Below are positions 1-64,000 of a stretch of DNA of 64,000 nt, one piece after another. Numbering within the stretch: position 1 is the first letter of the stretch; every line of letters starts with the position of its first letter. The DNA lies in NCBI RefSeq assembly GCF_019263705.2, contig NZ_JADQDK010000001.1:744001-808000 (forward strand), given 5' to 3'. The translations under genes were made by a program, and so were the position numbers. The notes beneath the pieces were generated by a model. That model did not search any database. It saw only the letters and a program-made list of their open reading frames with translations, and was not told the origin of the DNA. This DNA is from Pseudonocardia abyssalis. GTDB taxonomy: Bacteria; Actinomycetota; Actinomycetes; Mycobacteriales; Pseudonocardiaceae.

Positions 1-3000
1 CCCGGTAGTGCTGGTAGCTCGCCCCGACGAACACGCCGGTGCGTCGCGGCGCCGCGGTCGGCGCGATCCCGGCCGACTCCAGCGCCTCCCATGCGGTGCG
101 CAGCAGCCAGCGGGCCTGGGGGTCGAGCACCTCGGCCTGCTTGGGGAAGAAGTCGAAGAACCGGGCGTCGAACTCCTCGATGTCGTGCAGGAACCCGCCC
201 ACCGGCGGGGTGCCGTCCCACCGGAACTCCGGCGCCGGGCCCACGCCGCTGCCGCCCTCGCACAGCAGCGACCACAGCCCGTCGGCGTCGGCGGCTCCGG
301 GCAGGGCGCAGGAGAAGCCGATGACGGCCATGTCGCGGTCGCGGCCACCGTCGGTGAGGGCCGGGGCCACCGCCTCCTCGACGGCCTGCGCGAGGGCGGC
401 CTCGGCGTCGTCGACGGGCAGCTCCTCGGCCAGCTGCTCCACCACCGTCGGCAGCAGGGCGCGGCAGTCGCGGGCGTCGAGCACGTCCATCGGGGTGATC
501 GCGACGCCGTGAACCTTGTTGATCTCCGCGGCGACCAGCGTGGCCAGCATCGAGTCGAGTCCGGCCGCGGCGAGCGGGCTGGTCGCGGTGATCGACGGGT
601 CGCGCAGCACGGTGCGGACCAGGTCCACCACGGCTGACTCGGCCAGGACCCGGACCGGGGCGGGGACTCGGGGGCGGGAATCGGGGGACTCGCGGGGGTG
701 CGAGGGGGGTACCGGTCGGAACTGCACGCCGTCGAGGGTCAGCAGGACGCGGCCGTCGGCGCCGAGCAGCGACATCCGGCCGCGGCGGGCGCCGTCGGAG
801 GCCGGCGGGTCGGCGGTCAGGTGCACCAGCGCGGCGTCGGCGGGATCGCCGAACGCGACGACCCGCGCCACCGCGACCGGCAGCAGCGTCGAGCCCGGAG
901 CGGCCGGGTCGGCGAGTGTCAGCACCGCCATCGTCTGCAGGGCGGCGTCCAGCGCGGCGACGGCGCGGACGGTCCGGTCACCGGTCAGGGTCAGGCCCGC
1001 GACGACGGCGTCGGCGCCGAACCGGATCCCGGTGACGGGGCGCAGCGGCGCGGCGTACTCCATGTCGCGGGTGCTGAACCAGGCGTAGAGGCCGTCCGGG
1101 TCGAGCTCGCGGGGGCAGGCACGGGCCAGCTCGTCGGCCGATACGACCGGCGGGGCCTCGGGGGCCGGACCACCGAGCGTCAGGTGCCCGATCACGCGGT
1201 CGCGGTGCCGGAACGCGGCGGTCCGGCCCGACCGGTCGATCGTCACGGGCGCATCGCCCGCGCCCCGGGCGGTGAACGCGACGTCTTCGAGCACCGGCTC
1301 CACCGCCAGCGCCAGGGCCATCAACAGGGCGGCGGGGACGGTCTCCTGCCCCAGCACGACGTGCGCGCCGATCACGGTCCGCCGGGCCGCGTCGGTATCG
1401 GGGACGGCCGGCGCCCGGAAGGGGTACGGCGGCAGCGTCAGCCGCCCGCCGGGGGAGCGGAACCCGTTGCGGGGCAGCACCTTCTCCCCGGCGACGAAGC
1501 GGGCCGCGAGCCCGTCGGCGTCCACCACCTGCTCGCCGCGGACGACGGCCCCGGCGACGGCGTGCCGCAGCCCGACCGCCAGCTCGGCGGCATCCGCACC
1601 CAGCACGGCGACGCGGTGGGCGAGGTGCTGGCGCCCGGTCGCGGCCGACGCGCAGAGCGCCCGCACGTCCACCCCGCTGCCGACGAGCGCGCCGACGTCG
1701 GCCACGCGCCGGGCCAGTGCCTCGGCGGTGTGCGCGGAGAGCAGCAGCACGTGCTCGCCCTCGTCGGCGGTGTCGCCGGAGGGTCCGGGACCGGTCGCGA
1801 GGTGCTCCTCGACGACGACGTGGGCGTTGGTTCCGCCCATCCCGAACGCGCTGATCCCGGCGCGCCGCGGGCCGTCCGAGCGCCACGGGACCGGCTCGAC
1901 GGGCACGGTGAGCGCACCCGACGACAGGTCGACGTGCGCACTCGGCTCCCCGTAGCCCGCGAGGCCGGGGATCTCGCCGTGCTCCAGGCACAGCAGCACC
2001 TTGACCAGCCCGGCCAGCCCGCTCGCCGGCTCCAGGTGCCCGATGTTGGCCTTGACCGACCCGAGCCGCACGGGCCCGGTGCGCGCCGGGTCGCCGCCGA
2101 AGACCTCGGTGAGCGCGGCGACCTCGATCGGGTCGCCGAGGCGCGTGGCGGTGCCGTGGGTCTCGACCAGCGAGACGTCCGACGGCGCGAGGCCCGCGTC
2201 GGCGAGAGCGGCCCGCACGACCGCGACCTGCGCCTCGCTGCGGGGCACCGGCAGTGCGCTGCCGCGGCCACCGTGGTTGACCGCGGCGCCGCGGAGGACG
2301 CCCCAGATGCGGTCGCCGTCGTGCTCGGCGTCGGCCAGGGGTTTGAGCAGCACCGCGACGGCACCCTCGCCGGGCACGAAGCCGTCGGCGCGGGCGTCGA
2401 AGGGGCGGGGCCGCGTCGACGACAGCGCGCCGAGCTGGCTCAGGCTGCGGTAGTACCAGGGCGTCAGGCCGACGTGGCAGGCGGCGACGATCGCGGCACC
2501 GCACTGCCCGGCCCGCAGCGCCGCCATCGCCTGCGCGACCGCGACCAGCGACGACGAGCACAGGGTGTCCACGGTCTGGGACGGCCCGGTGAGGTCGAGG
2601 GTGTAGGAGATCCGGTTGGCGAGCACGGCGTTCATCGAGCCGAGCGCGGTGTGCGGGCCGACGGTGTCGAGGCCGGTGGCGTCGCGGTGGTGGGTGTAGG
2701 TCGCCCCGACCCAGACCCCGACGTCGCGGCGTCCGGCCAACCCGCCCTCCTGCAGCACCGACCAGGAGTGCTCCAGCAGCAGCTTCTGCTGCGGGTCCAT
2801 GTCCTGCACCTCGCGGACGGACAGGCCGAAGAAGCGGGGGTCGAGCCGGTCGACCTGGTCGACGAACGCGCCGCTGCGGCAGTAGGTGCCCGTCATGTCG
2901 ACGGACCGCTCCTGCACGTGGGCGTCGACGTCCCAGCGCTCGGCCGGCACGTCGGTGAACGCGTGCCCGCCCGCGCGGAGCATCGCCCAGAAGCCGGCGA

Positions 3001-5872
3001 GGTCCTCGGCGCCGGGGAGGTCGCCGGAGACGGCGACGACGGCGATCGCGCCCGACCGGTCGTCGCGGACCGTGCTGGCGCGGCCTGCCGCACCGCCCGG
3101 GGCGGCACCGACCGGGGCCGCGCCACCCCGCGCCGTCGCGGCGGGTGCGACGACAGGTAGCGCCGGAGTCGGGACGGGTGGCTCGTCCGAGGCGAGGGCC
3201 GTCGCGCCGGACCCGGCGAAGGCCGGACGCTGGTCGGCCTGCGGGGCCTCGGGCACCGCGATGACGGCGGCGACGGCGGGGGCGGTGACGGCGGCGGCGG
3301 GAACCGGGACCGCCGGTGCCGGGGGAGCGGCTCCGTAGCGGCGGACGAGCGCCTCGGTCAGCTCGTCGACGTCGGCGTACTCCAGGAACAGGGTGGCGGG
3401 CAGGTCGGTGCCCCACAGACGGGTCAGCTCCTCGGCCAGCTCCACGCTCATGATCGAGTCGACGCCGAAGTCGGTGAGCGGTGCGTCGCCGTCGATCTTC
3501 CGCACGCCCAGGCGGGTGACCAGGAACGCCGTCAGGGCGGCGCGGACGGCCTCGTCGTCCGCGGCCGCGGTGACCGCATCCGCCGTGGCGGGCGCGGTCG
3601 GGGTGAGCGGCACAGCGGCGGTGACGGGCACAGCGGCGGTGACGGGCACAGCGGCGGTGACGGGCACAGCGGCGGTGACGGGCACAGCGGTGACGGGCGC
3701 GGCGGGGGCGACCGACGCGGCGGGGAGGTCCGATACGGCCGGAGCGGGCGCCGCCGGCACCTCGCCCGGCTTCGCGTCCGGGTACGCGACCACGAGCTGC
3801 CGTTCCCCGGTGCGCAGCACCGTGATCATCGCGTCCAGCGCCTCCGCGGTGCCCAGCGGACGGACCCCCCGGCGGCGCAACTGCTCCGCCACCGCGACGC
3901 CCATGCCGATCTCGCCCCACAGGCCCCAGTCGATGCTGACCCACGGTGCACCGGCGGCGTGCGCGACGGCGTCGAGGTAGGCGTTGGCGGCGGCGTACCC
4001 GCCCTGGCCGAGGTTGCCGAACGTGCCCGACACCGACCCGAACAGCACCGCGAAGTCCAGCTCCAGCCCCTCCACGGCGGCGGCGAGCTCGCGCACCCCG
4101 TCGACCTTCGGGGCCAGCACCGCGGCGACGTCCTCGCGGGTCGCGGTGCGCAGCAGGCCGTCGCGGAGCGTGCCCGCGGCGTGCAGGACGCCGTGCAGTG
4201 CCCCTCGCTCCGCGCGGATCGCGGCGACGACCTCGCGCAGCCCGCCGGGGGTGTTGACGTCGGCGGCGCGGTGGTCGACCGCGCAGCCGTGCGCGGTGAT
4301 CGCGGCGACCGCGGCCGGGTCGACGTCCCGCCCGCCCGACCGGCTGACCAGCGCGACCGACCCGGCGCCCGCGTCCGCGAGCCGCTCGGCGACGGCGAGC
4401 CCGAGGCCGCCGTGCCCGCCGAGGACCAGGTAGTGCCCGCCACGGCGGACCGGGTGCGGTCCGGGCGCGGGCTCGGTGACGAACTCGCGCACCGGCTCGT
4501 ACCGGACGCCGTCACGCAGCGCGACCTCGACCGGCCCGTCGCCGAGGCAGGCGGCGAGCGAACCGAGCGATGCGGCGTCCACGTCGACGATCCGGGGCTT
4601 CAGGCCGGGGTACTCGATCGCGGCCGTGCGCAGCAGGCCCCACAGCGCGGCGCGCGCGGGCGTCGGGCGGTCGCCGTCGAGGACCGCCTGCCCGTCGCGG
4701 GTCACCACGACGAACCGCGCGCCGGAGCGCTGCCGCTTCGCCAGCGCGACGAGCGCTCCGAGGACGTCGAACAGGCCGGCGTCGAACTCGTCGGCCTCGT
4801 CGCGGGCCGGGCCGGCGCCGAACGCGTGCACGACGCCCGCGAGCTTCGTCGCACCGTCGGAGGTCAGCTCGTTCCACAGGGCGGCGTGATCGGACCGCCG
4901 CCCCACCTCGACGACGTGCGCGCCGCCCTCGCGCAGGGTCCGCACGACCGGGGCGAGCGTGCCCTCGTGCAGCACCACCCACGTGCCGGTCGGGACGGTC
5001 GCGGCGGCGGGGGCCGCCGTCCACCGGATCCGGCTGATCAGCGACGACACCGCGGCCGCGCCGGGCGACGACACCGCGGCCGCGCCGGGCGACGAGCCGC
5101 TGACGAGCGGCGACACCCGGGCCGCACCGGGCAGCGAGCGCATCCGCACCCCCGTCAGCTCGGCGACGACGACGCCGTCCGCGTCGAGCAGCACCGCGTC
5201 GGCGACGGAGTACGCGCCCTCCACCGCGGTGCGCCGCACGCGCACGGTCACCCCGTCCGCGCAGCGACCGTGCAGCGCGATCCGGGCCATCCCGATCGGC
5301 AGCATCGGCCGCGGGGGGTTCCCGGAGGCGAGGTCCTGCAGCGCGACGCTGACGACCTGCAGCACGGCGTCGAGCAGCAGGGGGTGGCCGAACCAGCGCG
5401 GTCCGTCGTCGGCCGCGACGGTGGCCTCGGCGGCGCCGTCGGCCACGGTCAGCGCCGTGACGGTGCGGAACGCCGGGCCGTAGTGCAGGCCGTTCGCGTC
5501 CCACTCCGCGTAGAGGCGGTCGACGGGGAACGCGGTGCCCTCCACCGCGGGCGGGGCCGTGGGGACCTCGACGTCGAGGGTCCGCCCGGTGCCCGAGGAC
5601 ACCACCCGGCCCCCGGTGCCGAGCTCGAACCGGGCCCCGGCGACGTCCAGGCCCACCGTCGCGCTGTCCCCGTCGGGGACCGCGACCGGCCGGACGAACG
5701 CGACGTCGGTCAGCTCGACCGGCGCGAACGACGCCCGCCCGCTCACCGCCACCAGCGCCAGCTCCAGCTGGACCGACGCCGGCAGGATCCCGGCGCCCCC
5801 CGAGCGGTGCTGGGCGAGGAACACCTCGTCGGCGGCGAAGGTCTTCTCGTAGTGCTCGACCCGGTTCGTCAC
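1..5872 (-). CDS. Modular polyketide synthase, second synthase protein (C-terminus beyond the window)
   Basis: About 1957 residues lie in the window and no stop is reached. The order read is DH (about 1-250, H-x3-G-x4-P near residue 20, D-x3-Q near 168), KR (about 300-690, VLGGHGGLG, catalytic Ser/Tyr/Asn region with GGYAAANA), ACP (DSIM near 806), KS (about 940-1350, DTLCSSSL, THGTAT, NIGHLEPASG), DH (about 1500-1717, HVVLGQETVP, LDAALQ), ACP (LDSM near 1770), and a further KS from about 1850 to the edge. The second module lacks both AT and KR. The GTG start overlaps the stop of the upstream synthase (GTGA), and the protein begins inside a DH domain whose first strand lies at the end of the preceding protein. 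The KR shows LRD in the LDD position, which keeps the key Asp (B-type is inferred). The two proteins act in one assembly line. Confidence 0.93.
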   Translation of the reverse strand, partial: MTNRVEHYEKTFAADEVFLAQHRSGGAGILPASVQLELALVAVSGRASFAPVELTDVAFVRPVAVPDGDSATVGLDVAGARFELGTGGRVVSSGTGRTLDVEVPTAPPAVEGTAFPVDRLYAEWDANGLHYGPAFRTVTALTVADGAAEATVAADDGPRWFGHPLLLDAVLQVVSVALQDLASGNPPRPMLPIGMARIALHGRCADGVTVRVRRTAVEGAYSVADAVLLDADGVVVAELTGVRMRSLPGAARVSPLVSGSSPGAAAVSSPGAAAVSSLISRIRWTAAPAAATVPTGTWVVLHEGTLAPVVRTLREGGAHVVEVGRRSDHAALWNELTSDGATKLAGVVHAFGAGPARDEADEFDAGLFDVLGALVALAKRQRSGARFVVVTRDGQAVLDGDRPTPARAALWGLLRTAAIEYPGLKPRIVDVDAASLGSLAACLGDGPVEVALRDGVRYEPVREFVTEPAPGPHPVRRGGHYLVLGGHGGLGLAVAERLADAGAGSVALVSRSGGRDVDPAAVAAITAHGCAVDHRAADVNTPGGLREVVAAIRAERGALHGVLHAAGTLRDGLLRTATREDVAAVLAPKVDGVRELAAAVEGLELDFAVLFGSVSGTFGNLGQGGYAAANAYLDAVAHAAGAPWVSIDWGLWGEIGMGVAVAEQLRRRGVRPLGTAEALDAMITVLRTGERQLVVAYPDAKPGEVPAAPAPAVSDLPAASVAPAAPVTAVPVTAAVPVTAAVPVTAAVPVTAAVPLTPTAPATADAVTAAADDEAVRAALTAFLVTRLGVRKIDGDAPLTDFGVDSIMSVELAEELTRLWGTDLPATLFLEYADVDELTEALVRRYGAAPPAPAVPVPAAAVTAPAVAAVIAVPEAPQADQRPAFAGSGATALASDEPPVPTPALPVVAPAATARGGAAPVGAAPGGAAGRASTVRDDRSGAIAVVAVSGDLPGAEDLAGFWAMLRAGGHAFTDVPAERWDVDAHVQERSVDMTGTYCRSGAFVDQVDRLDPRFFGLSVREVQDMDPQQKLLLEHSWSVLQEGGLAGRRDVGVWVGATYTHHRDATGLDTVGPHTALGSMNAVLANRISYTLDLTGPSQTVDTLCSSSLVAVAQAMAALRAGQCGAAIVAACHVGLTPWYYRSLSQLGALSSTRPRPFDARADGFVPGEGAVAVLLKPLADAEHDGDRIWGVLRGAAVNHGGRGSALPVPRSEAQVAVVRAALADAGLAPSDVSLVETHGTATRLGDPIEVAALTEVFGGDPARTGPVRLGSVKANIGHLEPASGLAGLVKVLLCLEHGEIPGLAGYGEPSAHVDLSSGALTVPVEPVPWRSDGPRRAGISAFGMGGTNAHVVVEEHLATGPGPSGDTADEGEHVLLLSAHTAEALARRVADVGALVGSGVDVRALCASAATGRQHLAHRVAVLGADAAELAVGLRHAVAGAVVRGEQVVDADGLAARFVAGEKVLPRNGFRSPGGRLTLPPYPFRAPAVPDTDAARRTVIGAHVVLGQETVPAALLMALALAVEPVLEDVAFTARGAGDAPVTIDRSGRTAAFRHRDRVIGHLTLGGPAPEAPPVVSADELARACPRELDPDGLYAWFSTRDMEYAAPLRPVTGIRFGADAVVAGLTLTGDRTVRAVAALDAALQTMAVLTLADPAAPGSTLLPVAVARVVAFGDPADAALVHLTADPPASDGARRGRMSLLGADGRVLLTLDGVQFRPVPPSHPRESPDSRPRVPAPVRVLAESAVVDLVRTVLRDPSITATSPLAAAGLDSMLATLVAAEINKVHGVAITPMDVLDARDCRALLPTVVEQLAEELPVDDAEAALAQAVEEAVAPALTDGGRDRDMAVIGFSCALPGAADADGLWSLLCEGGSGVGPAPEFRWDGTPPVGGFLHDIEEFDARFFDFFPKQAEVLDPQARWLLRTAWEALESAGIAPTAAPRRTGVFVGASYQHYR
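3609..3695. repeat. 18-nt tandem repeat in the PKS linker
   Basis: Four exact 18-nt units beginning GGCACAGCGGCGGTGACG at 3609, 3627, 3645 and 3663 are followed by a 15-nt shortened unit. In the PKS frame each unit encodes a PVTAAV-like hexapeptide, giving an Ala/Pro/Val/Thr-rich flexible linker between the KR and the ACP. Exact identity of the units suggests recent slippage expansion. Confidence 0.9.
5041..5092. repeat. 24-nt direct repeat in the PKS DH-KR linker
   Basis: Two identical 24-nt copies (5041-5064 and 5065-5088) begin GCGACGACACCGCGG, and a third copy starts at 5089. In frame they encode a repeated SSPGAAAV segment between the DH and KR domains, so the duplication lengthens an unstructured linker without changing frame. 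Confidence 0.85.
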
Positions 5873-8800
5873 GATTCCTCGCTTCGGGAGAACAGACGAT
5901 CGAAGAACGGGTGCCCGGCCTCGTCGTCGGTGGTGGGAGAGGGCAGCGCCGAGAGCGGGCGGCGGTCGAACGGGTACGTCGGCGCCGACACCGTGCGGTG
6001 CGGCTTGCCGGCGTGGTGCCCGGCCAGGTCGACCTGGGTGGCCCCGCCGTTGTGGTGGGCCACGAGGTTCTGGTGCAGGTGCGCGGCGCCGCCGGTGCGG
6101 TGCAGCGTGGTGCGGCAGGTCGGGGCGGTGCGCGATACCCCGGCCAGGAGCTGCCCGGTGAGCGGGGCCAGCACGGGGTGCGGACCGATCTCCCACCAGG
6201 TGTGACCGTCGCCCGCCACCTCGTGCAGCGCGCGGACGGCCGGCGCGAACAGCACCGGTCGCCGGATCGCCTCGGCGTAGGACCGGGGGTCCGCGGCCGA
6301 CTCCGGCGTGTGCAGCGCGCCGGTGAGCGTGGACGCGAACGGGATCACCGGGGCCCGCAGCGTCGTGGCGGCGAGGGCCTCGGCGAACGGCTCGACCGCC
6401 CCCGCCATCGCCGCGGAGTGGAACGCGTGGCTGACCGTCAGCGGCGTGACGGGGTGCGCGCACGCCGCCCGGAACCGCGCGAGCGACTCCGCGGGCCCGC
6501 TGACCGTCGTGTTCGTCGGCGAGTTGTGCGCCGCGATCTCCAGGTCACCGAAGCCCGCCAGTGCCGCCGCGGTGGCGTCGGCGTCGGCGTGCACGACCGC
6601 CATCGACCCGGTCGAGGGCTGCGCGTTCATCGCCGCGCCGCGCTGCGCGACCAGCCGCAGCAGGTCGGGCAGCGTGAGCACGCCCGCCGCCCAGGCCGCC
6701 GTCAGCTCGCCGACGCTGTGCCCGGCGACGTGGTCGGGCCGCACCCCCCACGCCGCGAGCAGCCGCACCAGCGCCACCTGCGTGGCGACGATGCCGGCCT
6801 GGGCGTGGTCGGTGCGGGTCAGCTCCGCCGAGCGCTCGCCGTGCAGCAGGTCGGTGAGCCCCGGGAGGTGCTGCGCGCACTCGTCGATCGCGTCCCGGAA
6901 CACCGGCTCGGTCGCGTACAGCGCGCGCCCCATGCCCGCGTACTGCGAGCCCTGGCCGGTGAACAGGAACGTCACCGGGGGAGCGGGGCGGTGGCTGTGC
7001 TTGACGACCGGGGTCGTGCCGGACGCGACCGCGCCCAGCGCCGCGACGAGCTCGTCACGGGTCCCGGCCACCACAGCGGTCCGGAAGCGGTGCGGCGTCC
7101 GGCCGGTGTTGGCGGTGTAGGTGAGGTCGCCCAGGCCCGTCCCCGGGTGCCCGGTGACGTGCTCGGCGTAGCGCCCGGCCAGTGCGCGGACGCCGTCCTC
7201 GGTCGGCGCGGTGAGCCGCAGGACGTGGCTCTCGCCCTCGATCTCGGCGACGGTCTCGCGGGCCGGAGCCTCCTCGATGACGACGTGCGCGTTGACGCCG
7301 CCCATCCCGAACGCGGACAGCGCGGCCCGGCGCGGGGCCCCGCCGCGCAGCCACGGGACCGGGCCGGTCGCCGGGTAGAACGGGGTCTCCTCGAAGCGGA
7401 TGTGGTCGTTGGGGCGGTCGACGTGCAGGGTCGGCGGGATCGTCTCGTGCCGCAGCGCGAGCAGGATCTTGGTCAGGCCGGCCAGTCCGGCGGCGGGCTC
7501 CAGGTGCCCGATGTTGGTCTTGAGCGAGCCGATCGCGCAGAACTGGGTGCGGTCGGTGTGCCGGCGCCAGGCGCGGGTGAGGCCGTCGACCTCGATGGGG
7601 TCGCCCAGCGGTGTCCCGGTGCCGTGCGCCTCCAGCATCGCGATGGTGTCCGGCTCGACGCCCGCGTCGCGCAGGGCCGCGGTGACGACGTCGTGCTGGG
7701 CGGTGCTGTTGGGCACGGTCAGGCCGTTGGTGCGCCCGCCGTGGTTGACCGCGGTGCCCTTGATCACCGCGTGCACCCGGTCGCCGTCGCGCCGGGCGTC
7801 GACGAGGGGCTTGAGGATCATCGTGACGACGCCCTCGCCGGGCACGAACCCGTCGGCGTCGTTGTCGAACGCCCGCGACGACCCGGTCGGCGAGAACGAC
7901 CGCAGCCGCGAGCCGAGCTGGAAGTACTGCGGTGACATCGCCATGTGCACCCCGGCCACGACGGCCGCCTCGCACTCGCCGTCGCGCAGGCTGCGGACGG
8001 CGGTGTGCAGGGCGACCAGCGACGACGAGCAGAGCGTGTCGATCGTCATGCTCGGCCCGTGCAGGTCGAGGAAGTAGCTGACGCGGTTGGCGAGGATCGC
8101 GTTGTGGTTGCCGAGCCCGGCCGCGGTCTGCACGACGTCACCGACGACCTGGTCGCGGTAGTGCTGGTAGCTGGCGCCGACGTAGACGCCCACCGCCCGG
8201 CCCTCGGTGCGGCCCGAGAGGCCCGCGTCCTCCATCGCCCGCCACGCCGACTGCACGAGGTGGCGCTGCTGGGGGTCGATCCACTTCGCCTCGTTGGGGG
8301 CGATGCGGAAGAACGGGGCGTCGAAGGCGGTGAGGTCGTCGACGAACCCGGCGCGACGCAGGTAGACCGTGCCCGGCGTCGCGTCGTCGGAGTAGTACTC
8401 GTCGAGGTTCCAGCGCTCGGCCGGGACCTCGCGCAGGCAGTCGCGCTCTCCGATCAGGACGTCCCACAGGGCGTCCGCGTCGGCTGCGCCGGGGAACACC
8501 CCGTCCATGCCGACGATCGCGATGTCGTGGCGGTCGGTGACGGGAGCGGGCTCGGCCGCGACCTGTAACGAGCGGACGGGGGCGGCCGGCTCCGGCGCCG
8601 CCACCACCTCGGGCGCAGGCTCCTGCTCACTCGGCTCACTCGGCGCCCCGGTCACGCCGTACTCCGTGCGCAGCTCCTCGACCAGCGCCTCGATCGTGCC
8701 GACCTCCAGCACCAGCGTCACCGGGATCTCCACGCCGAGGCGGGCCCGGAGGTCCTGGGCGAGCGAGACGGCGAGCATGGAGTCGAGCCCCTGCTCCTGC

Positions 8801-11800
8801 AGCGGCACGTCGGGCTCGAGGTCGTCGGCGTCGACCTCCAGGCTCTCCGCCACCCAGTGGGTGACGGCCTCGACGAGGTTCGGCCCCCGCCGCGCCGGCG
8901 GGACGAGGGCCGCTGTCCCGGCCGGGCCCCCCGGTCCCACGCCCGTCACGAGAGTGCCGTTCGATCCGCCCGGTTGGACGAGAGTGCCGTTCGCCCCGCC
9001 CGGCTGCACGGGAGTGCCGGCCGTCGCCGGGGTGGCGCCGGTCGGCCCGGCCGCTGCGGCCGGGCCGTCCGCCGTGCGGGCCGCGGTGATCCGCTTCCAG
9101 GTCATGCGGTGCACCTGGACGACGGGGCGGTCGCCGTCGAGCACGACCAGGCTCGCGGTGACCAGGTCACCGCCGCCGCCCTCGCGCCGGGCGTACACCC
9201 GGGCGCGGCGGGGGATCGGGCCGAGCACCGACAGCTGCGCCACCGCGAAGGGCACGTACAGCCCCTGCGCGCCGCAGGCGGCGAGCGCCACCTGGAACGC
9301 GCCGTCGAGCAGCCGGGCGTCGACGGGCTCGGTGTCGGTCCCGCCCTCCAGCGTCCCGACGGCCTGTCCGGGCGCGGTGTGCAGCTCCCGCACGCAGCGG
9401 AAGCCGGGGCCGTAGCGCAGGCCGTCGCGCTCGAAGGAGCGGTAGGTCCGGTCGAGGTCGACGGCGGTGAACCCGGCGAGGCCGGGCGGCACCAGGTCGG
9501 GCCGGGGATCGGCGGGGGAGCCGAGCTCGGCGTCGCAGGTCATGGCGCCGGAGCCGTCGCGGAAGACGACCGCCGCACCGTCGACGCGGCCGGTCAGCCG
9601 GGTCGGGGGCCGCACGATCGCGCGGAACGTGATGTCCTCGAGCCCGAACGCGGTCCGGCCGAGCAGCGCCGCGACCTTGCCCGGGTAGGCGGCGCCGGGC
9701 AGCGTCTCCTCGCCGAGGACGACGTGCTCGTCGGCCTCGGTGAGCCGGCTCCACACCAGCCCGCCCGTCCCGTCGGGCTCACCCGGCGCGGTCCACGCCG
9801 CGGGGGCCGCGGGCTCCAGCCACAACCGGGTCGGCTCGTGCGGCGCGGTCGGGAACCGCACTCCCGCCCGTGCGCCGTCGGGGGCCAGGTCCTCGCCGTC
9901 GGCGAAGCGCCGGGCCAGCAGGTCGAGCGCGGCGCGGTCGCCCGCCACGGGCAGCGGCGCGGTCCGGCGGGTGCCGGGGGCCGCGGTACCCGCGTAGGAC
10001 GAGCGGCTCGTGCGCGCACCCGCCAGGAACAGCATCAGCTTGTCCTCGAGCTGCTCCAGGCTCTCCACCACGCACGCGAACCGGTGCGCGGCGGGGGCCC
10101 GGCGCCTGCTCGCGGCGCACAGCGGGGCCAGCGGTGGGCAGTGCGGTGAGCGCAGCAGCAGGACGAGTCGCTCGACGAGCACGTGCAGCGACTCCGCCGA
10201 GCCCGCCGAGAGCGTCAGCAGCCCCGGCCCCTCGACGCCGTCCGGGACGCCCGGGGCGCCCGCGAGCACCACGTGCCCGTTGACGCCGCCGAACCCGAAG
10301 CTGCTCACGCCCGCGACCCGCGGACCGGCCCACGGCACCGTCCGGTCCGGCACGAACAGCGCCGACTCCTCGAACCGGAACCGCGAGTTCGGCACCTCCA
10401 GGTTCGCCGACGCGGGGACGGACCCCGCCTGCAGCGCCAGCACCGTCTTGATCAGCCCGGCCATCCCGGCCGCGGGCTCCAGGTGCCCGACGTTGGTCTT
10501 GACCGACCCGACCGCCACCGACGCCCGCGCCGCCCCGCCGAGCACCGCGTGCAGGGCCTCCAGCTCGATGAGGTCGCCGAGCTGGGTGCCGGTGCCGTGC
10601 GCCTCGATGTAGCCGAGGCCGCCCTCGGGCACGCCCGCCGCGGTCAGCGCCCGGCGGATCACCTCGGTCTGCGCGGTCGCGCTGGGCGCGGTGAGGAACC
10701 CGGAGCTCGCCCCGGTGTGGTTGACGGCGACGCCGCGGACGACCGCGAGCACCGGGTCGCCGTCGCGCTCGGCGTCGGCGAGGCGCTTGAGCACGAGCGC
10801 GCCCGCGCCCTCGCCGCGGACGTAGCCGTCGGCGCCGTCGTCGAAGGCCCGGCAGACCCCGCGCGGGGACAGCATCCCGTTGCGCTTGAACGACCGCGTC
10901 TTCGACGGTGTCAGGATCAGGTTCGCCGCGCCGACCACGGCGGCGTCGATCTCGCCCGCGCGCAGCTGCAGCGCGGCCTGCTGCAGCGCCACCATCGACG
11001 ACGAGCACGCCGTGTCGACGGTCGAGCTGGGACCGGTCCAGTCGAAGGTGTGGGAGAGGCGGTTGGCCAGCATGGAGATCGCGGTGCCGGTCGCGGTGTG
11101 CGGGTCGGCGTGGCCGATGCTCGCCGCGACGATCTCCGGGAAGTCGCTGGCGATCGTGCCGACGAAGACGCCGGTGTTGCGTCCCAGCGTGCGGCTGTCG
11201 TGCCCGCAGCTCTCCAGCGCCTCGTCGGTGACCTCCAGCAGCATCCGCTGCAGGGGGTCCAGGCGGCGGGCCTCGCGCTCGGAGATGCCGAACCGGGCCG
11301 CGTCGAACAGCTCGACGCCGTCGACCCAGCCGGAGGGCACCTCGTCGCCCTCGGTCCAGAGCCCGGCCCAGCCGCGGTGCCCGGCCGGCGCGTCGCCGAC
11401 GTGGGTGCGGCCGGCGGCCAGGTTGGCCCAGAACTCGTCGGGCGTCGCGGCACCGGGGAAGCGGCAGGCCATCCCGATGATCGCGACGGCGTCACCGGAG
11501 CGCTCCTGCGGCGCGGCCGGCTCGGGAACCGGGGCCGGTTCGGGCCCGGCCCCGGACTCGGCGTCCAGGCCCAGCAGCCCCACCAGCTTCGCGGGGGTGC
11601 CGGTGGCGAAGATCGCCGTCGGGCTCACCTCGACGCCCAGCTCCCGACCGAGCGCGGTGGCCGCGATCGTCACGTTGGCGGAGTCGCCGCCGAGGTCGAA
11701 GAAGTTGTCCTCGTCGCCGAGCGGGTCGACGCCGAGCACCTCGCCCAGGATCCGCGCCAGCGCGGCGCCGGGGCGCTCGGCCGGCGGCCCGGCGGTCACG

Positions 11801-14800
11801 GACGGCCCGGCGACGGCCGCGACGGCCGACGGGGCCGCGGTCGGGACGGACACGGGGGCCGTGGGCGTGGCAGGGGCGGGTGCGGTTGGAGTCGGCGCGG
11901 CGGCGATCGGCGCGGCGGGAACGGCAGCCACGGCCGCCGCCCCGCTCCGGATGATCGTCTCCCGCGTCGGCACCGGCAGCCGCGCGCGGTCGGTCTTCCC
12001 GTTGCCGGTGAGCGGCAGGGCGTCGATCGGCACGTAGACCGTCGGCACCATGTACTCGGGCAGGGTCAGCCGGACGGTCGCGTCGAGGTCGGTCTTCGCC
12101 GGCGTCCCGTCCGCCACGAGGTACGCGGTGAGCTGCGGTTCCCCGCGCCCCTCGAACGCCACGGCGACGACGACGGCCGCGGTGACGTCGGCCCGGCCCT
12201 CCAGCGCCCGCTCGATCTCGGCGGGCTCGATGCGGTTGCCCCGCACCTTGACCTGGGCGTCGGCGCGGCCGAGCCACTCCAGCGCGCCGTCGTCGTGCAG
12301 CCGGACCTGGTCGCCGGTGCGGTACTGACGCACCCCGGTGCGCGGGTGGTTCCCGAACACCTCCGCGGTGCGGGCGGGGCGGTGGGCGTACCCGCGGGCC
12401 AGGCCGACGCCGGAGACGAACAGGTCGCCGGTCCCGCCGGGCGCGACGGGACGCAGCTCCTCGTCGAGCACGTGCAGGGCGAGCCCGGGCAGCGGCTCGC
12501 CCAGCGGCAGGAAGCCACCGACCTCGCGCACCCGGTGGCACGACACCCAGATCGTCGCCTCGGTGGGCCCGTAGAGGTTCCACAGCGCGGCGGCCGGCCC
12601 GACGAGTCGCTGCGCCACCTGCGGCGGCAGCGCCTCGCCGCCGGACAGCACGGTCAGGCCGGGGTGCGGCGTCCAGCCGGTCTCCAGCAGGAGCCGCCAC
12701 ATGCTCGGCGTCGCCTGGGCGAAGTCGGTGCCGGTGGTGAGCTCGGCGAGGCGCTGCGGGTCGCGCGCCACCTCCCGCGACGCGAGCACGACGCAGCCGC
12801 CGACGGTCAGCGGCAGCAGCAGCTCCAGCAGCGAGATGTCGAAGGCGGACGTGGTGTGGGCGAGCACCCGGTCGCCCGCGGAGACGCCGAGCACCGGGCC
12901 GATGCCGCCGAGGAAGTTGCCCAGCGCGCCGTGCTCGATCTCGACGCCCTTGGGCTCGCCGGTCGAGCCGCTGGTGAACAGCACGTACGCGAGATCGTCG
13001 ACGGTCGGCACCGGCGGGCACGCCATCGCCGAGCCGTCGTTGCGCGGCACCGCGACGGCCGGGCCGAGCGCGCGGCCCAGCTCCAACGTGCGGGCGTCGG
13101 TGAGGACGAGCTCGGCGCGCGCGACCTCGACGTAGCGGGCGAGGCGCTCGCGCGGATAGGTCGGGTCGAGCGGGAGGAAGGCGGCGCCGGTGCGCAGGAC
13201 GCCCAGCATCGCGGGCAGCAGCTCGGGGCCGCGGTCGGTCATGATCCCGACGACGGACCCGGCGCCGACACCGGTGTCGTAGAGGTGCGCGGCGACGGCA
13301 TCGGCCCACGCGTCGAGCTCGGCGTAGGTCAGGGTGCGCTCGCCGCACCGGACGGCCGGGGCCGCCGGACGCAGGGTCGCGGCGGCCGTGAACTGCTCCA
13401 GCACGGTGGCGGTCGTCGCTCCGGCGGGGACGGGCTCGTCCACCGGGATCCCCGCGACGGCGATCCCGTCCCCGTGCAGCAGCGCGCGCAGCGCCGTCTC
13501 CTCGACCTCGTCGGCGAACTCCAGCGCGGCGTCGGAGTCCATCCAGGTCGCCCGGACGCACACCATCGGCGCCTCGCCGGGCACGCAGACCAGCGCGACC
13601 TCGGTGTCGGGGTCGATCGACGCCTCCTCGCCCGGTGCGCGCTCCAGCACCACGGCGCGGGTGAAGGTGGGGCCGTCGGTGCCGAGCGGGCGGGGGGCGA
13701 GGCCGCTGCGGATCTCCAGGTCGGCGGCGAAGCCGAGCTTCGCCCCCGCCTGCGCGACGGCGTCGGTGAGCGCCCGCGGGTCGGTGGCGTCGAAGCGCAC
13801 CGGCACCCGCAACGCGGCGAGACCGTGCGCGGCGTGGTGCCGGGCGAGCATCTCCGAGGTCGACCAGGCGACGTCGAACGCCCGCGCGCCGGTCCGCCGC
13901 GCGACGACCGCGAGGAACGCCTGGACGACGGTCCGGGTCTCCTCCGGCGACGACGGGCGGTAGGCCAGCTCGAACCGGCCGTAGTACGAGTCGGCGGCGG
14001 AGAAGTCCCGCGCGGGGACGGGCAGCGACACGACGTCGGCGAGGCGTCGGCGCCACCACGGCTCGTGGCGGCGCAGCGGGGCGACCGCGCCGGTGATCGC
14101 CGCGAGCTGCTCCGGCGACGCGGCGGGGAGCTTCGCCCCGGCCGTCAGCCCGAGGCGCTGGGCGGCGGCGCGACCGGACAGCGCGCTGCCGTCGGCGGCC
14201 AGGAACTCCCCGACGACGAGGTCGTCGTCGGGGGCCGACAGCGTGATCGAGCCCCCCGTGACGGACGCGACGATCGTGTCCGGTCGCCCGCCGGAGCGCC
14301 CGACGATGCGCATCTGCCGGGCGAACACCGCCCCCAGCGGCGTGACGAGCGCGGGCAGGCCCAGCGGGTTGGGGAACGAGCCGAAGTCCATCGCCTTCGC
14401 GGTGCGCTCGGCCTCGGCGGCCGAGCAGCCGGCGTGCACCAGCCCGCCGCCCGCCATCCGGTCGGCCTGCAGGAAGAAGCGCCGCTCGCGGCCGGAGGTG
14501 TCGACCGGGTCGGGCAGCTCGCCCGCGGCGAACCGGTCGGCGAGCTCGCCGAACAGCGCGATGCCGGCCTCGGCGGTCTCGTAGGTCAGGGACAGCCCGG
14601 TGGAGTGCGGCCGGATCGGGAACCAGCGCTCGGCCAGCACCGCGCCGGCGTCGACGGCCGCGGCCATCACGTGCCAGGTCGCGGCGTGGCGGCGCTCGCC
14701 GGCGTGGATCGCCCAGGCGGGGACGTGGCTGCCGGAGTAGGCGGGCAGCGGGCCGTCGTGGAAGTTGACCGCCGCCACCTGCGGCAGCGCGAGCACCTCC

Positions 14801-15036
14801 GGGGTGAGGATGCGGAAGTTGACCATGCTGAACAGCAGGTCGAACGGGGCGTCGGACAGGGCGGCGGCCAGGTCGCCGCGCGGGTCGAGGGCCGCGATGT
14901 CGTGCTCGGCGGCCCAGGCGAGGGCGGCGGGGTCGTCGGTGAACACCCCGCGGACGTCGGCCCCCGCGGCGAGGAGCCGGGCGCCGCACTGCGTCAGCAC
15001 CCGGGTCCCGCCGATGAGGTAGCAGCTCGCGCTCAC
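5869..15036 (-). CDS. Hybrid NRPS/PKS: formyltransferase-C remnant-A(Gly)-T-KS-DH-ACP-KS-AT
   Basis: 3055 residues. Domains in order: formyltransferase (1-270, NFHDGPLPAYSG near 90), condensation-like remnant without HHxxxDG (about 280-480), adenylation (about 500-1000, FTSGSTGEPKG near 685), carrier (FFDLGGDSANV near 1115), KS (1180-1590, DTACSSSM, EAHGTGT, NVGHLEPAAG), DH (1770-1980, H-x3-G-x4-P and D-x3-Q intact), ACP (LDSM near 2083), KS (2170-2585, DTLCSSSL) and AT (2690-2975, GHSVGE; HAFH motif predicts malonyl-CoA). The A-domain pocket read by eye is D-I-L-Q-L-G-L-I-W-K, the known glycine code. The predicted starter is therefore N-formylglycine made with 10-formyl-THF. The GTG start at 15036 overlaps the Rieske gene stop (GTGA). 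Longer in-frame starts up to 15318 would lie inside that gene. It ends within a DH domain continued by the next protein. Confidence 0.95.
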   Translation of the reverse strand: MSASCYLIGGTRVLTQCGARLLAAGADVRGVFTDDPAALAWAAEHDIAALDPRGDLAAALSDAPFDLLFSMVNFRILTPEVLALPQVAAVNFHDGPLPAYSGSHVPAWAIHAGERRHAATWHVMAAAVDAGAVLAERWFPIRPHSTGLSLTYETAEAGIALFGELADRFAAGELPDPVDTSGRERRFFLQADRMAGGGLVHAGCSAAEAERTAKAMDFGSFPNPLGLPALVTPLGAVFARQMRIVGRSGGRPDTIVASVTGGSITLSAPDDDLVVGEFLAADGSALSGRAAAQRLGLTAGAKLPAASPEQLAAITGAVAPLRRHEPWWRRRLADVVSLPVPARDFSAADSYYGRFELAYRPSSPEETRTVVQAFLAVVARRTGARAFDVAWSTSEMLARHHAAHGLAALRVPVRFDATDPRALTDAVAQAGAKLGFAADLEIRSGLAPRPLGTDGPTFTRAVVLERAPGEEASIDPDTEVALVCVPGEAPMVCVRATWMDSDAALEFADEVEETALRALLHGDGIAVAGIPVDEPVPAGATTATVLEQFTAAATLRPAAPAVRCGERTLTYAELDAWADAVAAHLYDTGVGAGSVVGIMTDRGPELLPAMLGVLRTGAAFLPLDPTYPRERLARYVEVARAELVLTDARTLELGRALGPAVAVPRNDGSAMACPPVPTVDDLAYVLFTSGSTGEPKGVEIEHGALGNFLGGIGPVLGVSAGDRVLAHTTSAFDISLLELLLPLTVGGCVVLASREVARDPQRLAELTTGTDFAQATPSMWRLLLETGWTPHPGLTVLSGGEALPPQVAQRLVGPAAALWNLYGPTEATIWVSCHRVREVGGFLPLGEPLPGLALHVLDEELRPVAPGGTGDLFVSGVGLARGYAHRPARTAEVFGNHPRTGVRQYRTGDQVRLHDDGALEWLGRADAQVKVRGNRIEPAEIERALEGRADVTAAVVVAVAFEGRGEPQLTAYLVADGTPAKTDLDATVRLTLPEYMVPTVYVPIDALPLTGNGKTDRARLPVPTRETIIRSGAAAVAAVPAAPIAAAPTPTAPAPATPTAPVSVPTAAPSAVAAVAGPSVTAGPPAERPGAALARILGEVLGVDPLGDEDNFFDLGGDSANVTIAATALGRELGVEVSPTAIFATGTPAKLVGLLGLDAESGAGPEPAPVPEPAAPQERSGDAVAIIGMACRFPGAATPDEFWANLAAGRTHVGDAPAGHRGWAGLWTEGDEVPSGWVDGVELFDAARFGISEREARRLDPLQRMLLEVTDEALESCGHDSRTLGRNTGVFVGTIASDFPEIVAASIGHADPHTATGTAISMLANRLSHTFDWTGPSSTVDTACSSSMVALQQAALQLRAGEIDAAVVGAANLILTPSKTRSFKRNGMLSPRGVCRAFDDGADGYVRGEGAGALVLKRLADAERDGDPVLAVVRGVAVNHTGASSGFLTAPSATAQTEVIRRALTAAGVPEGGLGYIEAHGTGTQLGDLIELEALHAVLGGAARASVAVGSVKTNVGHLEPAAGMAGLIKTVLALQAGSVPASANLEVPNSRFRFEESALFVPDRTVPWAGPRVAGVSSFGFGGVNGHVVLAGAPGVPDGVEGPGLLTLSAGSAESLHVLVERLVLLLRSPHCPPLAPLCAASRRRAPAAHRFACVVESLEQLEDKLMLFLAGARTSRSSYAGTAAPGTRRTAPLPVAGDRAALDLLARRFADGEDLAPDGARAGVRFPTAPHEPTRLWLEPAAPAAWTAPGEPDGTGGLVWSRLTEADEHVVLGEETLPGAAYPGKVAALLGRTAFGLEDITFRAIVRPPTRLTGRVDGAAVVFRDGSGAMTCDAELGSPADPRPDLVPPGLAGFTAVDLDRTYRSFERDGLRYGPGFRCVRELHTAPGQAVGTLEGGTDTEPVDARLLDGAFQVALAACGAQGLYVPFAVAQLSVLGPIPRRARVYARREGGGGDLVTASLVVLDGDRPVVQVHRMTWKRITAARTADGPAAAAGPTGATPATAGTPVQPGGANGTLVQPGGSNGTLVTGVGPGGPAGTAALVPPARRGPNLVEAVTHWVAESLEVDADDLEPDVPLQEQGLDSMLAVSLAQDLRARLGVEIPVTLVLEVGTIEALVEELRTEYGVTGAPSEPSEQEPAPEVVAAPEPAAPVRSLQVAAEPAPVTDRHDIAIVGMDGVFPGAADADALWDVLIGERDCLREVPAERWNLDEYYSDDATPGTVYLRRAGFVDDLTAFDAPFFRIAPNEAKWIDPQQRHLVQSAWRAMEDAGLSGRTEGRAVGVYVGASYQHYRDQVVGDVVQTAAGLGNHNAILANRVSYFLDLHGPSMTIDTLCSSSLVALHTAVRSLRDGECEAAVVAGVHMAMSPQYFQLGSRLRSFSPTGSSRAFDNDADGFVPGEGVVTMILKPLVDARRDGDRVHAVIKGTAVNHGGRTNGLTVPNSTAQHDVVTAALRDAGVEPDTIAMLEAHGTGTPLGDPIEVDGLTRAWRRHTDRTQFCAIGSLKTNIGHLEPAAGLAGLTKILLALRHETIPPTLHVDRPNDHIRFEETPFYPATGPVPWLRGGAPRRAALSAFGMGGVNAHVVIEEAPARETVAEIEGESHVLRLTAPTEDGVRALAGRYAEHVTGHPGTGLGDLTYTANTGRTPHRFRTAVVAGTRDELVAALGAVASGTTPVVKHSHRPAPPVTFLFTGQGSQYAGMGRALYATEPVFRDAIDECAQHLPGLTDLLHGERSAELTRTDHAQAGIVATQVALVRLLAAWGVRPDHVAGHSVGELTAAWAAGVLTLPDLLRLVAQRGAAMNAQPSTGSMAVVHADADATAAALAGFGDLEIAAHNSPTNTTVSGPAESLARFRAACAHPVTPLTVSHAFHSAAMAGAVEPFAEALAATTLRAPVIPFASTLTGALHTPESAADPRSYAEAIRRPVLFAPAVRALHEVAGDGHTWWEIGPHPVLAPLTGQLLAGVSRTAPTCRTTLHRTGGAAHLHQNLVAHHNGGATQVDLAGHHAGKPHRTVSAPTYPFDRRPLSALPSPTTDDEAGHPFFDRLFSRSEES

Positions 15037-16202
15037 GGCCGGGCCCCCTGCTCCCGCTCGGCCGGGGCGGTCTCGCGCGCCACCCAGGCGTCGATCTGGG
15101 CGACGACCTCCTCGTCGAGCGAGAGCTGACCCGGTGACCACATCGGGTTCGACAGGCCGCGGTGTGTGCGCTCGCACAGCTCCCAGTCCTCGTAGTTGGC
15201 CTTGTCCCACAGCGCGAACACGGCCTCGTGCGAGAAGTCCTCCTTCCTCGTCTCCGACGGGTGGAACAGCCAGAAGTGCCGCACCGTGCAGGTGCCCGGC
15301 CCCTCGGGCCACACCCACTGCGCCATCACGTAGTCGGCGGTGAAGCCGAACAGCAGGTTCGGCATGATCGTGATCCAGTTGATCTTCTGGAGGTCGCCCT
15401 CCGGCACGCTCGGGATCGGGGACCGGGCGCTCGTGCCGGTCATCGACACGGAGTTGTACTTGTCCCGGATGACCTGCCAGGCGCCGACGATGTCACCGGT
15501 CAGCTCGTAGGTGCCCGCGTCGTCGAAGTCGGTGACACGGTGCAGGTCCTTGTGCGCCGTCGGGAAGTGCAGGCTCTCGTTGACGTTGTGCGCCACCAGC
15601 TTCCAGTTCGACGCGACCGGGTAGTCCTTCCACTGGACGACCTCGAGGTCGGCCAGCTCGTAGGCCTCCGCGAACGCCCCGAACTCGCCGAGGGACTCGT
15701 CGAGGTCGGGGGCGTCCTCGGAGAAGGCGACGAACACGATGCCGAACCGGATCTCGGTCCGGATCGTGATGAGCCCGTTCTCCTCCCGGTCGAAGAAGTG
15801 GTCGAAGTACGTGCCGTTGTTGCTCTTCAGTCCGCCGTTGCGGTCGTAGACCCAGCAGTGGTAGAGGCAGACCACGCTCTGCCGCTTGCCCTGCGGCTCC
15901 TCCACCAGCTTGTACCCGCGGTGCCGGCAGTAGTTGTGGTAACCGCGGATCCCCTCGTCGCCGTGCATCAGGAGAACGGATCCCGTCCCGATGTCGAGGG
16001 TCGTGTACGACCCCTTCTCCGACAATCGGGAGACGTGGTCCACGGGCAGCCAGCGGCGGCCGTAGATCTGCGCCATCTCGCGGCGGTGCTGCTCCTCACC
16101 GGTGTAGAACTCGTGCGACCGACCGGTTCCGCCCGTCTCGAAGTAGGGCCGTTCCGGATCCTGGTCGCCGATGCGGTCGAACATGCTGGACGGGCTGGAC
16201 AT
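15033..16202 (-). CDS. Rieske non-heme iron oxygenase (choline monooxygenase-like alpha subunit)
   Basis: 389 residues, normal length for the family. The Rieske [2Fe-2S] ligands are seen as CRH and CLYHC near residues 90-115. The catalytic iron site shows the N-x-N-E-x2-H-x4-H pattern (NVNESLHFPTAH), as in the choline/carnitine monooxygenase branch, with a late Asp ligand in EDWELCERTHRGL. A separate reductase is expected but none is adjacent; the FprA homologue at 35.9 kb could serve, which is only a guess. A clear AGGAGA ribosome site precedes the ATG. The gene is translationally coupled to the NRPS/PKS by GTGA, so it most likely tailors the product or a precursor. The substrate cannot be read from sequence. 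Confidence 0.93.
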   Translation of the reverse strand: MSSPSSMFDRIGDQDPERPYFETGGTGRSHEFYTGEEQHRREMAQIYGRRWLPVDHVSRLSEKGSYTTLDIGTGSVLLMHGDEGIRGYHNYCRHRGYKLVEEPQGKRQSVVCLYHCWVYDRNGGLKSNNGTYFDHFFDREENGLITIRTEIRFGIVFVAFSEDAPDLDESLGEFGAFAEAYELADLEVVQWKDYPVASNWKLVAHNVNESLHFPTAHKDLHRVTDFDDAGTYELTGDIVGAWQVIRDKYNSVSMTGTSARSPIPSVPEGDLQKINWITIMPNLLFGFTADYVMAQWVWPEGPGTCTVRHFWLFHPSETRKEDFSHEAVFALWDKANYEDWELCERTHRGLSNPMWSPGQLSLDEEVVAQIDAWVARETAPAEREQGARP

Positions 16203-16244
16203 CGCGTTCTCCTAGAACGGTGGGAAAGGAGTGGAAAGGGGAGC

Positions 16245-17483
16245 TCAGGCGGTCGGGTCGTAGACGCGGCGGTCCTCGGGGAGACCGGCGTCGTCGTAGA
16301 GGGCCTGGAGCCCCTCGGCGGAGAAGATCGCGTCGTCGTCGACACCGCCGGCGATCCAGCCGAGCATCGTGGTGGTCCACGCGTCGGTCGCGGCGACGGC
16401 TTCGAGTACCGCCTGGAAGAACGGCGGGAGCTCGCCCAGCTCGGCGACGGTGGTCGTGTAGTCGTACATCACCGCGGTCTCCTCGTCGCGGGTCTTGGCG
16501 AACTCGGCCAGCGCCTCGTCCATCGGCCGCAGTCCGGCCAGGCCCTCGTGCACGCGCTCGGCGAGCTGCTCGGCGTGGATGAAGGAGTCGCTCATGCCCC
16601 AGCCGGTGAGCGGGTCCTTGTGGTAGCCGGCGTCGCCGACCAGCGCCCAGCCCGGGCCGAACGCCTGGCGGTAGAAGTTGTCGGGGTAGCGCATCGCGAT
16701 GAACGGGTCGGTGCGGGTCGCGTCGCGCAGCTGCCCGCCGATCGCGGGCAGGATCGCGTCGACGGTGGACTGGAAGTTGCCGGGCACGTCCTGGCGGAAC
16801 TCCTTGATCTGCGCCTTCGTCGCCATGACGCTGACCAGCGTGCCGCCGTTCGTCGGCCATGCCCCCGCCCAGCGCCCGTTCGTCCCGGTGTGGTGCTGGA
16901 GGCCGGCGCTGTCGACGCCCTCGAAGTAGGAGTAGTAGGCGGCGCCCGCAGCCGGGCGGACGTTGTAGAGCGGGGCCTCGACGCGCTTGGCCACCGTCGA
17001 GTGGGCCCCGTCGGCCCCGATCACGATCGGCGCGCGGAACTCCGTCTCCGGCCCGTCGCCGACGCGCCCGCGGACGCCGGCGACCGCACCGTCGGCCCAG
17101 ATCAGGTCGGACACGGTGAACGACTCGAGCACCTCGGCGCCCGCCCGGCGCGCGGCGTTCACGAGGATCTCGTCGAGCACGATCCGGCGCGGGCAGTAGA
17201 CCGCGTCGACGCCGTCGATCGGGTCGGCGAACCCGCTGAACGCGACCCCGCGGTGCGAGTAGCTCATGCGCCGCGCCGCGGGGGTGCCCGCGGCGACCAG
17301 CTCGTCGAGCAGGCCCCAGCTCTGCAGCCGCGCGACGCCCGCCTGGTGCATGTAGTGCGTCGAGACCGTGTCGCTCGGGAACGACGCGCGGTCGACCACC
17401 AGCACGCGGTGACCCTGCCGGGCGAGAAGCATGGCGAGCGGCGATCCGGCGCAGCGCGCCCCCACAACGATGGCGTCGTACAT
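16245..17483 (-). CDS. FAD-dependent monooxygenase / oxidoreductase
   Basis: 412 residues. An N-terminal dinucleotide-binding fold is seen in VVGARCAGSPLAMLLAR, followed by the DR strand end (VLVVDRASFP) and the late FAD motif GWALVGDAGYHKDPLTGWG around residue 290. These identify a group A flavoprotein of the geranylgeranyl-reductase/halogenase/aromatic hydroxylase superfamily. No halogenase WxWxIP motif is visible. It is the first gene of the minus-strand biosynthetic operon, 42 nt before the Rieske oxygenase, with a GAGGAG ribosome site before its ATG. It is probably a tailoring enzyme of the polyketide; the exact reaction is unknown. Confidence 0.9.
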   Translation of the reverse strand: MYDAIVVGARCAGSPLAMLLARQGHRVLVVDRASFPSDTVSTHYMHQAGVARLQSWGLLDELVAAGTPAARRMSYSHRGVAFSGFADPIDGVDAVYCPRRIVLDEILVNAARRAGAEVLESFTVSDLIWADGAVAGVRGRVGDGPETEFRAPIVIGADGAHSTVAKRVEAPLYNVRPAAGAAYYSYFEGVDSAGLQHHTGTNGRWAGAWPTNGGTLVSVMATKAQIKEFRQDVPGNFQSTVDAILPAIGGQLRDATRTDPFIAMRYPDNFYRQAFGPGWALVGDAGYHKDPLTGWGMSDSFIHAEQLAERVHEGLAGLRPMDEALAEFAKTRDEETAVMYDYTTTVAELGELPPFFQAVLEAVAATDAWTTTMLGWIAGGVDDDAIFSAEGLQALYDDAGLPEDRRVYDPTA

Positions 17484-17548
17484 GAACGTTCTCCTCTGCT
17501 GGAAACCCTGGGTGAGAGCTTCTTGGTACGCAGTCGCCGGGGCCGTCG

Positions 17549-17594
17549 CTGCTCAGATCTGAGCGTTCGGGGAGAAGTCGCACGGCTGCTCAGA
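17549..17594. promoter_or_regulatory. Candidate operator in the divergent promoter region
   Basis: The 190-nt gap between the FAD monooxygenase (minus) and accD (plus) holds a perfect 14-bp palindrome GCTCAGATCTGAGC at 17551-17564. A second copy of its left arm, CTGCTCAGA, lies at 17586-17594 (first copy 17549-17557). The arrangement suggests binding of a dimeric regulator controlling one or both divergent operons. The regulator is unknown. Confidence 0.5.
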
Positions 17595-17674
17595 ATTGCG
17601 CGGGAAGGGCCGCCGGCTGTCGTTACCTTCGCCCGGATCGACACGTATCTCGGACCGAGGGGAAGTGGCTGGTT

Positions 17675-19267
17675 ATGACGGCGACCGAGGATCGACCCGC
17701 ACTGCTGCAACCGTTGCCGCCGACCATGCAGGACCGGGTCCTGGACCTGGCCCGGCGGCGGGCCGAGGTGCTGGCGGGGCCGGGGGAGAAGGCGACCGAG
17801 GCGCAGCGGACGCGGCGCAAGCTGACCGTGCGGGAGCGCCTGGACCTGCTGTTCGACGAGGGCTCGTTCGTGGAGCTGGAGTCGATGCGCCGCCACCGCG
17901 CGACCGGGTTCGGGATGGAGGACCGGCGGCCGCCGACCGACGGCGTCGTCACCGGCTGGGGCACGATCGACGGCCGCGCCGTCTTCGCCTACGCCCACGA
18001 CTTCCGGATCTTCGGCGGTTCGCTCGGCGAGGCGCACGCGCAGAAGATCCACAAGGTGATGGACCTCGCCGAGACGGCGGGCGCCCCGCTGATCAGCCTC
18101 AACGACGGCGCCGGGGCCCGGATCCAGGAGGGCGTCACGGCGCTGGCGGGCTACGGCGGCATCTTCCGCCGCAACGTGCACGCGTCGGGCACGATCCCGC
18201 AGATCAGCGTGATGCTCGGCCCGTGCGCGGGCGGGGCCGCGTACTCACCGGCGCTCACCGACTTCGTCTTCATGGTCCGCGACATCTCGCAGATGTTCAT
18301 CACCGGCCCGGACGTCGTGCAGGCCGTCACCGGCGAGCAGATCAGCCACGACGCGCTCGGCGGCGCGGACGTCCACGGCGGCACCGGCGTCGCCACCTTC
18401 GTCTACGACGACGAGGTCACCTGCCTCGCCGACGTCCGCTACCTGGTGTCGATGCTGCCCTCGCACAGCGACGAGGCGCCGCCGGTCACCGGCTGCGCCG
18501 ACGACGTCGAGCGCAGCTGCGACCGGCTGCTCGAGCTCGTCCCGGCCGACCCGGCCAAGCTCTACGACGTCTGCGACGTCATCGCCGAGGTCGTCGACGA
18601 CGGGGAGTTCCTGGAGCTGCACGACAGCTGGGCCGCCAACGTCGTCTGCGCGCTCGCCCGGATCGACGGGCACGTCGTCGGTATCGTCGCGAACCAGCCC
18701 AAGGTGCTCGCCGGCGTGCTCGACATCCCGGCGTCGGAGAAGGCGGCCCGCTTCGTCCAGACCTGCGACGCGTTCAACATCCCGCTGGTCACGCTCGTCG
18801 ACGTGCCGGGGTTCCTGCCCGGCAGCGACCAGGAGCACGGCGGGATCATCCGGCACGGCGCCAAGCTGCTCTACGCCTACTGCGCGGCGACGGTCCCGCG
18901 GGTGCAGGTGATCCTGCGCAAGGCCTACGGCGGGGCGTACATCGTGATGGACTCGCGCTCGATCGGCTGCGACCTGTCCTTCGCCTGGCCCACCAACGAG
19001 ATCGCCGTGATGGGGGCGGAGGGCGCAGCCAACGTGATCTTCCGCCGCGAGATCCTGGCCGCCGAGGACCCGGTGGCGGCGCGGGCGGCGCGCACGGCCG
19101 AGTACCGCAGCGAGCTCGTGCACCCCTACTACGCCGCCGAGCGCGGCCTCGTCGACGACGTCATCGACCCGCGGGAGACGCGCACGGTCCTCGCCCGATC
19201 CCTGGCCGTGCTGCGCACCAAGCAGGCCCCCGTCTCGTGCCGCAAGCACGGGAACCCGCCGATCTGA
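17675..19267 (+). CDS. accD: Acyl-CoA carboxylase carboxyltransferase (beta) subunit
   Basis: 530 residues, the usual length of AccD5/PccB-type subunits, with both carboxyltransferase halves. Seen motifs include NDGAGARIQEG and GPCAGGAAYSPALTDF in the N-half, and VDVPGFLPGSDQEHGGIIRHG with RKAYGGAYIVM in the C-half. The enzyme transfers carboxyl from biotin to acetyl- or propionyl-CoA, giving malonyl- or methylmalonyl-CoA; substrate choice was not determined. No biotin carboxylase (alpha) gene lies in the window, so it must come from elsewhere. The next gene encodes the epsilon subunit with a TGATG overlap. Divergent transcription next to the PKS suggests extender-unit supply, an inference. 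Confidence 0.95.
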   Translation: MTATEDRPALLQPLPPTMQDRVLDLARRRAEVLAGPGEKATEAQRTRRKLTVRERLDLLFDEGSFVELESMRRHRATGFGMEDRRPPTDGVVTGWGTIDGRAVFAYAHDFRIFGGSLGEAHAQKIHKVMDLAETAGAPLISLNDGAGARIQEGVTALAGYGGIFRRNVHASGTIPQISVMLGPCAGGAAYSPALTDFVFMVRDISQMFITGPDVVQAVTGEQISHDALGGADVHGGTGVATFVYDDEVTCLADVRYLVSMLPSHSDEAPPVTGCADDVERSCDRLLELVPADPAKLYDVCDVIAEVVDDGEFLELHDSWAANVVCALARIDGHVVGIVANQPKVLAGVLDIPASEKAARFVQTCDAFNIPLVTLVDVPGFLPGSDQEHGGIIRHGAKLLYAYCAATVPRVQVILRKAYGGAYIVMDSRSIGCDLSFAWPTNEIAVMGAEGAANVIFRREILAAEDPVAARAARTAEYRSELVHPYYAAERGLVDDVIDPRETRTVLARSLAVLRTKQAPVSCRKHGNPPI

Positions 19268-19473
19268 TGGGAGCCCCGATGACGCCCGTACCGGACATCA
19301 GGATCGTCGCCGGCCACCCGAGCGACGAGGAGCTCGCGGCCGTCGTGGCGGTGCTGGGGACGCTGCTCGCCGCGCGGTCGGCGCCCGCGCCCACCCCGCC
19401 GCGGCACCGTGCGCGGCGGGCACGGGTCACGTGCACCGCGGTGCGCAGGCGCGCGGGTTCAGTCGTCGGATAG
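19267..19473 (+). CDS. accE: Acyl-CoA carboxylase epsilon subunit
   Basis: 68 residues from the ATG at 19267, which shares one base with the accD stop (TGATG). An in-frame ATG at 19279 is an alternative. The core PDIRIVAGHPSDEELAAVVA followed by an Arg-rich tail matches the small epsilon subunits that stabilise actinobacterial AccA-AccD complexes (family pattern x-G-x-P-S/T-D-E-E-L-A-A). Its last codons overlap the first heptamer of the SARP-type box upstream of crp, so that promoter starts within this gene's end. Confidence 0.85.
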   Translation: MGAPMTPVPDIRIVAGHPSDEELAAVVAVLGTLLAARSAPAPTPPRHRARRARVTCTAVRRRAGSVVG

Positions 19474-19500
19474 GGACTCGATAGGCTGAACTCCTAGCTT
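19467..19500 (+). promoter_or_regulatory. SARP-type promoter upstream of the Crp-family gene
   Basis: Direct heptamers CGGATAG (19467-19473) and TCGATAG (19478-19484) sit 11 bp apart start to start, with a 4-nt spacer. They are followed after exactly 10 nt by the -10-like hexamer TAGCTT (19495-19500). SARP regulators are known to bind heptamer direct repeats spaced by 11 bp close to the -10. The same layout recurs at 20463-20507. Confidence 0.6.
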
Positions 19501-19585
19501 TCTGGTCACGGACAGCGACCGGGCTCGCGCCCCCTCGCCGACCACCACCCGGAAGCGCTCGCCCACGAGCGCCCCCCTTCGCCAC

Positions 19586-20371
19586 ATGGAGGACGCGTTG
19601 AGCGAGCCGCTGTCGACCACGATGACGGTCCGGGGGATCCGGCCGGGACCGGCCCCGTCCCGGCCGGCCCCGGCCCCGAACGCGTCGGTGGTGAGCGGGT
19701 TCGGCGGGCAGCTGGCCGGGCTCATCGCCGACCGGACGGTGCCCTCGACCCAGGTCCGCTTCGACGCCGGGACGTCGATCTACGGCGGCGGCCCGCACCC
19801 CGACGAGTCGGTCTACCTGCTCACGGCCGGCCGGGCCAAGACGGTGATGTACTCCCGGTCCGGGCGCCGGTGCCTGCTGCGGATCCACAGCCCCGGTGAG
19901 GTGCTCGGCGAGCTCGCGATCCTGGGCGGGGAGCGCACCGAGACGGCGATCGCGATGTCCCCGAGCGTGGTCCAGCGGGTCGCGGTCAGCCACCTGCTGC
20001 GGCTCATGGGCTCGCCCGCCGTGCACCGGCACCTGATCCGGCACCTGGGGGAGCGGCTCGCCGAGCAACAGCGGGCGATCAGCCACCTGGTGGGTGACGA
20101 CAGCGAGCACCGCCTCGGCGTCACCCTTCTCGACCTGGCCGAACGCCTCGGGAAGCCCGAGCGCGACGCCGAGCACGACGCGGTGCGCATCGCCCAGCGG
20201 ATCACGCAGGAGGAGCTCGCCGGCATGGTCGGCACGACCCGTTCGCGGATCGGCTTCTTCCTGCGCCGCTTCCAGGAGTGCGGGGCCGTGGAGTTCAGCC
20301 GCGGTCACGTGATCCGGGTGCGCTCCCAGCGCCTCGGCGACTACCTGGAGTCCCGCCTCGACGCCTGCTGA
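19586..20371 (+). CDS. Crp/Fnr-family transcriptional regulator
   Basis: 261 residues from ATG 19586. An in-frame TTG at 19598 follows a GGAGGA stretch at 19588-19593 with a short 4-nt gap, so the real start may be the TTG. A cyclic-nucleotide-binding-like barrel occupies about 45-155 (GEVLGELAILGG), and a Crp-type winged helix lies near 205-250 (TQEELAGMVGTTRSRIG). The sensed signal is unknown. The promoter carries SARP-type boxes, placing it under the neighbouring SARP by inference, and a strong terminator follows the gene. The N-terminal 35 residues are low-complexity Pro/Ala-rich. Confidence 0.92.
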   Translation: MEDALSEPLSTTMTVRGIRPGPAPSRPAPAPNASVVSGFGGQLAGLIADRTVPSTQVRFDAGTSIYGGGPHPDESVYLLTAGRAKTVMYSRSGRRCLLRIHSPGEVLGELAILGGERTETAIAMSPSVVQRVAVSHLLRLMGSPAVHRHLIRHLGERLAEQQRAISHLVGDDSEHRLGVTLLDLAERLGKPERDAEHDAVRIAQRITQEELAGMVGTTRSRIGFFLRRFQECGAVEFSRGHVIRVRSQRLGDYLESRLDAC

Positions 20372-20396
20372 CCCCTTCCCTCGTCCCCCGATCCCG

Positions 20397-20425
20397 CAGC
20401 CCGACCGGTCCTCCCGGTCGGGCTG
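20397..20425 (+). terminator. Rho-independent-like terminator after the Crp gene
   Basis: A perfect 12-bp stem (CAGCCCGACCGG at 20397-20408 with its complement at 20414-20425) encloses the 5-nt loop TCCTC. It begins 25 nt after the stop of the Crp gene. There is no U-tract, as is usual in high-GC actinobacteria. Confidence 0.75.
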
Positions 20426-20462
20426 TCGGCGTCTGTGGGCCGCCGGGAACCCGGCTCGAGGA

Positions 20463-20507
20463 TCGATAGAGAAGCGATAGAGGACCGATGTGACTTGGTC
20501 ATAGCTT
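20463..20507 (+). promoter_or_regulatory. SARP-type promoter upstream of the secreted small peptide gene
   Basis: Three direct heptamers TCGATAG (20463-20469), GCGATAG (20474-20480) and CCGATGT (20485-20491) lie at exact 11-bp periodicity. They are followed 10 nt later by TAGCTT (20502-20507), the same hexamer at the same distance as upstream of crp. Transcription would start near 20514, leaving a 5' UTR of about 60 nt before the ATG at 20572. Confidence 0.7.
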
Positions 20508-20571
20508 TACCAACGTCAGGGAGAGAGATGAGAAAGCCGACACCCACCGCAGTACTCCGAAGGGACACGTC

Positions 20572-20709
20572 ATGCGACGGATCGCCCGCTCCATCGTCCT
20601 GCTCGCCGCTGCCGCCGGCCTCGTGCTCGGCGGGCTGGGGGAGCCGCTCAAGCCCCGCGGCCCCCTGGACGGCGGTTCCACCACCAACGGCAACACCGCC
20701 TGGGGCTGA
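20572..20709 (+). CDS. Small secreted peptide (45 aa) beside the SARP gene
   Basis: The product is 45 residues: MRR, a hydrophobic stretch rich in Leu/Ala/Gly (residues 4-21), then a polar tail EPLKPRGPLDGG followed by STTNGNTAWG. This looks like a signal peptide or single membrane anchor plus a short exported tail with no Cys. An AGGGA ribosome site sits 7 nt before the ATG. The gene converges on the SARP gene and is preceded by three SARP-type heptamers. By position it recalls afsS, the small target gene of AfsR, but there is no visible sequence similarity. It could be a signal or export peptide; the function is unknown. Confidence 0.65.
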   Translation: MRRIARSIVLLAAAAGLVLGGLGEPLKPRGPLDGGSTTNGNTAWG

Positions 20710-20740
20710 GCCGCCGTGACGTGACGCAGCGTGACCGATC

Positions 20741-23700
20741 TCAGGTCGCTGCGGGACCCGCGAGCCGCTGCTCGAGGTCCAGCGTCAACCGGCCGGTGAA
20801 GGCCGGAGCGGTGCTCCTCAGGTGCTCCAGAGCCGCGGTCCACTGCTGCACCGCGCTCTCGTGCCGGCCCTCCGCGGCGTCGGCGTCACCGAGGGCCGTC
20901 AGGCAGCCCGCCGTCAGCACCGGGAGATCGATCTCCCCGGAGGCGTCGAGCGCCTCCTCGGCCCGTTCCCGGGCCGCCGGCACGTCCCCGCCGGCCAGCG
21001 CGACGGCGCTGAGCGACAGCAGTGCCCGCACGCGGATGCGCAGCTCGGCCAGCTCGCGCGCCATGCGCTCGGCCGCGACCAGTGCGGTGCGCGCCGCACC
21101 GATCTCCGCACGGGCGATGTGCGCCTGACCCAGACCCAGCAGGCCGTACGCCTCGGCGGTGCGGTCGCCGACGTCGCCCGCGAACTCCAGCACCGCCGAG
21201 AACGACTCCAGGGCGAGGTCGCCCGCCCCCTGCTGCAGCTGGATCTCCCCGAGCCGGTGCATCACCTGCGCCCCGACCCGGCGGTTCGGGATCGTCCGGC
21301 AGATCTCCGCCGCCGCCTGCAGGCGGGTCTGGGCGTCGTCCTCGTGCCCGATGTCCAGGTCGACCTGGGCGAGGTTGCTCAGCACGTAGGCCTCGCCCGC
21401 GCGGTCACCGGTCGTCCGGAAGATCTCCAGCGCCTGCTCGTTGCGGGTGCGGGCCCGGGAGTAGTGCGCCGTGACCCGGTCGACGAAGGCCTGGTTGCGG
21501 ATGACCATCGCCATCCCCTCGTCGTTGCCGAGCTCGGTGAACGTGGCGAGCGCGGCGTCGAGGCACTCCTCGGCCTCGGCGAAGCGCTGCTCGAACATGT
21601 GCAGCGACCCCAGCGAGTAGGTCATCACGGCCTCGCCGAGGCGGTCGCGGTCGCGGCGGGCGGCGGCCAGCCCGAGGTCGTGGGTGGCCCGCCAGTCGTC
21701 GAACAGGGCGTGGGCCTCGAACAGCACGACGGAGCTGATCGCCAGGTCCCAGCACAGCGACCCGAGACCGGCCGCCGAGGCCTGGGCCACCGCGGCCACC
21801 AGCGCCTGGCGCTCACGGGCGAGCCACAGCAGGGGCTGGGCCATGAGCGAGGTGCGGAGCCGTTCGCCCAGCGGGTGGCGGTGCGCGTCGCCGTGGACGA
21901 TGAGGAAGTCGCCGCCGTACTCCCGGCGGTGGGCCTCCTCGGCGAGGCCGAGCATCGCCCCGAGGTACCGGGCGACGGCCGCGGCGCGGTCCGTCGCGGG
22001 GTCCTCGGCGACGGCGCGCTCCCGCGCGAAGAGCCGGACCAGGTCGTGCAGGTGGTAACGGGTGCCGCCGACGTCGCCGTCCGGGTCGATCTCGATGTCG
22101 ACGAGGTGCAGCTCGACGAGCTCGTCGAGCTGGTCCTCCGCGGTGCGGTGGTCGACGTCGAGCAGGGCCGCACAGGCCCACGCCCCGACGTGCGGGGTGT
22201 CGATCATCGCGAGCAGCCGCAGCAGGCGGCAGGCCTCCGGTTCGAGGGCCTCATAGGTGAGCAGCAGGCTCGCGCGCACCGCCATGTCGCCGTGTCGCAG
22301 CTCGTCGAGCTGGATCGTCTCGTCGGACAGGCGGTCGACCATCGTGCGCAGCGACCAGTGCGGGCGGGCGGCCAGGCGCGCCGCGGCGATCCGGACGGCG
22401 AGCGGCAGGTGCCCGCACAGCCGTACCAGCTCGACGGCCGCCTCGCGGTCGTCGGAGATGCGCGTCCCGCCGATCACCCGGTCCAGCAGGGCGACCGCGC
22501 TCTCGGTGGTGAACGACTCCAGCTGGACCCGCTCGGCGCCGGGGAGCGCGGTGAGCCGCCTGCGGCTGGTGAGCAGGACGGCACTGCCCCGGTCGGGCGG
22601 CAGCAGCGGGACGACCTGCGCCTCCTGGCCGACGTCGTCGAGCACGATCACGACGGAGCGGCCCGACAGGCGGCTGCGGTACAGCTCCGCGCGCTCGTCG
22701 AGGTCGTCGGGGATGGTGCTGCCGGGCACCCCCAGCGCGCGCAGGAACCGGGCGATCACCTCCGCGGGGGCCACCGGCCGGGAGGCGCCGTGCAGGCTCG
22801 CGTAGAGCTGGCCGTCGGGGAAGCGGTCGGCGAGGCGGTGCGCGAGGTGCAGCGCGAGGGCGGACTTGCCGATCCCGCCCTGCCCGGTGAGGACCACGAC
22901 CGCGGGCGCGGCGGGCGTGTCGCGCTCCGCGGAGATCTTCCCCAGCACCTCGGCGATGGCCCGGGTGCGGCCGGTGAAGTCGGCGACCTCCGCCGGCAGC
23001 ATCCGCGGGGCCGAGCTCGCCGGCGGCGGCGGGGCCTCGGCGCGGCGCCCGTTGCGCGCGACGACGATCGAGTCGTCCTCGCGCAGGATCGCCTGCTCGA
23101 GGCGCCGCAGCGGCTCGGCGGGCTCGATGCCCAGCTCGTCGATCGACAGCTGCCGCGCGCGGCGGAACTCGCGCAGCGCGTCGGCCTGGCGCCCGGCCCC
23201 GTAGAGGGCGAGCATCAGCTGCCCGCGCAGCTCCTCACGCAGCGGATAGCGGTCGATCTCCTTCGTGAGGACGGCGACGAGGTCGCGGTGGTTGCCCATC
23301 CGCAGCTGGGCGTCGGCGAACTCCTCGACGACCCGGGCCCGCTCCTCCTCCAGGTGCGTGGCGGCGTCGCGGACGGCGAGGCTCTCGATCCCCGGGAGCG
23401 CGGACCCCCGCCAGCGGGCCAGCGCCGTGCGGAACAGGTCCGCAGCGTCGCCCAGCCGGTCGTGCTGGACGTGGTCCCTGGCCAACGCCACCTCGGTGGC
23501 GAAGAGCTGCCGGTCGAACTCGGCGGACCCGGCGTCGAGCAGGTACCCGGGGCGCCGGGTGGTGATCACCTCGGTCCGGGCGTCGGACCCCAGGCGCTGC
23601 CGCAGGCTCGACACGCAGATCTGGATCTGGCTGCGCGCCGTGGCGGGCGGGGAGTCCGGCCACACGGCGTCGACCAGGCGGTCGACGGACACCACGTGCG

Positions 23701-23809
23701 GCGACTCGAGCAGCAGCATCGCCAGGACGATCTGCTGCCGCGGACCTCCGAGATCGACCGTGCCGCCGCCGCGCAAGACTTCGAGCGGCCCGAGGACTCG
23801 AAACTCCAC
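20741..23809 (-). CDS. AfsR-like SARP regulator with BTAD, NB-ARC and TPR domains
   Basis: 1022 residues. An OmpR-like winged helix and bacterial transcriptional activation domain cover about 1-245 (start EFRVLGPLEVLRGGG). An NB-ARC ATPase follows (about 285-560, P-loop GQGGIGKSALALHLAH, VVIVLDDVG), then a long C-terminal TPR array (about 690-1000, repeated MHRLGEIQLQQG-type helices). This is the full architecture of AfsR-type pleiotropic activators of secondary metabolism. The GTG start is chosen because GGGAGG precedes it by 7 nt. Three promoters carrying SARP-like heptamers surround the gene (19467, 20463, 23976), which suggests it controls its neighbours. No such box is seen in front of the PKS operon. 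Confidence 0.95.
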   Translation of the reverse strand: MEFRVLGPLEVLRGGGTVDLGGPRQQIVLAMLLLESPHVVSVDRLVDAVWPDSPPATARSQIQICVSSLRQRLGSDARTEVITTRRPGYLLDAGSAEFDRQLFATEVALARDHVQHDRLGDAADLFRTALARWRGSALPGIESLAVRDAATHLEEERARVVEEFADAQLRMGNHRDLVAVLTKEIDRYPLREELRGQLMLALYGAGRQADALREFRRARQLSIDELGIEPAEPLRRLEQAILREDDSIVVARNGRRAEAPPPPASSAPRMLPAEVADFTGRTRAIAEVLGKISAERDTPAAPAVVVLTGQGGIGKSALALHLAHRLADRFPDGQLYASLHGASRPVAPAEVIARFLRALGVPGSTIPDDLDERAELYRSRLSGRSVVIVLDDVGQEAQVVPLLPPDRGSAVLLTSRRRLTALPGAERVQLESFTTESAVALLDRVIGGTRISDDREAAVELVRLCGHLPLAVRIAAARLAARPHWSLRTMVDRLSDETIQLDELRHGDMAVRASLLLTYEALEPEACRLLRLLAMIDTPHVGAWACAALLDVDHRTAEDQLDELVELHLVDIEIDPDGDVGGTRYHLHDLVRLFARERAVAEDPATDRAAAVARYLGAMLGLAEEAHRREYGGDFLIVHGDAHRHPLGERLRTSLMAQPLLWLARERQALVAAVAQASAAGLGSLCWDLAISSVVLFEAHALFDDWRATHDLGLAAARRDRDRLGEAVMTYSLGSLHMFEQRFAEAEECLDAALATFTELGNDEGMAMVIRNQAFVDRVTAHYSRARTRNEQALEIFRTTGDRAGEAYVLSNLAQVDLDIGHEDDAQTRLQAAAEICRTIPNRRVGAQVMHRLGEIQLQQGAGDLALESFSAVLEFAGDVGDRTAEAYGLLGLGQAHIARAEIGAARTALVAAERMARELAELRIRVRALLSLSAVALAGGDVPAARERAEEALDASGEIDLPVLTAGCLTALGDADAAEGRHESAVQQWTAALEHLRSTAPAFTGRLTLDLEQRLAGPAAT

Positions 23810-23975
23810 GCGACTGCCTCCCGAGGACCGGATCCCGATTCAACCATCGGGTGCCCGCCATCACCTCATCGAGAGGGCAAGTTCATCTGATCTTGGCCTG
23901 TGGTGGACCGAGCGCGATGCACCGGCGCGTCGGTTACCTCGAACGGCCCAGCCGGGAGTCGGCGTCGCGCTGGTC

Positions 23976-24020
23976 CGGATAGCCGATGGATAGCCGATGG
24001 ATCGCCCCCGGCGCCACCCT
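23976..24020 (+). promoter_or_regulatory. SARP-type boxes upstream of the HIUase-like gene
   Basis: Heptamers CGGATAG (23976-23982), TGGATAG (23987-23993) and TGGATCG (23998-24004) repeat at exactly 11 bp. After 10 nt comes CACCCT (24015-24020), a weak -10-like hexamer at the same distance as in the other two boxes of this locus. The site lies in the 252-nt divergent region between the SARP gene and the HIUase-like gene. Confidence 0.55.
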
Positions 24021-24061
24021 CCGGGTCCGGGACGAGCCCGGCGCACGGGAAAGGAGGACGG

Positions 24062-24400
24062 GTGCCACTGACAGTGGAGGTCGTGGACCTCACCCACGGT
24101 CGACCCGCCAGCGACGTCCGGGTCGGGCTGGAGTGCTCCGACGGCTCCGTCTGGACGGCCGTGGCCTCCGCGTCGACCGACGAGTCGGGCCGGATCGACG
24201 ACTGGGGCGGGGCGGACGGGCACGACCGCGACCTGCGCCTGGTCATCGACGCCCGGCGGTACTTCGCCGCCCAGGGGCTGCTGTCGTCGCAGGCCGACAT
24301 CACGATCGCCGTCGGCCCGACGTCACCGTGGACCGTCCGCCACGTGCCGGTCCTGCTCGCCCCGTTCGGCTACAGCACCTACACGGGCCTGTCGTCCTGA
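24062..24400 (+). CDS. Transthyretin/5-hydroxyisourate hydrolase-like protein with altered active site
   Basis: 112 residues, the normal HIUase length. The family fold is visible: PLTVEVVDLTHGRPASDVRV at the start, TDESGR in the middle and HVPVLLAPFGYSTYTG at the end. However, the N-terminal catalytic His of the HVLD strand is replaced (VEVVD), and the C-terminal YRGS signature reads YTGL. The Arg of the DGR-type motif and the late His are kept. Classical HIUase chemistry (ureide pathway) is therefore doubtful. The GTG start is preceded by an AAGGAGG site. It forms a probable operon with purU and is preceded by SARP-type repeats. Confidence 0.8.
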   Translation: MPLTVEVVDLTHGRPASDVRVGLECSDGSVWTAVASASTDESGRIDDWGGADGHDRDLRLVIDARRYFAAQGLLSSQADITIAVGPTSPWTVRHVPVLLAPFGYSTYTGLSS

Positions 24401-24444
24401 CCGGCCCTCCTGACCTGCCCGCACCTGCCAGGAGAGGCGTCGAG

Positions 24445-25437
24445 ATGCACGAGGAACACGCGTTGGACGGGTCGCAGCCGCGCCCGGTCCCGGTCCGCCA
24501 CCGCGCGGCACTGCGGGTGGCGGGGCCGGGGGACTCGCCGGGCGGCCGCGGCGCCCCCGTCGACGAGCGGCGGCTCGTACTGACGCTGGGCTGCCGCGAC
24601 GAGGTCGGCGTCGTCGCGCGGATCGCGGGCGCGATCGGTGAGATGGGCGGCTGGATCGCCGAGGCGGCCTACCACTCCGACCCGGAGACGGGCTGGTTCT
24701 TCACCCGTCAGGTCGTGCGCGCGTCGTCGCTGCCGTTCGGGGCCGCGGAGCTGCGCAGACGGTTCGCCCCGGTCGCGCAGCGGATCGGCGCCGACGCGGG
24801 CTGGACCGTCACCGACTCCACCGACCGCAAGAGCGTGGTCCTGCTGGTCAGCCGCGAGACGCACTGCCTGCACGACCTGCTGGGCCGCTTCTCCAGCGGC
24901 GAGCTGCCGGTGCGGCTCGCCGCCGTCATCGGCAACCACGCCTCGCTCGGGCCGGTCGCGCGGGCGCACGGCGCGGAGTTCCACCACGTCGTGTTCCCGA
25001 AGGCGGGTGGGCCGCAGGAGGAGAAGGACCGCGCGTTCGCGCAGCTGCGCGGCCTCGTCGCCGACCACGATCCGGACGCGATCGTGCTGGCCCGGTTCAT
25101 GCAGATCATCCCCGCCGACCTGTGCGCGGAGTGGGAGGGCCGGGCGATCAACATCCACCACAGCTTCCTGCCGTCGTTCATCGGCGCGATGCCCTACCAC
25201 CAGGCGCACGCGCGGGGCGTCAAGCTCATCGGGGCGACGTGCCACTACGTCACCGAGCACCTCGACGCCGGACCGATCATCGAGCAGGACGTGATCCGCG
25301 TCGACCACTCCGACACCGCACCGGAGATGGTCCGTCGCGGCCGCGACATAGAGCGGCTCGTGCTCGCCCGCGGGCTGCGTTGGCACCTGGAGGACCGGGT
25401 GCTGGTGCACGGCAACCGGACGGTCGTCTTCCGGTGA
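24445..25437 (+). CDS. purU: Formyltetrahydrofolate deformylase
   Basis: 330 residues. An N-terminal ACT domain (about 45-120, LTLGCRDEVGVVARIAGAIG) is followed by a formyltransferase-fold catalytic domain with HHSFLPSFIGAMPYHQAH and the late motif TEHLDAGPIIEQDV, which carries the catalytic Asp. It hydrolyses 10-formyl-THF to THF plus formate. The ATG at 24445 is preceded by GGAGAGG; the first 40 residues are a disordered, non-conserved extension. It lies 44 nt after the HIUase-like gene. The enzyme consumes the same cofactor that the NRPS formyltransferase domain would need, so it could affect starter supply (inference). Confidence 0.95.
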   Translation: MHEEHALDGSQPRPVPVRHRAALRVAGPGDSPGGRGAPVDERRLVLTLGCRDEVGVVARIAGAIGEMGGWIAEAAYHSDPETGWFFTRQVVRASSLPFGAAELRRRFAPVAQRIGADAGWTVTDSTDRKSVVLLVSRETHCLHDLLGRFSSGELPVRLAAVIGNHASLGPVARAHGAEFHHVVFPKAGGPQEEKDRAFAQLRGLVADHDPDAIVLARFMQIIPADLCAEWEGRAINIHHSFLPSFIGAMPYHQAHARGVKLIGATCHYVTEHLDAGPIIEQDVIRVDHSDTAPEMVRRGRDIERLVLARGLRWHLEDRVLVHGNRTVVFR

Positions 25438-25484
25438 TCCCCGTACTTGACCCTCCCCGTGCGGGAGATACCACGCTCCTCCTC

Positions 25485-26024
25485 ATGGACACGACCCCGA
25501 CGCTCCCCACCGTCTCGGCGAGCGACCTCACCCTGACCACCGTCCCCGCCCGCACGCTGCTCGTCGTCGACGGCCGCGGGGGCGCCGAGGGGCTCCCGTT
25601 CGCCGCGGCCGTGCGGGCCCTGTTCCGCGCCCGGGCCGCCCTCGGAGCGCCGATGGGGGTGCCGCTGGAGGGCACCTACGCGCAGGACGGCGACCCGCTG
25701 CGCTTCCACCTCGACGAGCCCGCCGGCTGGCACTGGACCCTCGCCGTCCCGGCGCCGGAGGGCTGCACGGCCCGGACGGTGGCGGCCCTGGACCACGTGG
25801 CGCCGGTCGCGCTGCGGGTCCAGGGTGGGCACCGGGCGGCGCAGCTCGTGCACGCCGGCCGGTACGAGGACGAGGCGCCCTCGCTCGCCGCGCTCTACGG
25901 CTTCGTCGCCGGGCGCGGGCTGCGCCCGGCGGGGGCGCACACCGAGGTGTACCTGACCGACCCGACGGTGACCGAGCCGTCGCGCAACCGCACGATCCTC
26001 CGGGTGCCGGTGTGGACGGCCTGA
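25485..26024 (+). CDS. GyrI-like small-molecule-binding domain protein
   Basis: 179 residues with a single GyrI/SOUL-like ligand-binding fold: VPARTLLVVDGRGG near the N-terminus, the GGHRAAQLVHAGRYED strand-turn near 115, and the late TEVYLTDP motif. Such proteins bind hydrophobic ligands or act as effector domains without DNA-binding parts. The next gene, a MerR regulator with its own GyrI-type C-terminus, overlaps its stop codon (TGATG), so the two are co-translated. They may sense the same class of compound. Function is inferred from the fold pattern only. Confidence 0.8.
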   Translation: MDTTPTLPTVSASDLTLTTVPARTLLVVDGRGGAEGLPFAAAVRALFRARAALGAPMGVPLEGTYAQDGDPLRFHLDEPAGWHWTLAVPAPEGCTARTVAALDHVAPVALRVQGGHRAAQLVHAGRYEDEAPSLAALYGFVAGRGLRPAGAHTEVYLTDPTVTEPSRNRTILRVPVWTA

Positions 26025-26785
26025 TGCCGATCGGGGCGTTCGCGCGCCTGGCCCGGCTCACCGTCAAGGCCGTCCGGCACTACGACGCCGAGGGGCTGCT
26101 CGCCCCGGCGCACGTCGACCCGCACTCCGCCTACCGCTACTACCGCGCCGACCAGGTGCGCACGGCCACCACGATCGTGGTGCTGCGCGGCATGGACGTG
26201 CCGCTGCCCGTGGTCCGGGAGGTGCTCGCCGCCCCGGACACCGACGCGGTGAGCACCGTGCTGGGCCGGGAGCGGGAGAAGCTGCGCGAGGAGCTCGCCC
26301 GGCGCGAGGAGGTCCTGCGCAACCTCGACGGCCTGCTGCGCCGCCCCGAGCGCGTCCGGTACGACGTGGCGATCGGCGAGCGGGAGCGGCAGATCGTCTC
26401 GGGGGTCTCGGGGGTCGTCCGGGCCGCGTCGATCGACGACGACACCGGTGCGCTCTGGCGCGGGGCCTGCGCGCTGACGACCTCGCGTGCGCCGCTGGTG
26501 GCGGTGTTCCCGCTGGACCTGACCGACGAGTTCGAGACGCTGGTCGGTCTGCCCGGGCCCACCGCGGAGGGGGCGCACGTCGTGCTGCCGGCCGGGCCGT
26601 GGGCCACGACGCTGCACGTCGGGCCGTACCCGGAGCTGCCGATGGCCTACACGGCCCTGCTCGAGCACGTCCGGGAGCGCGGGCACGTGCCGCTCGGCCC
26701 GGTCACGGAGACCTACCTGGCGGGCCCGGACGCGGTGGGGACCGAGGACCTGGTGACCCGCCTAGGAGTAGCCCTCACCCCCTGA
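26024..26785 (+). CDS. MerR-family regulator with GyrI-like effector domain
   Basis: 253 residues from the ATG that overlaps the previous stop (TGATG); an upstream in-frame GTG at 26012 is less likely. The MerR winged helix is at 1-75 (MPIGAFARLARLTVKAVRHY, YRYYRADQV). A coiled-coil dimerisation helix covers about 78-115, and a GyrI-like ligand domain about 120-253 ends with TETYLAGPD. This is the BmrR/TipA-like layout of multidrug-responsive activators. Targets are unknown. No MerR-type 19-bp spacer promoter was recognised immediately upstream. Confidence 0.9.
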   Translation: MPIGAFARLARLTVKAVRHYDAEGLLAPAHVDPHSAYRYYRADQVRTATTIVVLRGMDVPLPVVREVLAAPDTDAVSTVLGREREKLREELARREEVLRNLDGLLRRPERVRYDVAIGERERQIVSGVSGVVRAASIDDDTGALWRGACALTTSRAPLVAVFPLDLTDEFETLVGLPGPTAEGAHVVLPAGPWATTLHVGPYPELPMAYTALLEHVRERGHVPLGPVTETYLAGPDAVGTEDLVTRLGVALTP

Positions 26786-26911
26786 CCCCGCGGGTCCCCC
26801 CTTCCCGCGCCCGCGAGTCGCTGTTCCCGCGCCCGCGGGTCCCCCTTCCCGCGCCCGCGAGTCGCTGTTCCCGCGCCCGCGAGTCGCTGTTCCCGCGCCC
26901 GCGAGTCGCTG
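26784..26911. repeat. 22-nt tandem repeat after the MerR gene
   Basis: Four nearly identical 22-nt units (TTCCCGCGCCCGCGAGTCGC plus TG) start at 26802, 26846, 26868 and 26890. One variant unit ending GGTCCCCC starts at 26824, and a partial variant precedes the array. There are no unique spacers, so it is not a CRISPR array. Each unit contains the GC-rich core CCCGCGCCCGCG. A diverged relative of the motif (GAGTTTGCCGTTCCCGCCCG) occurs at 37226. It lies between the MerR gene and the luciferase-like operon. Confidence 0.85.
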
Positions 26912-26996
26912 TTGCTCCGACCCCGAGTCGGGGGGAATGCGCCCTGGGCGGGCCCCGTTGCCCGGAGGGAGACCATTCGTCGACGAGGGAGAGCGC

Positions 26997-28076
26997 ATGC
27001 GGACGGCACACCTGGCGGTGGAGGTGTCCGGCTTCGGCCGGCACCCCGAGGCGTGGCGGCAGGCGGGGGTGCCCCGCGAGGCGCTGCTGACCCCGGCGCA
27101 CCACATCGCGGTCGCCCAGCTCGCCGCCCAGTCGGGAGCCGACTTCGTCGCGCTCCCCGACTCGTTCGGCGCCGGGAGCGGTCTCGACGCCGTCGCGATC
27201 GCCGCCCGCGTCGCCCCCGTGGTGCCCGGGATCGGCCTGGTCCCGACCGTGACGACCACGCACACCGAGCCGTTCCACACCTCCAAGGCGATCGCCACGC
27301 TCGACCTCGTCTCGTCCGGTCGTGCCGGCTGGGAGCCCGCGGTCTCGCGGACGGCGGGGGAGGCGGCGCAGTTCGGGCGCAAGCCCGCCGCAGAGCCCGC
27401 CGAGCTGTGGCGCGAGGCCGCCGAGACGATCGAGGTCGTCGTGGCGCTGTGGGACTCCTGGGAGGACGACGCCGTGATCCGCGACGTCGCGACCGGCCGC
27501 TACGTCGACCGCGACAAGCTGCACTACGTCGACTTCAGCGGGGAGTTCTTCTCCGTCAAGGGCCCGTCGATCACGCCGCGCAGCCCGCAGGCGCACCCGC
27601 TGATCGTCCTGCGCGCGGAGCCGGACTCGCTCGCCGTCGCCGCCCGCTGGGCCGACGTCGTCCGGATCACCGCGCCCGACCTGTCCGCCGCGCACGCCGC
27701 CCGCGAGCGGATCCGCGCCGCCGTCACCGATGCGGGCCGCGACCCCGACGCCGTCGCCGTCCTGCTCGACGTCGAGATCCTGCTGGCCGCCGACGAGAAC
27801 GCCGCCCGCCGCCGGTTCGACGAGCTGGGCGAGCTGGCGGAGGAGACGCTGCGGGTCGTCGGCTCGCCCGAGGCGTTCGTGGACGTGCTCGCCGAGGGCG
27901 CCGTCGACGGCGTCACCGCGATCCCCCTGACGCTGCCCGGCGGCCTGCGCGTGCTCGCCGACGAGGTCGCGCCGCGGCTGCTCGCCGCGGGCCTGCGCAC
28001 CCCGGCCGACCCGGCCGCGACCCTGCGGGAGCGCTTCGGTCTGCCCCGCCCCGCCAACGTCCTCACCGGAGCCTGA
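26997..28076 (+). CDS. Luciferase-like flavin-dependent monooxygenase
   Basis: 359 residues. The bacterial luciferase-like TIM-barrel pattern is seen: AHHIAVAQLAAQSGADFVALPDS, the VVPGIGLVPTVTTTHTEPFH strand with the typical flavin-contacting region, LDLVSSGRAGWEPAVS, and EFFSVKGPSITPRSPQAHPL. The ATG at 26997 is chosen because GAGGGAG precedes it. It uses FMNH2 supplied by a separate reductase, which is not seen nearby. The next gene is a second member of the superfamily, one base after the stop. Relatives degrade sulfonates, sulfones or chelators; the substrate here is unknown. Confidence 0.9.
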   Translation: MRTAHLAVEVSGFGRHPEAWRQAGVPREALLTPAHHIAVAQLAAQSGADFVALPDSFGAGSGLDAVAIAARVAPVVPGIGLVPTVTTTHTEPFHTSKAIATLDLVSSGRAGWEPAVSRTAGEAAQFGRKPAAEPAELWREAAETIEVVVALWDSWEDDAVIRDVATGRYVDRDKLHYVDFSGEFFSVKGPSITPRSPQAHPLIVLRAEPDSLAVAARWADVVRITAPDLSAAHAARERIRAAVTDAGRDPDAVAVLLDVEILLAADENAARRRFDELGELAEETLRVVGSPEAFVDVLAEGAVDGVTAIPLTLPGGLRVLADEVAPRLLAAGLRTPADPAATLRERFGLPRPANVLTGA

Positions 28077-28077
28077 C

Positions 28078-29352
28078 GTGCCGAAGAAGCAGATCCACCT
28101 CGCCGCGCACTTCCCGGGCGTCAACAACACGACGGTCTGGAGCGACCCGGAGTCGGGCAGCCAGACCGACTTCGCGTCCTTCGTCGCCTTCGCGCAGAAC
28201 GCCGAGCGCGGGCTCTTCGACTTCCTCTTCCTCGCCGAGGGCCTGCGCCTGCGCGAGCACCAGGGCCGGATCCACGACCTCGACGTCGTCGGCCGCCCGG
28301 ACACGTTCACCGTGCTCAACGCGATCGCGGCCGTCACCACCCACCTCGGGCTCGGCGGCACGATCAACACGACGTTCAACGAGCCGTGGGAGCTGGCCAA
28401 GCAGTTCGCGTCGCTCGACCACCTCTCCGGCGGGCGTGCGGCCTGGAACCTGGTGACGTCCTCCGACGCGTTCACCGGCGAGAACTTCCGCCGCGGCGGC
28501 TTCCTCGAGCCCGCGCAGCGCTACGACCGCGCCCAGCAGATGCTCGACGCCGCGCGCGAGCTGTGGCTCGCCGACGGCCGCCCGATCGACCACCACAGCG
28601 CCCAGTTCGACATCGTGGGGGACTTCCCGATCCCGCCGACGCCGCAGGGCCACCCCGTGCTGATCCAGTCCGGCGACTCCGACCAGGGCCGCGAGTTCGG
28701 CGCGAAGACCGCCGACGCGATCTTCTCCCGGCACGGCAGCGTCGAGGACGGGCAGGCGTTCTACGCCGACCTCAAGGGCCGGATGGGTGCGTACGGGCGC
28801 CGGCCCGAGGAGATCACGATCCTGCCCGCCACCACGTTCGCCCTCGGCGACACCGAGGCGGAGGCGCAGGAGAACGGGCACCGGATCCGGACCGCGCAGG
28901 TCAGCCCGCAGACCGCGATCGCGTTCCTGGAGCAGGTGTGGGGCCGCGACCTCTCGGCCTACGATCCCGACGGCCCGCTGCCCGACGTCGACCCGGACCC
29001 CGGCGCGCAGATCACCCGCGGTCGCGTGCGCCACGAGAAGGACCCGCTCGCCGTGGCGCAGCGCTGGCGCGAGCTCGCCGAGGCGAAGGGCGGCCTGTCC
29101 ATCCGCGAGCTGATCATCGAGACGACGGCGCACCAGTCGTTCGTCGGCACGCCGAAGGAGGTGGCGCGGCAGATGGACGACTACGTCCAGGCCGACGCCT
29201 CCGACGGCTTCATCCTCATCCCGCACCTGACCCCCGGCGGGCTCGACGAGTTCGTCGAGAAGGTGGTGCCGGAGCTGCAGGACCTCGGCAGCTACCGCAC
29301 GGAGTACGCCGGCCCGACCCTGCGCGACCACCTCGGCCTGGCCCGTCCGTAG
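28078..29352 (+). CDS. NtaA/SnaA/DmoA-type flavin-dependent monooxygenase
   Basis: 424 residues with a GTG start one base after the previous stop. Family hallmarks are FDFLFLAEGLRLRE, the LDHLSGGRAAWNLVTS segment, NFRRGGFLEPAQRYDRAQQ and HPVLIQSGDSDQGREF. These define the NtaA/SnaA/SoxA(DszA) branch of the luciferase-like enzymes, which oxidise nitrilotriacetate, pristinamycin precursors, dimethyl sulfide or dibenzothiophene sulfone using FMNH2. The pair with the preceding monooxygenase suggests a two-step oxidation of an organosulfur or amine compound (inference). Confidence 0.92.
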   Translation: MPKKQIHLAAHFPGVNNTTVWSDPESGSQTDFASFVAFAQNAERGLFDFLFLAEGLRLREHQGRIHDLDVVGRPDTFTVLNAIAAVTTHLGLGGTINTTFNEPWELAKQFASLDHLSGGRAAWNLVTSSDAFTGENFRRGGFLEPAQRYDRAQQMLDAARELWLADGRPIDHHSAQFDIVGDFPIPPTPQGHPVLIQSGDSDQGREFGAKTADAIFSRHGSVEDGQAFYADLKGRMGAYGRRPEEITILPATTFALGDTEAEAQENGHRIRTAQVSPQTAIAFLEQVWGRDLSAYDPDGPLPDVDPDPGAQITRGRVRHEKDPLAVAQRWRELAEAKGGLSIRELIIETTAHQSFVGTPKEVARQMDDYVQADASDGFILIPHLTPGGLDEFVEKVVPELQDLGSYRTEYAGPTLRDHLGLARP

Positions 29353-29398
29353 CCGGCGACCCGCGGGCGGAGAAAGGGGGACTCGGGGGTGGGTGGCG

Positions 29399-29995
29399 TC
29401 AGAGCCAGCCGCGGTCCCGCGCCACCCGGGCCGCCTCGATCCGGTTGCGCACCCCGAGCTTCGTGATCGCGGTGGACAGGTAGTTGCGGACGGTGCCCTC
29501 CGCCAGGAACAGGGTGGTGGCGATCTCGCCGTTGGGCAGGCCGTCGGCGGCCAGGCGCAGGACGTCGCGCTCGCGGTCGGTCATCGGGTCGGCCGCGTCC
29601 CAGGCCGCGACGGCCAGGGCCGGGTCGATCACGCGCTCGCCCGCGTGGACGCGGCGGATCGTGTCGACGAGGCGGTCGATCGGGGCGTCCTTGAGCACGT
29701 ACCCCGCGACCCCGGCATCCATCGCCCGGCGCAGGTAGCCCGAGCGCGCGAACGTCGTGACGATCACCAGCCGGGTGCGGCCGCCCTGCAGCTGCGCCGC
29801 GACCTCCAGACCGGTCGCGCCCGGCATCTCCACGTCGGTGACCAGCACGTCCGGGTCGTGCGCGCGGACGGCGGCGAGCGCCTCCGTGCCGTCGACAGCT
29901 GTGGCGACGACCTCCAGGTCGTCCTCCAGCGACAGCAGCCGCGCGAACGCCCCGAGCACCATCGCCTGGTCCTCCGCCAGCACCAGCCGGATCAC
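29399..29995 (-). CDS. NarL/LuxR-family response regulator (DesR-like)
   Basis: 198 residues. The receiver domain is at 1-120, with acidic residues in LVLAEDQAMV, the phosphoacceptor Asp in DVLVTDVEMPGATG, Thr in VIVTTFAR and Lys in GYVLKDAP. The LuxR-type helix-turn-helix is at about 135-198 (LPNGEIATTLFLAEGTVRNY). The GTG start overlaps the kinase stop (GTGA). It is the partner of the adjacent kinase and last gene of an ABC exporter-sensor operon, so it probably controls that operon. Confidence 0.94.
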   Translation of the reverse strand: MIRLVLAEDQAMVLGAFARLLSLEDDLEVVATAVDGTEALAAVRAHDPDVLVTDVEMPGATGLEVAAQLQGGRTRLVIVTTFARSGYLRRAMDAGVAGYVLKDAPIDRLVDTIRRVHAGERVIDPALAVAAWDAADPMTDRERDVLRLAADGLPNGEIATTLFLAEGTVRNYLSTAITKLGVRNRIEAARVARDRGWL

Positions 29996-31041
29996 CGGGC
30001 CACCACCGCCGGCAGCGCGACGACGAGCGCGGTGCCGGCGCGGGCCGGCCGCTGCACCGTGCCGCCCAGCGCCGCGATCCGCTCCCGCATCCCGCTGAGC
30101 CCGTTGCCGTCCCGCGTCCCGCCGCCGACGCCGTCGTCGGCGACCTCCAGCTCCACCCGCCCGTCGACCGAGCGCAGTGCGACCGTGCACCGCCGCGCGT
30201 CCGCGTGCCGCACGACGTTCGTGACGGCCTCGCGCAGCGCCAGCGCCAGCGCGCTCTCCGCCGACGGGACGAGCACGAGGTCGTCGTCGCGGGTGACGAC
30301 GAGCTCGACGCCCGCCGCGGCGAGCGCGTCGCGGGCGACGGTGATCTCGTCGTCGACCGACACCTGGCGCCAGCCCGACACCGTGGCCCGCACCTCGGTG
30401 AGCGCGTCGCGCGCCATCGTCTCGACGACGGCCATCTCGGCGGTCGCGTCGGCGCCGGGGAGGCGCTGCGCGAGCTGGGCGCGCACGACGATTCCGGTCA
30501 GGGTCTGGCCGAGGAGGTCGTGCAGGTCGCGGGAGATCCGCTCGCGCTCCGACAGCGTGGCGAGGTGCTCGATCCGGGCGTTGTCGACGCGCAGCTCGGC
30601 GGTGGCCCGTCGCTGGTCGGCCTCCTCCATCGTGCCCAGCCCGACGATCCACAGCGACACCAGTGGCGGCGCGATGCTGAGGAACAGGTACGGCGCGGGC
30701 GCGCTCGACACCAGCGCGGACGCCCCGACGAGCGCGGTGAGTCCGCCGAGCCAGAGCGTGGCGGCCCGGCGGGGGAGCAGCATCCCCGCGTACGCCGCGG
30801 CGTAGACGAAGAACACCGTGCCGCCCACGTTGACCGGAACGACCAGCACCCCGAGCCCCGCGACGAGCGCGGGGGACCAGTGTCCGGCCGGCGAGGCGTA
30901 GAGGGTGAACAGGACGTAGAGCAGCGCCGACCCGCCCGCGACGGCCCAGGAGGAGACGCCCGCCTCGGGGTCGAAGGCCGGCTGCAGGAAGAGGTACCCG
31001 AGGAACAGCAGGTACCAGATCGAGCCCCACTCCCGCTTCAC
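29992..31041 (-). CDS. DesK-like sensor histidine kinase
   Basis: 349 residues. Four to six hydrophobic segments fill residues 1-145, followed by a HisKA_3 dimerisation helix with the phosphorylated His in RISRDLHDLLGQTLTG near 172, and a HATPase domain near 255-345 (NVVRHADAR, VADDGVGGG, GLSGMRERI). No periplasmic sensor domain is seen, so the signal is probably sensed in the membrane as in DesK. It overlaps both the permease gene before it and the regulator after it (GTGA each). Confidence 0.94.
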   Translation of the reverse strand: MKREWGSIWYLLFLGYLFLQPAFDPEAGVSSWAVAGGSALLYVLFTLYASPAGHWSPALVAGLGVLVVPVNVGGTVFFVYAAAYAGMLLPRRAATLWLGGLTALVGASALVSSAPAPYLFLSIAPPLVSLWIVGLGTMEEADQRRATAELRVDNARIEHLATLSERERISRDLHDLLGQTLTGIVVRAQLAQRLPGADATAEMAVVETMARDALTEVRATVSGWRQVSVDDEITVARDALAAAGVELVVTRDDDLVLVPSAESALALALREAVTNVVRHADARRCTVALRSVDGRVELEVADDGVGGGTRDGNGLSGMRERIAALGGTVQRPARAGTALVVALPAVVAR

Positions 31042-31778
31042 ACCCGCAGGTTACGGTAGGCGACCCCGGCGACCAGGGCGGCGACGACGGTGGTCGCGAG
31101 CACCGCGAGCAGGTGCCCGGACGCCGGGGCGCCGGTGATCTGCGCCATCGCGAGCTGCGCGAGGTGGTAGGTCGGCAGGAACGGCGCGACCGCCTGGATG
31201 AACCCGGGCATGACCTCGAGCGGGATCCACAGCCCCGACGCGAGCACCATCGGGAACAGCACCGCGTTGAGGATCGCCGCGGCCGCGTTCGACGACGTCA
31301 CGAACCCGACCGCCATCCCGAGCAGCGCGAACGGCATCCCCCCGACGACCAGGACGGCGACGAGCCGCAGCCACGTCACCGGATCGACCATCGTGCCGGT
31401 GATCAACGCGGACGCCACCGTCATCGCCACCAGCACCCCGACGGCGTAGGGGAGCGCGGCGAGCAGCCGGGCGGCGAGGCTGACGCCGATCGGCGTCGCC
31501 GACACCATCTTGACGCGCAGCCAGCCGCGGGTGCGGTCCTCCGCGACGCCGATCCCGGGGTTGAGCAGCATCACCGACACCACGCCGAACGCGCCGTAGG
31601 TGGCCAGCGAGGTGGCGGCGAAGGGCAGGCCGTTCGCCTGCTGCTGGTCGCCGAAGATCGAGGTGAACAGGGCGTAGAAGCCGACGGGCATGAGGACGGA
31701 GAACAACAGCGCGGTCGGCTCGCGCAGGATCGCGCGCAGCCCCTCGCCGGTCTCGGAGCGCAGGACCGAGATGATCAC
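31038..31778 (-). CDS. ABC-2 type exporter permease
   Basis: 246 residues with about six predicted membrane segments and the ABC-2 family signature around residues 70-110 (VVSVMLLNPGIGVAEDRTRGWLR lies there), then a long hydrophobic C-half ending in the AFLPTYHLAQL loop. With the adjacent ATPase it forms a drug or lipid exporter whose substrate is unknown. GTG start, overlapping the ATPase stop by 4 nt (GTGA). Confidence 0.92.
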   Translation of the reverse strand: MIISVLRSETGEGLRAILREPTALLFSVLMPVGFYALFTSIFGDQQQANGLPFAATSLATYGAFGVVSVMLLNPGIGVAEDRTRGWLRVKMVSATPIGVSLAARLLAALPYAVGVLVAMTVASALITGTMVDPVTWLRLVAVLVVGGMPFALLGMAVGFVTSSNAAAAILNAVLFPMVLASGLWIPLEVMPGFIQAVAPFLPTYHLAQLAMAQITGAPASGHLLAVLATTVVAALVAGVAYRNLRV

Positions 31779-32683
31779 GCCGACACCCCCTCGCCGGCCA
31801 TGTCGTCACCGGTCAGGGCGACCAGTGCCTGCTCCAGCCCCGCCCCCTCGACGCGCAGGTCGGACAGCCCGCGGTCGAGCGCCAGCCACTCGCGCAGCAG
31901 GTCCTCGGGTGCGGCCGTGCCGACGTGCACGCGGTCGCCGTCGCGCCGGACCGTCCGCACCCCGGGCAGCGCCCGCAGCGCCGGGTCGTCGAGGGAGGTG
32001 CGGGCGGTGACGGTGCGGTCCGGGAGCCGTGAGGTCAGGGCGTCGGGGGTATCGGCGGCGACGACCCGGCCGCGGTGCAGCACCACGACGCGGTCGGCGA
32101 ACGCGGCGGCCTCCTCGACGACGTGGGTGGTCAGCACCATGCCGACGCCCGCGTCCCGGCGACCCGTGAGGATCTTCCAGAACGCGCGCCGCGCGGCGAC
32201 GTCGAGGCCGACGGTGGGCTCGTCGAGCAGCAGCAGCGCCGGGTCGCCGACCAGTGCCATCGCGAGCCCGACCCGCTGGAGCTGCCCGCCGGACAGCTTC
32301 GGCGCGCGCCGCGCGGCCAGGTCACCGATCCCGATCTCGGCGAGGACGGGGGCCGCTGCACCCGCCGGACGCCCGGCGCGGACCGCGGCCCCGCGCACGA
32401 GCTCGCCGACGGTCTCGGTGCCCGGGAAGCCCATCGACTGCTGCACGACCCCGAGTCGCCGGCGGGTCGCGGCGCGCCGGGGGTCGCCCCCGCACACCGC
32501 GACGCGCCCCCGCTGCCGGGCGAGCAACCCGGTCGCGAGCCCGATCAGGGTGGTCTTCCCCGCGCCGTTGGGGCCGAGGAGCGCGACGCACTCCCCGGCC
32601 CGGACGGCGAGGTCGACCCCGTCCAGCGCGACGTGCGCGCCGTAGCGGTGCGCCACGCCGTCGATCTCCAGAACCTCGGTCAT
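31775..32683 (-). CDS. ABC exporter ATP-binding protein
   Basis: 302 residues. Walker A GPNGAGKTT near 38, Q-loop VVQQSMG, signature KLSGGQLQRVGLA, Walker B ALLLLDEPTVGLD and the H-loop in LTTHVVEEA are all intact. A C-terminal extension of about 80 residues is typical of DrrA/CcmA-like drug exporter ATPases. It heads the four-gene operon ATPase-permease-kinase-regulator, a layout common to DesKR-linked antibiotic-resistance exporters. Confidence 0.94.
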   Translation of the reverse strand: MTEVLEIDGVAHRYGAHVALDGVDLAVRAGECVALLGPNGAGKTTLIGLATGLLARQRGRVAVCGGDPRRAATRRRLGVVQQSMGFPGTETVGELVRGAAVRAGRPAGAAAPVLAEIGIGDLAARRAPKLSGGQLQRVGLAMALVGDPALLLLDEPTVGLDVAARRAFWKILTGRRDAGVGMVLTTHVVEEAAAFADRVVVLHRGRVVAADTPDALTSRLPDRTVTARTSLDDPALRALPGVRTVRRDGDRVHVGTAAPEDLLREWLALDRGLSDLRVEGAGLEQALVALTGDDMAGEGVSA

Positions 32684-32751
32684 GGACGTACTGTCCCGCG
32701 CCCCGCGGCGCGGCGGCAGTGCCCCTGATCAGTGCCGGGACCTGACGGGTG

Positions 32752-32907
32752 TCACAGGTGGACGTCGGCCCGCGAGCAGCCCATGGCGCGCAGCTCGGCG
32801 AGCTGGCGGTCGCGGTCGTAGGAGGTGAGGAGGGGTAGCGAGGGCCGGGCCGCGGAGAGCCACACGACGAGGCCGATGAGGACGAGTACGACGAGTGCGG
32901 TGGTCAT
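32752..32907 (-). CDS. Small single-pass membrane protein (51 aa)
   Basis: The product has one N-terminal membrane helix (residues 2-20, ALVVLVLIGLVVWLSA) and a charged tail SYDRDRQLAELRAMGCSRAD. There is no ribosome site; a GATACT hexamer lies 7 nt before the ATG, fitting a leaderless transcript. It is divergent from the GlxA-type regulator, with 71 nt between them. I recognise no family. It could regulate or anchor a partner protein. Confidence 0.55.
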   Translation of the reverse strand: MTTALVVLVLIGLVVWLSAARPSLPLLTSYDRDRQLAELRAMGCSRADVHL

Positions 32908-32966
32908 GGCAGTAAGTATCCGCTCGACAAGATGATGCCAACAGTGGCAGAGAAGACGACGAAGGA

Positions 32967-32972
32967 TAAGAT
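32967..32972 (+). promoter_or_regulatory. Leaderless -10 element (TAAGAT)
   Basis: TAAGAT ends 6 nt before the ATG at 32979. No ribosome site is present, so transcription probably starts at or next to the start codon. Confidence 0.55.
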
Positions 32973-32978
32973 CCTGCC

Positions 32979-33932
32979 ATGCTCCGAACCGTCGCCGCGC
33001 TCGTGCTGCCGCCCGCACTGCCGTTCGAGTTCGGCACGCTGATGGAGGTCTTCGGCGTCGACCGCAGCGACGAGGGCGTCCCCCCGATCGAGCTCCGGGT
33101 CTGCGGTGAGGTGGCCGGGCAGCCGATCCGCACGACGGTCGGTGCGTCGCTGGTGCCCGACCACGGCCTGGAGGGGTTGCGCGGCGCCGACCTGGTCGCG
33201 GTCTCCGCCACCCGCGGCCGGGACTTCAGCCCCGAGGTCCTCGACGCGGTCCGCGCCGCGGCCGCGGACGGCGCGATGATCCTCAGCGTCTGCTCGGGGG
33301 CGTTCGTGCTGGGCGAGGCGGGCCTGCTCGACGACCGCCGCTGCACCTCGCACTGGATGAACGTCGACGAGCTGCGGGCCCGCTACCCGCGCGCGATCGT
33401 CGACCCCGACGTCCTCTACGTCGACGACGGCAACGTGATCACCAGCGCGGGCACGGCCGCCGGGATCGACGCCTGCCTGCACGTCGTGCGCCGCGAGCTG
33501 GGGAGTGCGGTCGTCAACACGATCGCCCGGCGGATGGTCGTCGCCCCGCAGCGCGACGGCGGGCAGCGGCAGTTCGTCGAGCAGCCGATCCCGGTGTGCA
33601 CCGCCGACGGGCTCGCCCCGGTGCTGGACTGGGCCCTGGAGCACCTCGACGAGGAGCACTCGGTGTCCGACCTGGCCCGCCGCGCCCGCATGTCGGAGCG
33701 CAGCTTCGCCCGCCGCTTCGTCGCCGAGACCGGCACCACCCCGCACCGCTGGCTCACGCTGCAGCGTGTCCTGCTCGCGCAGCGCCTGCTGGAGGACACA
33801 GTCCTCGGCGTCGACGACGTGGCGGCCCGCTGCGGGTTCGGCACCGGCGCGCTGCTGCGCCACCACTTCCGCAAGGTCGTCGGGGTCGCCCCGGTCGACT
33901 ACCGGCGCACCTTCCGCGGCGTCCCCGCCTGA
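32979..33932 (+). CDS. GlxA/FtrA-type AraC-family regulator with DJ-1/PfpI domain
   Basis: 317 residues. An N-terminal class I glutamine amidotransferase-like (DJ-1/PfpI) domain at about 5-170 has ILSVCSGAFVLGEAGLLD (nucleophile-elbow Cys) and a following CTSHWMNVDELRARYP. The C-terminal AraC HTH pair is near 215-315 (SVSDLARRARMSERSFARRF, VDDVAARCGFGTGALLRHHF). Members respond to small ligands such as quaternary amines; the target is unknown. It converges with the DICT-domain gene, whose stop directly abuts this gene's stop. Confidence 0.93.
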   Translation: MLRTVAALVLPPALPFEFGTLMEVFGVDRSDEGVPPIELRVCGEVAGQPIRTTVGASLVPDHGLEGLRGADLVAVSATRGRDFSPEVLDAVRAAAADGAMILSVCSGAFVLGEAGLLDDRRCTSHWMNVDELRARYPRAIVDPDVLYVDDGNVITSAGTAAGIDACLHVVRRELGSAVVNTIARRMVVAPQRDGGQRQFVEQPIPVCTADGLAPVLDWALEHLDEEHSVSDLARRARMSERSFARRFVAETGTTPHRWLTLQRVLLAQRLLEDTVLGVDDVAARCGFGTGALLRHHFRKVVGVAPVDYRRTFRGVPA

Positions 33933-35024
33933 CTACGTCGTGGCGAGCAGGCTCACCCGCCGCCCGCCCTCGACCTGCGCGACGAGCCGGTCGACGGGCA
34001 GCGGCCGCTCGCGCGTGACGACCGCGGCGGCCGTGGCCGGCAGGGCGACGAACGGGTACTGCTGGTCCAGGCCCGACACGCGCGTGCAGACCTCGTCGCA
34101 CAGGCCGAGGACGGCCTCCTCGCGCCAGGACGGCAGCACGACCAGGAAGTCCTCCCGGCCCAGCCGCACCACGCGGTCGGTCGGTGTGAGCAGTTCCTGG
34201 AGGCTGCCGGCGATGCCCGCCAGCGCGGCGAGCTCGGCCCGCAGCCCGTACTTCCCGCGCAGCGCGGCGACGCCCGGCACCCGCAGCAGCACCAGCCCGA
34301 CCGGGAGCCCGGCCCCCAGCCCCGCGGTCCAGCGGGTCAGGAACTTCTCGGTGTGCAGCCCGGTGCGGGGGTCGCGCTCGGCGACGTCGTCGAGGTGGCC
34401 GACGGCCGAGTCGAGCCGGGTCTGCAGATCGGCGCGCTCGCGGACGCCCGCGTCGACGCGGTCGGCGAGGAAGCGCAGCGGCACGTTCCAGCGGTCCTGG
34501 TGCCGCGGTTCCGGCGCGGCGAGCACGGCGTGCAGTACCTCGTCGATCGCCTCGACGGTCTCCGGCGGCAGGGTCAGCCGCGCGCGCAGCCGCAGGATCT
34601 CGCGGTAGGCGTCGGCGCGGACGAAGGACCAGTACCCCTGGAACCGGCGGCCCTCCTCCAGCGTGTGGGCGCCCGCCTCGATCCGCTCCTGGTCGACGGC
34701 GACGAGCGTCGCCCCGCCGTTGGGGCTGAGCACCGTGACGCTCCACTCGCGGGCCAGGTCCTCGTCCTCGCCGAGCAGGACGTGCCGGACGCCGGGCGGC
34801 AGCGCGGGCGGGAAGTCCTCGACGAGCCCGACGAGCGTGACGGAGCTGCGCGCCGCGATCCGGGTGTAGACGTCGGTCTCGCGCCGGAAGTAGGACAGCC
34901 GCTGGAACATCGCGATGACGACGAGCGGGGCGCCCGGTTCGGCGGCCAGCGCGAAGCGCTCGATGGCGTGGGAGAGCTCGACGAGCACCCGCTTGCTCAG
35001 GACAGTGCCGTCGGGGAGCGCCAT
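33933..35024 (-). CDS. DICT sensory domain protein with degenerate GGDEF-like domain
   Basis: 363 residues from ATG 35024; an in-frame ATG at 35075 is possible. A DICT domain (about 10-140, LSKRVLVELSHAIERFALA, AMFQRLSYFRRETDVYTRIA) is known to accompany light- and diguanylate-signalling proteins. The C-terminal 150 residues resemble a GGDEF fold (DPRTGLHTEKFLTRW, GREDFLVVLP), but the catalytic GGDEF motif is replaced by GREDF, so cyclase activity is unlikely. It may be a c-di-GMP or protein-interaction sensor. Confidence 0.82.
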   Translation of the reverse strand: MALPDGTVLSKRVLVELSHAIERFALAAEPGAPLVVIAMFQRLSYFRRETDVYTRIAARSSVTLVGLVEDFPPALPPGVRHVLLGEDEDLAREWSVTVLSPNGGATLVAVDQERIEAGAHTLEEGRRFQGYWSFVRADAYREILRLRARLTLPPETVEAIDEVLHAVLAAPEPRHQDRWNVPLRFLADRVDAGVRERADLQTRLDSAVGHLDDVAERDPRTGLHTEKFLTRWTAGLGAGLPVGLVLLRVPGVAALRGKYGLRAELAALAGIAGSLQELLTPTDRVVRLGREDFLVVLPSWREEAVLGLCDEVCTRVSGLDQQYPFVALPATAAAVVTRERPLPVDRLVAQVEGGRRVSLLATT

Positions 35025-35087
35025 GACGCCGGAGAGTAGCCCCACGATCACTCGTACTCGTTCGGCCGAACGCATGGACCCGACCGT

Positions 35088-35093
35088 TAGGGT
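35088..35093 (+). promoter_or_regulatory. Leaderless -10 element (TAGGGT)
   Basis: TAGGGT ends 6 nt before the ATG at 35100, with no ribosome site between, matching the leaderless pattern of this window. Confidence 0.55.
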
Positions 35094-35099
35094 CTGGGA

Positions 35100-35876
35100 A
35101 TGGAGTCCGTGCTGGCCGACACCGACGACGCCGGCGTCCGCACCCTGACGTTCAACCATCCCGAGCGACGCAACGGCTGGGGCGAGGATCTCGAGGACGC
35201 CTACTACGGCCACCTCACCGCCGCCGCCGCCGACCCTGAGGTGCGCGCGGTCGTCGTCACCGGGGCCGGGTCCACGTTCTGCCCGGGCGCCGACATGGGC
35301 CGCCTCGACGGCCTCTCGCAGGACGGGGCGGTGCTGCCGCACAAGTCGGTGGAGGTCCCGCGGAACTTCCCGAAGCCGCTGATCGGCGCGATCAACGGGG
35401 CGTGCGCGGGTGTCGGGCTGGTGCAGGCCCTGTTCTGCCACGTCCGCTTCGCCGCCGACACCGCCCGGTTCACCACCGCGTTCGCCCGGCGCGGGCTGGT
35501 CGCGGAGTACGGGATCGCCTGGACGCTGACGCGGCTGGTGGGCACTGAGAACGCCACCGACCTGCTGCTCTCGGCCCGGGTGTTCGACGCCGCGGAGGCG
35601 TACCGGCTCGGGATGGTCAGCCGGGTCGTCCCGCGCGACGACGTCCTCGGCGCCGCCCAGGCCTACGCCCGTGACCTCGCTCTGAACTGTGCCCCGCGCG
35701 CCGTCGCCGTCATCGCCGCCCAGCTGCGCGAGGCCGCCGACTCCACCTACGACGAGGCGCTGAGCAGCGCCTACAGCCACGTCGACCGCTTCATCGGCGG
35801 CCCGGACCTGCGGGAGGGGGTGGCGTCGTTCGTCGAGAAACGGCTGCCGCGCTTCCTGCCACTGGAGGAGTCGTGA
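35100..35876 (+). CDS. Enoyl-CoA hydratase/isomerase family protein
   Basis: 258 residues. The crotonase fold is shown by NHPERRNGWGEDLEDAYYG, the first oxyanion-hole strand FCPGADMGRLDG, the second INGACAGVGLVQAL and the VAEYGIAWTLTRLVG segment carrying the expected catalytic Glu. It probably acts in fatty acid or related acyl-CoA breakdown. Its stop overlaps the ferredoxin reductase start (GTGA), and an acyl-CoA dehydrogenase follows on the same strand, consistent with a beta-oxidation module. Exact substrate unknown. Confidence 0.92.
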   Translation: MESVLADTDDAGVRTLTFNHPERRNGWGEDLEDAYYGHLTAAAADPEVRAVVVTGAGSTFCPGADMGRLDGLSQDGAVLPHKSVEVPRNFPKPLIGAINGACAGVGLVQALFCHVRFAADTARFTTAFARRGLVAEYGIAWTLTRLVGTENATDLLLSARVFDAAEAYRLGMVSRVVPRDDVLGAAQAYARDLALNCAPRAVAVIAAQLREAADSTYDEALSSAYSHVDRFIGGPDLREGVASFVEKRLPRFLPLEES

Positions 35877-37219
35877 CCTACCGCATCGCAGTGATCGGGG
35901 CCGGCCCGTCGGGGCTCTACGCGGCGGCGGCGCTGCTGACGTCGGGGGAGCCGGTGAGCATCGAGGTGCTCGACCGGCTGCCCGCGCCCTACGGCCTCGT
36001 CCGCTACGGCGTCGCGCCCGACCACGTGAAGATGAAGTCGGTGATCCGGGTGCTGCAGAAGCCCTTCGATCCGGCCGACGTGGAGTTCCTCGGCGGGGTC
36101 CGGATCGGCGACGGCGGCATCCCGCTCGACGAACTGCGCACCCACTTCCACGCGATCGTGCACGCCACCGGGTCCTCGCTCGACCGCGCGCTCGGCGTGC
36201 CGGGGGAGGACCTCGCGGGCTCGTACGGGTCAGGTGAGTTCGTCAGCTGGTACTGCGGACACCCCGACTTCACCGGGCTCGACCCGGAGCTCGACCACCC
36301 CGGCGTCGCCGTCGTCGGGGCGGGCAACGTGGCGCTCGACGTCGCCCGCGTGCTGGCGAAGTCGGCGGAGGAGATGGCGGCCACCGACATCCCGGGCCCC
36401 GTGCTCGACGCGCTGCGGTCCAGTGCCGTCCGCGACGTCCACGTGCTGATCCGCCGCGGCCCGCAGCACGTCCGGTTCACCCCGGCGGAGCTGCGCCAGA
36501 TCGGCGACCTCGCCGACGCGCAGGTCGTGGTGCACGACGACGGGCTGCTCGCGGCGGGCGTCGAGGAGCCCGACGACCGGCGGCAGAAGCAGAACCTCGG
36601 GATGCTGACGGAGTGGGTCGACCGGCCCGTCGGCGACGCCGAGCGCCGCATCCACCTGAGGTTCCTGCGGTCCCCGGTCCGCGTCCTGGGCGACGGGCGG
36701 GTCTCCGGGATCGTCGTGGAGCGCACCGCGGTCGACGCCTCCGGGCGGGTCGTGGGCACCGGTGAGGAGGAGACCCTCGACGTCGGGCTCGTCGTGCGCG
36801 CGATCGGCTACGCGGGCGAGCCGATCCCCGGCCTGCCGTTCGACGAGGCCACCGGCACCGTGCCGAACGAGGGCGGGCGGGTCGTCGCCGACGGCGTCGC
36901 GGTTCCCGGCGCGTACGTCACGGGCTGGATCAAGCGTGGCCCGACCGGCGTCATCGGGACGAACAAGGGCGACGCGCAGGAGACGGTCGCGGCGCTGTTG
37001 GCCGACCTCCCGACTCTCCCGCCCCCGGCGCGCCCCGAGCCCGAGGCCCTGCGGGAGGCGTTCGCCGCCCACGGCATCCGCCCCGTCGACTGGACGTCCT
37101 GGTTGCGCCTCGACGCCGAGGAGGTCCGCCGCGGCGGCCTGCGCGGCGCGGAGCGGGTGAAGGTCGCGGAGCTGGCGGAGATGCTCGACGCGGCCCACGG
37201 AGCCACGACGACCCCCTGA
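35873..37219 (+). CDS. fprA: NADPH:ferredoxin/adrenodoxin reductase (FprA-like)
   Basis: 448 residues, GTG start overlapping the upstream stop (GTGA). The FAD motif GAGPSGLYAAAALL is at the N-terminus, followed by YGLVRYGVAPDHVKMKSV, typical of the adrenodoxin-reductase group. The NADPH-binding motif VVGAGNVALDVARVL lies near 150, and a late GWIKRGPTGVIGTNKGDA segment binds FAD. It transfers electrons from NADPH to a ferredoxin feeding P450s or Rieske enzymes. No ferredoxin gene is adjacent. It could serve the Rieske oxygenase of the PKS operon (speculative). Confidence 0.94.
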   Translation: MTYRIAVIGAGPSGLYAAAALLTSGEPVSIEVLDRLPAPYGLVRYGVAPDHVKMKSVIRVLQKPFDPADVEFLGGVRIGDGGIPLDELRTHFHAIVHATGSSLDRALGVPGEDLAGSYGSGEFVSWYCGHPDFTGLDPELDHPGVAVVGAGNVALDVARVLAKSAEEMAATDIPGPVLDALRSSAVRDVHVLIRRGPQHVRFTPAELRQIGDLADAQVVVHDDGLLAAGVEEPDDRRQKQNLGMLTEWVDRPVGDAERRIHLRFLRSPVRVLGDGRVSGIVVERTAVDASGRVVGTGEEETLDVGLVVRAIGYAGEPIPGLPFDEATGTVPNEGGRVVADGVAVPGAYVTGWIKRGPTGVIGTNKGDAQETVAALLADLPTLPPPARPEPEALREAFAAHGIRPVDWTSWLRLDAEEVRRGGLRGAERVKVAELAEMLDAAHGATTTP

Positions 37220-37223
37220 CCGC

Positions 37224-37315
37224 CGAGTTTGCCGTTCCCGCCCGGCGAGTTGGCCGATGGCGTACGCCCGGGCGAGCCGCGATGGACAACACGGCGGGCG
37301 CCGTCGGCAAACTCG
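37224..37315. repeat. Intergenic inverted repeat related to the 22-nt array
   Basis: CGAGTTTGCCG (37224-37234) and its exact complement CGGCAAACTCG (37305-37315) flank 70 nt. The left arm continues as TTCCCGCCCGGCGAGTTGGCCG, resembling the unit of the 26784-26911 array. It occupies the whole gap between fprA and the acyl-CoA dehydrogenase and may act as a terminator or be a dispersed palindromic element. Confidence 0.6.
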
Positions 37316-37319
37316 CGGT

Positions 37320-37325
37320 TAATCT
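37320..37325 (+). promoter_or_regulatory. Leaderless -10 element (TAATCT)
   Basis: TAATCT ends 7 nt before the GTG at 37333. It decides the start of the acyl-CoA dehydrogenase against the in-frame ATG at 37282, which lies upstream of the promoter inside the inverted repeat. Confidence 0.65.
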
Positions 37326-37332
37326 CGGAGTC

Positions 37333-39090
37333 GTGCGCTCTCTGCTGCTGTCCCGCCGCGACCTCGACTTCCTGCTCCACGAGTGGCTCGACGTCGCCGG
37401 GCTGACGTCGCGCGGGCGGTTCTCCGAGCACTCCCGCGAGACGTTCGACGCCGTGCTCGACCTGTCCGAGCAGGTGGCCACCGAGCAGTTCGCCCCGCAC
37501 AACCGGGCCGCCGACCTGGCCGAACCCGAGTTCGACGGCGAGCGCGTGCACATGATCCCCGAGGTCGCGAAGGCGCTGGAGGCGTTCGCCGGCACCGGGA
37601 TCCTGTCGGCGGGGATGGACGAGTCGGTCGGCGGGATGCAGCTCCCGCAGACCGTCGCGCAGGCCTGCTTCCTGTGGTTCCAGGCGGCCAACGTCGGCAC
37701 CTCGGCCTACCCGTTCCTCACCATCGCCAACGCCAACCTGCTGCTCGCGCACGGCTCCCCGGAGCAGGTCGAGACGTGGGTCGGGCCGATGGTGGAGGGC
37801 CGCTTCTTCGGGACGATGTGCCTCTCGGAACCGCAGGCGGGCTCGTCGCTGGCCGACATCACGACCCGCGCCGAGCCCCGCGACGACGGCGCGTACCGCC
37901 TGCGCGGCAACAAGATGTGGATCTCCGGCGGCGACCACGACCTGTCCGAGAACATCGTCCACCTGGTGCTGGCGAAGATCCCCGGCGGCCCGCCGGGGGT
38001 GAAGGGCATCTCGCTGTTCATCGTGCCGAAGGTCCTGGAGAACGGGGACCGCAACGACGTGGTGCTCGCGGGCGTCAACCACAAGATGGGCTTCCGCGGC
38101 ACCGTCAACACGCTGCTGAACTTCGGCGAGGGCAAGTACACGCCGGGCGGCGAGGCCGGTGCCGTCGGCTACCTGGTGGGGGAGCAGGGCCGGGGCCTCG
38201 CGCTGATGTTCCACATGATGAACGAGGCGCGCGTCGGCGTCGGGGGCAACGCGGCCGCGCTGGGCTACACCGGGTACCTGCACTCCCTCGAGTACGCGCG
38301 CACCCGCGTGCAGGGTCGCCGCGACGGGCGGCCCGCGCCGATCATCGAGCACCCGGACGTCGCCCGGATGCTCCTCGCGCAGAAGGCCTACGCCGAGGGG
38401 GCCGTCGCCCTGATCCTCTACTGCGCCCGCCTGCTCGACGACGAGAAGACCGCGGCCGGCGACGAGGACCGCGCCCGCGCGCACCTGCTCCTCGACACGC
38501 TCACCCCGATCGCCAAGAGCTGGCCGTCGCAGTGGTGCCTCGCGGCCAACGACCTCGCGATCCAGGTGCACGGCGGCTACGGATACACCCGCGAGTACGC
38601 CGTGGAGCAGTTCTGGCGCGACAACCGGCTCAACATGATCCACGAGGGCACGCACGGCATCCAGGGCCTCGACCTGCTCGGCCGCAAGGTCGTGCTGCAC
38701 GACGGCGCGGGCCTGCGGCTGCTGCTCGACACGATCGACGCCACCGTGGACCGGGCCCGCACCGCGGGTCTGACGAGCGAGGCCGACGCCGTCGGTGCCG
38801 CGGCCGCGCGCACCGCGGAGGTCACCGCCGTGCTGTGGGGGGCGGGCGACCCGGCCGTCACGCTGGCGAACTCCTCGACGTACCTGGAGGCGGTCGGGCA
38901 CGTCGTCCTCGCCTGGATCTGGCTGGAGCAGCTGCTCGCCGTCGGCGACCGCGAGGGCCACTTCTACGACGGCAAGCGCGCCGCGGCCGGCTACTTCCTG
39001 CGCCACGAGCTGCCCCGCACGGGCCCGCAGTTCGCGCTGCTGGAGAGCCTGGACCGCACCACGCTCGACGTGCGCCCGGAGTACTTCTAG
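37333..39090 (+). CDS. Acyl-CoA dehydrogenase (large FadE5-like class)
   Basis: 585 residues from the leaderless GTG start (VRSLLLSRRDLDFLL). This is about 200 residues longer than classical dehydrogenases but normal for the FadE5-like group, which has extra N- and C-terminal segments. Seen motifs are CLSEPQAGSSLADI, KMWISGGDHDL, MMNEARVGVGG and QVHGGYGYTREYAVEQFWRDNR. It oxidises acyl-CoA to 2-enoyl-CoA with FAD; chain length is undetermined. It follows an enoyl-CoA hydratase and FprA but has its own promoter. Its stop codon overlaps that of the convergent membrane-protein remnant by 4 nt. Confidence 0.94.
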   Translation: MRSLLLSRRDLDFLLHEWLDVAGLTSRGRFSEHSRETFDAVLDLSEQVATEQFAPHNRAADLAEPEFDGERVHMIPEVAKALEAFAGTGILSAGMDESVGGMQLPQTVAQACFLWFQAANVGTSAYPFLTIANANLLLAHGSPEQVETWVGPMVEGRFFGTMCLSEPQAGSSLADITTRAEPRDDGAYRLRGNKMWISGGDHDLSENIVHLVLAKIPGGPPGVKGISLFIVPKVLENGDRNDVVLAGVNHKMGFRGTVNTLLNFGEGKYTPGGEAGAVGYLVGEQGRGLALMFHMMNEARVGVGGNAAALGYTGYLHSLEYARTRVQGRRDGRPAPIIEHPDVARMLLAQKAYAEGAVALILYCARLLDDEKTAAGDEDRARAHLLLDTLTPIAKSWPSQWCLAANDLAIQVHGGYGYTREYAVEQFWRDNRLNMIHEGTHGIQGLDLLGRKVVLHDGAGLRLLLDTIDATVDRARTAGLTSEADAVGAAAARTAEVTAVLWGAGDPAVTLANSSTYLEAVGHVVLAWIWLEQLLAVGDREGHFYDGKRAAAGYFLRHELPRTGPQFALLESLDRTTLDVRPEYF

Positions 39091-39874
39091 ACGGCGGCGC
39101 TGCGCAGCGTCACGGCCCAGCTCCCGAGCAGTGCGGCCGCGCAGAGGCCCAGCACGCCGAGAGCGAGCGGGGGGAGCGCGCCGAGCGGCCGGGCGGTGGA
39201 CGCGTGGGCGAGCAGGACCGCCACCGCGACGCCGACCGCGGCCACGGCCGTGCCGACGATCCGCAGCCGGCGCCGCGCCTCGATGCGGGCCGGCAGGACC
39301 GCCGGTACGGCGGGCAGGACCAGCCCGTGCACGCCGATCAAGGGCGCGAGCACGAGGTCCCCGCCCGCGCCGGATCAGCAGCAGCTCCGGGCCGACCGTC
39401 GACGGGTCCGGGAACCCGGCGCCGATCCTCCTGGAGCACCCCGCTGTCGTTCACGATCACCATCCCGATCCCGGCGTGCAGCACGAGCGCGCCCGCCGCG
39501 ATCCCGAGCCGGACGTCGCCGGGGACCCGGGCCTGCAGCGTCGCCACCAGCAGCACGAGCACCCCGACGACGAAGACACCCGCGGTGCCGGCCGCGCCGC
39601 CGCGCGTCAGGGCCGCGAGCGGCGTGGTGAAGTTGTTGTGGCTCGGGACGCCGCGCGAGGCCTGCACGCCGATGACCGCGGTCTCGCCGACCGCGAACAG
39701 CACCGCCGCCCCGCCGACGAGGTGCTCCCGCCGCATCCGCAGCACGGGCAGCACCAGCGCGAGCGACCAGCAGACCAGCGCGCCCGTCTCGGCGAAGGTC
39801 GCGGGCGTGCGCAGCGACACCGGGCCGGTCGGCGGGCCGCCGGTCGCGGCGATCGCCACGACGTGCACCAGCAT
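39087..39874 (-). pseudogene. Multi-pass membrane protein with two frameshifts
   Basis: Three minus-strand frames together read as one membrane protein of about 260 residues. The first covers 39874 to about 39430 (MLVHVVAIAATGGPPTG to MVIVNDSGVLQ), the second about 39430 to 39375 (RIGAGFPDPSTVGPELLLI), and the third from about 39365 to 39087 (GDLVLAPLIGVHGLVLPAV to the end). Each transition breaks between typical coding segments, so one-base indels near 39421-39436 and 39355-39380 are inferred. Six to seven membrane helices are predicted. The family was not recognised. It is divergent from the frameshifted MarR gene. Sequencing errors are an alternative to real decay. Confidence 0.65.
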
Positions 39875-39895
39875 CGTCAGGAACAGGCTCCGACG

Positions 39896-40263
39896 GTGCC
39901 CGTTCCCCGCGTCACCCCGATCGGCCTGCACCTCTCGTCGACGGCCAAGGTGGTGGCCCGCGCGTTCGCCCCGCACACCTGGCAGATCCTGTTGACGCTC
40001 AAGACGTGCGCCGTCGCGAACCAGCGGGAGATCGCGGCGGCCGTCGGCATCGCGGGCACCACGCTCACCCATCACCTCAACGCGACGGAGCGCGACGGCC
40101 TGCTCACCCGCCGCCGCGACCCCGGCAACCGCCGCGTGCACATCGGGAGCTGACGGGGGAGGGGGAGGCCGCGTTCCTGCGCCTGCGCACCGGCCTCGAC
40201 GAGGCCGACGCCGCCGCGCTGGCGGGGCTGCTCGACCGCCTGAGGGCGAACGTGAGCGACTAG
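39896..40263 (+). pseudogene. MarR-family regulator with one frameshift
   Basis: The frame from GTG 39896 encodes a MarR-like winged helix (LLTLKTCAVANQREIAAAVGI, TTLTHHLNATERDGLLTRRRD, NRRVHI) and then stops at 40153. The expected continuation ELTGEGEAAFLRLRTGLDEADAAALAGLL is read in another frame to 40263. A single missing base near 40143-40146 would restore a normal protein of about 122 residues. It is divergent from the broken membrane protein, 21 nt away. CAGGCT 6 nt before the GTG fits a leaderless promoter. Confidence 0.7.
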
Positions 40264-40535
40264 CAGGGCTCCACGGAGACGACGCCGCGCAGCGTGCAGA
40301 GGCGGTCGGCGAACGACGCCTCCTCGGCCCGGGTCAGCGAGACCGTGCAGGTGACGGAGCTGTACGGGACGCCGTCGCGGACGTCGGCGGCGAAGTCGCG
40401 GACCGGGTAGCCGCCGGCGCGCAGCGCGTCACCGACGCGCAGGATGCCCTCGATGCCGCCGGTCGTGACGATCTCGTGGCGGCGCGGGATGCGCGGGGTC
40501 CAGGTGGTGCGGGGGGCGTGGTCCAGAACGGTCAT
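40260..40535 (-). CDS. Small solitary ACT-like protein (91 aa)
   Basis: 91 residues. After a 25-residue leader comes a beta-alpha-beta-beta-alpha-beta pattern: GIEGILRVGDALRAGGYPV, a strand SSVTCTVSLTRAEEASFADR and a last strand RGVVSVEPC. This resembles ACT domains of amino-acid-sensing regulatory subunits such as IlvM/IlvN (inferred from pattern; no match could be run). GGAG lies 6 nt before the ATG and directly abuts a leader hairpin. A leaderless upstream ORF and a structured leader precede it, suggesting translation-dependent control. Its stop overlaps the MarR remnant's last bases. Confidence 0.75.
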   Translation of the reverse strand: MTVLDHAPRTTWTPRIPRRHEIVTTGGIEGILRVGDALRAGGYPVRDFAADVRDGVPYSSVTCTVSLTRAEEASFADRLCTLRGVVSVEPC

Positions 40536-40546
40536 GGTGAGCTCCA

Positions 40547-40621
40547 GGGTCCGAGACGATCGGGGGACCCGAGCCAGGCCTCGGAAACGAGGGGAGGAGC
40601 TGCGCGCCGGCGACCTGGCTC
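40547..40621 (-). promoter_or_regulatory. Structured mRNA leader (candidate attenuator or riboswitch)
   Basis: On the minus-strand RNA an 8-bp stem GAGCCAGG/CCUGGCUC (40621-40614 with 40578-40571) encloses a perfect 5-bp hairpin CCUCG-UUUC-CGAGG (40592-40579). A second hairpin pairs GGGUCC (40570-40565) with GGACCC (40552-40547), and the ribosome site of the ACT-like gene follows at once. The outer stem starts inside the stop codon of the upstream ORF, so ribosomes finishing that ORF would melt it. Confidence 0.6.
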
Positions 40622-40673
40622 AGCCGACGCGCGGCGGTACGGCCGCGTCGAGGGCGAGGAGTGCGTTACGCAT
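40620..40673 (-). CDS. Leaderless upstream ORF / leader peptide (17 aa)
   Basis: ATG at 40673 follows TAGTGT by 7 nt (40686-40681), matching the leaderless promoter pattern of this window. It encodes MRNALLALDAAVPPRVG and stops with TGA overlapping the 5' arm of the leader stem. The peptide is rich in Leu, Ala and Val and ends with a Pro-Pro pair. It is likely a regulatory leader for the ACT-like gene rather than a functional protein. Confidence 0.5.
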   Translation of the reverse strand: MRNALLALDAAVPPRVG

Positions 40674-40680
40674 GTGGAGG

Positions 40681-40686
40681 ACACTA
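40681..40686 (-). promoter_or_regulatory. Leaderless -10 element (TAGTGT) for the upstream ORF
   Basis: On the minus strand TAGTGT ends 7 nt before the ATG of the 17-codon upstream ORF, without a ribosome site. It lies back to back with the plus-strand -10 at 40723. Confidence 0.5.
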
Positions 40687-40722
40687 GCGCGTCCGTGTGG
40701 CCGCGGCCACCCGCCCTCCCCC

Positions 40723-40728
40723 TACGGT
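40723..40728 (+). promoter_or_regulatory. Leaderless -10 element (TACGGT)
   Basis: TACGGT ends 7 nt before the ATG of the mannosyltransferase at 40736. Confidence 0.5.
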
Positions 40729-40735
40729 GGGGATC

Positions 40736-41833
40736 ATGAACACCCGGCCGGCCGCGGCGGTCGTGGGAGCGGCCGTGCTCGGTCACGCCGTGGTGCTCGC
40801 GATCTGGCCGCAGGCCCACACCCTGCTCATCGACCTGCAGGTCTACCGCGCGGGCGGGGAACTGGTCGCGGCCGGGCGCCCGCTCTACGGCGGGGGCGTC
40901 CTGCTCGACCTGCCCTTCGTCTATCCGCCGTTCGCCGCGCTCGTGTTCGTGCCGCTGGCCTGGCCGCCGGTGCCCGTCCTCTCGGTCGGGTGGACGGTGC
41001 TGGGGCTGGTGCTGCTCGCCGTCGTGGTGCGGCGCTGCGGCGCGGGCGGGCCGCTGCTCGTGGCGGTGGTGGCCCTGGCGACCTGGCTCGACCCGGTCCG
41101 CACCACCTTCTACCTCGGCCAGCTCAACCTGGTGCTGCTCGCGCTCGTGGTGTGCGACCTGTCCGGGTGCCGGGAGAGCCGCTGGCGGGGCGTCGGGATC
41201 GGGCTGGCCGCCGCGCTGAAGCTCACGCCGCTCCTGTTCGTCGTGTACCTGCTGCTCACCGGCCGGACCCGGGCGGCGGCGACCGCGATCGGCACGTTCG
41301 TCGCGGCCGGGGCGCTGGGTTTCCTCGTGGCCCCCGCCGACTCGGTGGAGTACTGGCTGCGCGGCACGTTCGCCTCCGCGGGGCGGATCTCCGATGTCTC
41401 CGGGCCCAGCAACCACTCCCTCGCCGGCTTCCTGGCCCGGGCCGGCCTGCCCGACCTGGTGCCCGCCGCGCTGCTGGCGATGCTCACGCTCGCCGTCGCG
41501 GTCGCCCTCCACCGCCGGGGCGTCGACCTGGCCGCGGGCACGCTCGTCGGGCTGGGGTCCGCGGCGGCCGCCCCGTTCGCCTGGTCGCACCACTGGGTGT
41601 GGGTGGTGCCGCTCGTCGTGCTGCTGGCGCGGCGCGTGGTGGCGGGGGAGCGGGCCGCCGCCGTCGCACTGGGCGGGGTGCTGCTCGCGACGCTCGCCGT
41701 GATCACGCGGCTGCCCGGGCCCTCGGTCGGGCCGATCCCGGCCACCGGTGCGATCTCCCTGACGCCGGACGCCTACCTGGTGCTGTTCGTCGTGGTGCTG
41801 GCGTCGGCGGCGTGGTCGCTGCGCCGGGCGTGA
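40736..41833 (+). CDS. GT87-family polyprenol-phosphate-mannose-dependent mannosyltransferase
   Basis: 365 residues with about ten membrane helices. After the first helix the loop IDLQVYRAGGELVAAGRPLYGG carries the acidic residue and VYR/LY pattern typical of GT87 enzymes. NLVLLALVVCDL and a late SWHH-like loop (FAWSHHWVWVVPLVVLL) also fit. Relatives such as Rv2181 add alpha-1,2-mannose in lipomannan/lipoarabinomannan from a lipid donor on the outer membrane face. The location beside the qcr-ctaE-pimB neighbourhood matches the mycobacterial arrangement. It converges with qcrB across a strong hairpin. Confidence 0.9.
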   Translation: MNTRPAAAVVGAAVLGHAVVLAIWPQAHTLLIDLQVYRAGGELVAAGRPLYGGGVLLDLPFVYPPFAALVFVPLAWPPVPVLSVGWTVLGLVLLAVVVRRCGAGGPLLVAVVALATWLDPVRTTFYLGQLNLVLLALVVCDLSGCRESRWRGVGIGLAAALKLTPLLFVVYLLLTGRTRAAATAIGTFVAAGALGFLVAPADSVEYWLRGTFASAGRISDVSGPSNHSLAGFLARAGLPDLVPAALLAMLTLAVAVALHRRGVDLAAGTLVGLGSAAAAPFAWSHHWVWVVPLVVLLARRVVAGERAAAVALGGVLLATLAVITRLPGPSVGPIPATGAISLTPDAYLVLFVVVLASAAWSLRRA

Positions 41834-41838
41834 GAACG

Positions 41839-41874
41839 CGGAAGGCCCCGCCGGAGATCCGGCGGGGCCTTCCG
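41839..41874. terminator. Bidirectional terminator between the mannosyltransferase gene and qcrB
   Basis: A perfect 16-bp stem (41839-41854 with 41859-41874, core GGAAGGCCCCGCCGG) closes on the loop AGAT. It ends 17 nt before the qcrB stop and lies between convergent genes, so it can terminate both transcripts. Confidence 0.9.
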
Positions 41875-41891
41875 TTCGTGCGAGCGGCGGG

Positions 41892-43604
41892 TCAGTCCTC
41901 GGGGTCCTTCGGGCGGCCTCCGTCGGGGCTGCCCGCGAGCTCCTTGTGGCCCGTGCGGGCGGCGCGCTCGTCGTCACCGGAGTGACCGCCGTGCACGGCC
42001 GCCTCGGCCGCGGCCTCCTCGGCACGCGCCTTCTCCAGCGCGAGCGTCTCCTCGCGCGGGTCGGGCGTGAGCATCGAGCCGGCGACGGGCTTGCCGCCCA
42101 TGCCGAGCTGGTTCATCCGCTTGGGCACCGGCGCGCCCTGGTAGGCGAGCGGGATCGGGTGCCCGTGGGCGTCGACCCCGGCGAGGGGCTGGTGCACCTC
42201 GATGAACTCACCGTGGGGCAACCGCTTGATGATGCCGGTCTCGATGCCGTGGTCGAGGACCGCGCGGTCGCCCTTCTGCAGGCCGAGGCAGATGCGGTAG
42301 GTGACCCAGTACGCGATGGGCGGCAGGATCAGCAGGCCGATCCGGCCCATCCACGTCGTGGCGTTGAGCGACACGTCGAAGAAGAACGCGAACCAGTCGT
42401 TGGCCGAGCTGATCAGCAGGACCATGTAGAACGTGATCGCCATCGCGCCGAGCGAGGTGCGGACGGGAACGTCGCGCGGGCGCTGCAGCAGGTTGTGCAG
42501 GGCCGTGTCCTTGGTGAACCGCGCCTCGATCCACGGGTACGCCCCGGCGACCACGAAGATCATCGGGAGGAACACCGCGGTCGGGAAGAACACCGCGGGG
42601 ACCGTGTAGTTGCCCAGGTAGATCTCCCAGGCGGGCCAGAGCCGGGCCATCCCGTCGGACCAGCCCATGTAGAAGTCGGGCTGGGAGCCGGCGGAGATCT
42701 GCGACGGGTTGTACGGGCCCAGGTTCCAGATCGGGTTGATCTGCAACAGCCCGCCCATCAGGCCGACGACACCGACGAACACCGCGAAGAACGCTCCGCC
42801 CTTGGCCGCGAAGGCCGGGAGGATCCGGACGCCGACGACGTTCTTCTCGGTGCGGCCGGGCCCGGGGAACTGGGTGTGCTTCTGGTACCAGACCAGGCCG
42901 ACGTGCACCGCGATCAGCGCGAGCAGGACGCCCGGCAGCAGGAGCACGTGGATGATGTAGAGCCGCGGGATGATCTCGGTGCCCGGGAACTCTCCGCCGA
43001 ACAGCGCCCAGTGCACCCAGGTGCCCATGACCGGCACCGAGAGCGTGATGCCCGAGGCGATGCGGAGGCCGGTGCCCGAGAGCAGGTCGTCGGGCAGCGA
43101 GTAGCCGGTGAAGCCCTCGAACGTGCCGATGAAGATCAGCAGGATGCCGATGACCCAGTTGGCCTCGCGCGGCTTGCGGAACGCACCGGTGAAGTAGGTG
43201 CGGAACATGTGGGCGACCATCGCCGCCATGAACAGCAGCGCCGCCCAGTGGTGGATCTGCCGGACGAACAGTCCGCCGCGCACCTCGAAGGAGATGTGCA
43301 GGGTGCTCTCGTACGCCCGCGTCATGTGGACGCCGCGGAGGTTGTCGAAGACCCCGTTGTAGGTGACCTCGGCCATCGACGGGTCGTAGAACAGCGCCAG
43401 GTACGTGCCCGAGAGCAGCAGCACGATGAAGCTGTAGAGGGCGACCTCGCCGAGCATGAACGACCAGTGCGTCGGGAAGACCTTGTTGAACTGCTTCCGC
43501 ATGCCGGCTGCGGGGTGGTAGCGCTGGTCGGTCCCGTCCAGGGCCCCGGCGACCAGGGCGTTCGCGCCCCCGCCGGACGTTGTCGGCGTCGTGATCGAGC
43601 TCAT
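41892..43604 (-). CDS. qcrB: Cytochrome bc1 complex cytochrome b subunit
   Basis: 570 residues, the size of actinobacterial QcrB, which has a long hydrophilic C-tail. The N-terminal cytochrome b domain shows [21 protein letters not shown], paired heme-ligand His residues ([21 protein letters not shown]) and [20 protein letters not shown]; the C-terminal part contains the [12 protein letters not shown] region. It carries quinol oxidation and both b hemes of the respiratory bcc-aa3 supercomplex and is the target of Q203-type inhibitors. It is the last gene of ctaE-qcrC-qcrA-qcrB, overlapping qcrA by ATGA. Confidence 0.97.
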
Positions 43605-44734
43605 GATCTCCGCTCCCAGAATGCCGGTCCGACGGGCTCCATGTCACGGGTGGCGACGAAGTATCCCTCGTCGTTCACTGTGATCTTCAACTGCGGAAGT
43701 GACCTGCTGGCCGGACCGAACACCGGCTTCGCGTACTCGGTGGCCAGGAACTGGCTCTGGTGGCACGGGCACAGGATGCGCTGGCTCTGCGTCTCGTACA
43801 GCGAGGTCGGGCAGCCCAGGTGCGTGCAGAGCTTGGAGAAGGCGTAGAAGTCGCCGTAGTTCCAGTCCTCCTGGCCCTCGCGCTTGATCGTCTCGGTGCC
43901 GGGACGCAGGCGGATGAGCATGACCGGGTTGTCCGAGCGGCGCAGTGCGTGCAGCAGGGCCTCCTCGTCGCCGCGCTCCGACTCGCGGAACGGGAACACC
44001 GTCTCCATCGAGCCGGGCTCCTGGTCCTCCGGGCGGACCAGGGAGATTTCGTCCGGGATGCCGGTGTCGCGACGCAGGTAGACGGTCTCGCCGTCGACGC
44101 CGCGCCAGCCGGTGGTCCACAGGGCCGCCTCGTCGCCGCCCGCCCACGGGTTGCGGACCAGTGGCGCGACCGCGGCGATGCCCAACCCGAGGCCGAACAC
44201 GCCCGCCGCGCCGCCCGCCGCGCGGGTGATCAGCTTGCGGCGGCCGATGCCGGTGTCCTGGCCGGCCTTGGCCAGCTGGGCGACGACGGTACGGCGGTCG
44301 ACCTCGTCGGAGATGCCGTCGTGGCGTTGCTGCACCGACACCTCGTCGGGGAAGAACTTCTTCACGTAGGAGATCACGCCGATGCCCAGCGCCAGCACGG
44401 CGAGGCCGAAGGTGCCGCCGATGACCGGGGTGTAGAGCACGTAGATGTCGTAGCCGGGGTCCGACGGCGGCACGTACTCGAAGGGCCAGAAGATGAACGC
44501 CCCGAGGAACGCGAGCCCCGACAGTGCCGAGATGCCGAACCAGAGTGCGACCGCCCGCTCGGCCCGCTTCTCCGCGCGCGTGCCCGGGATCGGGAACTTG
44601 CGCGCGTTGTGGACGATCTCGACGTCGTCGAGGTTCGCCGCGAGCGTGGCGAGCTGGTCCGGCGTCATCTCGTCGAGCTCGGCCGACGTGGGGCGGCGGA
44701 CTCCGCCCGAGTGGTCCTGTTCGGAGAGGGTCAT
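43601..44734 (-). CDS. qcrA: Cytochrome bc1 complex Rieske iron-sulfur subunit
   Basis: 377 residues from the ATG overlapping the qcrC stop (ATGA); an in-frame GTG at 44752 would extend it by 6 residues. Three N-terminal membrane helices lie at about 75-200, a feature of actinobacterial QcrA. The Rieske domain near 300-370 has [11 protein letters not shown] and CPCHQSQF, giving two Cys and two His ligands plus the disulfide Cys pair. It passes electrons from quinol to the diheme QcrC. Confidence 0.97.
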
Positions 44735-45564
44735 GACTTGGCTCCCAGCCACAGAGCGAATCCGATCAGCCCCGCGAGGCCGACGATGAACGCGACGAGG
44801 CCCTCCGACACGGGCCCGATGCCGCCGAGCCCGTTGCCGCCGGGGTCGGCGACGTCACCGGACACGGACTTGATGTAGGCGATGATGTCGGCCTTCTCCT
44901 CCGGCGTGAGCTGCCGGTCGGAGAACTTGGGCATGTTCTGCGGGCCGGACAGCATCGCCGTGTAGATGACGGTCTCGGTGGCCGGGTCGAGCGTCGGGGC
45001 GAACTTGCCGGACGACAGCGCCCCGCCGCGACCGGTGAAGTTGTGGCACGACGCGCAGTTGAGGCGGAACAGCTCGCCACCGCGGGCCGAGTTCTCGCCG
45101 CGCAACGCCTCGCCGGTGGCCTCGGGACGGACCGGACCGCCACCGTTGGCCTGGATGAACGCGCCGAGGGCGTCGAGGTTGGCCTGCCCCTGCTCGGTCT
45201 CCGGGTCGAACTCCGGGCGCGGGGGCTTGCGGATGGCCTGGGCCTCCTGGCGCGCCAGCGGCATGCGCCCGGTGGAGACCTGGAAGTAGGACGCCGCGTC
45301 GCCGACACCGATCAGGCTGGGCCCGCGGTCGGTGACGCCCTGCAGGTTCGACCCGTGGCAGGTGATGCAGGCGTTGTTGTAGAGCTCCTCGCCCTGGGCC
45401 AGCAGTGCCGCGTCGGCCTCCTGGGCGTGGGCGACCTGCGGTGCCGGAGCGCCGACGGTGTAGAGCGCGCCGGCGGACAGGAGCCCGATGCCCAGCGCCA
45501 TCGCGCCCGCGAGGCGGCGGCGGAACCGGCTGCGTGCCCCGCGGGTGTTCGGTGTGGTGGTCAT
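44731..45564 (-). CDS. qcrC: Cytochrome bc1 complex diheme cytochrome c subunit
   Basis: 277 residues from ATG 45564, chosen because GAAGG precedes it; an in-frame ATG at 45597 without a ribosome site would add 11 residues. An Arg-rich N-terminus and a signal/anchor helix are followed by two cytochrome c domains with heme motifs CITCH and CASCH and late Met ligand regions ([20 protein letters not shown]). A C-terminal membrane helix ends the protein. Two hemes let it hand electrons directly to cytochrome aa3. Confidence 0.96.
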
Positions 45565-45601
45565 CTGCGCGCCTTCGGGTAGTTCGGTCTCAGGCATGAG
45601 C

Positions 45602-46204
45602 TCAGCGGATGAAGTAGATGACGGCGAACAGACCCACCCACACGACGTCGACGAAGTGCCAGTAGTACGACACGACGATCGCCGCGGTGGCCTGCTGCGG
45701 CGTGAACTTGCTCAGCTTCGTGCGGATGAGCAGGTACACGAAGGCGACCAGGCCGCCGATGACGTGCAGGGCGTGGAACCCCGTCGCCATGTAGAAGACG
45801 GTGCCGTACGCGCTGGAGGCGAGCGTGGTGTCGTGCTCGAGCACCAGAACGCTGTACTCGTACGCCTGGCCGAGCACGAAGAACGCGCCCATCGCCAGGG
45901 TGAGGAGGTACCAGCGCCGCAGGCCGAAGACGTCACCCCGCTCGGCGGCGAAGACCCCGAACTGGCAGGTGAACGACGACGCCACCAGGACGATCGTCAC
46001 CGCCAGCGCGTAGGGCACGTTGAGTTCGGTCGGGGCAGGGGGCCATTCGCCCTCGTGCTGTGCGCGCGCGGTGAAGTAGATCGCGAAGAGCCCGGCGAAG
46101 AACATCAGCTCGCTGGACAGCCAGACGATCGTGCCGACGCTGACCAGGTTGGGCCGGTTCAGCGAGTGGATCCGCGCGCTGATGTTGGGAGCCGCTGTCG
46201 TCAC
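45602..46204 (-). CDS. ctaE: Cytochrome c oxidase subunit III
   Basis: 200 residues from GTG 46204, the usual length. Five to six membrane helices carry [40 protein letters not shown] and [21 protein letters not shown], all hallmarks of CtaE. A longer frame from 46228 has no support, because a CATAAT hexamer ends 6 nt before the GTG, suggesting a leaderless transcript. It is the first gene of the ctaE-qcrCAB operon. Confidence 0.97.
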
Positions 46205-46210
46205 TCGGGC

Positions 46211-46216
46211 ATTATG
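46211..46216 (-). promoter_or_regulatory. Leaderless -10 element (CATAAT) of the ctaE-qcrCAB operon
   Basis: On the minus strand CATAAT ends 6 nt before the ctaE GTG at 46204. Confidence 0.5.
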
Positions 46217-46286
46217 ACCCCAGACCAACTTCTACAGCCTGTCGGGGACCCAACGGGTTCTCGAACGCTGCCCGCGCGGGGCGGTC

Positions 46287-46292
46287 TAGAGT
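46287..46292 (+). promoter_or_regulatory. Leaderless -10 element (TAGAGT)
   Basis: TAGAGT ends 7 nt before the GTG at 46300 and would drive the receiver-like gene and trpD. Confidence 0.55.
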
Positions 46293-46299
46293 TCCGCGC

Positions 46300-46734
46300 G
46301 TGAACAGCCCCGTCGCCCGTGAGGCCCTGACCGTGCTGGTGCTCAGCCACCGGCCCGAGGTCCGGGAGGCCATCGTCAACGCCGTCGGAAGGCGCCCGGC
46401 ACCCGATCTCGGTCGCGTCACGTTCCTGGAGGCGAGCGGCATCTCGGAGGTGCTCGTCGCCGCCGACGCCGGTTCGATCGACCTCGCGATCCTCGACGGG
46501 GAGGCCCAGCCGACCGGCGGCATGGGCGTCTCGCGGCAGCTCAAGAACGAGATCACCGACTGCCCGCCGATCATCGTCACGGTCCGCCGCCGCGACGACC
46601 GTTGGCTGGCCACCTGGTCGCAGGCCGACGCGGTGCTCGTGCACCCGCTCGACCCGATCACCGCCGCCGAGACGGTCGCCGACGTGCTGCGTCGGGCCCG
46701 TGCCGGTGAGCTGCCCGTCGCGCACCGTGGCTGA
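46300..46734 (+). CDS. Receiver-like (pseudo-response regulator) protein upstream of trpD
   Basis: 144 residues, a single CheY-like fold with no output domain. A central Asp is present in [20 protein letters not shown], a Thr in [10 protein letters not shown] and an Ala-x-Pro-like end in AVLVHPLDP. The acidic pair expected after the first strand is missing ([12 protein letters not shown]), so phosphorylation is uncertain. It overlaps the trpD start by 8 nt, implying translational coupling. Its role is unknown. Confidence 0.8.
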
Positions 46735-47764
46735 GCTGACCTGGCCCGCCCTGCTGGGCCGGTTGATCCGCGGTGAGGACCTCGACTCGGCCGACACCGC
46801 GTGGGTGATGGACCGCGTGCTGTCCGCCGAGGCCACGCCCGCGCAGCTCGCCGGCTTCCTGGTCGCGCTGCGCGCGAAGGGCGAGACCGCGGCCGAGATC
46901 GGCGGGCTCGCCGAGACGATGCTCGCGCACGCGAGACGGTTCACCGTGCCCGTCCGGGCGGTCGACGTCGTGGGCACCGGAGGTGACCAGGCGCACACGG
47001 TCAACATCTCGTCGATGTCGGCGGTGGTGGTGGCCGCGGCCGGTGCCCCCGTCGTCAAGCACGGGGGGCGGGCGGCGTCCTCGGCCAGCGGTACCGCCGA
47101 CGTCCTGGAGGCGCTCGGCGTCGCGATCGACCTCCCCGCCGCGGCCGTCGCCGAGTGCGTCGCGCAGGTGGGGATCGGGTTCTGTTTCGCGCCGGTGTTC
47201 CACCCCGCGATGCGCCACACCGCCGTCACCCGCCGCGAGCTCGGCGTGCCCACCGCCATGAACGTGCTCGGTCCGCTGACGAACCCGGCCCAGCCCGCGG
47301 CGTCGCTGATCGGGTGCGCGTTCCCGACGATGCCCCCGGTGATCGCCGACGTCCTCGCCGCGCGCGGGGTGTCCGCGCTCGTCGTGCGGGGCGACGACGG
47401 CCTCGACGAGCTCACGACCGCCACCACCTCGACGGTGCGGGTCGTCGCAGGCGGCTCGGTGCGCGTGCAGACCCTCGACCCCGCCGACCTCGGCATCGCC
47501 CGCGCCACCCACGACGACCTCCGCGGCGGCGACGCGTCGGTCAACGCCGGGGTGTTCCGCGAGCTGCTCGCCGGGAGGACCGGTCCGGTGCGCGACGCGG
47601 TCCTGCTCAACTCGGCCGCGGCGCTGGTGGCCTACGACGGCCCCGGCCCGTCGCTCGTCGACGACCTGCGCGCGGCCCTGCCGCGGGTGGCGCGGGCGAT
47701 CGACTCGGGGGCGGGGGAGCGGCTGCTCGCCGAGTGGGCCCGGGTCTCGACGTCCCTGCGCTGA
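46727..47764 (+). CDS. trpD: Anthranilate phosphoribosyltransferase
   Basis: 345 residues from GTG 46727, overlapping the upstream gene. PRPP-binding motifs are [16 protein letters not shown] and [21 protein letters not shown]; the anthranilate-side [12 protein letters not shown] motif is present and a GDDGLDELT segment follows. It transfers phosphoribose to anthranilate in tryptophan synthesis. Its place next to ctaE, away from other trp genes, matches Mycobacterium (Rv2192c). Confidence 0.97.
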
Positions 47765-47776
47765 GCCCGCCCGGCC

Positions 47777-47844
47777 CCATGATCGAGGTCTCGGAACGAA
47801 CGGCGGGCTCCGGCCCGCCTCCGGTTCCGGGACGGTGATCATGG
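47777..47844. repeat. Nested palindrome between trpD and the Lrp-like gene
   Basis: Three nested inverted repeats share one centre: CCATGATC/GATCATGG (47777-47784, 47837-47844), CGGAAC/GTTCCG (47792-47797, 47824-47829) and a central hairpin GGCGGGC-TCCG-GCCCGCC (47802-47819). It lies between convergent genes, so it may terminate both, or be a REP-like element. Confidence 0.75.
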
Positions 47845-47866
47845 TCGGCCCGGGGGCGAGGGAGGC

Positions 47867-48145
47867 TCAGTCCAGGCCGGCGGAGAACGTGGACTCGGTG
47901 TCGGCGCGGGAGTAGGAGCGGAAGGCGATGTGGGTGTCGGTGCGCCGCACCCCGTCGATCTTGCTGAGCCGACCGGCGATGACGTCGGCGAGCTGGTCGT
48001 GCTGGGCGACCTTCACGACCGCGATCAGGTCGACGTCGCCCGCGCAGGAGTAGACCTCGCTGACGCCGTCGAGGTCGGCGATGGCCTGGGCCGTCTCCGG
48101 GATGCGGTCGGCGGCGGTGTGCACCATGACGATCGCGGTGATCAC
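47867..48145 (-). CDS. Stand-alone Lrp/AsnC-type ligand-binding (RAM) domain protein
   Basis: 92 residues, with an AGGAG ribosome site 7 nt before the GTG. The sequence begins directly with the RAM/ACT-like domain (ITAIVMVHTAADRIPETAQA, EVYSCAGDVDLIAVVKV) and ends with GVRRTDTHIAFRSYSR; the usual N-terminal helix-turn-helix is absent. Such short proteins bind amino acids and may oligomerise with full-length Lrp proteins. It is next to trpD, convergent. Confidence 0.9.
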   Translation of the reverse strand: MITAIVMVHTAADRIPETAQAIADLDGVSEVYSCAGDVDLIAVVKVAQHDQLADVIAGRLSKIDGVRRTDTHIAFRSYSRADTESTFSAGLD

Positions 48146-48210
48146 GGGCGGGCTCCTGGGGGTCGGCGGTCGGGGGGCCGGCGATGGCGTGCCCCGGACG
48201 GTAGTCGCCG

Positions 48211-49932
48211 TCAGTCGGGCACCTCCAGCGGGCGGGCGCGCTCGGCCCACGCCGTCCACGACGGGGCCCCGCGGGCGGGCTCGGACCAGGTGGGCTCGCT
48301 GTGCACCAGGCGGGTGCCGCCGGTGGCGAGCCAGCGGTGCAGCAGCCGCACCTCCTCGTGCGGGGCGCCGTGCAGCGGCCCGGGGCCGGTCAGGATGGTC
48401 TGGGCGCCCAGGCGCAGGGCGTCGATCACGGGCATCGGGGGCGTCCCGCGCGGCGCGACCCCTGCCGCGGCGAGCCGCCCGTGGCGCAGCACCGCGACCT
48501 CCCAGCCGCCGTGCCCGTCGGGCCGGGCCCCGACCAGCTCGGACACCTGCGCGAGCGCGGCGAGCCGCTGGGTGCGGGCCAGCGCGAGGATCAGCGCGGC
48601 GAGCCGGTCGCGGCGCACGGCGGCGTCCTCGTACCGCTCGCGGACCGACAACTCCTCGACGGCGTCGGCGAGGCGACGCAGCGGGGCGTCGTCGCGGCCG
48701 CCGACCAGATCGGCCAGTGCGTCGACGGCGGGGGCGTACTCAGCCGCGCTCTGCAGCCCGGCGCACGGCGCTGCGCAGCGGCCCATCTCGTGCAGGGCGC
48801 ACGGCGTGCCGGTGGGGCGCAACGCGATCCGCGGCGTGCACGACCGCAGCGGGACGGCGTCGAGGAGCGTCTCCACCGCGGCGGTGGCCGCACCCCGCGA
48901 GGTGAACGGGCCCAGCGCGCCGTCGCGCGGCGAGGTGGCGACCGACAGTCGCGGGAACGGCTCCACCGTGGCGGCCACCCACCAGCCGCGCTGCGGGTTG
49001 CGCGAGCGGCGGTTGTAGCGCGGCCGGTGCGCGGCGATCAGGCGCAGCTCGCGCACCGACGCCTCCAGCGCGTGGGCGCAGACGACCGTGTCGACGCGCT
49101 CGGCGAGCGCCACCATGTCGCGCACCCGGCGCCTGCGCTCCCCGGCGGTGAAGTAGCTGCGGACGCGGCGGGCCAGGTCGCCGCTCGTGCCGACGTAGAG
49201 CACCTCGTCGCGCGGACCGCGGAACAGGTACACCCCCGGCGCCGACGGCACCCCGCGCGCGAGCGTGCGCTTGCGCCGCTGCCCGGTGGTGGGCCGGTGC
49301 GGCGCGGAGTCCTTCGCCAGCGCGAGCAGCTCCTCCAGGCTCTGCACGCCGAGGTTGCCGATGCGCTCCATCAGGTGGTGGAGCACCTCGACGGTGGCGG
49401 CCGCGTCGTCGGGGGCGCGGTGGTTGGGCGTGGTGACGGTGCCGAACATCTGCGCCAGCGCCCCCAGCCGCACGCTCGGTGCCTCGTCGCGGGTGAGCAC
49501 CGCGCGGGCCAGGCGCGCGGTGCACAGCACCGGGGGACGCGGCCAGGCGTGCCCGTGGCGCTCGCAGGCGGCGCGCAGGAAGCCGGTGTCGAACGGCGCG
49601 TTGTGCGCCACCAGCACCGCGCCGCGCAGGAACTCCAGCAGCGCGGGCAGCACGGCGTCGACCGACGGTGCGTCCTGGATCATCGCCGTGGTGATCCCGG
49701 TGAGCGCGACGATCCCGGGCGGGATGCCGACCCCCGCGTCGACCAGCGTGGACAGCTCGCCGATCCGTTCGCCGCCGCGGACCTTGACCGCCCCGATCTC
49801 GGTGATCGCGTGCTGCTTGGCCGACCCGCCGGTGGTCTCCAGGTCGAGCACCACGAACGTGACCTCGCGCAGGGGGGTGCCCAGCTCGTCGAAGGACAGC
49901 TGCAGCACGGGCGACACGGGGGGAGCGGTCAC
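48211..49932 (-). CDS. DEDDh exonuclease fused to a UvrC-like GIY-YIG endonuclease
   Basis: 573 residues. The N-terminal DnaQ-like exonuclease (20-190) has VVLDLETTGG, NAPFDTGFL and the late H-x4-D in HRAPDDAAAT, i.e. all DEDDh residues. A GIY-YIG domain follows (about 225-310, GVYLFRGPRDEVLYVGTSGDL and the AHRPRYN end). The C-terminal part has UvrC-like Cys positions (CTPRIALRPTGTPCALHEMG). This is the architecture of Rv2191 and Cho-like repair enzymes. Its place between trpD and the NlpC/P60 gene agrees with that homology. It probably acts in DNA repair. Confidence 0.93.
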   Translation of the reverse strand: MTAPPVSPVLQLSFDELGTPLREVTFVVLDLETTGGSAKQHAITEIGAVKVRGGERIGELSTLVDAGVGIPPGIVALTGITTAMIQDAPSVDAVLPALLEFLRGAVLVAHNAPFDTGFLRAACERHGHAWPRPPVLCTARLARAVLTRDEAPSVRLGALAQMFGTVTTPNHRAPDDAAATVEVLHHLMERIGNLGVQSLEELLALAKDSAPHRPTTGQRRKRTLARGVPSAPGVYLFRGPRDEVLYVGTSGDLARRVRSYFTAGERRRRVRDMVALAERVDTVVCAHALEASVRELRLIAAHRPRYNRRSRNPQRGWWVAATVEPFPRLSVATSPRDGALGPFTSRGAATAAVETLLDAVPLRSCTPRIALRPTGTPCALHEMGRCAAPCAGLQSAAEYAPAVDALADLVGGRDDAPLRRLADAVEELSVRERYEDAAVRRDRLAALILALARTQRLAALAQVSELVGARPDGHGGWEVAVLRHGRLAAAGVAPRGTPPMPVIDALRLGAQTILTGPGPLHGAPHEEVRLLHRWLATGGTRLVHSEPTWSEPARGAPSWTAWAERARPLEVPD

Positions 49933-49940
49933 GGCGCGGG

Positions 49941-49946
49941 ACGCTA
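49941..49946 (-). promoter_or_regulatory. Leaderless-type -10 element (TAGCGT)
   Basis: On the minus strand TAGCGT ends 8 nt before the GTG at 49932, slightly farther than the 6-7 nt in most other cases. Confidence 0.4.
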
Positions 49947-50027
49947 GCCGGGCCCCCCGACAGAATCCGCCGGTCCCGATCCGGGCGTCCCGGCGCTGCG
50001 GTGGCGGTGCGGCGGCCCCGGCGCGGA

Positions 50028-50033
50028 TAACCT
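50028..50033 (+). promoter_or_regulatory. Leaderless -10 element (TAACCT)
   Basis: TAACCT ends 6 nt before the ATG at 50040. Confidence 0.55.
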
Positions 50034-50039
50034 GGTGCG

Positions 50040-51353
50040 ATGTCCGGGACGCCAGCAGCCGACGGGGGAGCCCCCGTGGACTGGTCGCGCCTGCCCGACG
50101 CCGTGCGGAGCCGGCTCGCCGACGTCGCGTCCACCGCGGTCGGCGGGCTGCCGGCCACGGAGGTGCCCGTCCCGCTGCGCCGTCTGGCCCGGTTCACCCC
50201 CGCGAAGCGCGCGAAGCTCGGGGCGCCTGCGCTGCTGGCCGAGCTGGGGGCCTCGACGGTGTTCCGCACGGCCGTCGTCGCCTGGTGGGACGAGCACCGG
50301 CCCGGGGAGCTCGTCCCGGACGCCGACGACGCGCTGACCGCCGCGGCGGCCGCGGTGCTGGTCGGTGACGCCGCGGCGGCCGACGCCGTGGCCGCGGCCG
50401 CGCACCGGGGCGACGTGGGGGAGCTGCGCGCCGAGCGCGACGCGGCGCTCTCGCGGGTCGACAAGCTCACCACCGAGCTGGAGCGTCTGCGCGGCGAGCT
50501 CGGCGAGGCCCGCGAGCAGGCGCGCTCGGCGGGCGAGCAGCGCGACGCCGAGTACCAGCAGCTGCGCCGGCGCGTGTCCGAGCAGGGCGCGAAGCTGCGG
50601 GCGGCCCTCGACGGGCACGCGTCCGCCGACCGGGTCGTCGAGGACGTGCGGGCGGCGGCCGCCGCCGACCTGGCCGCCGCGCGCGCCGACGCCGACCGCG
50701 AGCGCGCCCGAGCCGAGCAGGAACGCCGGCGGGCCGACCGGGCTGCTGGGGAGGTCGCGTCGGCCCGGCAGGCGGCGCGGGAGGCCCGGCAGGCCGACGA
50801 GGTGCGCCTCGGGTTGCTCGTCGACACGCTCGGGGGTGCCGTGGCCGGGCTGCGCCGCGAGCTGGCGCTGGGCGGCGGCGGGCCGCGCCCCGGCGATCTC
50901 GTCACCGGCGCGGGCACGGCAGCGGGCGGTGGGCCCGTCGACGGGCTCGCGGCGCTCGACGCGCTGCTCGCGGTGCCCACCGTGCACCTCGTCGTCGACG
51001 GCTACAACGTCAGCAAGACCGGTTACCCGGAGCTGACGCTGGCCGACCAGCGCACCCGGCTGGTCGGGCAGCTCGCCGCGCTCGCCGCGCGCACGGGGGT
51101 GGAGGTCACCGTCGTGTTCGACGGGGCGGGCGTCGTCGCGGCGCCGGTGCGCGGGTCGCGCGGGGTGCGGGTGCTGTTCAGCGACAAGGGTGTGATCGCC
51201 GACGACGTGATCCGCTCGCTGGTCGCCGCTGAGCCGCAGGGGCGGCCGGTGCTGGTGGCGACGTCCGACGGCGCGGTCGTGCGGTCGGTGCAGCGGCGCG
51301 GGGCCTACACGGTGCCCTCGACGGCGATCCTGACGCGCCTGGTCCGCGGCTGA
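50040..51353 (+). CDS. NYN-domain (PIN-like) ribonuclease with long coiled coil
   Basis: 437 residues. An N-terminal helical region (10-120) contains FTPAKRAKLGAPALLAEL. It is followed by a long Ala/Arg/Glu-rich coiled coil (about 125-260). The C-terminal NYN domain (about 310-437) shows VHLVVDGYNVSKTGYPELTL, VTVVFDGAGV and VLVATSDGAVVRSVQRRGA, the Asp residues expected for a metal-dependent RNase of the YacP/Rae1 kind. The coiled coil may target it to ribosomes or nucleic acid. It is divergent from the exonuclease gene. Confidence 0.9.
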   Translation: MSGTPAADGGAPVDWSRLPDAVRSRLADVASTAVGGLPATEVPVPLRRLARFTPAKRAKLGAPALLAELGASTVFRTAVVAWWDEHRPGELVPDADDALTAAAAAVLVGDAAAADAVAAAAHRGDVGELRAERDAALSRVDKLTTELERLRGELGEAREQARSAGEQRDAEYQQLRRRVSEQGAKLRAALDGHASADRVVEDVRAAAAADLAAARADADRERARAEQERRRADRAAGEVASARQAAREARQADEVRLGLLVDTLGGAVAGLRRELALGGGGPRPGDLVTGAGTAAGGGPVDGLAALDALLAVPTVHLVVDGYNVSKTGYPELTLADQRTRLVGQLAALAARTGVEVTVVFDGAGVVAAPVRGSRGVRVLFSDKGVIADDVIRSLVAAEPQGRPVLVATSDGAVVRSVQRRGAYTVPSTAILTRLVRG

Positions 51354-51422
51354 GCCCCGAAACTGTCAGGGGTCGTCCCTAACGTCCGTGGCACGGCACG
51401 AGCCACGTCCGGGAGGAGCGAC

Positions 51423-51713
51423 ATGATCGTCGACTGTGACAGCTGCGAGGTCCGCGGGAACGCCTGCGGCGACTGCGTGATCGGGGTGCTGCTCGGGGTG
51501 CCGGGTGTGCCGGCGCGGCGTCCGGAGGACGTGGCACCCGCCGGGGAGGGACCGTCCGGCGCGTCCACCGTGCAGCTCGACGCACCGGAGCGGCGCGCCC
51601 TCGATGTGCTCGCGGATCAGGGCCTGGTGCCGCGGTTGCGGCTGGTGGCCGCCCCGCGTCAGCGGATGCCCGAGTCCGGCGACACCGGGGGATCGGCCCG
51701 TGACGTGGGGTGA
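51423..51713 (+). CDS. Cys-rich small actinobacterial protein
   Basis: 96 residues with a GGGAGGAG ribosome site. The N-terminus DCDSCEVRGNACGDCVIGVLLG has four Cys in CxxC-x6-CxxC spacing, a likely metal-binding knuckle. A helical segment LDAPERRALDVLADQGLVPRL follows and the tail is disordered. I recall similar short proteins beside NlpC/P60 genes in other actinobacteria, but function is unknown. A weak hairpin CCGTT-ATCG-AACGG lies just downstream at 51721-51734. Confidence 0.82.
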   Translation: MIVDCDSCEVRGNACGDCVIGVLLGVPGVPARRPEDVAPAGEGPSGASTVQLDAPERRALDVLADQGLVPRLRLVAAPRQRMPESGDTGGSARDVG

Positions 51714-51983
51714 CATCACACCGTTATCGAACGGTTCCCCCTGGTCGGCGCCCCTGCCCGTGGGCGCGCCGCGCCCGCCGCGCCGGTGAACCCCCGTGCT
51801 GGACGCCCTCTGGCCACCTCCGTAACCTCGCCCACGCCGTGCGGTCCGTCAGCCATTCGAACGCGATTGGCAACGCACGGTCACCGTCGTTCTTCCGTTG
51901 GACGAGCGTCGTTACTCCATAGGAGAACGTCGATCGGCGACATCGATCGAGAGCGACGGTGGAGACGAAGGAGACGCGTCCGC

Positions 51984-53027
51984 GTGGTGTCACCCGGCGG
52001 TACCCGGCCCGGAGTGTCGGTGGTGCTGGCTCTGCTGTTGGCCGGCGCGCTGGCCCTGGTTCTCGGCATCGCTCCCGCGTCCGCGCAGCCCGCGCCCCCG
52101 GACAACGCGGAGGACGCCGCCACCGCGCTCGAGCAGGTGCAGCGTGAGGCCGAGGCGCTCACCGAGGAGTGGCACGCCGCGAAGGACGAGCTCACCGCGC
52201 GGCAGGACGAGCTCGAGCGGATGAGCGCGGCGGTCGAGCCCGCCCGTCAGGCCGCCGACGCCGCCCGCGCCGGCGAGGAGGAGTACCGCCTGCAGGTCGA
52301 CGCGCTGACGATGTCGACGTTCGAGGGCGGCAACCTCGACCAGTTCAACGCCCTGCTCGCCAGCGGCTCGCCCGAGGACTTCCTCGACCAGATGTCGGTG
52401 CTGGAGCTCCTGGCCACCGATCAGCGGGCCGCGCTGGAGCAGCTGATCGCCGTCGTCGAGCAGACGGAGGCGGCGCAGGCCGAGGCCGACGCCGCCACGG
52501 CGCGCGCGCAGTCGGCCGCCGACGCGGCCGTGGCCGCGGAGCAGGACGTCGCCGCCCGCAAGCGCGACGCGGAGATGCGCATCGAGGAGGCCGAGCGCCT
52601 CCTGGAGCGGCTCAGCCCGCAGGAGCGCTCCGACCGTCTCGGTCCCGCCGTCGACGGGCCGAGCGGTCCGGTCACCGGAAGTGGAGCGGGCGTCGTCGCC
52701 CTCCGCGCCGCGATCACCCAGCTCGGCAAGCCCTACCAGTGGGGTGCCGAGGGTCCGGGCAGCTTCGACTGCTCCGGCCTCACCTCGTGGGCGTTCTCCG
52801 AGGCCGGCGTCACGCTGCCGCGCTCGTCGTCGCAGCAGGCCCGGGTGGGCCAGGCGGTGGCCTGGGACGACATGCGGCCCGGCGACCTCGTCTTCTACTA
52901 CAGCCCCGTGAGCCACGTCGGCATCTACGCCGGCGACGGCAAGATGGTCAACGCCCCGCAGTCCGGTGACGTCGTCAAGTACGCCACGGTGTCCAGCAGC
53001 GCCTTCAGCGGCGCTCGCCGCCTCTAG
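51984..53027 (+). CDS. Secreted NlpC/P60 peptidoglycan endopeptidase
   Basis: 347 residues from GTG 51984, chosen for the AAGGAG ribosome site and because the signal peptide then starts correctly (VLALLLAGALALVLGIAPASAQ, cleavage near residue 32). A coiled coil spans about 40-210. The NlpC/P60 domain (about 230-345) has the Cys nucleophile in SFDCSGLTSWAF, His in SHVGIYAG, and Asn in MVNAPQSGD as third residue. It is related to mycobacterial RipC/RipD-type enzymes and cleaves peptide stems during cell division. Upstream 51714-51983 holds no recognised riboswitch. Confidence 0.93.
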   Translation: MVSPGGTRPGVSVVLALLLAGALALVLGIAPASAQPAPPDNAEDAATALEQVQREAEALTEEWHAAKDELTARQDELERMSAAVEPARQAADAARAGEEEYRLQVDALTMSTFEGGNLDQFNALLASGSPEDFLDQMSVLELLATDQRAALEQLIAVVEQTEAAQAEADAATARAQSAADAAVAAEQDVAARKRDAEMRIEEAERLLERLSPQERSDRLGPAVDGPSGPVTGSGAGVVALRAAITQLGKPYQWGAEGPGSFDCSGLTSWAFSEAGVTLPRSSSQQARVGQAVAWDDMRPGDLVFYYSPVSHVGIYAGDGKMVNAPQSGDVVKYATVSSSAFSGARRL

Positions 53028-53101
53028 ACCTCGTCCGCTCCCCGGGTACGGGCGGCGGCCGGAGCCACCGGCCGCCGCCCGGGCTCTCCGCCCCGCCGAT
53101 C

Positions 53102-53107
53102 TAGCCT
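53102..53107 (+). promoter_or_regulatory. Leaderless -10 element (TAGCCT)
   Basis: TAGCCT ends 6 nt before the GTG of pimB at 53114. Confidence 0.55.
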
Positions 53108-53113
53108 GAGCGG

Positions 53114-54274
53114 GTGCCCCGCACCCTGCTGGTGACGAACGACTTCCCGCCGCGTACCGGGGGCATCCAGACCTACCTGCACGAGTTGGCCCGGCGGCTG
53201 CCTCCGGGGGAGTTGGCCGTGTACGCGCCCGCCTGGCCCGGTGCTGCGGCGTTCGACGCGGCGTTCCCGCATCCCGTGCACCGCCACCCGACGTCGCTGA
53301 TGTTGCCCGTCCCCGCGGTCGCGCACCGGGCCGCGGCGCTGGCCCGCGAGCACGGGGCGCGCACCGTCTGGTTCGGGGCGGCGGCCCCGCTGGCGCTGCT
53401 CGGGCCGTGGCTGCGCCGACGTGCCGGGGTGGAACGGGTGGTCGCGAGCACCCACGGGCACGAGGCGGGCTGGCCGCTGCTGCCCGGCGCGCGCCAGGCA
53501 CTGGGTCGGATCGGGGCCGACGCCGACGCGCTGACGACCATCTCGCACTGGACCCGCGACCGCACCGCCGCGGCGTTCGGGCCCACCGCCGCGCTGGTAC
53601 CCCTGCCCTCGGGCATCGACACCGACCGGTTCGCCCCCGACCCGGCCGCCCGGACGGCTCTGCGACTGCGCTACCGGCTCGGTGACGCACCGGTCGTGGC
53701 GTGCGTGTCCCGGCTGGTGCGGCGCAAGGGCCAGGACGTGCTGATCCGGGCGATGCCGCAGGTCAGGAGCCGGGTGCCGGGGGCCCGGCTGCTGCTCGTC
53801 GGCGACGGCCCGGACGCCGCGCGCCTGCACCGGCTCGCCGCCGCGCACGGGGTCGTGGAGCACGTCGTGTTCACCGGTGAGGTGCCCGCCGACGAGCTGG
53901 CCGCCCACCACGGCGTCGCCGACGTCTTCGCGCTGCCGTGCCGCACCCGCCGCGGCGGGCTCGACGTCGAGGGGCTCGGGATCGCGCTGCTGGAGGCCGC
54001 GGCGTCGGGGCTGCCGGTGGTCGCGGGCGACTCCGGCGGCGCTCCCGAGACCGTGGACCCGGGCGTGACCGGCCACGTCGTCGACGGGCGACGGGTCGAC
54101 GCCGTGGCCGACGCGGTGGCGGCACTGCTGGCCGATCCGGCGCGCGCAGCCGCGATGGGCGCCGCCGGGCGGGCCCGGATGGTCCGGGACTGGACCTGGC
54201 CCTCGCGCGTGGCGACCCTGCGGGAGCTGCTGGCGGTCAGCGGCGGCCGAGGGTGTGCCGGATCTCCTGGTTGA
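53114..54274 (+). CDS. pimB: GDP-mannose-dependent phosphatidylinositol monomannoside mannosyltransferase
   Basis: 386 residues, GT4/GT-B fold. The N-terminus LLVTNDFPPRTGGIQTYLHELA binds the acceptor, VVACVSRLVRRKGQDVLIRAM and LLVGDGPDA bind the nucleotide sugar, and the E-x7-E motif is in EGLGIALLEAAASGLPVV. Gene context (NlpC/P60 before, FadD15 after) matches Rv2188c, so it should add the second mannose to form PIM2 in the cell membrane. Its 3' end overlaps the convergent methyltransferase gene by 38 bp. Confidence 0.93.
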   Translation: MPRTLLVTNDFPPRTGGIQTYLHELARRLPPGELAVYAPAWPGAAAFDAAFPHPVHRHPTSLMLPVPAVAHRAAALAREHGARTVWFGAAAPLALLGPWLRRRAGVERVVASTHGHEAGWPLLPGARQALGRIGADADALTTISHWTRDRTAAAFGPTAALVPLPSGIDTDRFAPDPAARTALRLRYRLGDAPVVACVSRLVRRKGQDVLIRAMPQVRSRVPGARLLLVGDGPDAARLHRLAAAHGVVEHVVFTGEVPADELAAHHGVADVFALPCRTRRGGLDVEGLGIALLEAAASGLPVVAGDSGGAPETVDPGVTGHVVDGRRVDAVADAVAALLADPARAAAMGAAGRARMVRDWTWPSRVATLRELLAVSGGRGCAGSPG

Positions 54275-55049
54275 AGACGAGCCGCCCCGTGCCGTCACCG
54301 TGCTGTCGGGCGATGTCGGCGATGCGACGGGCCAGTGCGGCGTGCTCGGCGGTGGGCACGACCTCCCACATCGCCCGCTGCCCGTGCGACCAGGTGAAGT
54401 CCAGGAGCTGGTCGGCGTCGCGGAAGACCGCCTCGACCGTCCGGTGCGCGGTGCGGACCTCGCGCAGCCCCGCGTCGCGCAGCAGCCCCTCCACCCCGGA
54501 GTCGGAGGAGAACGGGCCGACGCGCCCGCTGGTGCGCGCGTCGAGCATCGCGGGTGGGAGGTGGGGGTCGAAGACCTCGTCGACGGCCCGCCACCGCGGG
54601 TCCTGCGGCCCGAACGTCGTGACGCCCATCCGCCCACCGTCGACGAGGAGCTCCGCCCACGCCCGGACGGCGGCGCCCGGGTCGGGCAGGAAGAAGAGCA
54701 CGAGCGCCGACGCGACGACGTCGAACGACGCGGTGGGAAGGCCCGGGGCGGTGGCGTCGCCGACCCGCACCTCCACCTGCGGAAGGTCTCGCGCGTCGGC
54801 TGCGGTGCGCTCCACCATCCGTGGCGCGAGGTCGATGCCGAGCACGCGGCCTGCCCCGCCCACGGCGTCGGCCAGCGGGAACAGCGCGGCTCCCCGCCCA
54901 CAGCCGATGTCGAGCACCCGCTCGCCCGGCTCGACCGCCAGTTCCTCGACCAGTCCCGCGGCGATGGGCCGGAACCAGGGCACGCCGACGTCGTCGTAGG
55001 AGTCGGCGGCGCGGTCGAAGACGCCGGCGATCCCGGGCGGAGTGGTCAC
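54237..55049 (-). CDS. Class I SAM-dependent methyltransferase
   Basis: 270 residues. Motif I is LDIGCGRGAALFPLADA near 46, then VLGIDLAPRMVERT, motif post-I, SFDVVASALVLFFLPDP as motif II/III and LLVDGGRMGVTTFG. It belongs to the ubiE/type-11 group of small-molecule methyltransferases; the acceptor is unknown. It is inserted between pimB and the FadD15-type gene relative to the mycobacterial order, so it may be a local addition. CAGGGT 7 nt upstream of the GTG is a weak leaderless promoter candidate. Confidence 0.9.
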   Translation of the reverse strand: MTTPPGIAGVFDRAADSYDDVGVPWFRPIAAGLVEELAVEPGERVLDIGCGRGAALFPLADAVGGAGRVLGIDLAPRMVERTAADARDLPQVEVRVGDATAPGLPTASFDVVASALVLFFLPDPGAAVRAWAELLVDGGRMGVTTFGPQDPRWRAVDEVFDPHLPPAMLDARTSGRVGPFSSDSGVEGLLRDAGLREVRTAHRTVEAVFRDADQLLDFTWSHGQRAMWEVVPTAEHAALARRIADIARQHGDGTGRLVFNQEIRHTLGRR

Positions 55050-55091
55050 GCCACCGACCCTGGCACGACGCCGGGCCGGCGGCCAGCCCGC

Positions 55092-56891
55092 TCAGCTCGA
55101 GGCCGACGTCCCGGCGTAGATGGCTGCGATGTCGCCGGCGAAGGTCTTCGCGACGACCTGGCGCTTCACCTTCATCGTCGGGGTCATCTCCCCGCCCGCC
55201 TCGGTGAAGTCGACGGGCAGGATCCGGAACTCGCGGATCTGCTCGGCCCGCGAGACCGCCTTGTTGGCCTCGTCGACGGCCGCGGAGACCTCGGCGCGCA
55301 GGTCGGCGTCGTCGACGAGGTCGGCGACGCCCTCGGCGGCCGGCTTGCCGTTGCGCTCGCGCCAACCCGGCAGCGCCTCGGGGTCGATCGTGACCAGCGC
55401 GCCGATGAACGGCTGCGCGTCGCCGACGACCATGCACTGGCTGATCAGCGGGTGTGCACGCAGGCGGTCCTCGAGCACGGCGGGGGCGACGTTCTTGCCG
55501 CCCGCCGTCACGATGATCTCCTTCTTGCGCCCGGTGATCGTCAGGAAGCCGGCGTCGTCGAGCTCGCCGATGTCGCCGCTGTGGAACCAGCCGTCCTCGA
55601 CGGCCTCGGCGGTGGAGGTCTCGTTCTTCCAGTACCCGCGGAAGACCAGCGGCCCCTGCAGCAGGATCTCGCCGTCCTCGGCGATCCGGACGGCGTGCCC
55701 GGGCACCGGCCGCCCGACGCTGCCGATGCGCTGCGCGGCGAGCGTGTTGAGCGTGATGCCCGCGGAGGTCTCGGTGAGCCCGTAGCCCTCCAGGACGGGC
55801 AGGCCGACGCCGCGGAAGAAGTGGCCCAGCCGCGCACCCAGCGGGGCGGAGCCGGAGACCGCGGCGAGGACGTTGCCCCCGACGGCCGCGCGGAGCTTGC
55901 CGTAGACGAGCTTGTCGAACACCGCGTGCTTGGCCTTGAGCACCATCCCGGCGCCGCCGGTGTCCTGGGCCTTCGAGTACGCGATCGCGGTGTCGGCGGC
56001 GGCGTCGAAGATCTTGCCCTTGCCGTCGTTGTGGGCCCGCTGGCGTGCGCCGTTGTAGACCTTCTCGAACACCCGTGGCACGGCGAGCAGGAACGACGGG
56101 CGGAACGCGGCGAGGTCGGGCAGCAGCTGTGTGACGTCGGCGGTGTGCGCGACGGTGGTGCGGGTCAGCAGCGCGCCGCACTGGATCGCCTTGCCGAACA
56201 CGTGCGCGAGCGGCAGGAACAGCAGCACCGAGCTGCCCACCGTGAGGAGCTCGGGGAAGACCGCGGAGACCGTGCGCACCTCGGTGAGCAGGTTGCGGTG
56301 GGTCAGCTCGCAGCCCTTGGGGCGCCCGGTCGTGCCGGAGGTGTAGATCAGGGTGGCGAGGTCGCTCGCGCGTACCGCCTTCCGGCGGACGTGCACCTCC
56401 TCGACGGGGGTGTCGGCTCCGGCGGCCACCAGCGCGTCGACGGCGCCGCCGTCGAGCTGCCAGACCGTCAGCCCCGGGCGGGCCACCTCCTCGACGACCG
56501 CCTGGTGCTTCGCCGACTCCACGACGATCCCGACGGCATCGGAGTCGGAGAGGATCCAGTCGATCTGCTCGGCGGAGGAGGTCTCGTAGATGGGTACGGT
56601 GACGCCGCCGACGGCGAGGATCGCGTAGTCCAGCAGCGTCCACTCGTAGCGTGTGCGGGACAGCAGCGCGACGCGGTCGCCTGCGGACACCCCGGACGCG
56701 ATGAGCCCGCGCGCGACGCCCGCGACCTGGTCGGCGAACTGGGCCGACGTGATGTCGGCCCGCTGGTCGTCGGACCCGCGACGGCGGTAGACGACGTCGG
56801 AGCCGTGGGCGGCCGCGTTGTCGAAGACCGCGTCGACGAGGTTCTCCTCGTCACCCACGGTGATGGTGGCGGGAACGCTGTACTCGCGCAC
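55092..56891 (-). CDS. fadD15: Long-chain acyl-CoA synthetase (FadD15-like)
   Basis: 599 residues from GTG 56891, chosen because GGAGGA precedes it; farther upstream in-frame codons lie in non-coding sequence. AMP-binding signature YTSGTTGRPKG near 180, LPLAHVFGK, YGLTETSAGITLN, the hinge region DIGELDDAGFLTITGRKKE and late lysine region MTPTMKVKR are intact. It activates long fatty acids to acyl-CoA for lipid synthesis. Position next to pimB and the SRPBCC genes matches Rv2187. Confidence 0.94.
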   Translation of the reverse strand: MREYSVPATITVGDEENLVDAVFDNAAAHGSDVVYRRRGSDDQRADITSAQFADQVAGVARGLIASGVSAGDRVALLSRTRYEWTLLDYAILAVGGVTVPIYETSSAEQIDWILSDSDAVGIVVESAKHQAVVEEVARPGLTVWQLDGGAVDALVAAGADTPVEEVHVRRKAVRASDLATLIYTSGTTGRPKGCELTHRNLLTEVRTVSAVFPELLTVGSSVLLFLPLAHVFGKAIQCGALLTRTTVAHTADVTQLLPDLAAFRPSFLLAVPRVFEKVYNGARQRAHNDGKGKIFDAAADTAIAYSKAQDTGGAGMVLKAKHAVFDKLVYGKLRAAVGGNVLAAVSGSAPLGARLGHFFRGVGLPVLEGYGLTETSAGITLNTLAAQRIGSVGRPVPGHAVRIAEDGEILLQGPLVFRGYWKNETSTAEAVEDGWFHSGDIGELDDAGFLTITGRKKEIIVTAGGKNVAPAVLEDRLRAHPLISQCMVVGDAQPFIGALVTIDPEALPGWRERNGKPAAEGVADLVDDADLRAEVSAAVDEANKAVSRAEQIREFRILPVDFTEAGGEMTPTMKVKRQVVAKTFAGDIAAIYAGTSASS

Positions 56892-56984
56892 TGGACCAGT
56901 CCTCCTCGGCTGAAGCTCGCAGCAACCTACCGCGCGGTAGGGCGCTGGGGGAGGGGTGACGGCTGTCCGATTCGCCCGGTCCGG

Positions 56985-56990
56985 CAGTCT
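56985..56990 (+). promoter_or_regulatory. Leaderless-type -10 element (CAGTCT)
   Basis: CAGTCT ends 6 nt before the GTG at 56997, with C replacing the first T of the pattern. Confidence 0.35.
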
Positions 56991-56996
56991 GCGGAC

Positions 56997-57389
56997 GTGC
57001 CCTCGGTCGACGTGGTGGACGAGACGTTCCTGGCGGTGCCCCCGGAGGTGGTGGCAGCGGAGTTCGCGGCGCCCGCCCACTGGGCGCGCTGGTGGCCCGA
57101 CCTGCGCCTGGCCGTCGACACCGACCGCGGGGTCCAGGGCTTCCGGTGGACGGTGACCGGTGCGCTCGTCGGCAGCATGGAGGTCTGGCTCGAACCGGTC
57201 CTCGACGGCACGGTGCTGCACTACTTCCTGCGCGCCGACCCCTCCGGTCCCGACGGGCGTCCCGCTCCGGCGGCCCCGCGTCGCGGGGCCGCGGAGGCAC
57301 GGCGGCGCCAGCGCGCGGCGAAAGCGGTCGCGTTCGCCTGCAAGGACCGCCTCGAGGCGGGACGGGCGCCGGGCGAGCCCCCCGCCTGA
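56997..57389 (+). CDS. SRPBCC/START-like lipid-binding protein (Rv2186c-like)
   Basis: 130 residues. The START-like fold begins with a strand DVVDETFLAVPPEVVAAEFA and a tryptophan-rich turn HWARWWPDLRLAVD, then the strands FRWTVTGALVGSMEVWLEP and VLHYFLRADP. The C-terminus is a basic Ala/Arg helix. Length and position beside the FadD15 gene match Rv2186c. It probably binds a hydrophobic ligand; the enzyme role is unknown. Confidence 0.8.
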   Translation: MPSVDVVDETFLAVPPEVVAAEFAAPAHWARWWPDLRLAVDTDRGVQGFRWTVTGALVGSMEVWLEPVLDGTVLHYFLRADPSGPDGRPAPAAPRRGAAEARRRQRAAKAVAFACKDRLEAGRAPGEPPA

Positions 57390-57530
57390 TCGCCGCGCGG
57401 GCCGCGTGCGCGCCCCGGTGAGGGCGACGGGGTGCGGTCGGCGCCGATCACCGGGCCGGTCCGTGCGGCTGCGCCCGGTGAGGGGCGGAGGCGCGGCCAC
57501 CGCCGATCGTCGGGGGCACCGGCGGCGGGA

Positions 57531-57536
57531 TACCGT
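57531..57536 (+). promoter_or_regulatory. Leaderless -10 element (TACCGT)
   Basis: TACCGT ends 6 nt before the ATG at 57543. Confidence 0.55.
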
Positions 57537-57542
57537 GCGTCC

Positions 57543-58331
57543 ATGCGCGTGCACGTGGTCTCCGACGTGCACGGCAACGCCGAGGCACTGGCCCGCGCGG
57601 GCGACGGCGCCGACGCGCTGCTCGTGCTCGGTGACCTGGTCGACTTCGTCGACTACCAGAACCCGGACCGGGGGATCCTGGGCCGCGTCCTCGGCCCGGA
57701 CGTCAGCCGCCGGTTCGGCGAGATCCGGACGAACGGGCGCCCCGGGGACCTGATGGAGTTCGCGCGGGCCGCGTGGTCCGCGGTGCCCGACCCGCCCGCG
57801 GTCGTCGCCGACGCCGTCCGCGAGCAGTACGCCGAGCTGTTCGCCGTGATGTCCGCGCCGACCTGGGCGATCCCCGGCAACGTCGACCAGCCCGAGCTGT
57901 GGCCCGAGTTCGTCCGTGACGGCGTCGTGGCCGCCGACGGGCAGGTCGTGACGCTGGGCGGGCTGCGGTTCGGGTTCGTCGGCGGGGCGCCGCTGCCGCC
58001 GGGGGTCGAACCCCGCCGCGGCGGGCCGTGGAAGCCGAACCTGCTGCGCGCCGAGGAGTTCGACGCCGCCGTGGCGCGGATGGGGCCGGTCGACGTGCTG
58101 TGCAGTCACGTCCCGCCCGCGGTCCCCGACCTCGCCTACGACGTGGTGTCGCGGCGCGCCGAGTCGTCGTCGGCCGCGCTGCTCGACGTGTGCCTCCGCG
58201 ACCGGGCGCGGGCGGCGCTGTTCGGCCACGTGCACCAGCCGCTCGCGGCACGCGCGCGGGTCGGGAGCACCGAGTGCGTCAACGTCGGGCACTTCCGGCG
58301 CACCGGTGTGCCGTACGTGCTGCGCTGGTGA
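57543..58331 (+). CDS. Calcineurin-like metallophosphoesterase
   Basis: 262 residues. Metal ligands are seen in order: SDVHGN, LGDLVDF, GNVDQ, CSHVPP and FGHVHQP, the full set of a binuclear phosphoesterase. A 60-residue insertion around 50-100 (FGEIRTNGRPGDLMEFARAA) separates the second and third motifs. The substrate may be a nucleotide or phospholipid head group; it is not determined. It lies between the two SRPBCC genes of the Rv2186c-Rv2185c neighbourhood, in front of the TB16.3-like gene. Confidence 0.92.
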   Translation: MRVHVVSDVHGNAEALARAGDGADALLVLGDLVDFVDYQNPDRGILGRVLGPDVSRRFGEIRTNGRPGDLMEFARAAWSAVPDPPAVVADAVREQYAELFAVMSAPTWAIPGNVDQPELWPEFVRDGVVAADGQVVTLGGLRFGFVGGAPLPPGVEPRRGGPWKPNLLRAEEFDAAVARMGPVDVLCSHVPPAVPDLAYDVVSRRAESSSAALLDVCLRDRARAALFGHVHQPLAARARVGSTECVNVGHFRRTGVPYVLRW

Positions 58332-58353
58332 CGCGGCTCCGGAAACCGGCCGG

Positions 58354-58359
58354 TAACCT
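58354..58359 (+). promoter_or_regulatory. Leaderless -10 element (TAACCT)
   Basis: TAACCT ends 6 nt before the ATG at 58366. Confidence 0.55.
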
Positions 58360-58365
58360 GCCCGC

Positions 58366-58806
58366 ATGGCCAACGCGACCACCTCCTCGATCGACATCGC
58401 CGCACCCGCGGAGCGGGTGATGGCGGTGATCGCCGACTTCGAGGCCTACCCGGAGTGGGCCGAGCAGGTGAAGAGCGTCGAGGTGCTCGAGGCCGGCGCG
58501 GGCGGTCGCCCCGCGCGCGTGCGGTTCACGATGGACGCCGGTCCGATCAAGGACTCCTACACGCTCGACTACACCTGGGCCCCCGACGACCGGGCCGTCA
58601 GCTGGACGCTGGTCAAGGGCCAGATGCAGAAGGCCCAGGACGGCTCGTACTCCCTGAGCGGGTCGACGGGCTCGACGACCGTCACGTACTCCCTCGCCGT
58701 CGACCTGAACATCCCGATGATCGGCATGCTCCGTCGCAAGGCCGAGAAGGTCATCATCGACACGGCGCTCAAGGGCCTGAAGCGGCGGGTCGAGAGCGCG
58801 AACTGA
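58366..58806 (+). CDS. SRPBCC/polyketide cyclase-like protein (TB16.3-like)
   Basis: 146 residues with the coenzyme Q-binding/cyclase START pattern: SSIDIAAPAERVMAVIADFE, YPEWAEQVKSVEVLE, YTLDYTWAPDDRAVSWTLV and the C-terminal helix KAEKVIIDTALKGLKRRVE. It matches TB16.3 (Rv2185c) in length and neighbourhood. Probably binds a lipid or isoprenoid at the membrane. It is followed by the ArsA-like ATPase, which has its own leaderless start. Confidence 0.88.
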   Translation: MANATTSSIDIAAPAERVMAVIADFEAYPEWAEQVKSVEVLEAGAGGRPARVRFTMDAGPIKDSYTLDYTWAPDDRAVSWTLVKGQMQKAQDGSYSLSGSTGSTTVTYSLAVDLNIPMIGMLRRKAEKVIIDTALKGLKRRVESAN

Positions 58807-58814
58807 GCGACGGA

Positions 58815-58820
58815 TACCCT
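58815..58820 (+). promoter_or_regulatory. Leaderless -10 element (TACCCT)
   Basis: TACCCT ends 7 nt before the GTG at 58828. Confidence 0.55.
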
Positions 58821-58827
58821 GCGCCTC

Positions 58828-60051
58828 GTGCGCGTCGTCCTGTTCACCGGCAAGGGTGGCGTCGGCAAGACCACCCTCGCCGCGGCGACCGCCACCCATC
58901 TGGCCGGGGCGGGGCGCTCCGCTCTCGTGGTCTCGACCGACCCGGCGCACTCGCTCGGTGACGCGCTGGAGGCCGAGCTGGGCGGCGACCCGGTCGAGCT
59001 CCAGCCCGGCCTGCACGCCGCCCACATCGACACCCACGCCCTGCTCGACCGCTCCTGGTCCCAGCTGCAGGGCCACCTGCGCACCATCCTGTCGGGGGCG
59101 GGGGTCGACGAACTCGTCGCCGACGAGCTGACGGTGCTGCCCGGCGTCGAGGACCTCCTCGCGCTCGGCGAGGTCCGCCGCCTGGCCGAGGACGGGCCGT
59201 GGGACGTCGTCGTCGTCGACTGCGGACCGACCGCGGAGACGCTGCGGCTGCTCGGGCTGCCGGAGGCCCTGTCCGGGTACGTCGAGCGGCTGTTCCCCGC
59301 GCATCGCAGGGCCGTCCGGGGGATGCTGGCGGGCATGGCGACGGGGGGCAAGGAGGCGGCATCGGCGTGGGAGTCCACGGTCGTCGCCCTCGACGCGCTG
59401 GCAGAGGACCTCGCCGCGCTGCGCGCGATGCTCGGCGACCACACCCGCACGTCGATCCGGCTCGTGCTGACGCCGGAGCGGGTCGTCGCCGCGGAGACCC
59501 GCCGCACGCTCACCGCGCTCGCGCTGCACGGCCTGCGCGTCGACGACTGCGTGGTCAACCGGCTGGTGCCCGGCCCACCGCCCTCGCTGCGCGGCCCCGC
59601 CGCCCGCTGGCTGCGCGAGCGCCACACCGAGCAGCAGGCGGTGCTGGCCGACCTCGACGCGCTCGGGGTGCCGCTGCGCACCGCCGACCACACCTCCGCC
59701 GAGCCCACCGGGATCCCCGCGCTGCGCGAGATCGCCCGCGGCCTCTACGGCGACGACGACCCCGCCGCCCCCGGCGGGCAGGCCCCGCCCCTGCTGGAGG
59801 TGCGGCGCACGGCGGGCACCGGGACGTCGAAGGACTCGGTGTTCGAGCTGGTGCTGGCCCTGCCCGGCGCCGCGGACGGCCCGCTCGACCTCGCCCGCGT
59901 CGGCGACGACCTCGCGATCACCGCAGGCGGTACGCGGCGGATGGTCGCGCTCCCGTCGGTGCTGCGCCGGTGCGAGGTCACCGGTGCGCGGCTCGTCGGC
60001 GACGACCTGTGCGTCGTGTTCACCCCCGACCTCGCGGTGTGGTCCCGGTGA
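58828..60051 (+). CDS. ArsA/GET3-like P-loop ATPase
   Basis: 407 residues. The deviant Walker A FTGKGGVGKTTLAAATA is at the N-terminus, with VVSTDPAHSLGDAL (switch I), VVVDCGPTAETLRLL (switch II/Walker B) and the late VNRLVPG segment. This is the Rv2184c-like branch of ArsA/GET3 ATPases. No arsenic genes accompany it, so arsenite pumping is unlikely. A role with the downstream Cys-rich protein, overlapping by GTGA, is plausible. Confidence 0.92.
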   Translation: MRVVLFTGKGGVGKTTLAAATATHLAGAGRSALVVSTDPAHSLGDALEAELGGDPVELQPGLHAAHIDTHALLDRSWSQLQGHLRTILSGAGVDELVADELTVLPGVEDLLALGEVRRLAEDGPWDVVVVDCGPTAETLRLLGLPEALSGYVERLFPAHRRAVRGMLAGMATGGKEAASAWESTVVALDALAEDLAALRAMLGDHTRTSIRLVLTPERVVAAETRRTLTALALHGLRVDDCVVNRLVPGPPPSLRGPAARWLRERHTEQQAVLADLDALGVPLRTADHTSAEPTGIPALREIARGLYGDDDPAAPGGQAPPLLEVRRTAGTGTSKDSVFELVLALPGAADGPLDLARVGDDLAITAGGTRRMVALPSVLRRCEVTGARLVGDDLCVVFTPDLAVWSR

Positions 60052-60392
60052 CGGGCCCCGGATGCGGTACGCACGCCGGTCTCGGGGCCGAGCTGCGCGC
60101 GGTCGCGGTGCTGCTGCTCGACCGGCTCGGGCCGGTGCTCGAGGGGGGTCCCCGGTCGTCGACCTGCTCCGTGTGCCCGGTCTGCGCCGTCGTCGCCCTG
60201 CTGCGCGGCGAGCGCCCTGAGCTCGCGGTCCGCCTGGCCGAGCACGCCTCCGGCTTCCTCGACGCGCTGCAGACCGCGCTGCGCGAGGGCAACGGGATGC
60301 CCCCCTCCGGCGGCCAGGTCCCCGAGCCGCCGCCCGCCCCCACGCGGAGGGTGCAGCACATCCCCGTCGTGCGCGAGGCCGCTGCGTGTTGA
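60048..60392 (+). CDS. Rv2183c-like small protein with CxxCPxC motif
   Basis: 114 residues, GTG start overlapping the ATPase stop (GTGA). A helix ELRAVAVLLLDRLGPVLE leads into STCSVCPVCAVVALLRGERPEL, where three Cys in C-x2-C-x2-C spacing could bind metal. Another helix HASGFLDALQTALREG follows and the tail is Pro-rich. It is strictly coupled to the ArsA-like ATPase, as in Mycobacterium. Function unknown. Confidence 0.82.
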   Translation: MTGPGCGTHAGLGAELRAVAVLLLDRLGPVLEGGPRSSTCSVCPVCAVVALLRGERPELAVRLAEHASGFLDALQTALREGNGMPPSGGQVPEPPPAPTRRVQHIPVVREAAAC

Positions 60393-61342
60393 GCCGGACC
60401 GGGCTGACGGTCGGGGTCGACGTCGGCGGCACGAGCGTGCGCGCGGGTGTCGTGACGGCGGAGGGGGCGGTCCTCGACACCGCGCACGCCCCCACCCCGC
60501 GCGGTGAGGCGGCGCTGGAGGCCACCGTCGCGCGGGTGATCGGCGAGCTGGCCGGGCGGCACCCGGTCGGTGCCGCCGGGCTGGCGCTCGCCGGGTTCAT
60601 CACGCCCGACCTGCGCGGGGTGCGGTTCGCCCCGCACCTGTCCTGGCGCGACGCCCCGGTCGCCGACCGGATCGCCGCGCGCACCGGGCTGCCGGTCGTC
60701 GTCGAGCACGACGCCAACGCCGCTGCACTGGCCGAGCGGCACTTCGGGGCGGCCGCGGGGGCGTCGACGACGGTGTTCGTCGCGCTCGGCACCGGCATCG
60801 GCGCCGCCCTGCTGCTCGACGGGGTGCTGTTCCGCGGGGCGCACGGGGTGGCGCCCGAGCTGGGGCACCTGCGTGTCGTGCCCGGCGGGCGGCCGTGCCC
60901 GTGCGGGAAGTCGGGGTGCTGGGAGCGCTACTGCAGCGGCACCGCGCTGGCCACCACCGCGGTCGAGATGATCGCGCGCGAACCGGGGCTCTCGCCCGCG
61001 CTGCGCCGCCTCGTCGTCGACGACCCGGGGCGGGTCACCGGCCGTCGGGTCGCCGCGGCCGCCCGCGACGGCGACCCCCTCGGGATCGCCGCCGTCGCCG
61101 ACCTCGCCCGCTGGCTGGGGGAGGGGCTCGCGCTGGTCGCCGACGTGTTCGACCCGGACCTGGTGGTGATCGGGGGCGGGGTGTCGGCGTCGGCACCGCT
61201 GTTCCTCGACGACGCCCGCGAGCACTACGCCGCCCGGCTCACCGGCGCGGGCCGTCGGCCGTTGGCCCGCATCCGCACCGCGCAGCTCGGTGAGGACGCC
61301 GCGGTGGTCGGGGCGGCGCGGTTGGCCCGGGACGCCTGCTAG
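60386..61342 (+). CDS. ROK-family sugar kinase (glucokinase-like)
   Basis: 318 residues from GTG 60386; the TTG at 60389 that overlaps the preceding stop is equally possible. ATP-binding VGVDVGGTSVRAGV is at the N-terminus, EHDANAAALAERHFG and ALGTGIGAALLL lie in the middle, and the ROK zinc motif CPCGKSGCWERYCSG is complete with its sugar-contacting ELGH upstream. It likely phosphorylates glucose or a related hexose in the cytosol, coupled to the Rv2183c-like gene. Confidence 0.93.
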   Translation: MLSRTGLTVGVDVGGTSVRAGVVTAEGAVLDTAHAPTPRGEAALEATVARVIGELAGRHPVGAAGLALAGFITPDLRGVRFAPHLSWRDAPVADRIAARTGLPVVVEHDANAAALAERHFGAAAGASTTVFVALGTGIGAALLLDGVLFRGAHGVAPELGHLRVVPGGRPCPCGKSGCWERYCSGTALATTAVEMIAREPGLSPALRRLVVDDPGRVTGRRVAAAARDGDPLGIAAVADLARWLGEGLALVADVFDPDLVVIGGGVSASAPLFLDDAREHYAARLTGAGRRPLARIRTAQLGEDAAVVGAARLARDAC

Positions 61343-61345
61343 CGC

Positions 61346-61864
61346 TCAGTGCAGGGGCGCCAGCATCGGGCGCGGCCGGCCCAGTGCGTGGCTGATCGCG
61401 TCGGCCTCCGGCCCCGGCGGCTCCCACCCCGGCCCCGGTGCCATCACCGTCGACCCGACCGGGACGGTCCCGCCGCACGTCGCGCAGGTGCCGGTGACGT
61501 CGAGCGCGCCGCCGCAGCCGGCGTGGGTGAACACGCGTCGCGGGCCTGCGGGTGCGTAGTGGTCGTCGCCCCATTCGATGAGTGCACGCAGGACCGGCCA
61601 GAGCGCGACGCCCTTCGCGGTCAACGCGTACTCCGAGCGCTGCCCCGGCCCGGGGACGCGCTCGAACACGCCCTCGGTGACCAGGCGGTCGAGCCGGTCG
61701 GTGAGCACCGCGCGCGGGATGCCCAGGTGGCGGGAGAAGTCGCTGAAGCGCCGCACCCCGAAGAACGCGTCGCGCACCACGAGCAGCGACCAGCGCTCGC
61801 CGACCACCTCCAGCGCACGTGCCATCGAGCACCGCTGGCCGTGGTAGTCGCGGGGAAGGACCAT
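61346..61864 (-). CDS. HxlR-type transcriptional regulator with C-terminal Cys motif
   Basis: 172 residues from ATG 61864 (GAGGA 7 nt upstream); an in-frame ATG at 61882 is possible. The winged helix is at 10-100 (RCSMARALEVVGERWSLLVV, GIPRAVLTDRLDRLVTEGV, YALTAKGVALWPVLRALIEW). Beyond it a 60-residue tail has H-x2-C and TCATCGG, a possible zinc ribbon. It probably represses the divergent MFS gene and senses a thiol-reactive or drug signal (family knowledge). Confidence 0.9.
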   Translation of the reverse strand: MVLPRDYHGQRCSMARALEVVGERWSLLVVRDAFFGVRRFSDFSRHLGIPRAVLTDRLDRLVTEGVFERVPGPGQRSEYALTAKGVALWPVLRALIEWGDDHYAPAGPRRVFTHAGCGGALDVTGTCATCGGTVPVGSTVMAPGPGWEPPGPEADAISHALGRPRPMLAPLH

Positions 61865-61884
61865 GTGCCCATCCTCGCACATCG

Positions 61885-61915
61885 GTTCAATGACCGAACT
61901 GAATTGTGCTACGGT
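61885..61915 (+). promoter_or_regulatory. HxlR operator and MFS promoter candidate
   Basis: Inverted repeat GTTC-N7-GAAC (61885-61899), extended by TTCA/TGAA arms (61886-61889, 61900-61903), lies 7 nt upstream of the -10-like TACGGT (61910-61915) for the MFS gene. It sits between divergent starts (61864 and 61943), an ideal place for repression by the HxlR protein. Confidence 0.6.
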
Positions 61916-61942
61916 CCGGCAACCACGAACCGGGGGACGCGC

Positions 61943-63349
61943 ATGGACCGCACGGTCACCACGACGTCGTCGACGGCCGGCGGCACCCTCGCCGTCGCGG
62001 CGGGCGGCACGCTGCTCGCGATGACGGCGTTCACCGCGCCGCTCTCGATCGTCCCCGCGGTCGCGGGCGACCTGGGAGCCGGACCGGTCGCCACGTCCTG
62101 GGTGCTCAGCTCCATGAGCCTCGGGCTGGCGATCGCGCTGCTCACCTCCGGCGCGATCGGTGACGAGGTCGGCAGACGCCGGGTGTTCGTCGCCGGGGCG
62201 GCCCTGCTCGCGGTGGGCTCGATCGCCGGCGCCGCAGCCCCCGAACCGTGGACGTTCGTCGTGGGCCGGGTGCTGCAGGGCGTCGGTGCGGCGGCGGTGA
62301 TCGCGTGCGGGCTCGCCCTGATCAGCCACACCTTCCCCGGGCCGGAGCGCGCCCGCGCCACCGGCATCTGGGGTGCCTGCATGGGGGCGGGGCCGGCGGT
62401 GGGTCCGCTGCTCGGGTCGGTCCTCGACGCAGTGGCCAGCTGGCGCTGGGCCTACGCCGTCCTCGCGGTGCTCGGCGTCGTGCTGGCGGCGGCCGGGCGT
62501 CGGCTCCTGACGGAGTCGCGGTCCGGTCGCGGCCGCCGCGTCGACGCCCCGGGTGCACTGTTCCTCGCCGTCGGCACGGGCCTGCTCCTGGCCGGGCTGA
62601 CCGAGGGGCGCCGCGGCTGGACGAGCCCGCTCGCCCTGGGTCTGACCGTCGGCGCGGTCGTCGTGCTGGCGGCCTTCCTCCTCCACCAGACGCGGGCCCG
62701 CGAGCCGATGCTGGAGCTGGGACTGTTCCGCAGGCCGGCGCTGGTCTCGGCCACGTTCGCCGCGTTCGTCACCGGCGCCACGATCATCGCGCTGATGTCG
62801 TTCGTCGCGACGGTGCTGGAGAGCGGGATGGCCTACTCGGCGGTGGAGGCGTCGGTGCTCCTGCTCGCCTGGTCGGGAGTCGGCGCCGGCTGCTCGTTGC
62901 TCGCCCGTCGCATCCCGCTGCGGGTCTCCGGGGCGCTGCGCCTCGCCGTCGGCCTCCTGACGATCGCGGCGGGGCTCGTCCCGCTCGCCGTCCTCACCAC
63001 CGGTGCCCCGGTCGGGCAGCTCGTCGCCGGGTTCGCCGTCGCGGGCGTCGGCACCGGACTGCTCAACGCCACGCTCGCCCGCGAGGCCGTGGCCGGCGTG
63101 CCCCCGACCAGTGCCGGGGCGGGGAGCGGTATCAACAACGCCGGCCGCTACATCGGCGCGGCGTTCGGCGTGACCGTGGTGACGGCGCTCGCGGTGCGCC
63201 CGGACGGCGGGGCGCTCGGGTTGGTGGCCGGGTGGAACGTCGCCGTGCTGGTCGGGATCGCGCTGTGCGTCGCCGCGGCGGTGGTGGTGCTGCTCCTGCA
63301 GCGCGCCGAGGAACGCCGCTCCGCGGCCGTCCCGGCTGCCGTCGTCTGA
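61943..63349 (+). CDS. MFS exporter, DHA2 (14-helix) drug-resistance type
   Basis: 468 residues with about 14 membrane helices. Motif A appears as GAIGDEVGRRRVFVAG, motif C-like glycines in GACMGAGPAVGPLLGSVL, and a second-half GINNAGRYIGAAFGVTVV. Relatives are proton-driven exporters of antibiotics and quaternary amines. The ATG follows CGGGGGACGC. It is divergently arranged with the HxlR regulator, which suggests induction by its substrate. Confidence 0.93.
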   Translation: MDRTVTTTSSTAGGTLAVAAGGTLLAMTAFTAPLSIVPAVAGDLGAGPVATSWVLSSMSLGLAIALLTSGAIGDEVGRRRVFVAGAALLAVGSIAGAAAPEPWTFVVGRVLQGVGAAAVIACGLALISHTFPGPERARATGIWGACMGAGPAVGPLLGSVLDAVASWRWAYAVLAVLGVVLAAAGRRLLTESRSGRGRRVDAPGALFLAVGTGLLLAGLTEGRRGWTSPLALGLTVGAVVVLAAFLLHQTRAREPMLELGLFRRPALVSATFAAFVTGATIIALMSFVATVLESGMAYSAVEASVLLLAWSGVGAGCSLLARRIPLRVSGALRLAVGLLTIAAGLVPLAVLTTGAPVGQLVAGFAVAGVGTGLLNATLAREAVAGVPPTSAGAGSGINNAGRYIGAAFGVTVVTALAVRPDGGALGLVAGWNVAVLVGIALCVAAAVVVLLLQRAEERRSAAVPAAVV

Positions 63350-63899
63350 GGGGGCCCCACCACCACGAACCGGAAGGGTCCCTCGGGCGGGTCCGCCCGC
63401 GCCGGCCCCTGTCGCCAACGTGCCGGCAGGGCCCGGGGACGAGGACCGTGTGCCGTCGGAGGTCTCCGCCTCTCCCTCCACCATCACGGCGATGGGTCCA
63501 CCACCGATCGGGGCTTCGGGAAGGGGGTCGGCGCTGCCGGCTCCGGCCCCGCCCGGGGTTCCGGCCGTCATCTCGGCGGCATGCGACTCGACGCCGAGAT
63601 GCTCGCTGTCCGTGGCCTCTGCCGTCAGCTCGTACGCGTCTTCGAGATGACCCGGCATCGCCGCCTGTGTCGCGGCGGAGGTCCGGCCCTCAGCGCGGTG
63701 ACGGTAGCCGGTACTCGCTCTGCCCGCCCCGGAGATCCTGCGCGCACCGTCGCCGCCACCGCGCACCTCTCGGGCGGGCGGACGGACTCCGGCCGGGGAA
63801 CCGGCCGAGCGACGGATCGGGACCCACGGCGCCCGCCGGAGACCTCACCCCTTCTCCCCATGCGCAGGTCGCGCCGGAGAAGTTCACCGCCCGCAGCCG
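63350..63899. other. Stretch without a convincing gene
   Basis: 550 nt after the MFS gene. A short GC hairpin (CGGGCGG-GT-CCGCCCG at 63384-63399) could terminate the MFS transcript. A minus-strand acidic frame beginning MPGHLEDAYELTAEATDSEH near 63660 has no stop before running antisense through the MFS gene, and third-position G/C is weak, so I do not call it. The region may hold a decayed gene. Confidence 0.5.
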
Positions 63900-64000
63900 C
63901 TACAGCACCGCGCCGTCGTCGTCCTCGCCCGGGCGCGGCGGGGACGGCCACAGCCGCAGGACCAGCCACCCGAGTCCGGCGGCCAGGGTGAGCAGCCCGA
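63900..64000 (-). CDS. C-terminal end of a small membrane protein (start beyond the window)
   Basis: The last 32 codons before the TAG at 63900 read GLLTLAAGLGWLVLRLW (a membrane helix) followed by a Pro-rich acidic tail ending EDDDGAVL. The frame is open to the right edge. The identity cannot be judged. Confidence 0.6.
   Translation of the reverse strand, partial: GLLTLAAGLGWLVLRLWPSPPRPGEDDDGAVL

Follow-up and report, generated by a model that had tools for sequence, protein, structure and literature searches.

Large SARPs and their repeat operators

The described systems closest to the present locus are AfsR–afsS of Streptomyces coelicolor and PimR–pimM of Streptomyces natalensis. In the first, as presented in passages of PMC10936776, a large SARP with NOD and TPR domains is paired with 11-bp direct repeats that precede a poor promoter; in the AfsR complex, the box extends from −40 to −19, the −10 element of afsS is CACTGT, and the distance from the 3′ repeat to the −10 element in SARP promoters is 8 bp. 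The base-contacting residues named in the same passages are T88 and R92, of which R92 reads a T (PMC10936776). In the second system, according to excerpts of PMC5930380, a large SARP is associated with a heptamer triplet, spaced by 4 nt, in a second regulator's promoter.

Here, we analyze a locus of a Pseudonocardia-like bacterium in which, judging from the DNA, an AfsR-type activator probably controls three neighboring promoters through a repeated heptamer at a fixed distance. The window is the whole stretch of DNA analyzed, 64 kb long. A literature search over titles and abstract openings returned nothing on this locus, on an NSGATAG heptamer or on an HIUase-like/PurU regulon.

Three operators around an AfsR-like gene

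The SARP gene and the operators on either side of it are arranged as follows.

19467..19500, + strand: operator/promoter 1, before a Crp-family gene; CGGATAG (19467-19473), TCGATAG (19478-19484), 10 nt, TAGCTT (19495-19500)
20463..20507, + strand: operator/promoter 2, before a 45-aa peptide gene; TCGATAG (20463-20469), GCGATAG (20474-20480) and CCGATGT (20485-20491) in 11-bp steps, 10-nt spacer, TAGCTT (20502-20507)
20741..23809, − strand: large SARP, AfsR-like; Pfam Trans_reg_C, BTAD, NB-ARC (NOD) and TPR
23810..23920, no strand assigned: sequence upstream of the SARP gene; identity with genome G056 94.6%
23976..24020, + strand: operator/promoter 3, before the genes of an HIUase-fold (HIU-like) protein and PurU; CGGATAG (23976-23982), TGGATAG (23987-23993) and TGGATCG (23998-24004) in 11-bp steps, 10-nt spacer, CACCCT (24015-24020)

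Operator 1 has, in addition, a degenerate third repeat, GGTTCAG (19456-19462), upstream of CGGATAG. A sequence-only reading of this DNA had proposed three SARP-type promoters around one AfsR-like gene, and all heptamers and hexamers, with their 11-bp steps and 10-nt gaps, lie where it placed them. Their assignment as SARP-type promoters is supported by the absence of exact sites elsewhere in the genome, by conservation in G056, by recurrence near related SARPs and by a hexamer geometry common to 11 of 11 operators. No heptamer doublet was found on the SARP strand upstream of the SARP gene itself, where the best candidate has three mismatches, and direct autoregulation of the SARP was dropped on this ground. 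Nor was any exact SARP site found in the window before the genes of the adjacent NRPS-PKS cluster.

The N-terminal part of the protein scores above the Pfam cutoffs for the OmpR-type DNA-binding and BTAD domains of the SARP family (Trans_reg_C 38.2 bits, cutoff 26.2; BTAD 123.3 bits, cutoff 22.1), and the C-terminal part has the domains of a large AfsR-type regulator (NB-ARC 47.3 bits, TPR_12 64 bits). Its best PDB matches are AfsR chains, aligned over residues 2-954 with an E value of 5.9e-124. The score against the NCBIfam AfsR equivalog NF053617 is 557.3 bits, under the cutoff of 1430, and the protein is therefore called AfsR-like, not AfsR. The NOD-TPR part also matches, under the respective cutoffs, NCBIfam HaaT (a cyclophane RiPP TPR protein; E 1.4e-93) and the FxSxx-COOH system TPR protein, both of which, by name, come from small-peptide systems.

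Rarity of the repeats

In the window, SGATAG-N5-SGATAG has three exact matches, which are operators 1–3, all on the + strand. A genome-wide scan, of the kind that the sequence-only reading had called for, returned, for exact SGATAG-N5-SGATNG, four matches in 6.3 Mb, all at these three places. The reversed-pattern control gave two, which arise because GATAGS-N5-GATAGS can also be read at the Crp and HIU sites. The earlier description of the regulon as self-contained holds only in the sense that the scan turned up no additional exact sites. At one mismatch, SGATAG-N5-SGATAG has seven matches in the genome (four at the locus, three elsewhere) and the control also seven; therefore, the exact matches alone carry weight. 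The exact doublet is present in seven of 62 congeneric genomes, with three instances at the present locus, two in G056 and one in each of five more.

SGATNG-N5-SGATNG followed after 10 nt by NANNNT has 48 matches in the genome, of which two, the Crp and HIU sites, are exact, and the peptide site is one of 46 one-mismatch matches; the control gave two. With a weight matrix, the best doublets of the operators score 21.9-23.1, and 100 first-order Markov surrogates, each 64 kb long, reach no more than 18.3; this comparison is circular in that the matrix was trained on the scored sites. One-mismatch triplets in the 62 congeneric genomes are at chance level (47 places versus 94 in the reversed control). 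Eight of the 47 places are near SARPs with operators or their G056 copy; wider surroundings were taken for 10 regions and the remainder judged through short loci, and 6 of 30 short loci retained from that search contain a SARP match.

Conservation in a congeneric genome

The sole ortholog of the SARP found is in G056 (91% identical), the next long matches among 60 congeneric genomes being 39-45% identical. The HIU-like gene, too, has a close copy in G056 and in no other of the 62 genomes of the genus. The sequence-only reading had offered loss of the repeats alongside retained genes as grounds for rejecting it; in G056, the repeats are kept. Operator 1 is identical through its hexamer (34 of 34 bases), next to an upstream flank that is 85.6% identical. 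Operator 2 differs at 2 of 39 columns (20463-20501) and its upstream flank at 44 of 115. In operator 3, the heptamers differ at 2 of 29 columns, the hexamer at none and the spacer at 4 of 10, so that its sequence is altered and its 10-nt length kept. Overall, operators and hexamers are retained and most flanks have diverged. The coding regions of the locus are 88-93% identical to G056, and operators 2 and 3 thus stand out against their upstream flanks, not against the genes.

Recurrence near related SARPs

Of the six SARPs at other loci of the genus that most resemble the present one, five have NSSRTAG triplets close by. Three genomes (G057, G001 and G037) have two divergent triplets each, the first before an alpha/beta-hydrolase gene adjoining the SARP and the second before a GMC oxidoreductase gene. 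The G057 hydrolase and the G001 and G037 oxidoreductases were examined with Pfam, and the remaining hydrolases and oxidoreductases were read from their translations. G043 and G053 have a single triplet each, before a whiB gene immediately downstream of the SARP. Around the SARP that is the sixth homolog (G001, locus L040), no convincing operator was found in a 20-kb stretch; one loose doublet lies at 3569. The 62 congeneric genomes hold two exact triplets, those of G053 and G057, both near similar SARPs.

The exact composite, repeats followed after 10 nt by NANNNT, occurs five times in 390 genomes of the family and not at all in the reversed control. Three of the five lie near a SARP that matches over nearly the full length, and one of these belongs to another genus (G105). 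The SARP of G105 is 40% identical over nearly its full length, its recognition helix, AQIQICISALRR, resembles that of the present SARP, SQIQICVSSLRQ, and its operator (GCGATAG + CCGATAG) lies before an ornithine-cyclodeaminase-like gene, a match under the Pfam cutoff. For the exact composites of G079 and G285, no SARP match lies closer than about 10 kb in either direction. The G079 site (locus L193, 10006, − strand), an exact triplet with NANNNT, lies just before the candidate starts of a secreted-looking frame of 1305 aa. A scan of a genome-contig collection with the SARP as query, from which near records may be left out, returned no relative.

At the places of AfsR T88 and R92, the present SARP has I and S in our own reading of the PDB alignment. 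The R92 place holds Ser, Ala, Gln or His in the SARP rows with TAG-type triplets and is not Arg in nine of nine; it is also non-Arg in 9 of the 23 other rows, those without a known TAG triplet, and the correlation is therefore suggestive only. The TAG-type large SARPs formed no single supported clade in a tree.

TAG-type triplets also occur in pairs about 6 kb apart in G021 (locus L135, 6410+ and 12495−), where the pair adjoins a stand-alone ketoacyl-synthase gene, and in G061 (locus L136, 6662+ and 12902−). A small SARP lies 6-15 kb from these triplets (loci L147 and L152). Such neighbors, together with the six matches to the SARP query in the present genome, would fit operators bound by a different SARP of the same genome and not by the one encoded between them. 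We consider this unlikely: exact sites occur nowhere else in the genome, and in five other genomes of the genus and one from a different genus, triplets of this kind lie near the SARP's closest homologs.

The operators might also belong to another OmpR-fold regulator that recognizes 11-bp direct repeats, for example a PhoP-like response regulator, PhoP boxes being 11-nt direct repeats as well. The PhoP unit is GTTCACC, however, unlike the GATAG core; a housekeeping regulator should have numerous sites, whereas exact ones are confined to three places; and in other genomes the triplets lie near SARPs. A PhoP-like regulator is accordingly given little credence, and control by the AfsR-like SARP remains the preferred reading.

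Promoter geometry

In 11 of 11 operators from six genomes, a NANNNT hexamer begins 10 nt past the last heptamer. For ten of them (three from the present locus and seven near homologs), NANNNT is found at offset 10 in ten of ten and at each other offset from 0 to 25 in zero to two; the eleventh, the G037 minus-strand triplet with GATCAT at offset 10, was first listed regardless of its hexamer. The eleven are not independent, G043/G053 and G001/G037/G057 being related groups, and the register of the G001 minus-strand site was chosen by the analyst. Left out of the count were shifted registers of counted sites, two window matches without a hexamer (51894 and 33400) and a site with another heptamer in G009 (locus L029, 4056+). 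The last consists of TCGGAAG, GGGGAAG and TCGGAAG in 11-bp steps, 10 nt and CACACT, just past another SARP match, and perhaps represents the same geometry with a different heptamer. Counter to the general rule, none of the four G021 and G061 triplets has NANNNT at 10 nt.

The hallmark of SARP-dependent promoters, 11-bp direct repeats at a fixed distance from a −10 element, is present at this locus. The classical SARP repeat element is TCGAG; if its AG is aligned with that of NSSRTAG, the 10 nt counted here would equal the published 8 bp.

Direct repeats of equal spacing are easily spotted by eye in 64 kb, and the pattern no longer exceeds chance once it is loosened, as would be expected of chance repeats or relics without a role. 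Yet the exact sites are confined to the locus and conserved in G056, the hexamer keeps one offset in all eleven operators, and the arrangement recurs near homologous regulators. Chance is thus the least credible explanation, and we regard it as extremely improbable beside operators of the AfsR-like SARP.

Predicted target genes

The genes downstream of the three operators are listed below.

19598..20371, + strand: Crp/Fnr-family regulator; Pfam cNMP_binding and HTH_Crp_2
20572..20709, + strand: 45-aa peptide gene; no Pfam family
24062..24400, + strand: transthyretin/HIUase-fold protein with an altered active site (HIU-like); PF00576
24445..25437, + strand: PurU-type formyltetrahydrofolate deformylase; TIGR00655
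25485-26024, + strand: GyrI-like protein; Pfam
26012-26785, + strand: MerR/GyrI-like regulator; Pfam

The Crp gene more likely starts at TTG 19598 than at ATG 19586, since the ATG is lost in G056 and GGAGG precedes the TTG.

Like afsS, which encodes a small protein, the second target is short. The 45-aa product has a hydrophobic, signal-like N-terminal stretch (judged by eye) and ends in STTNGNTAWG. The reading frame looks like a real gene because its differences from the G056 counterpart are four synonymous changes and a single patch that includes a 3-nt, in-frame indel, because divergence sets in right past the stop and because an upstream ATG is not retained. Its one relative among about 5.8 billion proteins is the G056 copy, for which the source gives the organism as Pseudonocardia petroleophila. 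When small ORFs of the same kind (a hydrophobic start and Trp close to the end) were sought within 1.5 kb of SARP matches, only the peptide and its ortholog were credible; candidates at loci L014 and L030, which came through a strict small-ORF filter, were judged by eye not to be genes.

HIUases are marked by a catalytic N-terminal His and a YRGS end. The third target, a 112-aa protein, has Glu/Gln at the place of the His and a YTGLSS-type end in place of YRGS, and scores 68.6 bits against the HIUase equivalog TIGR02962, under the cutoff of 87.45. Of the earlier label 'HIUase-like', the transthyretin fold (PF00576) therefore stands and the HIUase identity does not. By sequence clustering, the protein is a member of a rare group of seven, the six others coming from 'lgn' or 'ena' sources; His and YRGS are absent from all seven and present in P0008, a source-named HIUase. 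A second homolog in the genome is 38% identical (C1:5125045).

PurU, which the sequence-only reading had counted in the regulon, is borne out as a gene assignment by TIGR00655 (302.1 bits, cutoff 285.95), and it probably shares one operon with the HIU-like gene. Two further close PurU-like genes in the genome are 70% and 49% identical. The gap from purU to the GyrI-like gene is 47 bp, and the GyrI-like and MerR/GyrI-like genes may possibly be distal members of the same operon.

The adjacent NRPS-PKS cluster

2-17483, − strand: NRPS-PKS cluster, left of the regulon

One ORF of the cluster, 3149 aa long, encodes formyltransferase, adenylation, DH and AT domains and two KS domains; genes for a Rieske oxygenase and an FAD monooxygenase precede it. 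An open frame of 2154 aa extends beyond the left edge of the window. Of 62 genomes, the Rieske gene (E up to 1e-60) is found in two, the same two that have the regulon, a pattern compatible with linkage but also with shared ancestry alone. The divergent promoter at 17484-17674, between the FAD monooxygenase gene and a carboxyltransferase gene, was searched for a Crp site and contains a perfect palindrome, GCTCAGATCTGAGC (17551-17564), and a second, TGCTCAGA, at 17587. As a Crp site, GCTCAGATCTGAGC is a weak lead only: it does not look like a Crp box and has one change in G056.

Proposed mechanism and significance

We hold it to be very likely, on sequence evidence, that the AfsR-type SARP switches the three local promoters through NSGATAG heptamers. 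Its OmpR-type DNA-binding and BTAD domains would bind the heptamers side by side, cooperatively and on one face of the DNA, and the bound SARP would recruit RNA polymerase to weak promoters, each with its −10 element (TAGCTT or CACCCT) 10 nt beyond the final heptamer. The transcripts switched together would be three: those of the Crp regulator, of the 45-aa, presumably exported peptide and of the transthyretin-like/PurU operon. By analogy with AfsR, NOD and TPR may hold the SARP domain back until a signal arrives. The Crp protein would act as a second tier on further genes, most plausibly those of the adjacent NRPS-PKS cluster; such a tier is plausible, much as PimR acts through PimM according to excerpts of PMC5930380.

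It is conceivable, albeit doubtful, that the peptide is the ligand of the TPR domain and closes a peptide-signaling loop. If so, the SARP would induce its own pheromone along with the Crp regulator as a second tier and the effector operon; the whole would be a quorum-sensing circuit of the SARP/NOD/TPR type that serves an antibiotic cluster.

As far as searched, the regulon appears new in its parts and its heptamer, ordinary in principle and well supported by sequence. Within it, a Crp regulator is combined with a small peptide that looks exported and a non-canonical transthyretin-fold protein, next to an NRPS-PKS cluster that includes a formyltransferase. The regulon also suggests an 'address' for SARPs that can be tested: NSSRTAG repeated every 11 bp, then 10 nt and NANNNT. 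With candidate specificity residues in the recognition helix, this address could aid SARP target prediction in rare actinobacteria; the exact-site set is small, three promoters in the genome, and can be tested in full.

Comparison with known systems

The afsS −10 element CACTGT is, like CACCCT of operator 3, a NANNNT hexamer (passages of PMC10936776). The present locus differs from AfsR–afsS in its NSGATAG heptamer, in the replacement of T88 and R92, in having three targets at one locus and in falling under the AfsR equivalog cutoff. PimR, as described in the excerpts of PMC5930380, is unlike the present SARP in its LAL-type C-terminal half, its unique target and its heptamer CGGCAAG, and its operator does not overlap the −35 box. 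Among the target products, the HIU-like protein shares family, length and the FGYSTY near the C-terminus with HIUase (TIGR02962) and bacterial transthyretin-like proteins, and the group of seven to which it belongs is set apart from HIUase by lacking both the YRGS end and the N-terminal His.
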